This document shows positions 1-45,035 of a stretch of 45,035 nt of DNA, one piece after another. Every line of letters starts with the position of its first letter. Position 1 is the stretch's first letter. The stretch lies in the NCBI GenBank assembly GCA_021772535.1, contig JAJFLV010000085.1, positions 1 through 45,035 of the forward strand. The letters are read 5' to 3'. Under the pieces are notes generated by a model. The model saw only the letters and a list, made by a program, of their open reading frames with translations. It was not told the origin of the DNA and ran no database searches. Made by a program: the position numbers and the translations under genes. The stretch is from Opitutales bacterium (GTDB lineage: Bacteria > Verrucomicrobiota > Verrucomicrobiia > Opitutales > UBA2987).

Positions 1-88
1 ATGCAAAGAAAACATCGACCAGCCTCTCCGGCTGTAGAGGAGCCGATTCAAAGACGGGACCACCAACCTCGACCCTTGCCCAAATCAC
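1..88 (-). CDS. possible 5' end of a divergent gene (partial, doubtful)
   Basis: On the minus strand an open frame runs from a GTG at 88 to the left window edge (29 codons, begins VIWARVEVGG). It reads like protein, with mixed hydrophobic and charged residues and no stop, and it would be divergent from the PhyH gene. Only an indistinct ribosome site precedes the GTG, and 29 codons open by chance are common. An alternative is that a plus-strand gene ends at the TAG at 35-37. No family is recognised. Confidence 0.2.
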   Translation of the reverse strand, partial: MIWARVEVGGPVFESAPLQPERLVDVFFA

Positions 89-192
89 ATTCCACTGTCT
101 TGATTAAGCGATTCCCTCCCACAATAATCTGCGAATAGTCAAGGATTGACGATTAATTTGGAAATTTGGTAAGGTTCTTTTTCGACATAATC

Positions 193-960
193 ATGAGTGA
201 TCATATTTTGGAACAATACAAACGAGATGGATTCGTTATAATTCGGAATCTATTGACAGAAAATGAGGTTCAAGCCGTTCAAGGTCTGCGTAAACGAATC
301 GACGCGGAAGCAGAAGATAATGGATTTCAAGATTTCATCAAAGGTAAAACACGTTACGAATTCGAGAAAATCGAATCGGAAGAATATGGTGTTCGTTCAA
401 CCTTGCGAGCGGTCAAGAATCCTTGGTGGAATGAGGAAGTTTTCAGGGAGGTTGCCGGCAGTGAAAAAATTTTAGACATCGTAGAAAAACTGATTGGCCC
501 TACGATCTTTTATCATTCCAGTAAATTGTTTTTCAAATCTGCTCGTGGCGGCAGGAGAAAACCCTGGCACCAGGATTGGGCCTATTGGGACACCATGAAC
601 CAGCGCCAGGTTACTGTTTGGATGGCCATCGATGAGGCGACTCGGGAAAACGGGTGTATTGAGGTCATCCCCGGTTCTCATAAAAATGGCTTGATCAAGC
701 ACCATCACGCTGAGGACTTTATGATTGATGAAGGTGTAATCGATCCTGATCTAATAGTCTATGCCATCATGGAACCGGGCGATGTATTGTTTTTCGATGT
801 TATGACCCTGCATGCTTCGGCGGCAAATCATTCGGATAAAGGCCGCCTTTGCTGTATTATCGATTACGATTCGGAACCCAAACCGGAAAATTCAAAACAT
901 GGGACCGATACTCCGCTACGGAATAAGGAAGGGGAGGTTGGCAGTCTGGCCTTTTCCTGA
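193..960 (+). CDS. phytanoyl-CoA dioxygenase (PhyH) family Fe(II)/2-oxoglutarate oxygenase
   Basis: A 255-residue PhyH-type non-haem iron dioxygenase, of usual length for bacterial members. These enzymes hydroxylate a small-molecule substrate using O2 and 2-oxoglutarate in the cytoplasm. Visible features are the opening FxxDGFVIIRNLL-type helix and strand, the HxD iron motif at H126/D128 (WHQDWAYWD), the distal histidine H207 (LHASAANHS) and R218 (GRLCC), which should hold the 2-oxoglutarate carboxylate. The ATG at 193 is preferred over an in-frame TTG at 166 because the family alignment starts at about residue 3. There is no signal peptide. It converges on the PdxA-type gene 24 bases away. 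The substrate cannot be told from sequence; PhyH genes are often found in sulfatase-rich clusters of Planctomycetota and Verrucomicrobiota. Confidence 0.88.
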   Translation: MSDHILEQYKRDGFVIIRNLLTENEVQAVQGLRKRIDAEAEDNGFQDFIKGKTRYEFEKIESEEYGVRSTLRAVKNPWWNEEVFREVAGSEKILDIVEKLIGPTIFYHSSKLFFKSARGGRRKPWHQDWAYWDTMNQRQVTVWMAIDEATRENGCIEVIPGSHKNGLIKHHHAEDFMIDEGVIDPDLIVYAIMEPGDVLFFDVMTLHASAANHSDKGRLCCIIDYDSEPKPENSKHGTDTPLRNKEGEVGSLAFS

Positions 961-984
961 AAACAATAGGATTGAGAAACTATT

Positions 985-1989
985 TTAAGGACGATTTTTA
1001 GCCATAACTGCAGCCAGTTTTATGGCTTGGATGAGACTTCTCGGGTCTGCCTTGCCCGTTCCGGCATTTTTAAAGTCCGTGCCGTGTTCGACTGAAGTGC
1101 GAATGATCGGCAAGCCGAGCGTTATGTTCACCCCGTTCCATATACCGAGCATCTTGGCGGCAACGTGTCCCTGGTCGTGATACATGGCCACGGCGCCGTC
1201 GAATTCACCTTGCAGGGTCCGAAAAAAAACTGTGTCTCCCGGATGAGGCCCGGAGGCTTTGATTCCTTTGCGGCAGGCTTCTTCGATTGCGGGTCTAATG
1301 TATTGAGATTCCTCCTGGCCGAAAAGTCCCCCTTCTCCAGCATGCGGGTTGAGACCGGCCACAGCGATGTGAGGTTCTTCAATGCCAAGATTTTTGATGC
1401 CTTCGTTGGCCAGCTTGATTACTTTTACAATCCTGTCAGGACGGACTCGCTCGATTGCTTCGCTTAAAGAGACATGGGTGCTGACGTGACAAACCCTTAA
1501 ATTACCAGCTGCCAGCATCATGGTCACATCGGGATTTCCGCACAGTTCGGCCAACAATCCCGTATGGCCGTCATAATGAAACCCGGCCTTGTTGAGGGCC
1601 TCCTTATTGATGGCCGAAGTAACGATACCGGCGATTTCTCCTTCCAAGGCCAACCCGGTAGCGAGTTTGATATATTCAAAAGCAGCCTTGGCCGCCATAA
1701 GGCTGATTTCCCCTCGAATTAATTTTTTCGTATCAACATTTCCGAGGTCCAGAACATTAACTGAATCATCAGTAAATTGAGTTTCTTCCAATTTATGGAT
1801 CTTTCTCACAATGCCCGGCAGACCGGTAATGTCATAAGCCTCCTGCATGGTTACGGCATCCCCAATGACTATGGGAAAGCAAGTATCCCTGATTTCGGGT
1901 TTGGCCAGAGCCATGGTTATCAATTCAGGGCCAGTGCCGGAGGCGTCGCCCATGGTAATGGCAATTAAAGGTTTAAACGGTTTATTCAT
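985..1989 (-). CDS. pdxA2: PdxA-family 4-hydroxythreonine-4-phosphate / 4-phospho-D-threonate dehydrogenase
   Basis: A 334-residue PdxA-family metal- and NAD-dependent dehydrogenase. Seen motifs: ITMGDASGTGPE near the N-terminus, H142 in YDGHTGLLAE, and the three metal histidines H172 (STHVSL), H216 (NPHAGEGG) and H271 (MYHDQGH). Their spacing matches the E. coli PdxA ligands H166/H211/H266. PdxA makes a vitamin B6 precursor, but the PdxA2 branch oxidises 4-phospho-D-threonate or 4-phospho-D-erythronate to dihydroxyacetone phosphate plus CO2 and is typically beside a DUF1537 kinase. Such a kinase lies immediately upstream here and overlaps this gene by 8 bases, so the catabolic role is favoured. 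It is the last gene of a minus-strand operon. There is no signal peptide. Confidence 0.87.
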   Translation of the reverse strand: MNKPFKPLIAITMGDASGTGPELITMALAKPEIRDTCFPIVIGDAVTMQEAYDITGLPGIVRKIHKLEETQFTDDSVNVLDLGNVDTKKLIRGEISLMAAKAAFEYIKLATGLALEGEIAGIVTSAINKEALNKAGFHYDGHTGLLAELCGNPDVTMMLAAGNLRVCHVSTHVSLSEAIERVRPDRIVKVIKLANEGIKNLGIEEPHIAVAGLNPHAGEGGLFGQEESQYIRPAIEEACRKGIKASGPHPGDTVFFRTLQGEFDGAVAMYHDQGHVAAKMLGIWNGVNITLGLPIIRTSVEHGTDFKNAGTGKADPRSLIQAIKLAAVMAKNRP

Positions 1990-3157
1990 GGATTGTGTCC
2001 ATTTCCATATTCCAGATTTCTTTTGGCCAGGGATAACTGCCGGGTTTGAGCGTCAGTAAAGTTTCATCAATTTCATCCGAGCGCAGCGAAACGACGCCTC
2101 GGGACCATTCATGGACAACCTTCAGAGATTTCCAATTATGCCCTCGAATGATTCGGGATGCAGTGGCCCCTCCTTCGATCCAAAGATGTTCGATTCTTTC
2201 GTGACGGAGGAGATATCGTGTTAATTCAAATATATGGTTCTCAATCCTCGAAGGTGCCAAGGGGTCCTTCGATCTGGGCATTCCAGTAGTCACAATAACC
2301 TGAGTATGCTCCTGCAGGGCCTCGGTTATTTGATTTTGCCATCGATTGATAAAGCCTCGGAAATCATCATTTGGCAGCAATAATTCTTCCGGCATTCGGC
2401 AAACGGGAATGCCTTCCGATTCGGCTTGTTTAACTCTTTCCCGCCCTGCTCTGGATGCCGTGCCTGAAATCAGAAGCGTTTTTAGAGGCATTTTTTTCAG
2501 CAGGGTTCTTTTGCGGGATTGGAAACCTTTCATTTCCAAAATTGCCGCCATGAAGTCCGATCCTCCGGCAGGCAGGGTATTTTTACTGAGTTTTTCCGCC
2601 CAGCAAATCAAGTCCTCGGTAGTGTTGGCGTCTCCAATTACAATTTTCCCCTCAGTAATGGCATCATCGACGGTTGCCGAAATGGCTTTTTTCAGATGGA
2701 GTGGGCCTAGCAACTTTACAACATCCGAGGTTCTCGCCGCAAGTTCAGGGTCTCCTGCAAAATCAGTTTCCTCCAGCAGATGATCATAAATATAATAACG
2801 GCCTTTGCGGATAGTGCGACCGAGGGAGGGATTGGCAGGAATCAAGATTGTGCGATTGAATTTCAAAAATCGCCCCAGATTCTCCAGCTCAATAGCAATA
2901 TTTCCGCGAAATACAGAATCCACTTTCTTAAAGATCCAGTCGGGTTCATTCTTTTGCAAATCATTAGCCGCCTCACTCACCCTTAGAGAGGCTGCTTCCG
3001 CCGAGCAAGAGCGAGAGTCGGTATCCCAAACCACCACATTTATTTTTGGATCCTGAGAAGTTGGCTGTAGGCAAATGACAGGTTCAAGCCCATATCGAAA
3101 AGCCAGACCTGCAATTTCAGCAGCCCCACTCAAATCGTCGGCAATAACACCAATCAT
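1982..3157 (-). CDS. DUF1537 four-carbon acid sugar kinase (DtnK/DenK/OtnK-like)
   Basis: A 391-residue kinase of the DUF1537 family, which phosphorylates four-carbon sugar acids such as D-threonate, D-erythronate or 3-oxo-tetronate with ATP. Seen: N-terminal MIGVIADDLSGAAEIAG, the DTDSRS strand at residues 45-50, FKKVDSVFRGN at 76-86 in the substrate-binding domain, and in the C-terminal nucleotide domain LLISGTASRAGRERV and the glycine-rich EGGATASRII. Length is normal or slightly short. The stop overlaps the start of the PdxA-type gene by 8 bases, indicating translational coupling. A PdxA partner points to D-threonate or D-erythronate kinase rather than the 3-oxo-tetronate kinase, which pairs with an aldolase (OtnC) instead. 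Substrate stereochemistry cannot be read from sequence. Confidence 0.86.
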   Translation of the reverse strand: MIGVIADDLSGAAEIAGLAFRYGLEPVICLQPTSQDPKINVVVWDTDSRSCSAEAASLRVSEAANDLQKNEPDWIFKKVDSVFRGNIAIELENLGRFLKFNRTILIPANPSLGRTIRKGRYYIYDHLLEETDFAGDPELAARTSDVVKLLGPLHLKKAISATVDDAITEGKIVIGDANTTEDLICWAEKLSKNTLPAGGSDFMAAILEMKGFQSRKRTLLKKMPLKTLLISGTASRAGRERVKQAESEGIPVCRMPEELLLPNDDFRGFINRWQNQITEALQEHTQVIVTTGMPRSKDPLAPSRIENHIFELTRYLLRHERIEHLWIEGGATASRIIRGHNWKSLKVVHEWSRGVVSLRSDEIDETLLTLKPGSYPWPKEIWNMEMDTIHE

Positions 3158-3215
3158 TTTAAAATTCCGAACCGGGGATCAGATTATGAAGGGGCGAAAT
3201 TATGAAACGGACAAT

Positions 3216-4139
3216 TCAGGTAAAGGCTTTGAATTCGCCCAAATTTTGAATATCACCAATTACAATTCGGGAATCTTCATCACTTAATGGGACAAGTGGA
3301 GGCAGTACCTTTTTTTCGCATAAACCAAGTGAATTCAAGGCTGTCTTCAAAGCCGCCAGAGATTGTGGTATGGCTCTTTCTTTTTGGAAAACCCCAACCA
3401 CCTGATTCATTTTAATTTGTGCTGCAGCCGCTCCTGTTTTGTCTCCAGACATCACACAATCTGTCAGTTGACGGCAAGTGAGGGGATCAAAATTAGCCGA
3501 ACTTGGAACAAGGCCGTCAGCGCCCTCATTAAGAACTTTTTCAGAAAGACCGGTACAGCCTATCAATATGGAAAAATCGTCTTTTCCCCCCAGGCGCGTT
3601 ATTAGTTCACTCAGGCGCTCGGCGTTGTTGGCGGAATCTTTAATTCCAATTATATTTGGATGCTGATGCAATCGCTCGACAATTTCCAATGGCACAGACA
3701 GATTTGTGGTCTGTGGAATGTTGTATATTAAAAGAGGACTTTCCACCCGGTCGGCCAATTCTTCATAATATTCAAATAAAACACTCTCCTCAATGGGGTA
3801 ATAGAAGGGCGGATGAGCGACCACTGCATCAACTCCGCTGGCGTAGGAATGTGCGGCCAATTCGAGCGAATGTTGGAGGCAGTTGTCTGCAATTCCAGAA
3901 TAAAGAAGCCCCTTTTCGCCGACCTCCCTTTTAGCCAGAGTGACCAATTGCTTACGCATGGAGAAAGGCATGGAGAGGGCCTCACCGGTCGTCCCTAAAA
4001 CAAAAATTCCATCACCTCCTCCCTTTAAAATATGTTCGATCAAACGGCATACGGCAGTTTCGTCGAGTTCTCTATTAGCAGTAAATGGCGTTACCATCGG
4101 AACTATGATACCGCTATGTTTTTTCTTTTGCACTGACAT
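3216..4139 (-). CDS. dihydrodipicolinate synthase (DapA/NanA superfamily) type aldolase
   Basis: A 307-residue class I aldolase/synthase of the DapA superfamily, which forms a Schiff base with pyruvate or a 2-keto acid. Seen: the entry strand GIIVPMVTPF, GTTGEALSM at about 49-57 (carboxylate-binding TTGE), catalytic Y139 in LIYNIPQTTN, and Schiff-base K167 in IIGIKDSANN. The ATG at 4139 is used; a longer frame from 4184 would run back into the dehydrogenase gene and add residues unlike the family. It follows that gene by 17 bases and precedes the kinase by 58 bases in the same operon. In this setting it more likely cleaves or dehydrates a 2-keto-3-deoxy sugar acid than makes lysine, but this is inference. 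Confidence 0.85.
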   Translation of the reverse strand: MSVQKKKHSGIIVPMVTPFTANRELDETAVCRLIEHILKGGGDGIFVLGTTGEALSMPFSMRKQLVTLAKREVGEKGLLYSGIADNCLQHSLELAAHSYASGVDAVVAHPPFYYPIEESVLFEYYEELADRVESPLLIYNIPQTTNLSVPLEIVERLHQHPNIIGIKDSANNAERLSELITRLGGKDDFSILIGCTGLSEKVLNEGADGLVPSSANFDPLTCRQLTDCVMSGDKTGAAAAQIKMNQVVGVFQKERAIPQSLAALKTALNSLGLCEKKVLPPLVPLSDEDSRIVIGDIQNLGEFKAFT

Positions 4140-4156
4140 TGTAATTAAGGTTACTA

Positions 4157-5302
4157 TTAATAGGCCGCTTTGTAAATGGCACAAGCAGCTTCTTCGGTCA
4201 TTTCACGGGGATTGTTTTTCAGGAGTCTCGTCACCGTCATGGCGGAGGCAGCCAGTTTTGGAATCGCTTCGGAAGGAACGCCTAAATCTCCAATATGCTG
4301 GGGTATGCCGCATTGCCGGGAGAGTTCTTTCATCCGATGCAAACCTCTGTTTGCAGTTTCTTCCGTGCTATGGCCTTTCTCGATACCCAAGGCTAACGCA
4401 ATATCGGCATACCGATCAATCGCTGATTCTATGTTATACTCAATTACATGCGGCAGAAGGACGGAATTGGACACTCCATGGGCAATTTTAAATTCTCCGC
4501 CCAAAGGGTAGGCGAGGGCATGAACGGCCGCTGTGTTAACCGGACCAAGACATAAACCACCATAAAGACTTCCCAATGAGAGCGCGGTGCGGGCCTCGAC
4601 ATCATGGCCATTATCAACTGCGCACTTGAGATTGGCGGCAATGAGTCGTACGCCCTCAATTGCATAAATATCAACTGTCGGATGCGCAAATTTATTGGCA
4701 TATGCCTCAATGCAGTGAACCATTGCATCGAGCCCGGTGGAGGCAGTCACGGCGGGAGGAACTGAAATCGTTAGCATGGGATCGACAAAAGCTCCGTCCG
4801 GCACAAGGAAAGGACTTACCGCTCCCTTTTTCAAACCTTCCTTTTCATCCAGGAGGATAGCGTTTGGAGATACTTCACTGCCAGTTCCGGAGGTGGTTGG
4901 AACACAGGCCAAATAGGTATTCCGGTTTTTTATTAATCCGATTCCGAAAACATCTTCAACTGATTGCCCGGAATCGAGCAAAGCGGCGACTAATTTTGCC
5001 ACGTCGAGCGGGCTGCCGCCACCCAAACCGACAACGGCATCGGGCATGGCAATTTGTGCCGCCTGCAAGGTTTCCCTGAACATGCCAACAGTCGGCTCGC
5101 TGTTGACCTCACTGAAAATAGTCGTTGTAGCGCCTCCTTTATTGAGGGCGCCGACCAGAGGATCGGCGAGTTGAACCACCGGATCAGCGGTAACTATAAA
5201 AACGGATTTCAGGTTTCTCGATAAAATATCATCCGCGCAATGTGTTATACATCCTTTACCGAAAACTAGCCTTCCGGGATTTAGAAAATTAATGATCCTC
5301 AT
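4157..5302 (-). CDS. iron-containing (group III) alcohol dehydrogenase
   Basis: A 381-residue Fe-dependent alcohol dehydrogenase, expected to interconvert an aldehyde or ketone and an alcohol with NAD(P)H in the cytoplasm. Seen: NAD-binding GGGSPLD at 94-100, the family PTTSGTGSE stretch near 135-143, and metal ligands D192, H196 (LDAMVHCIEAY), H261 (VHALAYPLGG) and H275 (KIAHGVSNS). The ATG at 5302 (MRIINFLNPG) matches the family start; a TTG at 5317 would add five residues. It is the first gene of the four-gene operon, with a 254-base AT-rich divergent spacer upstream. It may remove a short hydroxyaldehyde such as glycolaldehyde or lactaldehyde released by the neighbouring aldolase; this is inferred from position only. 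Confidence 0.88.
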   Translation of the reverse strand: MRIINFLNPGRLVFGKGCITHCADDILSRNLKSVFIVTADPVVQLADPLVGALNKGGATTTIFSEVNSEPTVGMFRETLQAAQIAMPDAVVGLGGGSPLDVAKLVAALLDSGQSVEDVFGIGLIKNRNTYLACVPTTSGTGSEVSPNAILLDEKEGLKKGAVSPFLVPDGAFVDPMLTISVPPAVTASTGLDAMVHCIEAYANKFAHPTVDIYAIEGVRLIAANLKCAVDNGHDVEARTALSLGSLYGGLCLGPVNTAAVHALAYPLGGEFKIAHGVSNSVLLPHVIEYNIESAIDRYADIALALGIEKGHSTEETANRGLHRMKELSRQCGIPQHIGDLGVPSEAIPKLAASAMTVTRLLKNNPREMTEEAACAIYKAAY

Positions 5303-5474
5303 GGGAAATAATTCCAAAGTAATAGAAAAGGTAAAAAAGAGAATTCATGTTCCTTCAATAGTCATGATTCATTCATTGTAAAAAAATCTCATCAAAGGAA
5401 AATTGGGAAGAAAAAGCAGGAGAATCAAATTTGTCATTTAATCGGTGTTTACGTTCCTGTGGTCCAGATATAAT

Positions 5475-5504
5475 TTGACGGAAATTCAAAGAAAAACATA
5501 CTAT
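5475..5504 (+). promoter_or_regulatory. candidate sigma70-like promoter of the PhoD-propeller gene pair
   Basis: TTGACG at 5475-5480 and TACTAT at 5499-5504 are 18 bases apart, in an AT-rich spacer about 50 bases before the PhoD-like start. A strong ribosome site (GGAAGGAG) follows at about 5539-5546. The match is by eye; verrucomicrobial promoters are poorly defined. Confidence 0.35.
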
Positions 5505-5556
5505 TTTTTAGAAAAGAAACTATCAACATATTTTATTCCGGAAGGAGAATTTCAAC

Positions 5557-7056
5557 ATGTATTATTCAAAATTTAGCAATGCCCTCATAATAATTTCTTT
5601 CCTCATTTTTGTAGAAACCGCTCAAGGCAAAGTTTATTTCGCAAATGGATTCAAGATAGGGGAGGTCACTCAAAACAGCGCCATTGTGTGGACCCGCCTG
5701 ACAGCAGCCCGAGAAGCCAATAAAGATGGTGTGGTCCCTTCTCCAAAAATGAGCAAAACCAGGGTATTTTACAATGGCCCGGACATTCCTGTCAGTCATT
5801 GGGAAGGAGCAGTTCCGGGAGCGCAGGGCTCAGTACGTCTGGCTTTGGCAGGGGAACCCGAATTTTCCGAAACGGTCTGGACGGATTGGGAGCCGGTTAA
5901 GCCAGAGGCCGACTTTACTTACCAGTTTCATTTGACCGATCTCGATCCAGGCGAGCGGTATTTTTTTAAACTGGAAGGGCGTTCCGAGGATGGAGATTAT
6001 GTCACTCAAAGCGAGATTGGCTCCTTTACAACCGCGGGCAGTTCCGAAATGTGGCAAGATGTCTGGTTTACGGTCAACACCTGTCAGGTTTATTATCAGC
6101 GAGATCATCCGGATGGGTTCAAAGTATTTCCAACCATGGGTCGTTTGGAACCTCATTTTATGGATTACCCGAACTTCAGCGTATTTACGGGAGACAGCGT
6201 ATATTACGACAGGGATAATCCCCGCGCTACGACGGAGGATCTTTGTCGGCTTCATTGGCAGCGGATGTATGCGCTTCCTTTGATAAAAAATTATCTTCGC
6301 CATGTGCCCGGATACTGGGAAAAGGATGATCATGACACTTTTTTTGATGATTGCTGGCGCACTTACGACGCCCCTTGGATTGCCCCATTGACTTATGATG
6401 AGGGAGCGGGCGTTTTTCTCGAGCAGGTGCCTATGGGACCAGACCTATACCGGACTATTCGATGGGGAAAAGGTTTGCAAATCTGGCTGGTCGAGGGAAG
6501 GGACTTCCGCTCCCCTAACGATATGCCGGATGGTCCGGAAAAAACCATTTGGGGCCAGCAGCAGAAAGAATGGCTCAAGAGTTCCATTTTGGAGAGTGAC
6601 GCCACATTTCGAATCCTTGTCAGCCCGACAGCTATTGTGGGTCCGGACAATCGAGAGCAGGAAGACAACCATGCCAATGCCGCATTTTATCACGAAGGAA
6701 GCGAGTTTCGGAATTGGACTCGTGAAAACAACCTGAAAAATTTTTACGTATGCGTCGGCGACCGGCACTGGCAATACATGTCGACCGACCCAATCAGCGG
6801 TCTTCGAGAATTTGCCAGCGGCCCCTCCAGCGATTCAAGTGTTCTCAATGGGCCGGGCATGAATGCCAATTACCACTCCTTTTACCGGAGCGGTGGTGGG
6901 TTTTTAAGTGTCAGCCTGACGAAAGGGATTCGAAAAGTTCTCGCTCGTCCGCAAAGAGTGATCGAAATCGATGGCGCTCCGACCATCACCTTCCGTTTTC
7001 ACGATGTGAATGGAAATGTATTTTATGAATACCGCGATATTGGAGAGGACTCGTAA
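5557..7056 (+). CDS. secreted PhoD-like (alkaline phosphatase D) phosphoesterase
   Basis: A 499-residue metallophosphoesterase of the PhoD-like family. Residues 1-24 form a signal peptide (hydrophobic ALIIISFLIFVE, cleavage after AQG), so it is exported. An N-terminal fibronectin-like sandwich (about 27-160, including IGEVTQNSAIVWTRL) precedes the catalytic domain. Metal-site motifs are TGDSVYYD (211-218), DDHD (257-260), EGRDFR (313-318) and GDRHWQY (401-407). PhoD enzymes are Ca/Fe phosphodiesterases or monoesterases, but many members in glycan loci have unknown substrates. The start has a clear GGAAGGAG ribosome site. The next gene starts 5 bases after the stop, so the two are probably co-transcribed. 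A second PhoD-like gene, fused to TPR-like repeats, lies at 31122-32846. Confidence 0.87.
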   Translation: MYYSKFSNALIIISFLIFVETAQGKVYFANGFKIGEVTQNSAIVWTRLTAAREANKDGVVPSPKMSKTRVFYNGPDIPVSHWEGAVPGAQGSVRLALAGEPEFSETVWTDWEPVKPEADFTYQFHLTDLDPGERYFFKLEGRSEDGDYVTQSEIGSFTTAGSSEMWQDVWFTVNTCQVYYQRDHPDGFKVFPTMGRLEPHFMDYPNFSVFTGDSVYYDRDNPRATTEDLCRLHWQRMYALPLIKNYLRHVPGYWEKDDHDTFFDDCWRTYDAPWIAPLTYDEGAGVFLEQVPMGPDLYRTIRWGKGLQIWLVEGRDFRSPNDMPDGPEKTIWGQQQKEWLKSSILESDATFRILVSPTAIVGPDNREQEDNHANAAFYHEGSEFRNWTRENNLKNFYVCVGDRHWQYMSTDPISGLREFASGPSSDSSVLNGPGMNANYHSFYRSGGGFLSVSLTKGIRKVLARPQRVIEIDGAPTITFRFHDVNGNVFYEYRDIGEDS

Positions 7057-7061
7057 CCAAA

Positions 7062-8549
7062 ATGAATAAAAAAATCCGTCTTGATTTTATTTTGTATAAT
7101 CCCTGTTCAAACATTCAGTTCATATTACTACTGACTTGTTTCCCCTTGATGGGGGATTTTTCAGGAATTCTGGGAAAGGAGGAATCCCAGGCCCCGGAGG
7201 TTTCCTATGAACCGGGACCTTACCTTATGTTGGACCGGCAATTGATTGCCGACCAGGCCAACATCCGGCGAATCATTCATTCACCCGAGCGGCTTCCCCA
7301 ACCGGTTGTAACGGCAAAGGAGGATAAAAATTTCCAGCCTTATATCTCGGTGATTCGTGATGCCGAAGCGGGTCTGTTCCGGATGTGGTACAACACCCCT
7401 GAAAGCATCAGCCAATCTCATTTGGCGCATATCACTTCCCAGGATGGTATTCATTGGGAAAGACCCCATGAGGAGCTGGCCGATCCTTCTTTTATCCAGT
7501 TTGGAGCGAGCATTCTGGATGAAGGACCGGATTTTTCCAAACCAGACCATCGCTACAAATTCGGATTCTGGGCCAGAAACGAGAATGGTATTGGCGGTTT
7601 GAAAGTTGCGATTTCCTCCAATGGTCTGGAGTGGAGTATGTTACGCCCGGGAGTCCTCTTGCCGCACAACCACGATATTAATTCATTGCATTGGGATTCC
7701 ATTCGCCGCCACTACATAGCTTTTGGCTCGGTGAAAATTTTTGAAGGCCCGACCTGGTCGGGATCCCGACGGCGCATTCCCCACCAAAGCGTGAGCAAAG
7801 ATCTGATTCATTGGGAAGACCCTTGGCCCGTTGTGATGCCGGAAAAAGGAGAACAAGGTGAGACCCAATTCTACTGCATGAGCGGTTTGCTGCGTCGAGG
7901 GCATCTTCTTGTCACGTTGGTAAAAGTGCTGCGGGACGATATCAATGCCGAACCCAATACAACAGCATTGCAAATGGGGGACGAAAACCGAAAAGCAGCC
8001 GGCATTGGTTATACCGTTTTGGCCTGGAGTCGGGATGGCCGGACCTGGGATCGCGATATCGAGCCATTTTTCGACAGAAACCCCAAATCGGGAACCTGGG
8101 ACCGGGCCCATGCCTGGATGGATTGCCAAGTCCCCGTTGGCGATGAAGTTTACATTTATTACGGTGGATATGCGCGAGGACACAAGGTTGAGCGTTTCAA
8201 GGAGCGGCAGGTCGGGCTGGCGAGAATGAAGCGTGACCGTTATGTTTCGATGGAGGCCGATGGCGGGGAAGGCCGTTTGACTACCGAAACCCGAGTCCTG
8301 GCCGCGGACTCCATTTCGGTTAATGCTGATATTTTTGGCCTTCGCGATTCACTTCGGGTTCGCGTGGTAGATATTGAGGGCGTGCCCTTCAATGGATTCG
8401 ATTTTACAGATTGCAAACCAATCGAAGGAGATTCGCTTCGACACGATGTGGTTTGGGCAAAGGAATTGAATACTTTGGAAGGGGAAAAGGTCCGTTTTGA
8501 ATTCGCCTGGACGAACGGAAGTTTATTCAGCTTCGATCTCTATCGGTGA
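7062..8549 (+). CDS. secreted beta-propeller protein (glycosidase-like, no LamG domain)
   Basis: A 495-residue protein with an N-terminal hydrophobic segment (FILLLTCFPLMGDF, about 20-33), probably a signal peptide with a long n-region. The body has repeated propeller-like strands ending in an Asp-box-like pattern: TSQDGIHWERP, VSKDLIHWEDP and SWSRDGRTWDRD. By eye it matches the C-terminal two-thirds of the LamG-propeller proteins at 34492 and 41965: LMLDRQLIADQANI corresponds to their LFIDDAIVEEMENI, and its last 90 residues match their terminal sandwich. It therefore appears to be a family member without LamG. The fold resembles GH32/GH43-type five-bladed propellers, but no catalytic acid can be assigned. 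It is coupled to the PhoD-like gene. Confidence 0.72.
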   Translation: MNKKIRLDFILYNPCSNIQFILLLTCFPLMGDFSGILGKEESQAPEVSYEPGPYLMLDRQLIADQANIRRIIHSPERLPQPVVTAKEDKNFQPYISVIRDAEAGLFRMWYNTPESISQSHLAHITSQDGIHWERPHEELADPSFIQFGASILDEGPDFSKPDHRYKFGFWARNENGIGGLKVAISSNGLEWSMLRPGVLLPHNHDINSLHWDSIRRHYIAFGSVKIFEGPTWSGSRRRIPHQSVSKDLIHWEDPWPVVMPEKGEQGETQFYCMSGLLRRGHLLVTLVKVLRDDINAEPNTTALQMGDENRKAAGIGYTVLAWSRDGRTWDRDIEPFFDRNPKSGTWDRAHAWMDCQVPVGDEVYIYYGGYARGHKVERFKERQVGLARMKRDRYVSMEADGGEGRLTTETRVLAADSISVNADIFGLRDSLRVRVVDIEGVPFNGFDFTDCKPIEGDSLRHDVVWAKELNTLEGEKVRFEFAWTNGSLFSFDLYR

Positions 8550-8550
8550 A

Positions 8551-8596
8551 AAAAAAACCTGCCCCTCATGAACGATCCATAAAGGGCAGGCTTTTT
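8551..8596. terminator. bidirectional intrinsic terminator
   Basis: A perfect 7-bp stem, CCTGCCC (8558-8564) with GGGCAGG (8584-8590), is flanked by an A-run on the left and TTTTT on the right. It can therefore terminate both the plus-strand propeller gene and the convergent TonB receptor gene. It lies right after the stop at 8549. Confidence 0.85.
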
Positions 8597-8656
8597 AAAG
8601 TTTAAGGTTGAGATTGTGTGCGACGAGCCGTTGAGCGGCACATATTCAAATATGTT

Positions 8657-11600
8657 TTAAAAATTCCAGCGAAGACCGAACCTCCAGACGGAACCGAATT
8701 GTTCAATCTTGTTTATGCGACTGGGGGTGTTTCCAAACCAGCGGATTTCCCGTTCATCGGTGAAGTTGGTTACGTTGAAATAAGCGGTCCAGTGATCGGT
8801 AACTTTATAACTGGCCTGGGCGTCCCACTGCTCGCGTGGAGCATCGTAGCGATCGGTAAAGGTACTGCTGGGATCATCCACTTCGTCAAAACTCTCGTCC
8901 TGGTATCGGAAAGCGACACGACCCTGGAACCGGCCCTTTTGGTACCAGATAGCGGCATTAGCGATCTTCGAGGGTTGCTCGAAGAAAGGAGTTTCTTCGT
9001 CCAGATCACGCCGTTCGAAAATGTCAAATTCCGAATCAATGAAGGAGATGTTGGCGTCGAAACCGAAACCATCCAGTGGTTGCGGAAGGAAAGTAAAGGG
9101 CATGGCAAAAGAAAACTCAATACCGGTCACCCGTCCATGTTCGGCGTTATCCCAGCCTTCCATTCTCAAACGTGCTACCAGGTCTTCCGGATTAAGAAAC
9201 GTGGTATTCACGTCGCATGCGCACCGCTCCTGAACAACCGCAGTTGCTTCCGCGACAGTAAAATTCCCAGGATCATCCGGTATTCCGGGTTCCAGATCAC
9301 GAAATCTGTCATCTGTTTCAAAGGAGAAAATGGGATCTTCTATTTCCTTGTGAAAAGCGGCAAACGAAAAGGCTGCGCCCCAGTCGGTGAAATACTCGAG
9401 CGAGATATCATAGTTATATGAGTAGTAAGGTTGAAGCTGTGGATTGCGAATGCGCGCCCGTAGTTCATCGATCACACCCAATTCACCTGCATCAGCCGGC
9501 GAGTCGAGCGTAGTCTCCATGCGGGTGATGGGGGCAGCGTCCTCAAAATTCGGTCGACCGGTGGTTGTGGTGAACGCTGCTCGGAATTGCAAATTATCCG
9601 TAAGCCTGTAGATGGCGTGAAAACTCGGAAAGACATCTTCGTAGCTAAAGGAGGATTTTGTCGTTTCCAGGCAGAATGACGAACCGGCTTCGGGATTGAA
9701 GGAGTCGCAGGGAGGTGTGATATCTTCACCAAAATCATCGAACCGGGTCCATTGATTGGCGGTGATGTCAACATCGGTATTTTCAAATCTGACCCCTGCA
9801 ATGAAGGTTAACTTTTCACCGATATCAAGCGACACCATTCCGTAAAAGGAAAGAATCTTCTCGCTGAGGTCATAATCGTCTTCGATATTATTTTCGGAAC
9901 TTTCCACTTCATTGATGACAAAGGGGAAGAGCGTGCTGCCGGCCGTCGGATTGGTGCCCCCCATGGACTCCTGCCAAGGAGTCCTGAACTGTAATTGAAT
10001 GCCGGGATCATAAAAACCTAGAACTTTAGGTGCGGGAACTGTGCTGTTCGGAAAATCCGCCGCCGAGGGCCGGATGGCTTCGCCGTTTCTGAAGAGAGCC
10101 TCACGATCCAGACATGTTTGCGGATCCACAGTTTCCGTGCAGAAAATAGGCCGGTGAGAGTTGTCGTCGATCAGCCGACTGCGATCAAAGTATTTGACCC
10201 CGGCCTTTATGAAACCGGAGTTGCCGCTACCGAAGAAATTATCTAAATCCCACTGGAAATCGATCTTTGGGATGTAGGTGTTTTCCTCGACCAGGGAGGT
10301 GTCGATACGGTTTCGACGGTGGGCCAGGCGTGAGCCATCCGTTGCCGCTTCCCTAGGAATAGTCACATTCGGAAGGGAGCCGGAAAAATCGAAAAGCGTG
10401 GGAATGGGGTCGCCGCCGGTGGGACCATCGATTTCCGACAATCTTACATTGGCTTCATCATATCGTAACCCATCGCCTTCAGGGTCGAGGAAGAAGGGAA
10501 AGGTTGCGCCATTGAAACTGGAGATCGGAGCGTCACCTGGCCGCATGACCATTTGGCCGTCATTGAATCGGCCCCGGAACTGAATCTGACCTTCATAGAT
10601 AACTTTCTCCTTGGCATTGGAATAGGTAAATTCCGGGGTAACTGTGAGATTACCCCAGCGTTTCTTGGCACCCACGGTGACGTTGATGAGACTCTGTTCC
10701 CTCTTTTCTACACCAATACGCTGCTGGAGGGCGTCCACGGTTGGAAACCAAAGTTGGGTGGGAGAAGTGAGGAAAGGGGATAGCCGGTCATCGCGTGACC
10801 CGCCTTCTGTTAAGTAAGCCTGATCTTCATCAAAATCCAGGCGGTCGCCCTCGAGTGTGATCTCGATACCAGTTTCCCATTCAGTGAATTGGTTCCAGAT
10901 ACTGTTAACATAGAACTCGGTGTCTTCATTCGGCTTAAATTCAATCTTTGAGTTAACTCCAATCCGTTGGCGATTGCCGAACTCGGGAATAGTCTCCAGG
11001 TCAGAGATATAGGCGAAATCCTCAACTTCACCCTCGAAAACACCGTCATTATCAAAATCCGTTTGGAAATCATCCTGATCCCAACGCATATCCATGGCAT
11101 TATTCTCGTAAGGGCGCCATTCGTAAGTTCCGGAAATTGCTATACCGAGCTTCTTTTCCGCTCCCAGACGGCTGGCCCATGTGACTTCTCCGCGATAGGC
11201 ATAGTCTTCCGGCTCGTCGGCATATCCGCCCTCTATGGAACCGTTAAAATACCCGTCTTCTTTGTCAAATGCGCTGGCGGTTTTAATTTCAATGGTTCCA
11301 CCCAGTCCTTGTGCGTCCATGTCCGGGGTGACCGCCTTGATCACCTCAAGCTGCGAAATTTGGGAGGAACCGATAACATCAAGAGGCATAGCGCGTCCAG
11401 CACGGCCATCGACGCCTGGATTGGCCACGGTAGCGCCGTTTACGGTCACATTGTTGAGGTCCGGGGCAATACCACGAATGGAGACAAAGCGGCCTTCACC
11501 ATTGGACATGTCGAGGGCAACACCGGGCAGGCGCACGAGAGCGTCAGCTACGTTCCGGTCAGGGATTTGCCCCACCGAATCGGCCGAGAGAATGTCGCGA

Positions 11601-12058
11601 ATGCTTGGGGCAGTCCTCTTCTGCTGGAGCGCCAGGGCGCGGCCTTCGCGATAACCTTCTACGGTGAATCCCTCCAATTCAACAGCTTCGTCACCAATCG
11701 AAATACGAGGATTGACACTCCCTGATTCCGGCACCTGGACGGTTTCGAAGACCGTCTCGTAACCGATAAACCGGACAGAGACGGTATAGGATCCTGCGGG
11801 TACATTAGCGATACGGAACTCACCGCTGCGATCGGTGGTGGTGGTTCGTCCTAGATCAACGATGCGGACGCTGGCGCCCGGCACATAAGACGCGGTGTTG
11901 GAATCAATTACGGCTCCATTAATATCGCCGGCCCAACCGGTTTGAGGGATGGCCAGGACGCAAAAGAGTGAAAACAGATAAAAAAAGGCAGAAATTGAGG
12001 AGCCTTTTTGCAGGTAATGTTTAGGGGAATCTTTTTCTGGCTGGAATGTGTTGTTCAT
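8657..12058 (-). CDS. TonB-dependent receptor (Xanthomonas/Caulobacter type) with carboxypeptidase-like N-terminal domain
   Basis: A 1133-residue outer-membrane receptor for energy-driven uptake of a bulky solute. Domains in order: signal peptide (1-43, cleavage near TGWA), a carboxypeptidase-D regulatory-like sandwich (about 46-125, DINGAVIDSNTASYVPGASV), a plug (about 150-262) with SVGQIPDRNVADALVRLPGV, SIRGIAPDLNNVTVNG and GLGGTIEIKT, then a 22-strand-type barrel ending in an aromatic residue (FGLRWNF). The plug signature is that of the TIGR01782-like receptors used for oligosaccharides. No SusD-like partner is adjacent, which is normal for this subtype. It is divergent from the GntR/LacI-type regulator, whose operator-like sites lie in the shared 432-base spacer, so regulation by that protein is likely. 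Confidence 0.93.
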   Translation of the reverse strand: MNNTFQPEKDSPKHYLQKGSSISAFFYLFSLFCVLAIPQTGWAGDINGAVIDSNTASYVPGASVRIVDLGRTTTTDRSGEFRIANVPAGSYTVSVRFIGYETVFETVQVPESGSVNPRISIGDEAVELEGFTVEGYREGRALALQQKRTAPSIRDILSADSVGQIPDRNVADALVRLPGVALDMSNGEGRFVSIRGIAPDLNNVTVNGATVANPGVDGRAGRAMPLDVIGSSQISQLEVIKAVTPDMDAQGLGGTIEIKTASAFDKEDGYFNGSIEGGYADEPEDYAYRGEVTWASRLGAEKKLGIAISGTYEWRPYENNAMDMRWDQDDFQTDFDNDGVFEGEVEDFAYISDLETIPEFGNRQRIGVNSKIEFKPNEDTEFYVNSIWNQFTEWETGIEITLEGDRLDFDEDQAYLTEGGSRDDRLSPFLTSPTQLWFPTVDALQQRIGVEKREQSLINVTVGAKKRWGNLTVTPEFTYSNAKEKVIYEGQIQFRGRFNDGQMVMRPGDAPISSFNGATFPFFLDPEGDGLRYDEANVRLSEIDGPTGGDPIPTLFDFSGSLPNVTIPREAATDGSRLAHRRNRIDTSLVEENTYIPKIDFQWDLDNFFGSGNSGFIKAGVKYFDRSRLIDDNSHRPIFCTETVDPQTCLDREALFRNGEAIRPSAADFPNSTVPAPKVLGFYDPGIQLQFRTPWQESMGGTNPTAGSTLFPFVINEVESSENNIEDDYDLSEKILSFYGMVSLDIGEKLTFIAGVRFENTDVDITANQWTRFDDFGEDITPPCDSFNPEAGSSFCLETTKSSFSYEDVFPSFHAIYRLTDNLQFRAAFTTTTGRPNFEDAAPITRMETTLDSPADAGELGVIDELRARIRNPQLQPYYSYNYDISLEYFTDWGAAFSFAAFHKEIEDPIFSFETDDRFRDLEPGIPDDPGNFTVAEATAVVQERCACDVNTTFLNPEDLVARLRMEGWDNAEHGRVTGIEFSFAMPFTFLPQPLDGFGFDANISFIDSEFDIFERRDLDEETPFFEQPSKIANAAIWYQKGRFQGRVAFRYQDESFDEVDDPSSTFTDRYDAPREQWDAQASYKVTDHWTAYFNVTNFTDEREIRWFGNTPSRINKIEQFGSVWRFGLRWNF

Positions 12059-12264
12059 TGTTCTAATGGGATTTTGTGGTTAACAGATTCGATAAAGGTA
12101 TGGTTGAGGTTTTGAAGGGTAGGGATGGGAAATACAGTGGGTAGAAGCTGAAAAAACAGTTAACAGTCAATTAGGTGGAGAGTGGAAAAATGCGGGTTCG
12201 GCAATTGACGGCCAAAAAGAATACCGGAACCAAGTGAGTCCTTTACCCCAATGGTTTGATACGG

Positions 12265-12278
12265 TTACCAATCGGTAA
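12265..12278. promoter_or_regulatory. palindrome TTACC-N4-GGTAA, possible operator
   Basis: A perfect 5-bp inverted repeat with a 4-base spacer, about 207 bases before the TonB receptor start and about 213 bases before the regulator start. The length suits one dimeric winged-helix site, but it is short enough to arise by chance. Confidence 0.3.
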
Positions 12279-12347
12279 ATCATCCTCATGCGACCGGTTC
12301 TGTGAAATAATCTATCAGGTTTCCCAAAAAAGTAAAAATTTCCTGTA

Positions 12348-12372
12348 AAGGTTCAGTTTTTAATTGAACCTT
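12348..12372. promoter_or_regulatory. 25-base near-palindrome, probable operator of the adjacent GntR/LacI regulator
   Basis: Arms AAGGTTCAGTT (12348-12358) and AATTGAACCTT (12362-12372) pair at 10 of 11 positions around a 3-base TTT spacer, and the symmetry continues imperfectly outward (TGTA on the left, TACA on the right). This is the strongest dyad in the spacer. Winged-helix GntR proteins bind as dimers to such sites and commonly control their own divergent promoter. Binding is inferred from position. Confidence 0.5.
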
Positions 12373-12490
12373 ACAATTGTCAAGTTTAGAGTTTTGCCGC
12401 GTTACAATTATGTCAACAAAAAATATTGCAAAACTGTAGTTTTTCTATCCTTTGGGAACACTATTTTTTCCTCCGTATCAAACTTTGGGT

Positions 12491-13576
12491 ATGAGCTTCG
12501 TTCCTAAATACCAGCTGATCTACGACGATTTGCTTAGAATGGTCGATAATATGGCTCCGGGAGACCGGTTGCCGAGTGTGCGGAATTTAAAAGCGCAATA
12601 CAACGTCAGCCAATCCACCATTGAACGCAGTTTCGATGAGATGGAGCGCAAGGGGTTGGTCCGCAGACGGCGCGGGAGCGGTGTTTATGTCGAGGGTTGG
12701 GATTCGAGCGAAAATGTCATTTGCGTATTTGCCGATATCGAGATTTCCGACCCCACCAATAACTTGTTTTTAAAGGGTGTCCGCCATATTGCCGAACAGA
12801 AGGGTTTCCAGGTGGCCGATTTCGGTCCCCGTAATTTTTTTAAAATCCGAAGAGACATATTACCCACCCTGACGAGCAAAAAATTTGCCGGCATTATAAC
12901 ACGGCATTCCGGAATGGATACTTTTTTTCTGGATAACGATCGATACTGGATGGATCGCCTAAAAGCGGTTCGTCTTCCGTTGGTCACATGCCGGCCCATT
13001 CCGGCGGCACAAGTGGATTCCGTCACGCCCGATTATTTCGCCTCTTTTCAAAAGTTAGGGGAATATTTGCGTGATAACAGTGAAGGCCCCATCTACTTCC
13101 TGGGTAACACGACCGTACCTTCATTTGCTCGCCTGCAGGGTTTGGAGGTCGGTTTTGGGGGAAAAGACCGGTTGAGAGTGGAAATCAACCATGGCAACAA
13201 TCAGGATTTCCTGGCCCACTTGAACGAATTCAAAAAGCGCAAAATATGCGGACACTTGATTATCGGCGTTCCTCTGGAAGATTTCGGGTTTTATGATGTT
13301 TTCAAGGGAACTACCTGGGGCCGCGATCCAAACAAGGAGTTCGCCATGCTGCTACATGATCATCAGAGTCTTCCCGACGGAGTCTCAGCTCATGTCATTA
13401 TAAAGCCCAGTTACCATATGGGGGAGATTTCCGCCAAGTTGATGATTCGCAGGATACGTGGCTATCGTGGCGAGATAGCCCACGAAACTGTAAATCATGC
13501 AGTTTTGTTCAATTCAAACCTGCCTGTGGATTCCCTCAGTCAGCGCAAGGATATTACCATGTCCGCCCCGGCCTGA
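12491..13576 (+). CDS. GntR-type DNA-binding domain fused to LacI-type ligand domain, transcriptional regulator
   Basis: A 361-residue cytoplasmic regulator. Residues about 5-68 form a GntR-type winged helix: YQLIYDDLLRMV, MAPGDRLPSVRNLKAQYNVSQSTIERSF split over the recognition helix, then GLVRRRRGSGVYV for the wing. Residues about 76-350 look like a periplasmic-binding-protein/LacI sugar-sensing domain (VICVFADIEI, GIITRHSGMD, GPIYFLGNT). The ATG at 12491 starts right at the DNA-binding domain; an upstream TTG at 12452 would add 13 unrelated residues. This architecture is common in Opitutae-type Verrucomicrobiota beside sugar-use genes. It is divergent from the TonB receptor and probably responds to a degradation product of the imported glycan. 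Confidence 0.87.
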   Translation: MSFVPKYQLIYDDLLRMVDNMAPGDRLPSVRNLKAQYNVSQSTIERSFDEMERKGLVRRRRGSGVYVEGWDSSENVICVFADIEISDPTNNLFLKGVRHIAEQKGFQVADFGPRNFFKIRRDILPTLTSKKFAGIITRHSGMDTFFLDNDRYWMDRLKAVRLPLVTCRPIPAAQVDSVTPDYFASFQKLGEYLRDNSEGPIYFLGNTTVPSFARLQGLEVGFGGKDRLRVEINHGNNQDFLAHLNEFKKRKICGHLIIGVPLEDFGFYDVFKGTTWGRDPNKEFAMLLHDHQSLPDGVSAHVIIKPSYHMGEISAKLMIRRIRGYRGEIAHETVNHAVLFNSNLPVDSLSQRKDITMSAPA

Positions 13577-13634
13577 CTTTGGACGGACCGAAAGGCGCCG
13601 CAGTGATAAGCCTATCGGTAGGGGTTAGAAGGTA

Positions 13635-15113
13635 TTAAAGTGTCTTCGATCCCCTCAGGAAATTGGGCGCACCGCCCCAATCAGTGGCCAGGACAGTGGC
13701 GTCAAAGCTTTTTTTCATGAGATCCAGTTTCAATTCCCGGTAATCGGGATTATCCCAAAGGTTATTAAATTCGCCGGGATCCACCTCAAGGTCGTACAAT
13801 TCGCCCAGATCGTAACCGTGGTAAACAATGAGCTTGTAACGCTCATTGCGAAGCATGGTTCCGTAGCCGGGCTTGCCTTCGCTGTTGTTGCTGGCCTCGG
13901 CATCGTAACTTTCGCAACGGGCGAATTCCCGGATTCGATGAGGATCGGTTTTGCCAAAAAGGACGGGAGACAGGGAACGTCCCTGCATGTGGGCCGGGAC
14001 AGGCAATCCAGCCAGATCGAGCAGGGTCGGGGCGATGTCGATCAGTTCGACCAAACCTGAGGCTTTGATACCAGGTTTAAAGTGTCCCGGCCAACTCCAA
14101 ACAAGAGGCACACGAACCGCACCCTCATAAAACCGGCAACCCTTGTAAATCAAACCATGGTCGCCCAGCATTTCCCCATGATCGGAGGTGAAGATCACGA
14201 TAGTCCGGTTAGACTGACCTGTCGATTCCAGAAGGTTCAAAATCCGACCGATTTGATCGTCAATCTGGGTTATCAGAGCGTAATAATAAGCTTTCAAAGC
14301 CCCTGCGTCTCGCCGTCCGCCCAGATAATTTTCAGACTGTCCTTTGCGACGGCGGATATCAAGCTGGCGGGGTGATTTTGCATTACTTTGAAACGGTATG
14401 GAGTTTAATGCTTCTTGCTGGGATAGGTCGGTTGGCCTATACAATGGCGGCGGCATGGCGTCGGGATTGTAGCGGTCTATATACTCCAAGGCCGGATTGA
14501 AGGGTGGGTGCGGGTAAAAGAAATTCATACTGGCGAACCAGGGGCGGTCGCAGTTTTGATCGATAAAATCGGACATATTTTCACCACACCAGGTATTATG
14601 GTGATATTCCAAAGGAAAACCGTCCGGTTCAGCCAACAGATCACCCAATTCTGTACCCTTTGACCTTAGCCAATCCGCATAGTCATGGCCCTGAGCAACG
14701 GGGTAAAATGGCGGATGCCAGTGAGGAGCATGGCTGTATTTCCAGTAGGAGTAGCCGTCATCCGTTCTCTTTTCAACACCCTGGCCAACCTTGTTGAGGT
14801 GCAATTTTCCAACCAGCCCGCATTCGTAACCGGCTTGACGGAAGAGTTTGGAAACAACCGGCACCTCCTTTGGAAACCTGTCAACTCCGTTACCGTTAAT
14901 GTGCAAGGTGCTGGGATAGAGGCTGGTCAGGAAGCTGGCCCTGCTTGGTTGGCAAATGGGGTTTTGGCAATAGGCCCTGGTAAATGCAACACCTTGCCCC
15001 ACAAGGTCATCCAGATTAGGTGTATCAATATGTGGGTTACCCAACGCCCCTATCGTATCGAAGCGCTGTTGATCGGTGCAGATCCATAATATGTTCGGTC
15101 GTTTTTCAGGCAT
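13635..15113 (-). CDS. type I (Cys-type) sulfatase without signal peptide
   Basis: A 492-residue arylsulfatase-family enzyme that hydrolyses sulfate esters. Seen: metal-binding D14-Q15 in ILWICTDQQRFDT, the formylglycine signature C54-Q-P-S-R58, and TSDHGEMLGDHGLIYKG carrying the second metal aspartate and histidine. C54 must be converted to formylglycine by a maturase. The N-terminus (MPEKRPNILW) leads straight into the first core strand with no signal peptide, so a cytoplasmic location is predicted. This is unlike the exported sulfatase at 32810. Its start overlaps the sialidase-like gene's stop by one base (TAATG), showing translational coupling, and it ends a three-gene operon with the ABC binding protein. 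The sulfated substrate is unknown. Confidence 0.92.
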   Translation of the reverse strand: MPEKRPNILWICTDQQRFDTIGALGNPHIDTPNLDDLVGQGVAFTRAYCQNPICQPSRASFLTSLYPSTLHINGNGVDRFPKEVPVVSKLFRQAGYECGLVGKLHLNKVGQGVEKRTDDGYSYWKYSHAPHWHPPFYPVAQGHDYADWLRSKGTELGDLLAEPDGFPLEYHHNTWCGENMSDFIDQNCDRPWFASMNFFYPHPPFNPALEYIDRYNPDAMPPPLYRPTDLSQQEALNSIPFQSNAKSPRQLDIRRRKGQSENYLGGRRDAGALKAYYYALITQIDDQIGRILNLLESTGQSNRTIVIFTSDHGEMLGDHGLIYKGCRFYEGAVRVPLVWSWPGHFKPGIKASGLVELIDIAPTLLDLAGLPVPAHMQGRSLSPVLFGKTDPHRIREFARCESYDAEASNNSEGKPGYGTMLRNERYKLIVYHGYDLGELYDLEVDPGEFNNLWDNPDYRELKLDLMKKSFDATVLATDWGGAPNFLRGSKTL

Positions 15114-16471
15114 TAGACGAATTTCCAGGTTGGTGGATATTCCTTGTCGTAGGTAATCTCCGAGTAATAAACCCCGGAAACGAGCATGTCCCGATGTTTG
15201 AGCAGACCCTTATTGCGGCCCGCCGTAATGGGGTGTTTCAGTCCTCGCGGACGAACGAAATAGGATAGTTTCCCTTTATTTCCTCCTGTGTGAGGAAGAA
15301 GGCGGCAAAAATGTATCGTTGGAGCCGATTCCACCTTGATCGGAAGCCCTTCCTTAATGCTGTCAAAAATCACCGCGGATTTGGTCAAGCGGTAGTTGTC
15401 GTCGGGATCGATATCCAACAGGTTGAGTGGAATGCGCACGTCAGTCAGGTGGTTATAGGGAGATTTCACCTGGTCGGTGGTGGCGACGCGGACGATGCCG
15501 TCCGGAAACCGAAAGGTGGTTCGCGGACAGATGCTTTTGACGGAATCAGAAAAAACCGGATCGGGAGAAGGACCGAACAGATTATTGGTTCTAAACCATA
15601 CATTACCCAGGTGATTCCTTTGTGCAATTCGAGCAGATATCAGCCAATCATCCTTGTAGGGGGCGATGGCGCCCTCAAATATGCCCATTTCATTCGGACC
15701 GGTTAAAATTGGTCCTGTTTCCACCCATTCGTAGCGTTTGATTGAATCATTCCAGCGATAAAGGATGGCCGTGCAAACTGATTTCAATGTATGCACTCCC
15801 CCTCCCCAGTGCAGAAGGAAGGTCCACTCCGTGCACTCGCGGTTATAGGGAACGGGGACGACATAGCTTTGATTCATTTGCACAAATTCCTCGTGCCGGC
15901 AGACTGCCGGGCCTTCCCCATAACCCTTCTGCCGCAAGGGGACCACTGGACTGATGATTTCTATGTCGTCCTCCGTATCGTTCAACTTGAATTGCACCCA
16001 GTAATCCCGGTAGCTTTCAGGGGGCAGTCTTTCCTCCGATTCGTGCAGCAGATAGTCCCTCTGCCGATCCAGTACGCGGGGATTGGCGCGCCAGGAAGCG
16101 GCAAAATACCCCGCATGTGGGGCGGGTTGACCATTTATCAATGCTCCTTTGGGGAGGCCGAAGGCGACCGAGTGATTACATAGCTTAACATAATGGCTGC
16201 CATCACCCATCGGGTCCCAGTCCTGGTCGGATTTATCCAGGCAGCCTTCCGACAATACCGGCCCCTCGGGGGAATCTTTCCTTACCTGGTAGATGACGCT
16301 ACGGTTATCGTCGCTACCGCGAAAGCTTCGGGTTTCAAAAATGATGAACCATCGATTCCGGCTCATCTGGATGGTATTGTGCTGGGCCGGCACATGGTCA
16401 TCCGCTTTGCTTTCACCTGGCAGGCGGCATTGGTCTATATAATAGCCTTTCGACTCAATTTTCTCGATCAT
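15113..16471 (-). CDS. sialidase-like (exo-alpha-sialidase/BNR type) propeller protein, cytoplasmic
   Basis: A 452-residue protein of likely six-bladed sialidase-type propeller fold. Weak support comes from blade-like segments such as RNRWFIIFETRSFRG, FLLHWGGGVHTLKS and YKDDWLISARIA, and from the similarity of this layout to proteins annotated as exo-alpha-sialidase in Verrucomicrobiota. Canonical Asp boxes are not evident, and catalytic arginines cannot be assigned. There is no signal peptide (MIEKIESKGYYIDQ). It sits 11 bases after the ABC solute-binding protein and one base overlaps the sulfatase, so the three are made together. It may be a glycosidase or glycan-binding protein acting on imported material; it could also have no enzymatic activity. 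Confidence 0.55.
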   Translation of the reverse strand: MIEKIESKGYYIDQCRLPGESKADDHVPAQHNTIQMSRNRWFIIFETRSFRGSDDNRSVIYQVRKDSPEGPVLSEGCLDKSDQDWDPMGDGSHYVKLCNHSVAFGLPKGALINGQPAPHAGYFAASWRANPRVLDRQRDYLLHESEERLPPESYRDYWVQFKLNDTEDDIEIISPVVPLRQKGYGEGPAVCRHEEFVQMNQSYVVPVPYNRECTEWTFLLHWGGGVHTLKSVCTAILYRWNDSIKRYEWVETGPILTGPNEMGIFEGAIAPYKDDWLISARIAQRNHLGNVWFRTNNLFGPSPDPVFSDSVKSICPRTTFRFPDGIVRVATTDQVKSPYNHLTDVRIPLNLLDIDPDDNYRLTKSAVIFDSIKEGLPIKVESAPTIHFCRLLPHTGGNKGKLSYFVRPRGLKHPITAGRNKGLLKHRDMLVSGVYYSEITYDKEYPPTWKFV

Positions 16472-16482
16472 AATACTTTGAG

Positions 16483-18519
16483 TTATTTCTCTTTAATAAA
16501 AATTTGCCACAGGTGGAGCGCACCGCCCCAACCGTGATAATCGTTATCGTAAACGATGTCGTAAGGGACGTTGCCCAAACGAGTACTGGCAGCCCAGACC
16601 CGGTATTGGGAGCCAATCCCGATAGCGGGGATATTGTCGGTATGTAAATCGCGAAACCGCTCCATGCTGGTGCGGATTTCTCCTTCATCGATGGAAGCCA
16701 GGACAATCTGCAAGAGGGAAGTTGACTCCCTCAGCCAATCGGGGCCTTCGGTCATGGCATTGCGGTGCCAGAAGGGATTTTGCGGGCTGGTGATGGCCCA
16801 ATAGTTGGGTCTTTGGGCAGGATCCGAAGGGGCGCTGACGGATTTTAGGTAAACTTCGAACTCACCATTTAGGCCCCGATCGTAAATGATTTCGAGTTTT
16901 CCGCCGTTTAGGTGGACTTTAATGCCGATATTTTCCCAATAATCTTTGGCCAGTTCACCAAGGTTTCTCATGATGGGTTTTTCGACATAGTAATCTATGG
17001 TCAACTCGAAGCGTGAACCATCCTTGAATTCCCGAAATCCATCGCTATCGGTATCGAAATATCCCGCTTCTTCCAAGAGAGCCCCAGCGCGTTCGGGATT
17101 GTACTCCGTGTATTTACGATAGGTTTCTTCTGAGAAAAAAGGGCTCCCTCTGTTGAGGGAATATCCGCAGGGTTCAAGGAGTAGGCCATGAAAAACTATT
17201 TGGGCTATTTCCTCCCGGTTAAGAGCGTGGGAAAGGGCTTTTCTAACCCGAATGTCTCGAATTGCATTTTTTTGGTTAAATCCAGGACTGTCCCAGTTTA
17301 GGTAGAAGCAGAGGATATCCGCCGGGCCCATGAGTTCAACTCTGAACTCTCCGGAAGCCTCCGCCTCCTTAATTGTTACATAATGTTGGGGTTCACCATA
17401 TCGACCAAAAAAATCGACCTCACCATTTAGAAACTTCAAGAGCATTATATTGCGGTTTTCGACAACAGAAAACTCGAGTTTATCCGCGTAGGGCAGTTGA
17501 TTTCCCGCCGTATCGATTTTCCAATAATAGGGATTGCGCTGATAAACAATCTTTTGGCCTTTGACCCATTGGACTGGGATCCACGCTGAAAGTCTTGGTA
17601 TTCCAGGTTGCAGAACCAGGTTGGCCTGCGAGGTGATTTCCTTGAAATGCTGGTAACTGGCCTCTTTATTGTATTTTGGATGGTGACGACTTAAAATATG
17701 TTTGGGATAGGCGAAACGATGATGGCAAAAAGAATTCAATACGCGAGCCAACGGTTTTTCGGCAAACACTTTTAATGTCGTATCATCGATTTTTTCCATT
17801 TTCATCGGCTTGCCGTTCACCAGCCAGATGCCGGGGAAGAGGGGCAAGGTGCGGGCCTCCTCATCAAAGACCATGTCGTTGTACCAAAAAAGAATGTCAT
17901 CGACGGTGAAGGGAGCCCCATCCGACCATTTGACGCCGCGACGTATTTTAACGATCAATTCTCGGCCATCCTGAGAGAACTGATAACTTTGAGCGAGGTT
18001 GAGCTTGAATTTACCCGGGAGATGGTTTTCAAAACGAAAAAGACCGTCGTTAAGCGATTTATTGATTCCCTCCTCCTCGATAATCTCGGTGGCAATCAAC
18101 CTTCGCAGAGTTCCACCGTAATTGCCGATCTCGTCTACAGGAGGGACGACCAGGGGATCTTCCGGCAATCGGTCCGAAACGGGCGGCAAAATTCCTTTCT
18201 GCACCATCTCAGCCAGCATGGGAGCTTCTCCGAATAATCGTTTGGAGAGAACCGTCGGGTCGATTTTTTTGGGCCGCAGTATCTTCAGTTCTAATTGGGC
18301 TGAAGTTCCATTTTCTTGAATAGCGGGATCTTTAGCATTTTGCCCCCTCATGCATCCTGTTTGAATGACTGCAAGCATCAGAGTTGGCAGAACGATAACG
18401 CAGAAATCAATGAGACAATCGCCTTTATTGCGCCAATGAGTTTTTACAATTTTTGGGCAAACTGAATGACGAATAAATTTCCGTATTAAGACCCGGGATT
18501 TTTTTTCAATATTTGACAT
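16483..18519 (-). CDS. ABC transporter solute-binding protein, family 5 (oligopeptide/oligosaccharide type)
   Basis: A 678-residue family 5 extracytoplasmic solute-binding protein, somewhat longer than typical DppA/OppA. Seen: GGTLRRLIATE after the linker, the family signature area SQDGRELIVKIRRGVKWSDGAPF in pieces (VKIRRGVKWSDGAPFTVDD), VRKALSHALNREEIAQ, and the C-terminal GWGGALHLWQIF. The start at 18519 has AGGG six bases upstream; a longer frame begins at 18600. A hydrophobic stretch (IDFCVIVLPTLMLAVIQTGC) follows a long basic n-region; the ending QTGC is a poor lipobox, so it is either a lipoprotein or a membrane-anchored form. It is first in an operon with the sialidase-like protein and sulfatase. 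Matching permeases lie at 28996-31117; no ATPase is present. Confidence 0.85.
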   Translation of the reverse strand: MSNIEKKSRVLIRKFIRHSVCPKIVKTHWRNKGDCLIDFCVIVLPTLMLAVIQTGCMRGQNAKDPAIQENGTSAQLELKILRPKKIDPTVLSKRLFGEAPMLAEMVQKGILPPVSDRLPEDPLVVPPVDEIGNYGGTLRRLIATEIIEEEGINKSLNDGLFRFENHLPGKFKLNLAQSYQFSQDGRELIVKIRRGVKWSDGAPFTVDDILFWYNDMVFDEEARTLPLFPGIWLVNGKPMKMEKIDDTTLKVFAEKPLARVLNSFCHHRFAYPKHILSRHHPKYNKEASYQHFKEITSQANLVLQPGIPRLSAWIPVQWVKGQKIVYQRNPYYWKIDTAGNQLPYADKLEFSVVENRNIMLLKFLNGEVDFFGRYGEPQHYVTIKEAEASGEFRVELMGPADILCFYLNWDSPGFNQKNAIRDIRVRKALSHALNREEIAQIVFHGLLLEPCGYSLNRGSPFFSEETYRKYTEYNPERAGALLEEAGYFDTDSDGFREFKDGSRFELTIDYYVEKPIMRNLGELAKDYWENIGIKVHLNGGKLEIIYDRGLNGEFEVYLKSVSAPSDPAQRPNYWAITSPQNPFWHRNAMTEGPDWLRESTSLLQIVLASIDEGEIRTSMERFRDLHTDNIPAIGIGSQYRVWAASTRLGNVPYDIVYDNDYHGWGGALHLWQIFIKEK

Positions 18520-18630
18520 TTCCATCCCTATTAAACTTGCGCTCATACAATCTCGGCAGCATATATTTGTCGAGCCCTTAACTGCCAGAATCGTACGCAT
18601 TATTTAACTGCAACCATAAGGACGGCATTG

Positions 18631-21501
18631 ATGAATTCCACTCTCTATCAACAACTTATATCGGTGGCCTTTTTAGTCATCTCTTTAACCGGTTTCGGCG
18701 AGCTACCCAAAGAAGAAACTAATTCCGTCGGCATGAAAATGATCCGGCTGGAAGGGGGCACTTTTCAGATGGGCAGCAAAATGTCCGGCCGGATTGATCG
18801 GTTTTCATTTCCCTTTGTCAAGAACGATGATTTGGTGAATGTGCCGCCCGACTGGGATGAATTCCCCCGCCATAGAGTTACCATCAGCGGCCCGTTTTAC
18901 ATCTCGCAAACCGAGGTTACGGTAGAACAATTCAAGAAATTCAGGTCCGATTACGTGGGTTCAAAAACTGGTCAACCTTATGCCACAGGGGTAAGTTGGC
19001 ATAATGCTGCGGCTTATTGCCAATGGTTGAGTGAAAAAGAGGGAAAGCCCTACCGTTTGCCGACCGAGGCGGAATGGGAGTACGTCTGCCGTGCGGGAAC
19101 GAATACGCCATTTTCTTCCGGCGACCAGCCACCAGAATCCGATTCGCCCAATCCATGGGGATTGCTCAATATGCACTCCGGCGCACTGGAATGGTGTAAT
19201 GATTGGCATGGCGCTTATCCGCACGATGACCAGGTCGATCCAACAGGTCCTGCTGACGGATTTGCCCGCGTGGTGAGGGGAGGTCCCCTTGACCGAAAGG
19301 ATAGAATGCTTTTCCGGTTGAGTTCCTTTTACCAGCGTTCCGCCAATCGAGCCGGGATTGCCCCGGGATTTCAACAGGTTCAATCCTGGGATGATGAGAA
19401 GGAGGAAATCGAGAATTTACTGCAACCTGGGGACGGTGATTTTTCTACTGGATTGGTAGGAATTTTTTTCAACAGTTCCTATTTAACGCGCCCCTCGGAT
19501 CTCTGGCCGGTTGAATTAGTAAATTCTGACGATATCGAATGGCCGGCGAGTAATGATTGGTCGGCCGCCTGGAGGGGTTACCTTGAAACTCCCAGAACCG
19601 GTCCCATTGAATTTTCGGCTGAGGTAGACGATGGTCTAAGGCTCGAAATCAACGGCAAGGTTATTATCGACGCTTGGGAGGATGGCACGAAACTTTCAGG
19701 AACATTTGCGGCTGAAAAAGGGAGGAAGTATCCTGTTAAAATCTCCTATTTTACGAATGGCGGCGATTCCTTTCTGCGTTTGTTCTGGAAGCTTTCGGAA
19801 CAAGAGAAAACAATCATTCCTGCGCGGGCCTTCTGGCATGTTTCAGCCGATGAACGTATTGTTGGAAAAGAAGTTATGAAGAGCAGCATGCCACGAGAAA
19901 ATGCGATTGGTTTTCGTGTCGTGCAGGCTCCCCCGCCGCCCATCCAACCTTCTCAAAACAAGGAGGCATTTGTTATGCAAGGCGTTCGTCAAAATGTTAA
20001 GCAACTCAAAAGTGGGCCACCCGCCGATAAGCCTTATTTTCGCAGGCGAATCATGCTGCCGATCCCATTGGAAAACAGTTCGAGGTCAGCTATCGATGCT
20101 GCCGGTTTTCACTCCTCTTTTCGCGGCCATAACCACAGTCCCGCACTGGAAGTATGCTCAAATGGGGACCTTTTGCTGGTTATTTACACTTCCTACAACG
20201 AGTATGAGCCTGGTGTTTCACTGATGGCAGCTCGTCTGCGTTTCGGACAGGAAGAGTGGGATATGCCATCCCCCCTGATAGATTTCCCCGATGCCAATGA
20301 CCACGCGCCTCTTCTCTGGAACGATGCGGGCAAGCTCCACCTTTTTTGGGGCAGTCCTCAACTCGACGGAGGATTTCCCTTTCAATGGACGACATCGACC
20401 GACAATGGCGCTTCCTTCGCGGAGGTGAGATTTCCTAAATTTGAAGGCCCCGTTTTATCCCATTCCCGCCAACCGATAAATTCTGCTTTTCGAGGAGTTG
20501 ACGGCACAATCTATGTGGCCAGCGATGGCGAGGGGGGCGCTTCCGTTCTCTGGGCCAGCAAGGACAATGGGGAGACTTGGTACGATACAGGGGGAAGAAG
20601 CGGTGGACGCCATACGACCTATGTGCAACTGAAAAACGGCGACATTTTGGGAATGGGGGGCAAGAATACTAATATCGACGGCTTTATGCCAAAATCGGTT
20701 TCCAGTGATGGCGGGAAAACATGGAAGATCAGTAAAACACCGTTTGCTTCGTTAGCTTCCAACCAACGGCCAACTCTAATACGGTTGCAGAGCGGGCGAT
20801 TGTTTTTTGCCGGGGATTTTCAGAAGAGGGGAGGGGCCCAACCCGAGGGAATTACCCAAAAAGGAGCCTTTGCCGCACTTTCCCATGACGAAGGAGAAAC
20901 CTGGAGGATAAAGAAGATACCGGGAACTTTGCCTCATGAAGTCGATGAACCCTGGGGGGGAACTCTTGGATATTCCGTGGCTCGTCAGGCGCCTAATGGC
21001 ATCATTCATTTAATAACAACGATGAACCATCCCAGTCTGCATTTTTCACTCAATGAGGCCTGGATTTTGGCGGAAAAGGAAGATCGAACGGAGAATGAAA
21101 TAACAAGTTCTGAATCGGGTAAAATTTCAAAGATGGAAAAATTTGTGGAAAAATATTCCAATGCGAATTCGAGGATTGAAGGCGGAGGCGGTTTTTTTGA
21201 GGATGGCCGATACTTATTGGATGGTCCCCAGGTCTGGAATTATGCCAACGGCAAAAAAAAGTGGGAAGCCACATTCCAAAGCGGACGAAAAGTCGGCAAG
21301 GAGACTTATTGGAACATTTATGGAAAAAAAATCTGGCAATGGGAGCATGATCCCGAAGGAGTTACCAAATGGACCCAATGGTGGCCCGATGGCAGGAAGA
21401 AAGCAGAATCGACCTGGAAAAATCGAAGATGCGTCGGTATGGCCAGAACCTGGGATTATGATGGAAATCTAGTCAGCGAAGTCGAGTTTTCCGATGGGTG
21501 A
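18631..21501 (+). CDS. multidomain secreted protein: FGE/SUMF1-like with nested PA14, sialidase-like, YwqK/MORN-like
   Basis: A 956-residue fusion, first of a tandem pair. Order: signal peptide (about 1-24), SUMF1/FGE-like domain (about 32-250; MIRLEGGTFQMGS, RLPTEAEWEYVCRAG, RVVRGGPLDRKDR), PA14-like glycan-binding domain (about 275-410; WSAAWRGYLETP, LRLEINGKVIIDAW), the last FGE strand RENAIGFRVVQ (about 422-432), a sialidase-like propeller (about 495-815) with Asp boxes STDNGASF, SKDNGETW, SSDGGKTW and SHDEGETW, and a YwqK/MORN-like tail (about 845-956). Thus PA14 interrupts the FGE fold. The C-terminal cysteine pair used by true FGE is absent, so sulfatase activation is unlikely. AAGGA at 18618 decides the ATG at 18631. 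It is divergent from the ABC binding protein and overlaps its paralogue by 8 bases. Confidence 0.85.
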   Translation: MNSTLYQQLISVAFLVISLTGFGELPKEETNSVGMKMIRLEGGTFQMGSKMSGRIDRFSFPFVKNDDLVNVPPDWDEFPRHRVTISGPFYISQTEVTVEQFKKFRSDYVGSKTGQPYATGVSWHNAAAYCQWLSEKEGKPYRLPTEAEWEYVCRAGTNTPFSSGDQPPESDSPNPWGLLNMHSGALEWCNDWHGAYPHDDQVDPTGPADGFARVVRGGPLDRKDRMLFRLSSFYQRSANRAGIAPGFQQVQSWDDEKEEIENLLQPGDGDFSTGLVGIFFNSSYLTRPSDLWPVELVNSDDIEWPASNDWSAAWRGYLETPRTGPIEFSAEVDDGLRLEINGKVIIDAWEDGTKLSGTFAAEKGRKYPVKISYFTNGGDSFLRLFWKLSEQEKTIIPARAFWHVSADERIVGKEVMKSSMPRENAIGFRVVQAPPPPIQPSQNKEAFVMQGVRQNVKQLKSGPPADKPYFRRRIMLPIPLENSSRSAIDAAGFHSSFRGHNHSPALEVCSNGDLLLVIYTSYNEYEPGVSLMAARLRFGQEEWDMPSPLIDFPDANDHAPLLWNDAGKLHLFWGSPQLDGGFPFQWTTSTDNGASFAEVRFPKFEGPVLSHSRQPINSAFRGVDGTIYVASDGEGGASVLWASKDNGETWYDTGGRSGGRHTTYVQLKNGDILGMGGKNTNIDGFMPKSVSSDGGKTWKISKTPFASLASNQRPTLIRLQSGRLFFAGDFQKRGGAQPEGITQKGAFAALSHDEGETWRIKKIPGTLPHEVDEPWGGTLGYSVARQAPNGIIHLITTMNHPSLHFSLNEAWILAEKEDRTENEITSSESGKISKMEKFVEKYSNANSRIEGGGGFFEDGRYLLDGPQVWNYANGKKKWEATFQSGRKVGKETYWNIYGKKIWQWEHDPEGVTKWTQWWPDGRKKAESTWKNRRCVGMARTWDYDGNLVSEVEFSDG

Positions 21502-24382
21502 TCTGCGGGCATTTTATCAAAAACTTGGCGTGGCGGCATTGCTAGGCTTCTGTTTGGCCGGTTACGCTGATTCCCCGAACATGCGCACCAATTCCGTGGG
21601 TATGAAAATGATCCGACTAGAGGCGGGTTCTTTCCAGATGGGCGCGAAAATGTCGGGTCAAATCGACCGGTTTTCGTTTCCTTTTATCAGGTCCGACGAC
21701 TTGGTTGATGTGCCGCCTGACTGGGACGAATTTCCCCGCCACAAAGTAACCATTAGCAAACCGTTTTACATTTCGCGAACTGAAGTCACAGAAGAGCAAT
21801 ACCGGAAATTCGAGCCAGATTTCAGGGGCTCGAAAACTTATGAGCCTTACGCAACGGGTGTAAGCTGGCATGAGGCCATGGCTTATTGCCGGTGGTTGAG
21901 CGAAAAAGAGGGCAAGCCCTATCGTCTGCCGACCGAGGCGGAGTGGGAGTATGCCTGCCGGGCGGGAACCGATACGTTGTATTCTTCCGGCGATCAGCCG
22001 CCCGAGCCGAAAACGCCAAGTCCCTGGGATTTGCTCAATATGCACTCTGGCACCCTCGAGTGGTGTCTCGACTGGCATGGGCTTTATCCGCACGACGACC
22101 AGGTCGATCCGGTAGGATCAGCTGAGGGGTTTGCCCGGGTTGTCCGGGGCGGTCCTCTGGACCGTAAAGACCGAATGCTGTTCCGGTTAAGTTCTTTTTA
22201 TCAACGCTCTGCAAATCGGGCCGGGATAGCGCCTGGATTTCGGCAGATTTCCTCAGAGGACGAAGAAAATGGGGCGTCTGAAGAATATTCTCAACTTGGG
22301 GAAGGTGATTTTTATCATGGATTGGTGGGGATTTTATATAACAACCCCGATTTAACGCTTCTCTCGGGCCTTTGGTCTGCAAAAGTTATAAATTCCGATC
22401 AAATGAATTGGCCTGCACTCAATGATTGGTCGGTTGTCTGGAGAGGTTTTATCGAAGCTCCCATAACGGGTTCAATTGATTTTTCTGTCGAGGTGAACAA
22501 GGATCTGCTGCTGGAAATCGACGGCCAGATCGTCATTGACCACTGGCTAAAGGGTACGGATATCAAGGGTGCTATGGAATTGGAAAAAGGCAGGAAATAT
22601 CCATTAAAACTGTCTTTTTCCACAGACACCGCCAACTCCTTTCTACGCTTGCTCTGGAGTTACCCGGGGCATGAGAAAGCAGTAATTCCTGCATCCGCGT
22701 TTTTGCATACCAGACCGGATGAGCGTTTAGCTAAGAAAAAAGTTTTGAATGCGAAAAGACCGAGGGAAAACCCGGTTGGTTTTCGGGTCGTGCAGGCTTC
22801 CATGCCAACTACTCCGCCTCTTCGTTATGAAGCGCAGTTTACCATGCAGGGAGTTCGTCAAAATGTCCCTGAAGTGAAGAAAGGACCTCCGGCTGATAAA
22901 TCCTATTTTCGCAAACGGGAAATGCTTCCTATTCCTCTGGAAAACAGTTCGAGAGAGATTATCGATGCTGCCGGATTTCATCCTTCTTTTCGCGGTCATA
23001 ACCATAGTCCGGCTCTGGAGGTGTGTTCGAACGGAGACCTTATGCTGATTATTTTTACTTCCTACGATGAGTATGAACCCGGTATGTCCCTGATGGCAGC
23101 ACGTTTGAGATTTGGACAGGAAGAGTGGGATATGCCTTCTCCCCTGATGGATTTTCCCGATGTCAGCGATGTTTCTCCTCTACTCTGGAACGATGCGGGA
23201 AAACTCAATTTGTTCTGGGGCAGCCCGCAACTTGATGGGGGATTTCCTTTTCAATGGACAACTTCTTACGACAGCGGCGCTTCTTTCAACGAGGTTAAGT
23301 TCCCTGTTTTTCCCGACCCGGTCGGGGGGCACTCCCGCCAGCCGATAAATTCAGCGTTTCGAGGAGTTGACGGCACAATCTATGTTGCCAGCGACGGCGA
23401 AGGGGGGACCTCTGTTCTCTGGGCCAGCCGTGATGAGGGTCAGACTTGGCACGACACCGGGGGAAGAACCAGAGGACGCCATACCACCTTCGTTCAACTG
23501 AAAAATGGCGACATTTTGGGGATGGGTGGCAAGAATACCAATATTGACGGCTTCATGCCAAAATCGATATCCAGCGATGGAGGAAAAACATGGAAGTTCA
23601 GTAAAACGCCTTTTCCTGCGTTAGCCTCCAATCAGCGACCAACCCTTATTCGGTTGCAGAGCGGGCACCTTTTCTTTGCCGGAGATTTTCAAAAAAGGAG
23701 AGGGGCTCAACCTAAGGGAATTACCCAAAAAGGCGCTTTTACTGCTCTCTCCGAGGACGAGGGGAACACCTGGAGGATCAAGAAGATACCGGGAACCTTG
23801 CCTCATGAAGTGGATGAGCCCTGGGGTGGGACTCTCGGTTATTCCGTGGCTCGTCAGGCTCCTAATGGCATCATTCATTTAATTACGACGATGAACCATC
23901 CCAGCCTGCATTTTGCCTTCAATGAAACCTGGATTTTATCAGAAAAGGAAGATCAAACGGAGAGTAAAATAACAAGTTCTGAACCAGGTATAATTTTAAA
24001 GATGAAAAAATTTGTAGAAAAACATTCCAACGGAAACGCGAGGATTGAAGGCGGAGGTGGTCGTTTTGAGGATGGCCGATACTTATTGGAGGGTCCCCAG
24101 TTTTGGAACTATGCCAATGGCGATAAAAAGTGGGAAGCGACATTCCGAAGCGGTCAAAAGGTCGCCAAGGAAACCTATTGGAATATCGAGGGAAAGAAAA
24201 TCTGGCAATGGGAGCATGATGCCAAAGGAATTTCCAACTGGACGCAATGGTGGCCCAATGGCCGGAAAAAAGCGGAATCTACCTGGAAAAACCGGAAGTG
24301 CGAGGGTGTGGCCCGAACCTGGGATTACCAAGGAAACCCGATAAGCGAAGTCGAATTTTCCGAGGGCAAACCGATCCTTTAA
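21494..24382 (+). CDS. tandem paralogue of the FGE-like/PA14/sialidase-like/YwqK-like protein
   Basis: A 962-residue protein with the same order as its upstream neighbour and clearly homologous along its whole length, also at nucleotide level. Signal peptide MGDLRAFYQKLGVAALLGFC with cleavage near AGYA. The FGE-like core has MIRLEAGSFQMGA, RLPTEAEWEYACRAG and RVVRGGPLDRKDR without catalytic cysteines; PA14-like segment WSVVWRGFIEAP; FGE tail RENPVGFRVVQ; Asp boxes SRDEGQTW, SSDGGKTW and SEDEGNTW; YwqK-like tail with WTQWWPNGRKKAESTWKN. The start lies inside the last codons of the first copy (shared bases 21494-21501), so it is translated by coupling. The most different part between the copies is the PA14 region, hinting at different ligands. 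The exact activity is unknown. Confidence 0.85.
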   Translation: MGDLRAFYQKLGVAALLGFCLAGYADSPNMRTNSVGMKMIRLEAGSFQMGAKMSGQIDRFSFPFIRSDDLVDVPPDWDEFPRHKVTISKPFYISRTEVTEEQYRKFEPDFRGSKTYEPYATGVSWHEAMAYCRWLSEKEGKPYRLPTEAEWEYACRAGTDTLYSSGDQPPEPKTPSPWDLLNMHSGTLEWCLDWHGLYPHDDQVDPVGSAEGFARVVRGGPLDRKDRMLFRLSSFYQRSANRAGIAPGFRQISSEDEENGASEEYSQLGEGDFYHGLVGILYNNPDLTLLSGLWSAKVINSDQMNWPALNDWSVVWRGFIEAPITGSIDFSVEVNKDLLLEIDGQIVIDHWLKGTDIKGAMELEKGRKYPLKLSFSTDTANSFLRLLWSYPGHEKAVIPASAFLHTRPDERLAKKKVLNAKRPRENPVGFRVVQASMPTTPPLRYEAQFTMQGVRQNVPEVKKGPPADKSYFRKREMLPIPLENSSREIIDAAGFHPSFRGHNHSPALEVCSNGDLMLIIFTSYDEYEPGMSLMAARLRFGQEEWDMPSPLMDFPDVSDVSPLLWNDAGKLNLFWGSPQLDGGFPFQWTTSYDSGASFNEVKFPVFPDPVGGHSRQPINSAFRGVDGTIYVASDGEGGTSVLWASRDEGQTWHDTGGRTRGRHTTFVQLKNGDILGMGGKNTNIDGFMPKSISSDGGKTWKFSKTPFPALASNQRPTLIRLQSGHLFFAGDFQKRRGAQPKGITQKGAFTALSEDEGNTWRIKKIPGTLPHEVDEPWGGTLGYSVARQAPNGIIHLITTMNHPSLHFAFNETWILSEKEDQTESKITSSEPGIILKMKKFVEKHSNGNARIEGGGGRFEDGRYLLEGPQFWNYANGDKKWEATFRSGQKVAKETYWNIEGKKIWQWEHDAKGISNWTQWWPNGRKKAESTWKNRKCEGVARTWDYQGNPISEVEFSEGKPIL

Positions 24383-24413
24383 GGTAAAAAATTTAAGGCC
24401 TGAATGGTCAAAA

Positions 24414-26243
24414 TCAGGGTTTATATTCGTCGGCTCCAACATCGATTTGAAGAGCCAACCCACCGTTTAGGGGTCTTCTGTCTAAATCCATGTCCCAGTT
24501 TGGCGCGGTATCGTTTTGCCCCGCATCAATGCAGGGGGAGCCGGCTTGCAGGTGGTAGGTAGGCATTATTTCAAAGTCTGCCAAATCGGAATATCCAGAT
24601 CGTGAAAAATCCCCCCACACCCTGATTTTTTCAGAATCATTGGAAGAGATTACACCCCATTTTTCGCCAATACGGATAACGCGTCCGGAATAATCTTCAT
24701 TTAACGGATTGGTCTTAAGAAGTTTGAGGCTGGTGAGAAAATGTCTTTGATCGAATGTTGACACTACAGCTTCACCTTTTTTCCCGTTTTCCACAAATTG
24801 GGAATCCCCGATGAAATTTCCTTCTCCTTCATATCCCCTGGTCAAGTTGTTGTAGGTAAACTCGACTTCCGTTTCCGTTTTGATCAATCCGTGAATGATA
24901 TTGTTCCGGTAAACTCCGGGGACCAGGCCTTCCTTCGTTTCCGTATGGTAAAGCCCGTCGGTAATCGTGTTGTTGACCAGTAGAAGGTCGGAGCGCTGAA
25001 GGTAAACAGGTCCCACATTCTCGGCGATAATATTGTTCTTTAAGACCGTGCGGCTCTCCATGGTTATGCGCATGGAACCAGAATTATGTGAGCCGTTGTC
25101 ATTTCCCATGATTACATTGTTTAAGATACGAACGAGAAAATCCTCCTTCGGAGGCAGCGGGTCGAGAGGAGTTCCGTAATGGTGCTTTTGTCCTCCTACG
25201 AAAATGCCCCCGCCATCATCTGCGCCAATGTTGCCGACGATGATATTGCCGGCGATTACGGGAGAGGACCACAGAGCAACGAAAATTCCACCTACGTCAT
25301 TGCTATTTAACGACTCGTTGTTGCTGATGACATTGCCCACAATTTTAGGGTGCGACCAGTCGTAAACGGAAATGGCGCCTCCTTCCGCGCTGCGCGCAAA
25401 ATCGAGGAGACCGGTAACATTATTGGAGAACACATTATGAGCGATTATGGGAGAGGAATGATCGTCGCAGGTTACTCCGGCACCCCGCCCGATCTCCGTC
25501 CGGTTTCCGTTAAAAATATTGTTGCTGATGTTCGGTGAGGCGTTGTTCAGGCACATGATGGCTCCGCCATCGTTGGCCACTTCATGCCATTTGGGCGGAT
25601 CCCAACCGGCAGGAGCGTAAGTCATGTTATCGATAAAAAAGTTATTGGTAATGTCAGGAGACGAGTTTTCACATAAAATCCCCGCACCTTTTCCTCTCAC
25701 TCTTCCCCGTTTGACGATAAAGCCGTCCAATTTCGCATGATTTGCGCCCATGATAACACGGCGCTTCAGTTGTCCGTCGAGAACGGTGGGATTTTTAAAT
25801 ATATCCCGGCTCCAATCGGACGCATCATACCCTCCAAAAAGATCCACGTAAGGTTGCAGGGAGAGTGTTTCTCCGGAGTATTTTCCCTCGGCCACCAAAA
25901 CCGCATATCGCTTACCGGATTCAGCCTTCGTCAAATAAGTAAGGGCGTGGGAAATAGATGCCGAAGGTTTTTCGGCGCTGCCATCGCAATCAGTATCCGA
26001 ACCGGTTTTGGCGGAAACATGGCTGACTCCATGATATTTGCCAAGGTCAACCGAAAGAGTTTTGGGGCCGACATTTTTCGGATCGAATTTGTAGGATTCC
26101 TCCTCGTCTTGGGCAAAAATCTGAACCGATATAAGGACGGAACAAGCAATACTTGAGAGCAAATATTTCCGCAGCAGAGAACCATAGCGTCTGGTTTTAA
26201 TTACGAATGCGTTCATAGAATCCTGGGATAGTTTTTCTTCCAT
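24414..26243 (-). CDS. secreted right-handed parallel beta-helix protein
   Basis: A 609-residue exported protein. A signal peptide follows a basic stretch (YLLSSIACSVLISVQIFAQ); the ATG at 26216 is an equally likely start and would shorten the leader by nine residues. From about residue 55 to 430 it is a parallel beta-helix: DUF1565-like opening (VSAKTGSDTDCDGSAEKPSASI), then repeated rungs such as GILCENSSPDITNNFF, NNASPNISNNIFNGN, DDHSSPIIAHNVFSNN and WSHPKIVGNVISNN. Such folds occur in polysaccharide lyases, pectinesterases and epimerases, but no catalytic set can be assigned. It starts 21 bases after the dehydratase-like gene and is co-transcribed with it. The end (CIDAGQND...DVGADEYKP) is typical of DUF1565-like proteins. 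Confidence 0.78.
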   Translation of the reverse strand: MEEKLSQDSMNAFVIKTRRYGSLLRKYLLSSIACSVLISVQIFAQDEEESYKFDPKNVGPKTLSVDLGKYHGVSHVSAKTGSDTDCDGSAEKPSASISHALTYLTKAESGKRYAVLVAEGKYSGETLSLQPYVDLFGGYDASDWSRDIFKNPTVLDGQLKRRVIMGANHAKLDGFIVKRGRVRGKGAGILCENSSPDITNNFFIDNMTYAPAGWDPPKWHEVANDGGAIMCLNNASPNISNNIFNGNRTEIGRGAGVTCDDHSSPIIAHNVFSNNVTGLLDFARSAEGGAISVYDWSHPKIVGNVISNNESLNSNDVGGIFVALWSSPVIAGNIIVGNIGADDGGGIFVGGQKHHYGTPLDPLPPKEDFLVRILNNVIMGNDNGSHNSGSMRITMESRTVLKNNIIAENVGPVYLQRSDLLLVNNTITDGLYHTETKEGLVPGVYRNNIIHGLIKTETEVEFTYNNLTRGYEGEGNFIGDSQFVENGKKGEAVVSTFDQRHFLTSLKLLKTNPLNEDYSGRVIRIGEKWGVISSNDSEKIRVWGDFSRSGYSDLADFEIMPTYHLQAGSPCIDAGQNDTAPNWDMDLDRRPLNGGLALQIDVGADEYKP

Positions 26244-26264
26244 ATTTTTCCGGTTTAATCGGTT

Positions 26265-27530
26265 TTAACGATCATGAATGGAGCCATCTTCAAATCGCGG
26301 TCCATGCCAATCTTTCTCTTCATAGGGTCTTTTGGCGGCTTCTTTTTCGTTGAGGTCGATACCCAGTCCGGCACGGTCGGGCGGAAGGGCAAAACCATTT
26401 TCGTAGGTGACGGCAGCCCCGGAAAAGAGGTCGTCCCAGACGGGTTTTTCAGAACCGCTGATTTCGAGGATGGTAGCATTAGGGGTTGCCATGCAGAAAT
26501 GCAGGGAAGCAAAGGTGCAAACCCGGCTGTTCGGATTGTGGGGCAAAATTTCGATGCGAAAGGTATCGGCGAGGGAGGCGATCTTGCGCATTTCGAGGAT
26601 TCCGCCACAATGGATCATATCAGGTTGAACATAATCGACCAGGTGGCGGGAGCAAATTTCACCGAAAGCATATTTGGTGAACAGGCGTTCGCCAGTTGCC
26701 AGCGGCACTGTGGTATGGGCACGCAGGTGGGCTAATTCGCCAAGGTCTTCGGCCTGTGTGGGTTCTTCTACAAAATGCGGCCGGTAGGGTTCTACCTGCT
26801 TACAGAAATCCATAGCCATGGTGGTAGTGGCCTTGCCATGCAGATCGATGCAAATCCTGAATTCGTCACCCACGGCTTCCCGGATAGCCTTGACCCGGGC
26901 CACCGCATCGCGAACGGCAAATTCGGGATTCATGATATTGTTGGGGGTGTCCAGCATGCCCGATTTTCCCGCAGTCCAGCCATCTTCTTTAGCCTTACGC
27001 CATTTTTCGGCCATTTCTTCCGGGGTGCCTCCACCGCCCGGCTTCATGTAAACGCGCACTTTGTCACGGGCCTTTCCGCCCAACAATTGCCAGATGGGTT
27101 GCTCCAGGGCTTGGCCAAGAATATCCCATAGGGCAATTTCCACGGCGCTGATGGCCGAAACGATGATAGGGCCCCCACGATAGCGGGGGCCGCGGTACAT
27201 AGCCTGCCAGTGGCGCTCGATCTCAGTGGGGTCTTTACCCACAAGGTAGCGTTTGTGCTCCATTATGGCGTGAGCCATAGTCAAGCCCTTTGAAGGAAAT
27301 GTTCCTTCTCCCAAGCCAACAATGCCTTTGTTGGTATAAATTTTTACGAAAACGTAATTTTCATCGCCACCGGCATGAACGAGAAAGGTTTTTAGATCGG
27401 TAACCTTGAGATTGAGCGGGCGGGCCTTTTCCCTGACTTCGGCCAGAAGCTGGGAGGAGCTTGATAGGGAGGCGAAGGTAGCCATGGCCGATCCACCCAT
27501 TGATAATCTGAAGAAATCTCTCCTGTTCAT
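26265..27530 (-). CDS. Tat-exported enolase-superfamily dehydratase, D-galactonate dehydratase (DgoD)-like
   Basis: A 421-residue enolase-superfamily enzyme. Against E. coli DgoD (metal ligands D183/E209/E235, catalytic H185/H285) all five residues recur at a constant offset of 46: D229 and H231 in CIDLHGKATT, E255 in HFVEEPT, E281 in ATGERLF and H331 in ILPHNPNS. The chemistry should therefore be Mg-dependent dehydration of an aldonic acid to a 2-keto-3-deoxy acid. A Tat-type leader (MNRRDFFRLSMGGSAMATFA) precedes the barrel, so the enzyme is predicted to be exported folded, which is unusual because DgoD enzymes are normally cytoplasmic. It is first in an operon with the beta-helix protein. 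The true substrate, such as galactonate or mannonate, cannot be told from these residues alone. Confidence 0.85.
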   Translation of the reverse strand: MNRRDFFRLSMGGSAMATFASLSSSSQLLAEVREKARPLNLKVTDLKTFLVHAGGDENYVFVKIYTNKGIVGLGEGTFPSKGLTMAHAIMEHKRYLVGKDPTEIERHWQAMYRGPRYRGGPIIVSAISAVEIALWDILGQALEQPIWQLLGGKARDKVRVYMKPGGGGTPEEMAEKWRKAKEDGWTAGKSGMLDTPNNIMNPEFAVRDAVARVKAIREAVGDEFRICIDLHGKATTTMAMDFCKQVEPYRPHFVEEPTQAEDLGELAHLRAHTTVPLATGERLFTKYAFGEICSRHLVDYVQPDMIHCGGILEMRKIASLADTFRIEILPHNPNSRVCTFASLHFCMATPNATILEISGSEKPVWDDLFSGAAVTYENGFALPPDRAGLGIDLNEKEAAKRPYEEKDWHGPRFEDGSIHDR

Positions 27531-27764
27531 TTTTATCTATGAAACCTTTCCATTTTTGTTTACATGTACTTTTAGGATGGGAAACATGACCATACAATTG
27601 AATCCTGCTGGCGCCAACAAGACCGAATTATTTAAAGTTGGGTTCATAGCAACTTAATTTTCTTTTGAAAGTAATATTTTTGAGTTTGAAAACGTATCCA
27701 TCTTCCTAAAGGATAATGATATAGACAATCCTGCCTGGGATGAAAAAATGCTTCAACATTTGTA

Positions 27765-28021
27765 GAACCTATCTCAAAATCGATGATACTGATGCAGAGA
27801 GCAACTATGCGCTTGGAGCAAGGCGCGACGGGGCTTGCCGGGCTGGAAGCCCTGCCGCCCCGGCGGAACGCCGCTCAAACACATAATTGCCTCTGTCCAA
27901 AGGATTTGTGCGGCACGGTAGCACCTTCGGCGTTGGTTTGCGCCCGAGGGGCGAAAAGCCGCCTGGTATCTGCCACCGTGGCGCTACAAACATCACTCAT
28001 CTGCGAATTTGAGATAGGTTC
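27765..28021. mobile_element. MITE-like element with 18-base terminal inverted repeats and TA target duplication
   Basis: The ends GAACCTATCTCAAAATCG (27765-27782) and its partner at 28004-28021 are inverted copies with 17 of 18 positions matching, and both sides are bounded by TA (27763-27764 and 28022-28023). TA duplication is the mark of the IS630/Tc1-mariner group. The interior is GC-rich, unlike the AT-rich flanks, and has no transposase, so the element would need a transposase encoded elsewhere. It lies in the promoter spacer of the nitrilase-family gene and ends 50 bases before its start. A degraded insertion sequence is the alternative. Confidence 0.65.
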
Positions 28022-28041
28022 TAATAATTTTTTCACGAAAT

Positions 28042-28061
28042 TGTACTTTTCAAAGAGTACA
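28042..28061. promoter_or_regulatory. small inverted repeat just before the nitrilase-family gene
   Basis: TGTACT (28042-28047) and AGTACA (28056-28061) form a 6-bp dyad around 8 bases, ending 10 bases before the ATG at 28072, where a ribosome site is expected but not seen. It may be an operator or a short hairpin limiting translation. The support is weak. Confidence 0.25.
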
Positions 28062-28071
28062 TTAATAAAAC

Positions 28072-28842
28072 ATGAACATTAAAATCGCCCAAATAAAAAT
28101 TGTACCGGAAAAAAAGAACTTAATTGAAAATCATAAACGGTTGATGGCAGTTCTTCCCGATATTAGTCCTTACCGGCCAGATGTGGTTATTACGCCGGAA
28201 TGTTATCTAGATGGTTATGTCGTGACCGAGGATTCAGTTTCCCGGGAGGGACTAAGGGATTTTGCCGTTGATCCGAATAACTCTCCAATGGTCGATGAAA
28301 TTTCGGACTGGGCAGGAAAAAACAATTCATGGTTTATTTTCGGCTGTATGCGAAAAACCGAAGCCGGGGTCTATAATTCCGCGTTGATTTTTAATCGCGA
28401 GGGGAAGCTTGTGGAAATATATGACAAGACTCATTGCCAGCGACATGATAAGAAATTTATTTCGGGGAATCGCCTGCCGGTATTCGAATCTGATTTTGGC
28501 AAATTCGGGGTTCTTATCTGCGCCGATCGTCGCTGGCCGGAAACGGTACGAACGCTTGCCTTGAAAGGAGCGCAGGTTATATTTAATCCCACCTATGGAA
28601 TGCATAACGATATGAACCTTTGCATGATGCGCACCCGTTCTTTTGAAAGTGAAATATTCATTGCCTTCACACATGCTAGACAGGCGTTACTTACTTCTCC
28701 TTTTGGAGAGGTAATAAGCAATTCGATGGCTCCTGATGAGGCATTCACTATCAACGAAATCGATTTCTCCGAGAATGAAAAGAAAAGAGAAAAGAGCGGG
28801 CATTTGAGAGACCGGAGGACCGATTTGTATGAATTACAATGA
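28072..28842 (+). CDS. carbon-nitrogen hydrolase (nitrilase superfamily), copy 1
   Basis: A 256-residue member of the nitrilase superfamily, which hydrolyses amides, nitriles or N-carbamoyl compounds through a Glu-Lys-Cys triad. The triad is E43 (ITPECYLDGY), K119 (IYDKTHCQRH) and C150 (VLICADRRWPE). The protein is cytoplasmic and slightly short for the family; the C-terminal end after about residue 225 is charged and lacks the usual last strands. CADRRWPE after the cysteine resembles amidase-type rather than true nitrilase branches. It is followed after 153 bases by the OppBC-type permeases in the same direction, suggesting it acts on an imported amide. Two further copies, not closely similar, are at 40226 and 41106. 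Confidence 0.88.
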   Translation: MNIKIAQIKIVPEKKNLIENHKRLMAVLPDISPYRPDVVITPECYLDGYVVTEDSVSREGLRDFAVDPNNSPMVDEISDWAGKNNSWFIFGCMRKTEAGVYNSALIFNREGKLVEIYDKTHCQRHDKKFISGNRLPVFESDFGKFGVLICADRRWPETVRTLALKGAQVIFNPTYGMHNDMNLCMMRTRSFESEIFIAFTHARQALLTSPFGEVISNSMAPDEAFTINEIDFSENEKKREKSGHLRDRRTDLYELQ

Positions 28843-28995
28843 GGAGTCTGATTTATAACAAAGAAAATGAATTATTTCAGGACGGCTGCGATGTTTCGGT
28901 TGAAGGATGCGGGAAGCCAACTCGAACCACCATATAATATCGAGCAGACCGCCAACTCAATACAGTGACTTTGGCACATCCAGGCAATTTTATCG

Positions 28996-29994
28996 ATGCA
29001 TAGCTACATCATCCGGCGGATTCTCCATATGGTGCCGACATTGATTCTCATATCAATGGCCAGTTTTGTGGTCATCCAGTTGCCGCCCGGTGATATGCTG
29101 ACCTCGAAATTGGCCAAACTGGAAGAGCAGGGGGAGATGGGTTCGGAAAGCGCGCTGGAGCAAGTAGCGGTTTTACGTGAACGCTACGGGCTTAACGACC
29201 CAATTTATGTCCAATATTTCAGGTGGATCGGTAATATTATTATGCACCTGGATTTCGGAGAATCGTTTACCTTTGAAATGGATGTCATCGAGCTTTTGTC
29301 GGAGCGCATGGGACTAACCCTTTTGATGACCATATCGACCCTTATTTTTACGTGGATTGTAGCTATACCGATCGGTGTTTATTCCGCCACGAGACCGTAT
29401 TCGATTGGCGATTACGGATTTACCTTCATCGGTTTTATCGGGTTGGCGACACCTAATTTTCTGCTGGCTCTCGTTTTTCTGTTTTTCCAGGTCAGCGTAT
29501 TTGAGACCCAGTCGGTGGGAGGTCTATTGTCTCCGGAATTCGTGGGCGCTCCCTGGACACTGGCCAAGGTAAAAGACTTAATGACCCATATCTGGGTGCC
29601 AATAATCGTTATTGGAGCCAGTGGAACGGCTTCGATCATTCGCGTGATGAGGGGGAACCTGCTTGATATTCTGGGCCAACAGCACATTCAAACCGGCAGG
29701 GCTAAAGGATTGCGGGAAATAAAAGTAATCGTCAAGTACGGTGTGCGCATTGCCATCAATCCGTTAGTCAGCCGACTAGGGCTGGAATTGCCGAATCTTC
29801 TTTCAGGCGCCGTTGTCACAGGCATCGTTCTGGGTTTGCCTACGGCGGGTCCGTTGTTTTTAACGGCTCTCACATCACAGGACATGTATCTGGCGGGCGC
29901 CTTCCTTTTGTTATCTTCCAGCTTCCTTTTGGTGGGAAATCTATTTGCCGATATTGCCCTTGCCTGGTTAGACCCGAGGATTCGTTATGGATAA
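28996..29994 (+). CDS. ABC transporter permease, DppB/OppB type
   Basis: A 332-residue inner-membrane permease of the oligopeptide/dipeptide type. Seen: opening YIIRRILHMVPTLILIS with the first membrane helix, the periplasmic ERYGLNDPIYVQYFRWI stretch, GLTLLMTISTLIFTWIVAIP, the EAA-loop region ARAKGLREIKVI-like (GRAKGLREIKVIVKYGVR), and the end LAWLDPRIRYG. It pairs with the next gene, which begins inside its last codons (8-base overlap), and forms the channel with it. The solute-binding protein that most likely feeds it is at 16483. No ATP-binding subunit (DppD/DppF type) is in the window. The start has no strong ribosome site. These transporters also carry oligosaccharides in several bacteria. 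Confidence 0.92.
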   Translation: MHSYIIRRILHMVPTLILISMASFVVIQLPPGDMLTSKLAKLEEQGEMGSESALEQVAVLRERYGLNDPIYVQYFRWIGNIIMHLDFGESFTFEMDVIELLSERMGLTLLMTISTLIFTWIVAIPIGVYSATRPYSIGDYGFTFIGFIGLATPNFLLALVFLFFQVSVFETQSVGGLLSPEFVGAPWTLAKVKDLMTHIWVPIIVIGASGTASIIRVMRGNLLDILGQQHIQTGRAKGLREIKVIVKYGVRIAINPLVSRLGLELPNLLSGAVVTGIVLGLPTAGPLFLTALTSQDMYLAGAFLLLSSSFLLVGNLFADIALAWLDPRIRYG

Positions 29995-31117
29995 GGAAAA
30001 CTTAGAGGCCCCGGCACCAGTCGAGGAATCTCGGGTTTCTGAAAGTTATTCCCAGAAGCGCTTGATCTGGAAAAGATTTTTAAGACACAGGGCAGGTGTG
30101 GCTGGGGGGAGTATTGTCCTGTTTTTATGTTTTTGCTTTCTATTCGCTGAATTTTTAGCTCCGCACGATATTTCCCGGCGCTATTTCCAGCATGTATATT
30201 TGCCACCGCAGGGAATACATTTTTTTTCCGAAGATGGATTTCAGTTACGACCGTTTGTTTACGGAATAAAAAGCGTGGTTAGCCCGGAGGATGGGCTCAA
30301 GCGTTATTATGAAGATTCCGAAGTACAATTCCCAATATATTTATTTGTCCGTGGGGACCGCTACAAGTTCCTCTGGTTGTTCGAAACCGAGATTCATTTA
30401 TTTGGCACAGGTAAGGATAATCCACTTTTTCTTTGCGGAACCGACAGGTTTGGACGGGACCTGTTTTCGCGCCTTTTGTCGGGGGGCCGAGTATCTTTTA
30501 CGGTGGGGTTACTGGCTATTTTCCTCAGCCTGGTATTGGGCACAACACTGGGGCTTGTCTCGGGTTATTATGGTGGATTCGTGGACCATCTTATTCAAAG
30601 AACCATCGAATTGATTTTTGCTTTTCCAAGTATTCCCATACTGATGTCGCTGAGTGCCTTGCTGCCACCGCAATGGCCATCCTACTTAACCTTTTTGGGT
30701 ATCGTAACGGTGCTATCATTGATTGGCTGGGGCGGTCTGGCGCGTGAAATAAGAGGCAAGACATTGGCTATCAACAATTCCGATTTTGTTCTCGCTGCAC
30801 GTGTATGCGGAGCAAAAGATCGGCGGATTATTTTCATCCATTTGCTGCCATCGATGTTTAGCCATATAATCGTTATCTCGACCCTGGCGGTGCCCGGTTT
30901 CATTCTACACGAAAGTACTTTGAGTTTTCTGGGTCTTGGCATTAAGCCGCCTTTAACCAGTTGGGGATTGCTGTTGGCCGATGCCATGAACCTGCACGCG
31001 CTCAGCCTTTATCCCTGGCTGCTGATTCCGGGCGTTTGTATCCTTGTGACCGTTCTGTCCCTTAATTTCCTCGGTGACGGTCTTCGGGATGCGGCCGCTC
31101 CCTATTCGACATATTGA
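29987..31117 (+). CDS. ABC transporter permease, DppC/OppC type
   Basis: A 376-residue partner permease, longer than usual DppC (about 300). Seen: the OppC N-terminal helix (AGVAGGSIVLFLCFCFLF, about 37-54), the hallmark FLCGTDRFGRDLFSRLLSGGR at about 147-167 (GTDRFGRDLFSRLL), GLVSGYYGGFVDHLIQR, the EAA loop GAKDRRIIFIHLLPS, and the end GDGLRDAAAPYSTY. Extra length comes from an extended periplasmic loop of about 90 residues (60-147) between the first helix and GTDRFGRD. Starts 8 bases inside the OppB-type gene, so expression is coupled. Converges on the TPR-PhoD gene 4 bases away, after a short T-run. Confidence 0.92.
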   Translation: MDKENLEAPAPVEESRVSESYSQKRLIWKRFLRHRAGVAGGSIVLFLCFCFLFAEFLAPHDISRRYFQHVYLPPQGIHFFSEDGFQLRPFVYGIKSVVSPEDGLKRYYEDSEVQFPIYLFVRGDRYKFLWLFETEIHLFGTGKDNPLFLCGTDRFGRDLFSRLLSGGRVSFTVGLLAIFLSLVLGTTLGLVSGYYGGFVDHLIQRTIELIFAFPSIPILMSLSALLPPQWPSYLTFLGIVTVLSLIGWGGLAREIRGKTLAINNSDFVLAARVCGAKDRRIIFIHLLPSMFSHIIVISTLAVPGFILHESTLSFLGLGIKPPLTSWGLLLADAMNLHALSLYPWLLIPGVCILVTVLSLNFLGDGLRDAAAPYSTY

Positions 31118-31121
31118 ATCG

Positions 31122-32846
31122 CTAGTGCGATATTTCGCTTTTTTTCACGGTTAATGAATGTATCACCTGATCATCGATATTTACGATTTTATAGGTTAGT
31201 TCCGGGTTGTCTCTTTTTGTGTCGAAAGTGAGTTCTCCGTAAGAACATTTCTCATTATAGGCGAACAAGGCGCCGGGCTTAAGATCGGCCTTGAGCATGT
31301 TGGTGAGGCGAGCGCTCTGGAAATCGTAAAGGGGATAGCCCTCCTGCCGGTCAATTTTCCAGGCGTCACTCCTGTGGCGATCGGAGGAGACCAGAATAAC
31401 ACCGTTGATTTTGCGATCTTCGAGAAAGGAAAAGATTTCATTTCTTTCCGCGGGAAATCCTCCCCAAGTATCAACACTGCCCGGTTTTGCCCTGAAATCC
31501 CAGGGAACCGGCGATACGATTACTTTGAATGTGGCTTTTGATTCCTCCATGCTATCGAAGAGCCATTTTTTCTGAATCGGTCCCAACATAGTCGGATTTT
31601 TCGATAATGGATTAGTTCGATAAAACCTACCATCGAGCATGAAAAAATCTACGTCTCCAAGAGAAAACTGGAACCAGCATCCCGGAGCTGTATCTTCATC
31701 GCCATAAGCCGGATTGTTCCAATTATTGCGAAAAAGACGCCACATGGGCATCTTCCATTTCGGCAGGTCGCTGTAGGGTCCCATCCAGATATCGTCCATG
31801 GCGCAATCGTGATCATCCCAAATCGCGTAAATTGGGGTTGAGCTTGTCAGCCGACGAAATTCCAGACGGGATTGCCGGCGGTAATAGGTGTAATCGTGCA
31901 AAGGGCCAGGAAACCCGGGAAGATCGATATAAACATTGTCACCCAAAGTCAGGAAAGCGTCATAACGGTGTGAGGCTATAGTGTTCCAAATGCGTTCGTT
32001 CGAGGGCGTATAGCCAGCGCCACCCCCAAAAGCTATCTGGAACCGCCCTTGACTCCCTTTGGACGGAAAGGTCCGAAACGAGGGTAGTTTTGGTAACGTG
32101 GCGGAAATGCCGTCGATTAAAATTTCATAGAAATATTCGGTGTCGGAACTTAGACCGTTGACTTCCACCACAGCGGTGTAGTCCCGATCCGCCCTGGATT
32201 TTACCTTATGTGTGGTAAAGGGATTTTTCAGGCTTCGGGAGGTGCTTAGGCGTACCTCAATTTGCCTTACTGTGTCAGTGCGAACCCATATTTTTGCACT
32301 GTGATCCGTTACCGCCCCGACCATGGGTCCGTGGACCTGTCTGATTCCAAGTTCCAATTCCAGGTCTTTGAATTGCCTTGTTTCCCGCAGCGGTTCCAGC
32401 AATTCTCTTGGACCGGCTATAAATCGCTCGAAAGGAAGACCGGCCTTGAGTGCGCGCATCATCGAAGCAACAGCTTCTTCCATCTGCCCCAATTGACAAT
32501 TGGCGATGGTTAAATTAAATAACGACTCCTGATCGGTAGGATCGTCTGCCAGGATTTTCTGACATAATAGGATGGCTTCATTAGTTCTCCCTTCCATTAT
32601 GGCAAGTATTTGACGCTGTCCCCTGCGCTTGTAGGATTTGTCGGATTTTTCCTGACCGAAGGCTCGGCGGTCCCAAGCGCTTTCACTCCCGAAATAGGGC
32701 AGGGGAGAACCATTCAAATAGGCTTCGGGGGGAGCATTTTGCTTGTTCTCCTCACCTGAAACATAAGGTTGGATCTGGCCGATTAATATTCCTAGTATGA
32801 GTCCCGTTTTTAAACCGGAACTTTGTCTTTTACTTTCGTTTGCCAT
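31122..32846 (-). CDS. PhoD-like phosphoesterase with N-terminal TPR-like repeats, secreted
   Basis: A 574-residue exported protein. A signal peptide (LKTGLILGILIGQ, cleavage near VSGEE) is followed by TPR-like helices (about 76-135; MEGRTNEAILLCQKILADDP, SLFNLTIANCQLGQMEEAV), then a fibronectin-like strand region (VGAVTDHSAKIWVRT) and the PhoD catalytic domain. Metal motifs are GDNVYID (302-308), DDHD (344-347), LDGRFYR (404-410) and SSDRHRSD. The gene begins 37 bases inside the end of the sulfatase gene and needs this start to keep the signal peptide, so the overlap is real. It is not a close copy of the PhoD-like protein at 5557. The TPR part may bind a partner, possibly the sulfatase. Confidence 0.85.
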   Translation of the reverse strand: MANESKRQSSGLKTGLILGILIGQIQPYVSGEENKQNAPPEAYLNGSPLPYFGSESAWDRRAFGQEKSDKSYKRRGQRQILAIMEGRTNEAILLCQKILADDPTDQESLFNLTIANCQLGQMEEAVASMMRALKAGLPFERFIAGPRELLEPLRETRQFKDLELELGIRQVHGPMVGAVTDHSAKIWVRTDTVRQIEVRLSTSRSLKNPFTTHKVKSRADRDYTAVVEVNGLSSDTEYFYEILIDGISATLPKLPSFRTFPSKGSQGRFQIAFGGGAGYTPSNERIWNTIASHRYDAFLTLGDNVYIDLPGFPGPLHDYTYYRRQSRLEFRRLTSSTPIYAIWDDHDCAMDDIWMGPYSDLPKWKMPMWRLFRNNWNNPAYGDEDTAPGCWFQFSLGDVDFFMLDGRFYRTNPLSKNPTMLGPIQKKWLFDSMEESKATFKVIVSPVPWDFRAKPGSVDTWGGFPAERNEIFSFLEDRKINGVILVSSDRHRSDAWKIDRQEGYPLYDFQSARLTNMLKADLKPGALFAYNEKCSYGELTFDTKRDNPELTYKIVNIDDQVIHSLTVKKSEISH

Positions 32847-34336
32847 TGGTGAATTTTTTTGGTTAAGCGCCGGATCGTATCCTTGTGGCGGCTCGTGTAG
32901 TAGAGATTTTTCATTTCATGTGGATCATCTGCCAGATTGAAAAGTTGATGCTTGTCCACATCGCTCAAACAAAGTTTCCAGTGGTCGGGAGAGACAACGG
33001 TTCGGACCGACTCCGTGCTTATCCGTTTAAGGTCGACCGGGGAGCAAAGCTGGGTGTTTTTCAGAAAATTGGGAGGTTTGATAGCGGGGTTCCATTGGAT
33101 GAAGGTGTGTTTTTCATCCACTTCCCTACCTTTGGCAATCGGTCCCAGACTTTGTCCGGGGAGAGAACCGACGGGATTTCCTCCAAGAAGATCCAATAAG
33201 GTGGGGATAATGTCGATTTGACTAACCGGATGTTCCACCGCGAGCGATCGGCCATTCATCTGAGGGATTTTCAGCAGGAAGGGGATTCGTGAGGAACCTT
33301 CGTACATCAACTGTTTGTGCAATATTCGGTGGTCTCCAAGCATTTCTCCATGTTCGCTCGTGAAAACCACGATTGTGTTGTCGGCTACTTCCGCTTCTTC
33401 CAGAGTTGCGAGTAAATTACCTATGCTTAAATCGATTTGGCTGACACGACCCCAGTAGAGAGCCTTCACTTTTCGGTACTCGTCCGGGTTGCCTTTACAC
33501 TCATCCCAAAAATACTCCTGAAACAGGCGGTAGCGCAGTGGATCGTTTTCCCCCAACACCGTGTCAAAGCTGGGAGCCATTTCCATTTCCTCTGCTTTGT
33601 ATTTCTCTTCCATAGGTCCCCTTAGGGGTGGGTGAGGACCTAAAAAACTGGTGTAGAGTATGAACGGATTTTGGCGATTGCGGAAAATAAATTCCCTCGC
33701 CTTTCTTTCCATGAATTTCGGTTTTGAATGTTCCAGCGGCAAAGTTGCTGAAAAACTGCGTTGAAAAATATTTTCTTCATCCGGCTCGTAACCCAATGGC
33801 TGCAAATATTCGTGGTAGTTGCTTCTGGCCGTTGCATCGCGGCCTTCACTGTATCGATGCGCATAGCTGTCCTCGATACTGACCCATTCATCAAATCCGT
33901 GCTGGCGAAAGACTTCGTCGCCGAGGTGCCATTTACCCATGTAGGCGGAGCGGTATTCGGGATCATTGAGCAATCGCGGCAAACAAGCTGCATCTTGCCG
34001 GAGGGGAATATTGTTGGAAATGCATCCGTTGGTGTGGGGCCAAAGGCCCGTCATGATTGAGGACCTGGCCGGAGTGCAAACCGGCTGGGTAACATAAGCC
34101 CTTTTGAAAACGATGCTCTCGCGGGCCAACCGATTGAGGTTGGGCGCTTCGATTTTCATATTTCCATAGGCGGCAAAGGTATCGAACCGCTGTTGGTCGG
34201 TTAATATGAAAAGAAGGTTCGGTTTCCGGCGGGCTTCCTTTGCTCGAAGGGTGTAATTTCCCAATGGGGCCAGGGAGAGAGATCCCAGAGCGGCCTTTTT
34301 CAAAAAATTTCGACGGGAAACCATTTTCATGACCAT
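32810..34336 (-). CDS. Tat-exported type I (Cys-type) sulfatase
   Basis: A 508-residue sulfatase. The N-terminus has a twin-arginine leader SRRNFLKKAALGSLSLAPLG, so it is exported folded. Core motifs: LLFILTDQQRFDT (metal D-Q), formylglycine signature C87-T-P-A-R91 in QPVCTPARSSIMTG (from the ATG at 34336), and TSEHGEMLGDHRILHKQ (SEHGE in place of the usual SDHGE). Three in-frame ATGs (34336, 34330, 34324) precede the leader; a longer frame from 34411 is less likely because it would bury the Tat motif. It overlaps the TPR-PhoD gene by 37 bases. It is divergent from the LamG-propeller gene 155 bases away. Substrate unknown; possible choline-sulfatase/heparan-like branch. Confidence 0.92.
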   Translation of the reverse strand: MVMKMVSRRNFLKKAALGSLSLAPLGNYTLRAKEARRKPNLLFILTDQQRFDTFAAYGNMKIEAPNLNRLARESIVFKRAYVTQPVCTPARSSIMTGLWPHTNGCISNNIPLRQDAACLPRLLNDPEYRSAYMGKWHLGDEVFRQHGFDEWVSIEDSYAHRYSEGRDATARSNYHEYLQPLGYEPDEENIFQRSFSATLPLEHSKPKFMERKAREFIFRNRQNPFILYTSFLGPHPPLRGPMEEKYKAEEMEMAPSFDTVLGENDPLRYRLFQEYFWDECKGNPDEYRKVKALYWGRVSQIDLSIGNLLATLEEAEVADNTIVVFTSEHGEMLGDHRILHKQLMYEGSSRIPFLLKIPQMNGRSLAVEHPVSQIDIIPTLLDLLGGNPVGSLPGQSLGPIAKGREVDEKHTFIQWNPAIKPPNFLKNTQLCSPVDLKRISTESVRTVVSPDHWKLCLSDVDKHQLFNLADDPHEMKNLYYTSRHKDTIRRLTKKIHQWQTKVKDKVPV

Positions 34337-34491
34337 TTGCTGGTTTTTAGCTCCATTATACAAATACTTGGAAAGCCTTTCGCAGGATAGATCTTTAGTT
34401 TCCGATAGCAACGCGATTTTCTGATTTCTTTGCTTCAGTTTATTTCAGAATCGCTTTGCAAGGCATCGAATAACTTATATCTTTGGAATTG

Positions 34492-36954
34492 ATGACAACA
34501 AGTATTCTCCCCTTTAGGAAAAACAGGTGGTTTCTGTTATTCTCAATTTCTCTTTTGGGCGTCCAGTTGGTGTCTGCGAAAACCGAGGTTATTGCACTCT
34601 GGTTGTTTGACGAACAAAAAGGCATCTATCCCAGTTGTGTTCTGAGCGATTCCTCGCAAACCGATTTTCCTCTTGTTCTGGGACCGGGCGGTCAGATTGT
34701 CTCCGGAAAATTCGGCAATGCCCTGGAGTCGATCGATGGGCCAAAAGTAAATTACCCGGAGGGGAACGCCCATTTCGGGCTTACCCCGGTTACTGTTCCA
34801 GAAGGACATACGGTGGAACCGATGACATGGAAGAATGCCAATTTTTCAGCTTTAGCCACCAGTGGGGAGAATCATTTGCGAAAAGAAGTTGGTTTCCTCA
34901 ATGCGAGCAAATCGCGATTGAATCTAGGGGATTTCGACTGGACGGTGGAATTTTGGTATTTGCCCAGTCGAAAATCCAATGAAGAAGGGGCAGTCTTTGA
35001 AATCGGGCAGGGCCCACGAGGGGAGAATGAACATGTTACTCGACTGGTCCTGAACAAGAATCAGACCGGTTTTATATTATTGAACGAGCCTGGCGGATTA
35101 ATGCTTAAAATTCCCTCGGATAAATCAGCCCTTTTGCCGGGAACAGATAACTGGCGGCACCTGGCTTTCGTTTATGATTCGGAGGAAAATCAAATACGTC
35201 ATTTTGTGGATGGTGTGGAGCAATTTTTACCAAGCAAGGGTACAATACTACCTCTAGGAATTGGCGAGGAATCATATTTCAGCATCGGACGGGATGGATT
35301 GTGGGAACGCGCGATTCCAGGCAGGATCGACGAATTGAGAATTTCTGCGGGCAGGGTTTACCAGGGAAATTTTACGCCACCCTCAAGTTTATCACCAACC
35401 GACAAGAAAAAAAAACCTGAAATATCATTGCTGGCCGGTCCACCGCTTCTTTTCCCGGAAAATGATTCCATTCAAAAAATTCTCCCCATAGGTGGAAGAA
35501 AGCACTTGTTTATCGACGATGCCATCGTCGAAGAAATGGAAAACATTCATTTCCAATTGAATCCTCCCCGGTTGGCCGAACGGGTGATCGACAACATCAA
35601 AGGTTCCTTTCGCAAGCATTTAACGGTAATTGAGGACGACGAAGGTTTGATCAGAATTTATAATGGTGTTAAAGATGACCAGTTAGGGGTGCGAACTTCC
35701 AAGGACGGAATTCATTGGCAAGTGCCCGATATGAGCCGCAGTGAGGACACAGATTATCTTAATATCGTAATCCCTGAATCGGTTGCGGTAGGCAGTCTTT
35801 TTTTGGATCCCAATGCATCGTCGGAATCTCGTTGGAAGTATTTCAGCGGTTATCATGACCGTGGAATTTTCATGTATTCCTCTGCCGATGGATGGTCTTT
35901 TCGTCGAAATAAAACAGCCGCACTTCCCTTCAGGTCGGGCTCTCAATCTTTTATTTATTATGATGATCAAAGGCAGCGTTATGTCGCTTTTCATCGGACC
36001 GATTATCCTCGAACTATTGCTGGCGCCACGCAACGGGAGTTTGTCCGCACCGAAACGATCGATATTAACGCACCCTGGCCTTTTAAACCTGCCACTCAGT
36101 CTCACTTTGAGGAGGTAGCAAAAAACAAACGTATGCATAAACTTAATCCCTGGTATCTTGATAACGGGCCGCTTACTCCCGGCGGTTTTGGTTTTGAATA
36201 TCCAACAGGTTTTGCTCCGGATGATTCCGTAGATCCGGTGGGAACAGATTTCTATAGCCCGAAAGCAGTTAAATACGCATGGGCTCCCGATACTTACCTG
36301 GCATTTCCGGTAGTCTATTTCCACTACGAAAGAGACGGTCCGGCGACCCGGCAGATTCTAGGTGAGGAAGATCGTGGGCGCGGTTCGGGGCCGATCGAAA
36401 CCCAGCTTGCGGTCAGCCGGGACGGTTTGAATTGGAAACGTTTTCCACGGCCAGCCTACATCGGCGTCGGGAATCATCTGGGCCGAGATATTCACCAGGC
36501 TTATATTGCCAACGGATTAATTCGACGAGGAAATGAGATCTGGCAGTATTACTATGGAGAAGATATTTATCATTCGACCTTTCAAAAAGGCTCCAAGGGT
36601 AGCGCGGTTTATCGGGTCGTTCAGCGTTTCGATGGATTCGTTTCGGCCGATTCACCTTATGACAAAGTCGCTAATTTGAGGACCAAGCCACTTATTTTTA
36701 GGGGCAACCGTCTGGTGCTAAACATCGACACCGAAGCCACCGGTTATGCTCAAGTCGGTCTCCTCGATATGGAGGGAAATTCCATATCGGGATATTCGGT
36801 TGACGATTGCATCTATATCAACGGCGATTTTATGGAAACCGAAGTGGAATGGATGGGCCGGGGAACAGACTTGTCCGAACTTCAGGGAAAACCCGTTAGA
36901 ATCGAATTCCTCATGCGGGGAAGCAAGCTCTACTCGATGCAGTTCAGGGATTAA
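34492..36954 (+). CDS. secreted LamG-propeller protein, copy 1
   Basis: An 820-residue exported protein. A signal peptide (WFLLFSISLLGVQLVSA) precedes a LamG/concanavalin-like sandwich (about 33-300; ALWLFDEQKGIYPSC, FDWTVEFWYLPSRK, WRHLAFVYDSEENQI, RIDELRISAGRVYQG). Then comes a propeller module starting at HLFIDDAIVEEMENIHFQ, with Asp-box-like TSKDGIHWQVPD, SADGWSFRR and VSRDGLNWKRFP, and a final sandwich (RLVLNIDTEATGYAQVGLL...GSKLYSMQF). The ATG at 34492 lies three codons after a TTG. The same layout recurs at 41965-44418 (most of the length alignable by eye), and the propeller-plus-tail occurs alone at 7062. It probably binds and may cleave a glycan; no catalytic residues are assignable. 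Confidence 0.8.
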   Translation: MTTSILPFRKNRWFLLFSISLLGVQLVSAKTEVIALWLFDEQKGIYPSCVLSDSSQTDFPLVLGPGGQIVSGKFGNALESIDGPKVNYPEGNAHFGLTPVTVPEGHTVEPMTWKNANFSALATSGENHLRKEVGFLNASKSRLNLGDFDWTVEFWYLPSRKSNEEGAVFEIGQGPRGENEHVTRLVLNKNQTGFILLNEPGGLMLKIPSDKSALLPGTDNWRHLAFVYDSEENQIRHFVDGVEQFLPSKGTILPLGIGEESYFSIGRDGLWERAIPGRIDELRISAGRVYQGNFTPPSSLSPTDKKKKPEISLLAGPPLLFPENDSIQKILPIGGRKHLFIDDAIVEEMENIHFQLNPPRLAERVIDNIKGSFRKHLTVIEDDEGLIRIYNGVKDDQLGVRTSKDGIHWQVPDMSRSEDTDYLNIVIPESVAVGSLFLDPNASSESRWKYFSGYHDRGIFMYSSADGWSFRRNKTAALPFRSGSQSFIYYDDQRQRYVAFHRTDYPRTIAGATQREFVRTETIDINAPWPFKPATQSHFEEVAKNKRMHKLNPWYLDNGPLTPGGFGFEYPTGFAPDDSVDPVGTDFYSPKAVKYAWAPDTYLAFPVVYFHYERDGPATRQILGEEDRGRGSGPIETQLAVSRDGLNWKRFPRPAYIGVGNHLGRDIHQAYIANGLIRRGNEIWQYYYGEDIYHSTFQKGSKGSAVYRVVQRFDGFVSADSPYDKVANLRTKPLIFRGNRLVLNIDTEATGYAQVGLLDMEGNSISGYSVDDCIYINGDFMETEVEWMGRGTDLSELQGKPVRIEFLMRGSKLYSMQFRD

Positions 36955-38663
36955 CCGTCATGGAAAGAATGATGAACGGAAAAACCGTTGAGGTATTTCA
37001 GTTTGATCCGGCGGTGATAGTCGGGGCAGGCCGTGGAAAGGTAATCCAATTCTTCACGATGTCCGAGTTGCCTTAGAACCGCCCATTCACTGGCGTGAGC
37101 GGGGCGCCGATCGCCGTCCCAGAGTGAAAACCCATCTGCCCCGCGATCATAATAGTTCTGTGCCAACCGGACGAAGTCCTCGCCGGGCTGGTTCCTCGGC
37201 ATCATATCGGGCCAGATATGGAGACGGTCTCCACCGACTTCCTTCCATTGTTCGATGAAACCGGGTTCCACACTGGTTGTAGGCATGAGGTAATCGACAA
37301 GACCTTCCCTGATCCATGTTAACACGTCGCAATTATATTTCAGGGGATCATAAACTTTATCCGTTTCGTATTTAAAACCGGTACCATAAAATGTGACACC
37401 AAGTTCACGTCCCGGCTTTTCATCGACCAAGGTTCGGATTTCGCGGAGGAATGTGGTTACATAACCGGCACTGTGCTCCAGCCATCGTGGATCTATTGAG
37501 GAAACCTCCCGCGGATCAATGCCATAAGTCTTAATAAATGATTCAACTACTGGTTCCTCGTATAGGACGAAAGGCTGGCAGCGGTGGAGGTAAACCTGCA
37601 CCCCGTCGATGCCGTAATCGAGAGTTTCCCGCAAAAGGCTGATCCAGTGGTTCCGGACCTCCGGGTAGGCAAGGCTGAGATTAGTGGTGGGAACACCCTC
37701 CCGATCCAGTTTGGCCCATTGGCGATTCTTCCAGTAAAAGCTGCCCCAGCCAATCGGGTTGGGGATCATTGGATAACCCGGTCCCATCATGCGCATGCCG
37801 GAAAACACTTTCATCCCGTCGGCATGAGCGAGTTCCTTGAAAGCAGCCAGAGAATCGATCCACTGCTTTTTCCAAAGATTATCTTCACCACCAACGTCGC
37901 CGATACGGGTGCGGTAAGCGCATAAATTTCCGCGAATGGCTTCAAAGATAAAGATGCCGACATCAGTATTCTTGTAAGGCTCAAATTCGTGCCGATACCA
38001 TTCGCTGTCAGTCGGATGATAATCGGGAGTTCCAAAGGCGTGTCCGGTAAGTATTCCGGTGCACCATTGCAAGGCTATGTTTCTGGTATCGGGTCGAGGT
38101 TTGAGCAGTTGGATTTGTTCCGCTTCCTCACCATCGACGGGGATCAGTTTGACATAGGAAATGTTGGCCGTTTTACCCAGGTATGGGCTGTTGTAAGGCC
38201 ATTGCATGGGTCGAAAGATGAGTGATTGACCGTCGAGGCGGGTCGTTTTCCAAAATACTTCCTGGATCGATTTGTAAACCTCGCTATCGCGACCCACTTT
38301 GTGAATATTTTCACAACGCCAACCAATCTCAAGAGCGAAACGGCTAAAACCGGCGTCGTCCGTCAACTTTGCCTCCAATTGGCCATAGAGAGGCCACTCC
38401 CGATGGTGGAAAGTGTCACTACCCGGCATGCGCGTGTAGTTGATCCCAAGATAAATTTTGTAAAGACCGTCAAGATTTAGAGGGAGTTGAATTTCTCCGG
38501 CTTGGGCTTCGGGAGTGGCAAAGGCCATGTTACCTTTAACGCCTTCTTCCGTCTCAAAGCTGACAAGTTGCCAGCAGCCTTTTTGCGGGTTTTTCCAAAA
38601 CGGTTGTTTAGGCTGACAGAGGGACATGTCCGACAGAACTATTGTTTCTTTGTTAGTTTCCAT
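36951..38663 (-). CDS. glycoside-hydrolase-like (GHL10/family 10-like) TIM-barrel protein
   Basis: A 570-residue protein. The N-terminal 200 residues form a beta-sandwich-like region (FETEEGVKGNMAF, LDGLYKIYLGIN), followed by a TIM-barrel-like part resembling glycosyl-hydrolase-like 10 proteins (FEPYKNTDVGIFIFEAIRG, AFKELAHADGMKVFSGMRMM, LDYGIDGVQVYLHR, WIREGLVDYLMPTTS, YYDRGADGFSLWDGD). There is no signal peptide, which is unusual for a glycan hydrolase and suggests an intracellular role. The ATG at 38663 is supported by AGGA 6 bases upstream; a longer frame begins at 38705. It ends overlapping the LamG-propeller gene by 4 bases tail to tail. It follows the UxaE-like gene by 79 bases and is probably co-transcribed. 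Catalytic acids could not be assigned. Confidence 0.65.
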   Translation of the reverse strand: METNKETIVLSDMSLCQPKQPFWKNPQKGCWQLVSFETEEGVKGNMAFATPEAQAGEIQLPLNLDGLYKIYLGINYTRMPGSDTFHHREWPLYGQLEAKLTDDAGFSRFALEIGWRCENIHKVGRDSEVYKSIQEVFWKTTRLDGQSLIFRPMQWPYNSPYLGKTANISYVKLIPVDGEEAEQIQLLKPRPDTRNIALQWCTGILTGHAFGTPDYHPTDSEWYRHEFEPYKNTDVGIFIFEAIRGNLCAYRTRIGDVGGEDNLWKKQWIDSLAAFKELAHADGMKVFSGMRMMGPGYPMIPNPIGWGSFYWKNRQWAKLDREGVPTTNLSLAYPEVRNHWISLLRETLDYGIDGVQVYLHRCQPFVLYEEPVVESFIKTYGIDPREVSSIDPRWLEHSAGYVTTFLREIRTLVDEKPGRELGVTFYGTGFKYETDKVYDPLKYNCDVLTWIREGLVDYLMPTTSVEPGFIEQWKEVGGDRLHIWPDMMPRNQPGEDFVRLAQNYYDRGADGFSLWDGDRRPAHASEWAVLRQLGHREELDYLSTACPDYHRRIKLKYLNGFSVHHSFHDG

Positions 38664-38742
38664 AAAAGGTCCTGAAAATTCAGGTCCAGCATTTCCTATC
38701 CCCAATTTTTTCGCTTTTAACGATATGAATAAACTGCAAATC

Positions 38743-39999
38743 TTAACCTTTTCCGAGCAGTTCGAGGTGTTTGCTGAAATGGGCTTCCAAAACCTCTTTG
38801 TGGAGGTTGCTATGGCGCTCGAGGTTTTCCAGGATCGCCTCTTTGAATGCCTGGCCGTTTTCTCTTTTGCCGTCGGTCAAAACGGAACCAAAAGTTACAT
38901 GCAATATTTGCCTGCCTTTGTTTTGGTTGAGGTAAAAATCCTCCAGGTTTTCAATTTTTTCATGTCCCAGCTGCAAGACGTCCTCATCGGTGACTGAAAG
39001 ATGGTAAGTGGCTTTATCGACCGGAAACCGCCCGGCGCTGTAACAGGTAATTTCTTTAAAGAGCGGCAAATCTTCACGTAGAATAACCCGCAGAGCCTCC
39101 AGGTAACTGGTTCCGGCTGTTTTGACATGAAGGAGTTCACCACATACACGGCCAAAAATCGGATAGATGGAAAACTTGTCGGAACCGCTGTGCAAGCTTA
39201 ACTTGTAGGGCCCCATTTTTTTGGCAATGGCGATATGTTCTTTTAGGGTTTCCTCGAATAATTGAAGGCTGCCCTTGAAATCGACTCCTTTTTCAAAGTC
39301 TCCCACAAACCGAGGGGCCAAACTGATTACGGCAACCCCCCGCCTCTTTAATTCGAGGGCGATAAAAAGATGCTCAAGGGTCGTGGTTGGTGTTTCCGTT
39401 TCATCCACAGAGACCTCGATTTCGTAGAGGCGGCCAGCACACTCCCGGGAAATGTGTTTGGCCATTTTTTCCATGTGGTTTACAGCTTCACCATATTTTA
39501 CGCCGGCCCGCATCAGCCTTTCGCGGGTAAAGCACAGGTCAAATTCGTTGGAGATTTCGTAGTTCTTTTCGAGGTAAAGACTTTCTAATGACTCGCCATC
39601 ATAAATACCTGCGCTTTCCTGCCGGGAAACCGTTTCCTGTAATTCATTTTGACTCATTTGGTTCGCTTCATTGACCACGTAATCGGAGGGATCGATGGTA
39701 AAAAAAGTGTAGCCAGCATTCGCCATGCGGCGCACATCCTCCGCCGTTTTCAGATGGTCAGCATCCGCACCCCAAGGTTTGTCGTTTTCCACCGCTGCCA
39801 GGGATTTTTGGGCCGCCGACATGACTTCTTCCGCCGTCCGCCTAGTGCGATCCAGTTCGCGGATGGACTGTTGGGCAAATATTCCGGCGAAATCGAATTT
39901 CTCATTGGCAGCGATATGGCCCGGACCGGCCAAACCAAGCCGATCACCGAATCCAAATGATTTCTTAAGTCCGAGAACAGTAGGATTTTGTGAATTCAT
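38743..39999 (-). CDS. uxaE: UxaE-like tagaturonate/fructuronate epimerase
   Basis: A 418-residue protein recognised as the UxaE family (as in Thermotoga), which interconverts tagaturonate and fructuronate in hexuronate use, replacing the isomerase/oxidoreductase branch. Seen: SFGFGDRLGLAGPGH at the start, FAQQSIRELDRTRRTAEEVM, PWGADADHLKTAEDVRR, FTIDPSDYV, YKLSLHSGSDKFSIYP and the C-terminal LYLNQNKGRQILHVTFGSVL-like stretch (QILHVTFGSVLTD). The length and the N-terminal pattern agree with the family. There is no signal peptide. First gene of the minus operon with the GHL10-like gene. No UxaC, UxaB or KdgK lies in the window, so the pathway is not complete here. Assignment is by memory of family pattern, not a search. 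Confidence 0.7.
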   Translation of the reverse strand: MNSQNPTVLGLKKSFGFGDRLGLAGPGHIAANEKFDFAGIFAQQSIRELDRTRRTAEEVMSAAQKSLAAVENDKPWGADADHLKTAEDVRRMANAGYTFFTIDPSDYVVNEANQMSQNELQETVSRQESAGIYDGESLESLYLEKNYEISNEFDLCFTRERLMRAGVKYGEAVNHMEKMAKHISRECAGRLYEIEVSVDETETPTTTLEHLFIALELKRRGVAVISLAPRFVGDFEKGVDFKGSLQLFEETLKEHIAIAKKMGPYKLSLHSGSDKFSIYPIFGRVCGELLHVKTAGTSYLEALRVILREDLPLFKEITCYSAGRFPVDKATYHLSVTDEDVLQLGHEKIENLEDFYLNQNKGRQILHVTFGSVLTDGKRENGQAFKEAILENLERHSNLHKEVLEAHFSKHLELLGKG

Positions 40000-40225
40000 A
40001 GTTATTATTCAAGATCACTCAGGTATAATGAAATTTTGTAGCGAAAAAGTAAATTGTACGGTTATTTCAATCTTTGTTATTTATCATTTTCCTGCAATTT
40101 GATTTGTCAATGGTTCCTCTCCAATTAATGTGGTGAAAAGTGGCAGGAAATCCGCTTTGCAAGCTTTGAATTCAACTAAAATTTCTGACTATGTCGTGAA
40201 AATCAGTATTTGAAAGATAGATGAT

Positions 40226-41086
40226 ATGGAAAAAATAAAAGTGGCCACTGTTCAGATGAACGCATTGATGGATGATCTGGATCACAACCTGCAAACCCAT
40301 GTACATTTTATCGAACAGGCCTCCGGTGAAGGTTGTGCCTTAATATTATTTCCAGAAATTTCCACCACGGCTCACTATGGCGATCCGCGGGTGGTGCAAT
40401 TTGCCGAAGAACTGGGGAAGGGGCCCGTTTACGCCTGTATTTTGGAGCAGGCGAAAAAGCATGAACTGATCGTTTCGTATGGGTTTTGCGAGAAAGATCA
40501 TGGCACTTATTACAACACACAGGCTTTGGTTGGTCCGAAGGGTTTAATTGGCATACAGCGAAAAGTGCATGCCTCGGGTGATGAATATTTCAGTTTTCGC
40601 ATGGGTAGGAGTTTTCATGTCTATGATCTCGGATTTGCCAAGGTGGGAACTCTCATTTGTTACGACACTTCTTTCTCCGAGAGTTGGCGTATCCTTGCGC
40701 TGAAAGGAGCCGAACTCGTGCTGATGCCTCATGCGGGTCGCAAAGGGGGCATGGGTCGAAAAGTGCCTCCGGAAGAGCAATTGGAAAGATTGCAGGCCCA
40801 TCGCGAGGAAATGCCCGGGCATTGGGGAGCTTATGCAGCAGAAAACGGCGTGTTCGGGGCTCATTGCAACCAAGTAAACTTCAACGGTCATACGACTCAC
40901 AAAGGAGGGGCTTTTATTGTTGATCCCAAACAGAACCTCATTGCCCAAGGGCCTTTATGCACCGAGGACCTCATGATTATGGGGGAGCTGAATCCTGAGA
41001 TCATGGAAGAAGTTCGCCGCACGAGGGGGTTTACGCTGCGAACGCGCAGACCGGAGATCTATGGCGACCTGACGGAAATGATTTAG
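40226..41086 (+). CDS. carbon-nitrogen hydrolase (nitrilase superfamily), copy 2
   Basis: A 286-residue nitrilase-superfamily enzyme with a complete triad: E44 (ILFPEISTTAHYG), K113 (IGIQRKVHASGDE) and C145 (TLICYDTSFSES). CYDTSFSE after the cysteine differs from copies 1 and 3. The middle is longer (VPPEEQLERLQAHREEMPG, about 182-200), a substrate-pocket insertion relative to the others. Cytoplasmic, no signal peptide. The start is at the ATG at 40226, with weak upstream purines. It is divergent from the UxaE gene (226-base spacer) and followed after 19 bases by copy 3, so the pair is an operon. The cleaved bond is probably an amide, but substrate specificity cannot be predicted. Confidence 0.88.
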   Translation: MEKIKVATVQMNALMDDLDHNLQTHVHFIEQASGEGCALILFPEISTTAHYGDPRVVQFAEELGKGPVYACILEQAKKHELIVSYGFCEKDHGTYYNTQALVGPKGLIGIQRKVHASGDEYFSFRMGRSFHVYDLGFAKVGTLICYDTSFSESWRILALKGAELVLMPHAGRKGGMGRKVPPEEQLERLQAHREEMPGHWGAYAAENGVFGAHCNQVNFNGHTTHKGGAFIVDPKQNLIAQGPLCTEDLMIMGELNPEIMEEVRRTRGFTLRTRRPEIYGDLTEMI

Positions 41087-41105
41087 GATACTTATATCAG
41101 AATTT

Positions 41106-41936
41106 ATGAAACTAAAGGTAGCCAGTTGTCAGATATTGACATACCCGGACGTTGAAAAAAGTCTTGAAAAAACACTGACCTGGATTGAGCGGGCAAAAGA
41201 GGAAAATGTGGATGTAGTCTCTTTTCCAGAGGCTTGTCTTTGCGGTTATCAGATCAGTCCAGAATACTGGGACAGTGCCGAACCGGAAGATTTCATTAAA
41301 GCGGAAAATAAGGTTATCGAGTGTTCAAGAGAACTGGATATTGCGGTTATCCTGGGAACGGTGCACTGGCATGAAGAGAAACTTTACAATAGTTTGTTGG
41401 TTATCGATAAGGGAGGGATCGTCAAGGGAAGGTATTCGAAAACCCATCTGGCGGAAAAATGGCCCGTGCCGGGAACGCATATCCCGATATATTCGGTGGC
41501 CGGTGTAAAATCCTGCTTTATCATTTGTCATGACATTCGGTATCCGGAATTAGTTCGGCTTCCTGTCCTGGCGGGAGCGCAAGTCTGTTATTTTTGCAGC
41601 AACGAAGCTGGGTTTTACAAGGAATTCAAACTGTCAGCCTATAATGCCATGCCGATTTCCCGGGCGACTGAAAACTCTATTTTTGTCGTCATGGCAAACG
41701 CTCCCGGCAACATACAGGATATTCAATCTCCATCGCAATCACACGGTAACAGCAAGATTGTCCACCCGGACGGTTACGTCTTGGCGGAAGCCAATCATTT
41801 TGACGAGCGTCTGGTCATTTCCGAAATCGATATCAATGAGGCAAACCGAAAAATGGCCTTGAGATCGATTGGGGACGATACCGTTTTAAAGGACTGGATG
41901 ATCAAGGGTGTGGAATTGATCAGAACGCCTGAATAG
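41106..41936 (+). CDS. carbon-nitrogen hydrolase (nitrilase superfamily), copy 3
   Basis: A 276-residue nitrilase-superfamily enzyme with triad E42 (SFPEACLCGYQIS), K112 (RYSKTHLAEKWP) and C141 (CFIICHDIRYPELV). CHDIRYPE is typical of amidase/NIT-type members, unlike copy 2's CYDTSFSE. Cytoplasmic, normal length. The C-terminal part has INEANRKMALRSIGDD, matching helical ends of the family. It begins 19 bases after copy 2 and ends 28 bases from the convergent LamG-propeller gene (copy 2 of that family). Whether copies 2 and 3 act in sequence or on different substrates cannot be told. A true nitrile substrate is unlikely but not excluded. Confidence 0.88.
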   Translation: MKLKVASCQILTYPDVEKSLEKTLTWIERAKEENVDVVSFPEACLCGYQISPEYWDSAEPEDFIKAENKVIECSRELDIAVILGTVHWHEEKLYNSLLVIDKGGIVKGRYSKTHLAEKWPVPGTHIPIYSVAGVKSCFIICHDIRYPELVRLPVLAGAQVCYFCSNEAGFYKEFKLSAYNAMPISRATENSIFVVMANAPGNIQDIQSPSQSHGNSKIVHPDGYVLAEANHFDERLVISEIDINEANRKMALRSIGDDTVLKDWMIKGVELIRTPE

Positions 41937-41964
41937 ATTTTTCGTTTTCAGTAATAAGACGGGA

Positions 41965-44418
41965 TTACCTCGAAACAAACTGCATGGCGTAAAGCTTTGA
42001 TCCACGCATCCGGAATACTATCTGTACCGTTTTTCCCTTAAGAGCCGACAGGTCGAATCCTTTGTCGATCCATTCCACTTCAGTTTCGATAAAATCTCCA
42101 TTGATGTAGATGGAATCATCAACTGAGTAACCGGGGATGGGATTTCCATCTTCATCGAGAAATCCGACCTGAGTATAACCAGCGGCCTCGGTATCTATAT
42201 TCAAGACAAGCCGATTCCCTTCGAAGGTCAAGGGCCGGGTAGTCAGGTAGGCCTCCTTGTCATAGGGAGAGTCGGCGGAAACAAAACCGTCCAGTCGCTG
42301 CACCAAACGATAAACGGCGCTCTCTTCGTGGCCCTTGCCGTAGGTTGAGTGGTAAACTGCTTCACCATAATAATATTGCCAGATTTCATCGCCCCGCCGG
42401 ATCATTCCATGGGCGGTGTAGGCCTGGTGAATATCGCGTCCCTCGTGTAAACCGATACCGACATAAGCCGGTCGTGAGTGGCGTTCCCAGTTCACCCCAT
42501 CGCGACTGACCGAGAGCTGTGTCTCGACCGGACCGGAACCGCGAGCGCGGGCTGGGTCCATGAGAATTTGTCTGGTTTCGGGTCCCTCCAATTCGTAGTG
42601 AAAATAAACTATGGGGAAGGCCAGATAAGTATCCGGCGCCCAGGGGTATTTTGTTGCTTTGGTGATATATATATCGACACCCGCTGGATCTACGCCGTCG
42701 TTGGGTGCGAATGAGTGTGGTAATTCCAGGCCGATACCTCCCAAGGTCAGTGGGCCGTTATCCAGATACCAGGGCATGGGGTCACGAATGCGGCCTGTTT
42801 TTTTGGCAACCGCCTTGGTTTCCTCCAGAGATACCCGTTTAAAGGGCCAAGGTGTGTAAAGATCCCTGGTTTCGGTGATAACCGATTCCCTCTGGGTTGC
42901 CCCGGCTATGGTTTTATTAATTCCAGTGCGGTGATACCCGACATAAAGCTGGCGTTGTTCGTCATAAAAAGTGCAGGACTGAGTGCCGGACCGAAATGGT
43001 AATACAGCCGTGCGATTTCTCCGCCAGGAATAACCGTCGGGAGACTCATAAACAAAAATACCCCGGCGATGATAACCACTAATATATTTCCAGCGGGATT
43101 CGGGTGGGCCGTTGGGGTCGATGAAGGGATTGCCCAACCCCCCCACCATTTCGTGAAGAACAATATTTCCATGGCCTTTGTACTCACCTTTACCCATATC
43201 AGGCATTGTCCAGTTAATGCCATCACGGGAAGTTCGAACGGCCAGGAAATCATCCGATACTGAATTGTAGATGCGCAATAATCCATCCTCGTCTTCAACT
43301 ACCGTAAGGTGCTTGCGGAAAGGCCCTTTGATGTTGTCGATCACTCGTTCCGCCAATCGTGGAGGATTTACCTGGAAATGAATATTTTCCATTTTCTCGA
43401 CGATGGCATCATCGATAAACAAGTGTTTCCTTCCTTTTAAAGGAAGGACTTTTTGAATGGATTTGTCTTGTGAAAAAAGAAGCGGAGGACCGGCTAGCAA
43501 TGATATTTTCCGGCCGCTCTTCTGGACAATTGGGGATAAACTGGTGGGCGGCGAAAAATCTCCCTGGTAAACTCGTCCGGTGGAAAACCGAAGCTCATCC
43601 AACCGGCCCGGCAAAGGATTTCCCCAAGTTCCGTTGCGTCCAACAGAAAAGTAATCTTCGTCGCCAAAATCAAGGGCTTGAACAGCCGCTTTTTCCGGCA
43701 GGGTCTGTAAAGCTCCACCCACGTAATGACGAAGCTGCTTTTCCTCCGCATCGTAAACAAAGGCGAGGTGGTGCCACTTCTTTGAACCCGATTGGAGAGC
43801 TGACTTGTCGGAAGGAATAGTTAGGTTAAGGCCGCCAGCTGAATTTAAAAGATCAAATTCCCTGAGATTTTTATTCAACACCAGGCGGGTTACTTTATCG
43901 TTTTCACCCCGGGGCCCTTGCCCGATTTCAAAGACAACGCCATCTTCTTCGGGTTTCCGGGTAGTCAGATACCAGAATTCCACCGTCCAGTCGAATGCCC
44001 CAAGGTTGAGCCGAGTGCGGGTCGCATTGGGAAAACCCGCCTGTTTGCGCAAATGGTTTTCGGCGCTTGTCATCAAGCCACAGAAATTGGCGTTCATCCA
44101 GGACATCGGCTGGACCGTGCGGCTTTCTGGAATTTCCAGTTGCTTGAGGCCAAACCATTCTTCTCCCTCCGGGTATTCAATTTTCGGTTGGGGAATCGGT
44201 TCCAGAGCATTGCCAAACTTTCCCTCCACAACTTGACCTCCCGGCCCTACCACCATTGGGTAATCGTTGTCCGACTCATCGCTGAGGACACAGCTTGGAT
44301 AGATACCAACTTGCTCATCGAACAACCAAAGAGCGACGGTGCGATTTTCGCCGCCCTTTAATACGTTCACCCAAATCAGGACGAGGAGAGCGAATGTTAA
44401 AATTCTTATGGTTTTCAT
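41965..44418 (-). CDS. secreted LamG-propeller protein, copy 2 (inverted relative to copy 1)
   Basis: An 817-residue exported protein closely related to the one at 34492 in every domain: signal peptide (IRILTFALLVLIWVNVL), LamG sandwich (ALWLFDEQVGIYPSC, FDWTVEFWYLTTRK, WHHLAFVYDAEEKQL), propeller beginning HLFIDDAIVEKMENIHFQ with Asp-box-like TSRDGINWTMPD and VSRDGVNWERHS, and the terminal sandwich (RLVLNIDTEAAGYTQVGFL...GSKLYAMQF). The ATG at 44418 is chosen because the signal peptide follows at once; a frame from 44451 would add 11 residues. It lies 36 bases after the partial sulfatase gene in the same direction, so the two are probably one operon. The substrate is likely similar to that of copy 1. 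Confidence 0.8.
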   Translation of the reverse strand: MKTIRILTFALLVLIWVNVLKGGENRTVALWLFDEQVGIYPSCVLSDESDNDYPMVVGPGGQVVEGKFGNALEPIPQPKIEYPEGEEWFGLKQLEIPESRTVQPMSWMNANFCGLMTSAENHLRKQAGFPNATRTRLNLGAFDWTVEFWYLTTRKPEEDGVVFEIGQGPRGENDKVTRLVLNKNLREFDLLNSAGGLNLTIPSDKSALQSGSKKWHHLAFVYDAEEKQLRHYVGGALQTLPEKAAVQALDFGDEDYFSVGRNGTWGNPLPGRLDELRFSTGRVYQGDFSPPTSLSPIVQKSGRKISLLAGPPLLFSQDKSIQKVLPLKGRKHLFIDDAIVEKMENIHFQVNPPRLAERVIDNIKGPFRKHLTVVEDEDGLLRIYNSVSDDFLAVRTSRDGINWTMPDMGKGEYKGHGNIVLHEMVGGLGNPFIDPNGPPESRWKYISGYHRRGIFVYESPDGYSWRRNRTAVLPFRSGTQSCTFYDEQRQLYVGYHRTGINKTIAGATQRESVITETRDLYTPWPFKRVSLEETKAVAKKTGRIRDPMPWYLDNGPLTLGGIGLELPHSFAPNDGVDPAGVDIYITKATKYPWAPDTYLAFPIVYFHYELEGPETRQILMDPARARGSGPVETQLSVSRDGVNWERHSRPAYVGIGLHEGRDIHQAYTAHGMIRRGDEIWQYYYGEAVYHSTYGKGHEESAVYRLVQRLDGFVSADSPYDKEAYLTTRPLTFEGNRLVLNIDTEAAGYTQVGFLDEDGNPIPGYSVDDSIYINGDFIETEVEWIDKGFDLSALKGKTVQIVFRMRGSKLYAMQFVSR

Positions 44419-44454
44419 TTCGTGTCTTAGATAAGTCAAATTGAGGAGCATCGC

Positions 44455-45035
44455 TTATTGATTTATTACCATTTCCTGGGCGCCTACGTCTTTTCTCCAC
44501 TGCATTAATTTTGTAAATAATCGGTCGGTCAGTTCCGGGTTTTCGGCGGCCAGGTTGTGGCGTTCCCCAAGGTCGTTTTCCAGGTCGTACAATTCCAAAG
44601 CTCCTTTCTCCCCGGTTTTCGATTTCTCGAACCATTCGACCAATTTATATTTGCCTTCCCGGATGGCGCCCGCCGGTGCAATGCTCTGATGGTGATAATG
44701 CGGGTAATGAAAATAAACCGCATCCCGCTCCAGTTTTCCGGTCTGTTTTAGAATGGGTAAGATACTTTCACCGTCGATGTCCCTATACTTATCATGGATA
44801 CCTGTCAGTTCATTGAAAGTGGGAAAGAAATCGTTGCTTATGACGATTTCCTGGCTGATGCTTCCGGGCTCGATGACGCCGGCCCAGCTCGCGATCAATG
44901 GCACGCGGATTCCGCCCTCGTAAAGATCGGATTTGCTGCCACGCAGGGGAAATTCGTCCTTAGGCCCCAAATGTCCGTTGTCGGAATAAAAGATGACCAA
45001 GGTATTTTCAATTAACTCCAATTCTTCCAGTTTTT
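44455..45035 (-). CDS. sulfatase, C-terminal part (gene continues beyond the window)
   Basis: The last 193 codons of a type I sulfatase whose N-terminal part, with the formylglycine site, lies beyond the right edge; the frame is open to 45035. Seen: VIFYSDNGHLGPKDEFPLRG (second metal site DNGH), KSDLYEGGIRVPLIASWAG, DFFPTFNELTG, and the ending LYDLENDLGERHNLA, which is typical of secreted arylsulfatases of the S1 family. The SDNGH form differs from the SDHGE form of the other two sulfatases here. A TTG at 45021 is not the start. It precedes the LamG-propeller copy 2 gene by 36 bases in the same direction. Confidence 0.9.
   Translation of the reverse strand, partial: KLEELELIENTLVIFYSDNGHLGPKDEFPLRGSKSDLYEGGIRVPLIASWAGVIEPGSISQEIVISNDFFPTFNELTGIHDKYRDIDGESILPILKQTGKLERDAVYFHYPHYHHQSIAPAGAIREGKYKLVEWFEKSKTGEKGALELYDLENDLGERHNLAAENPELTDRLFTKLMQWRKDVGAQEMVINQ

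Follow-up and report, generated by a model that had tools for sequence, protein, structure and literature searches.

Four adjacent genes in a 45,035-nucleotide contig of an Opitutales bacterium (the whole stretch that was analysed, hereafter the window) raise the question of which substrate is consumed by a set that joins a DUF1537 kinase and a PdxA-type dehydrogenase to an aldolase and an alcohol dehydrogenase. DUF1537 kinases and PdxA2 are said by Zhang et al. 2016 to catabolize D-threonate and D-erythronate (DtnK/DenK). According to excerpts of PMC6811678, glycoside hydrolases of family GH143 act on Dha (3-deoxy-D-lyxo-2-heptulosarate), which they free from rhamnogalacturonan II (RG-II). 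Based on gene order, enzyme families, conservation and genomic linkage, the four genes probably encode an intracellular pathway for Dha catabolism, with each catalytic step, the identity of the substrate and its transport being predictions.

A conserved four-gene cassette

The genes follow one another directly on the minus strand in the transcriptional order ADH-ALD-KIN-PDXA, each an open reading frame from ATG assigned by Pfam. ADH (4157..5302), the first gene of the cassette, encodes an Fe-dependent alcohol dehydrogenase and is the proposed threuronate reductase; ALD (3216..4139) encodes a class I aldolase of the DapA/NAL family, the proposed Dha aldolase; KIN (1982..3157) encodes a DUF1537 four-carbon acid-sugar kinase, the proposed D-threonate 4-kinase; and PDXA (985..1989) encodes a PdxA2-type dehydrogenase, the proposed D-threonate 4-phosphate dehydrogenase/decarboxylase. 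The intergenic gaps are 17 bases (ADH/ALD) and 58 bases (ALD/KIN), and KIN and PDXA overlap by 8 bases, which from the ATG starts matches exactly the contiguity, gaps and overlap described in an earlier, sequence-only reading of this DNA; the strand and the leading position of ADH are additions to that reading.

The survey for the same gene order in other genomes that this reading had proposed was carried out on 80 of 456 confirmed kinase loci, with phylum labels taken from record titles. At 58 of these loci, kept from named genomes and mostly from Bacteroidota and Verrucomicrobiota, all four genes adjoin one another on the same strand; thus the arrangement exceeds chance. Two different gene orders occur among the contiguous sets. 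Named carriers of the cassette include Opitutaceae bacterium EW11 and Spirosoma endophyticum DSM 26130. At the other 22 loci the uninterrupted set is missing, and 8 of these loci are truncated by contig ends. An extra gene is inserted ahead of KIN at three loci (L025, L033 and L034), ADH is absent from three planctomycete loci, and KIN-PDXA occurs without ALD and ADH at 12 of the 80 loci (some ending at contig edges) and also in genomes G003 and G009. Pairwise distances among the four proteins at 53 full loci were correlated (Pearson 0.71-0.90), a figure that includes shared ancestry and is no proof of joint function. No precedent for the four-gene cluster was found in the literature searched.

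Enzyme families of the cassette

ADH matched the Pfam families ADH_Fe_C (185.8 bits) and Fe-ADH (139.8 bits). Residues D192, H196, H261 and H275, which we take to be the metal-ligand aspartate and three histidines of group III Fe-ADH, are invariant among 15 cassette ADHs, and the presence of all four places the window's protein in this group. Its score against the lactaldehyde reductase FucO model TIGR02638 was below the cut-off (274.7 versus 523.15 bits).

ALD matched DHDPS at 188.7 bits. The GTTGE motif (G49-E53), Y139 and K167 are invariant among 17 cassette ALDs, so that the protein carries the catalytic lysine, tyrosine and GTTGE of the class I aldolases in the DHDPS/NAL superfamily. ALD thus shares with 4-hydroxy-tetrahydrodipicolinate synthase (DapA) the family, the Schiff-base lysine, the GTTGE and the tyrosine motif, yet it differs at the position of the DHDPS arginine, presumably the residue that binds the semialdehyde carboxylate in lysine-pathway DapA. 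This position is Thr144 in the window and Arg in the other DapA of the genome (L095), and ALD scored under the cut-off of TIGR00674, the lysine-pathway DapA model (165.9 versus 206.15 bits). A protein on contig C147 of the same genome carries the arginine and matches DHDPS better (323 bits, compared with 188 for ALD); judging from these sequences, it is therefore very unlikely that ALD serves as DapA of the lysine pathway in this genome. That identity, put forward by the sequence-only reading as an alternative for the aldolase, is contradicted by Thr144 together with the separate canonical DapA on C147.

KIN is a DUF1537 protein, with both its SBD_N (PF07005, 121.5 bits) and NBD_C (PF17042, 43.5 bits) matches above cut-off; its best NCBIfam model was that of D-threonate kinase DtnK (NF047819), though below cut-off (118.7 versus 450 bits). 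PDXA matched the Pfam PdxA family at 340.9 bits and passed the pdxA cut-off of TIGR00557 (347.5 versus 290.35 bits), while missing that of D-threonate 4-phosphate dehydrogenase (NF002891; 308.1 versus 583 bits). H172, H216 and H271, which we take to be the metal-binding histidine triad of the PdxA family, are invariant among 15 sequences. The PDXA profile (A4) scored 392-400 bits with the PdxA2-type structures 2hi1, 4jqp and 6e85 and 265 bits with 1ps6/1ps7, presumably E. coli PdxA; by profile comparison, PDXA is closer to PdxA2 than to PdxA1. A second PdxA of 311 aa is encoded on contig C101 of the window genome.

Genomic linkage of the cassette to GH143

In an even draw of 288 Verrucomicrobiota genomes, the cassette (defined by an ADH above 400 bits that shares its contig with KIN) was present in 11 and a strong PF24067 match (at least 149 bits) in 12, with 11 in common. 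A strong BT_1020-type GH143 gene was thus found in 11 of 11 cassette genomes and in 1 of the 277 others (Fisher p 5e-19, uncorrected for ancestry, with one family supplying 8 of the 11). In 10 of the 11 genomes, a single contig and strand carries the PF24067 domain, KIN and ADH within a span of 4.9-6.2 kb, and the five genes were contiguous in all 9 regions read. Likewise, among 52 relatives, strong PF24067 was found in 5 of 5 four-gene genomes and 1 of 47 others. G199 harbours GH143 without the cassette, and in G009 an 8-kb contig carries GH143 with KIN-PDXA and no ADH or ALD. In these counts, G015 (a split match of 87 + 40 bits) and G337 (66 bits) were treated as not strong. The lines for PF24067 (149 bits, and E <1e-50 below) and ADH (400 bits) were fixed after the scores were seen; the Verrucomicrobiota ADH matches listed reach far below the 400-bit line. 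For the A1 and A2 profile searches at most 4-6 candidates per genome were scored, so misses are possible. The genome samples partly overlap (G000 and G023; G336 shares its match place with G001, and G364 with G183).

A sample of 50 genomes, behind 50 of the 80 named loci and picked for intact flanks and spread, comprised 42 cassette genomes (39 carrying all four genes, L025 among them, and 3 lacking ADH) and 8 controls that have either KIN alone or KIN-PDXA. Strong PF24067 (E <1e-50) was found in 28 of the 42 versus 1 of the 8 (p 0.007, named loci). PF24067 was absent at 1e-5 in 13 of the 42 cassette genomes, across phyla, and one more had a weak match only; two further controls had weak matches (33-35 bits), and the control genome L072 has GH143 without the cassette. 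In a sample of 392 genomes from Bacteroidota, the phylum of the Spirosoma locus, 22 carried PF24067, 3 of them with the cassette ADH and 19 without it. One of the three is the chosen centre of the sample, and in another (G407) a distance of ~650 kb separates PF24067 from ADH. Of the 5 genomes with the cassette ADH, 2 had no PF24067. After removal of the centre, PF24067 was present in 2 of 4 cassette-ADH genomes versus 19 of 387 (p 0.015). As a separate observation, one of 14 named control genomes, Bacteroides ihuae, carries PF24067 and gave no PF07005 match.

The window genome itself carries two GH143 genes, on contigs C146 and C21, away from the cassette contig; their products are 56-59% identical to the PF24067 neighbour at locus L021 and score 336-339 bits with PF24067. 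The L021 protein aligns to residues 21-611 of the 1108 of 5mqr at 438 bits and is thus homologous to its propeller half; 5mqr is, we assume, BT_1020 of B. thetaiotaomicron, with GH143 and GH142 domain halves. Among solved structures, no relative of the cassette-linked GH143-type protein other than this protein of RG-II degradation was found, and the comparison, made for L021 alone, covers those residues.

A predicted pathway from Dha to central metabolism

The linkage to GH143 points to Dha as the substrate of the cassette. Dha would be freed by the GH143 encoded elsewhere in the window genome, from RG-II or scaly green algae, and would be imported by a sodium-solute symporter. Of 60 cassette loci, 49 have an SSS symporter no more than 8 kb away, and tblastn counted the symporter at 56 of the 80 loci; the corresponding loosely merged neighbour cluster (52 loci) contains some other proteins. 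ALD would then cleave Dha by a retro-aldol reaction into pyruvate and D-threuronate, a C4 aldehyde acid, which ADH would reduce to D-threonate, using NAD(P)H. KIN is predicted to phosphorylate D-threonate at C4, and PDXA to oxidize the resulting D-threonate 4-phosphate at C3 with return of NADH, its product decarboxylating to dihydroxyacetone phosphate (DHAP) and CO2. The net reaction would be Dha + ATP to pyruvate + DHAP + CO2 + ADP, redox-neutral if ADH and PDXA share a cofactor. Fischer bookkeeping, checked on the conversion of Kdo to D-arabinose, carries the stereochemistry of Dha to that of D-threonate, a known substrate of DUF1537 kinases. The idea of the sequence-only reading that the upstream aldolase and dehydrogenase may create the four-carbon acid for a kinase and PdxA2 leading to DHAP survives as a prediction, and the source that it left open is now proposed, by the GH143 linkage, to be Dha.

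The predicted route resembles two known systems. With the DtnK/DenK catabolism of D-threonate and D-erythronate it shares the kinase and dehydrogenase families, the adjacency of their genes and the predicted DHAP and CO2, whereas it adds two conserved genes (ALD and ADH) and the GH143 linkage, and D-threonate would be an internal intermediate derived from a seven-carbon sugar acid. Sialic acid catabolism employs a sialidase, an SSS-type symporter and the NanA/NAL aldolase; a sialidase-type hydrolase, a symporter and a pyruvate-releasing DapA/NAL-family aldolase acting on a keto-deoxy acid are common to both. The non-pyruvate half, however, would be a C4 aldehyde acid rather than an amino sugar, and is predicted to pass through ADH, DUF1537 and PdxA2.

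Dha is among the rarest plant sugars. Excerpts of a 2025 review (PMC12168206) state that Dha and Kdo are known in plants only from RG-II and that identification of Dha is harder without an available standard; prasinophyte scales and the theca of Tetraselmis contain Dha as well, according to excerpts of PMC10762512. No account of the bacterial fate of Dha after release by GH143 was found in the literature searched, where the enzyme families are known and the Dha pathway appears undescribed. If true, the proposal would fill the post-release Dha step of RG-II degradation, give a function to four proteins that so far bear general names only, describe a D-threonate module fed from inside the cell and provide an enzyme set usable to measure Dha.

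Alternative functions of the cassette

The four genes might instead form two pairs, a KIN-PDXA tetronate pair beside an independent aldolase for a keto-deoxy sugar acid (KDF, KDR or KDG type) and a lactaldehyde/glycolaldehyde reductase, sharing regulation through a common role in the breakdown of plant or algal polysaccharides. The occurrence of KIN-PDXA alone would fit such a division, as would the good lactaldehyde reductase score of ADH (under its cut-off), the frequent GH78 and GH2 neighbours, and the RhaT, fucose-isomerase-like and zinc-type sugar dehydrogenase genes. These sugar enzymes, however, recur at 3 of the 80 loci each, against 58 for the four genes, and a Pfam scan of representatives of 20 neighbour clusters found no sugar-acid dehydratase. 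Given also that contiguity of the four genes is preserved across two different orders and that 10 of 11 Verrucomicrobiota cassette genomes have GH143 as operon partner, we regard two independent pairs as unlikely.

As GH143 marks RG-II degraders in general, another RG-II sugar is possible as the substrate. Degradation of a different ulosonic acid, for instance Kdo, which is RG-II's second keto-deoxy acid, or of Kdo together with Dha, would accommodate the 13 of 42 cassette genomes without GH143, the sialidase-like BNR_2 genes at 24 of 80 loci as potential Kdo releasers, and the GH78 genes at 15 of 80, whose products would take rhamnose off Kdo. But cleavage of Kdo yields D-arabinose, for which no DUF1537 kinase or PdxA2 enzyme is required, and GH143 is assigned to Dha, which makes this substrate choice quite improbable. 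Very little credence is given to a vitamin B6 side route, in which DUF1537 supplies 4-phospho-hydroxythreonine to the PdxA-type enzyme: some DUF1537 members phosphorylate 4-hydroxythreonine (excerpts of PMC7954711) and PDXA passes the pdxA cut-off, but the 311-aa PdxA on C101 is available for B6, PDXA is PdxA2-like by profile, and the linkage of ALD, ADH, GH143 and the symporter would be left unexplained. A role of the cassette in B6 biosynthesis is unlikely.

Sialidase-like and LamG proteins in the window

Two plus-strand genes of the window encode sialidase-like proteins whose homologues are encoded beside the cassette in other genomes. One (18628..21501) combines an FGE-sulfatase, a PA14 domain and a sialidase-like BNR_2 propeller, and is a possible ulosonate hydrolase (39% identity over 600 aa to L028:1528-3324); the second copy (21494..24382) is 40% identical over 571 aa to the same protein. 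The stretch 20050-21498 adopted a sialidase fold in AlphaFold2/Foldseek, with a moderate pLDDT of 76.8 and TM-scores to sialidases of ~0.5 by query length. We put at about even the broader proposal that the undescribed Dha pathway is complete in at least Verrucomicrobiota, Bacteroidota, Planctomycetota and KSB1, with BNR_2 proteins that release Dha or Kdo replacing GH143 in some lineages. If the BNR_2 proteins were such further hydrolases, algal scales that contain Dha, or plant RG-II, may be a food source of this bacterium.

The window also harbours two genes for proteins with LamG and an uncharacterised C-terminal region, at 34483..36954 on the plus strand (50% identity over 843 aa to L074:10802-13345) and, as a second copy, at 41965..44451 on the minus strand (51% over 845 aa). 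In hhalign, the sialidase-like (A6) and LamG (A7) profiles showed no homology to GH143 (A5; probability 3.5 and 3.2), and the sialidase-like and LamG proteins compared with NCBIfam matched none of its families. The LamG protein gave no usable match among solved structures, and its AlphaFold2 model had a mean pLDDT of 37.6. LamG homologues also occur near the cassette at Ignavibacteriales, KSB1 and Balneolales loci.

A conserved four-gene cassette

The four genes are encoded on the minus strand at 5302..4157 (Fe-dependent alcohol dehydrogenase, ADH), 4139..3216 (DapA-family aldolase, ALD), 3157..1982 (DUF1537 kinase, KIN) and 1989..985 (PdxA2-type dehydrogenase, PDXA), with 17 and 58 bases between the first three genes and an 8-base overlap of KIN with PDXA. 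The families and spacing named by the sequence-only reading were confirmed: the coordinates agree and Pfam supports all four. Under NCBIfam, PDXA scored above the cut-off of the general pdxA model (347.5 vs 290.35), and no model was above cut-off for ADH, ALD or KIN. ADH, ALD and PDXA each keep the residues expected for catalysis, whose roles at these positions we assume, without variation among aligned cassette members. A PhyH-family dioxygenase (166-960, plus strand) adjoins PDXA and is also next to PDXA in the same-genus genome G002 (locus L174).

All four genes were found in two genomes of the same genus (57-84% identity) and in two more of the same taxonomic order. Named genomes were scanned with a kinase alignment (A1), and the best 80 of 456 loci were studied, grouped by the taxa in their genome record titles. 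In this survey, which the sequence-only reading had proposed, the genes were contiguous on one strand in 58 of the 80 loci, ordered ADH-ALD-PDXA-KIN in 52 and ADH-ALD-KIN-PDXA in 6; 33 were from Bacteroidota, 19 from Verrucomicrobiota and one each from KSB1, Melioribacter, Ignavibacteriales, Balneolales, Planctomycetota and one further bacterium. Among the remaining 22, 8 were cut by contig ends, 12 showed PDXA-KIN only, and ADH was absent from three planctomycete loci. The set is a conserved cassette.

Cassette neighbours point to Dha

The substrate is indicated by the neighbours of the cassette, most tellingly PF24067, named 'BT_1020-like N-terminal beta propeller' in Pfam. Within these best 80 of 456 loci, sodium-solute symporter (SSS) matches were found in 56, at most 8 kb from KIN in 49 of 60 cassette loci, and GH78, GH2, DUF3826, sialidase-like BNR_2 proteins and PF24067 also recurred. 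Less frequent were an esterase of the sialic-acid-specific acetylesterase type, seen in 4 loci, and three proteins seen in 3 loci apiece: RhaT, a zinc dehydrogenase and a fucose-isomerase-like protein. DUF3826 proteins (for example, L078 90-803) stood near the cassette alongside GH78 and BNR_2 in 15 of the 80. The PF24067 protein of locus L021 aligned to PDB 5mqr at 438 bits over residues 21-611, without the remainder of the 1108-residue 5mqr protein. We take 5mqr to be BT_1020 of B. thetaiotaomicron, BT_1020 to be the founding enzyme of GH143, and its propeller half to be the hydrolase releasing Dha (3-deoxy-D-lyxo-2-heptulosarate), an assignment consistent with the Pfam name and the GH143 description. 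That family, which acts on Dha, was founded on a bi-modular enzyme (PMC6811678, excerpt). The fetched flanks contained GH143 in 13 of the 80 loci and at least one of GH143 and a BNR_2 type in 31; neither was found in the flanks of 8 control loci.

The association was then quantified in 288 evenly drawn Verrucomicrobiota genomes (completeness at least 85) using PF24067, cassette-type ADH (alignment A2) and KIN (A1) as queries. ADH scores fell into two clearly separate groups (12 genomes at 471-640 bits, the rest at or below 320), with KIN beside ADH on the same contig in 11 of the 12. Strong PF24067 matches (at least 149 bits) occurred in 12 of 288 genomes, namely all 11 cassette genomes plus G199 (Fisher's P value 5e-19; as 8 of the 11 belong to one family, the effective number is below 11). 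PF24067, KIN and ADH shared one contig and strand, spanning 4.9-6.2 kb, in 10 of the 11, the sole departure being the window genome, whose GH143 copies are on contigs C146 and C21. All nine regions fetched from these ten carry ADH, ALD, KIN, PDXA and GH143 in a single run, for example SSS-ADH-ALD-KIN-PDXA-GH143 (G133, G130 and G136) or GH143-ADH-ALD-PDXA-KIN (G206). The exception among the 12 genomes with high ADH scores, G015, has a cassette-type ADH (C15:36571-37707, L172) adjoining PDXA with a symporter near, but lacks ALD and KIN there; its PF24067 match is divergent, and the pathway may be decayed or altered. Among 52 relatives (two of them, G000 and G023, also belong to the 288), strong PF24067 was found in six: all five four-gene genomes plus G009, with KIN-PDXA alone on an 8-kb contig; searches of G003 (KIN-PDXA) and G038 (KIN) found none.

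Outside Verrucomicrobiota the association is weaker. Among 50 genomes behind chosen named loci (39 with four genes, 3 planctomycetes without ADH, and 8 controls; G336 and G364 have match places identical to G001 and G183), strong PF24067 was found in 28 of 42 cassette genomes vs 1 of 8 controls; one more cassette genome and two more controls matched weakly. The 13 cassette genomes without any match include nine Verrucomicrobiota (by record titles) and one further bacterium; in 6 of those ten, the locus holds BNR2b, a BNR_2 type. In 392 genomes of the Spirosoma phylum, PF24067 was found in 22, cassette ADH in 5 and both in 3, which include the chosen centre G352 and also G407, where the two genes are ~650 kb apart. 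Since only 3 of 22 have both, GH143 is mostly without the cassette there, and the bacteria lacking it either make no use of Dha or rely on something else. GH78 was present in 18 of 20 GH143 regions from this sample (L140, L141, L143-L160) and the cassette in none; L143 is from G407, which carries it elsewhere.

A predicted route from Dha to DHAP

All reactions of the pathway are predicted. ALD, as a class I DapA/NAL-type aldolase, would release carbons 1-3 of Dha as pyruvate, leaving a four-carbon aldehyde acid that ADH would reduce to a tetronate. Fischer bookkeeping, on configurations of Dha and Kdo that we assume, gives D-threonate from Dha and, by the same procedure, D-arabinose from Kdo, the known product of Kdo cleavage. 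The PdxA-family enzyme in PDB 6e85 has D-threonate 4-phosphate as its named substrate, and DtnK, a DUF1537 kinase, acts on D-threonate (PMC10971088, excerpt). The route would be redox-neutral if one cofactor is shared, because ADH would consume its reduced form and PDXA return it. The Dha assignment is amenable to a specific and cheap enzymatic test.

A role of ALD in lysine synthesis or of PDXA in vitamin B6 synthesis was weighed against the paralogues in the window genome (3.9 Mb, 90% complete; the window is its contig C256), where three Fe-ADHs, one DUF1537 protein and eight DHDPS-family proteins were found. One of the eight, on C147, is a far better DapA match (323 bits) and retains an arginine, presumably the semialdehyde-binding residue of DapA proteins, where ALD has Thr144. 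The lysine assignment was therefore rejected, and ALD looks like a pyruvate-type aldolase. Likewise PDXA, despite its general pdxA match, need not serve vitamin B6, since a second PdxA is on C101. PDB 4xky, deposited as a dihydrodipicolinate synthase, is the nearest relative with a solved structure for the cassette aldolases (233 bits, next 171); in the alignment its residue is Thr where DHDPS carries the arginine, and it may be mis-named.

Neither a Dha catabolic pathway nor an account of the cassette was found in the freely readable literature searched; a mention may exist in subscription papers, among them the RG-II paper behind GH143 and the DUF1537 paper. The enzyme families are already known; their combination and substrate appear new.

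Dha sources and other window genes

Dha occurs in rhamnogalacturonan II (RG-II; PMC12168206, excerpt) and also in prasinophyte scales and the Tetraselmis theca (PMC10762512, excerpt); thus land plants and algae are both possible sources for the window genome. Two tandem proteins (18628-24382) combine FGE-sulfatase, PA14, sialidase-like BNR_2 and a C-terminal repeat region, and are 39-40% identical to the hydrolase-like BNR2b proteins near the cassette elsewhere. The BNR2b region was modelled with a sialidase fold at moderate confidence (pLDDT 76.8), its top Foldseek matches being bacterial sialidases (E ~1e-13). Two further proteins (34483-36954 and 41965-44451) join LamG to an uncharacterised C-terminal region, share 50-51% identity with proteins encoded close to the cassette in loci of Ignavibacteriales, KSB1 and Balneolales, and possibly represent a new glycoside hydrolase family. 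No sequence relation of either family to GH143 was detected. The wider gene content of the window fits the Dha reading: it also encodes tagaturonate epimerase, sulfatases (from ORF translations) and a GHL10-like protein slightly below cut-off (27.7 bits), and elsewhere in the genome one GH143 gene is followed by another GHL10 gene.
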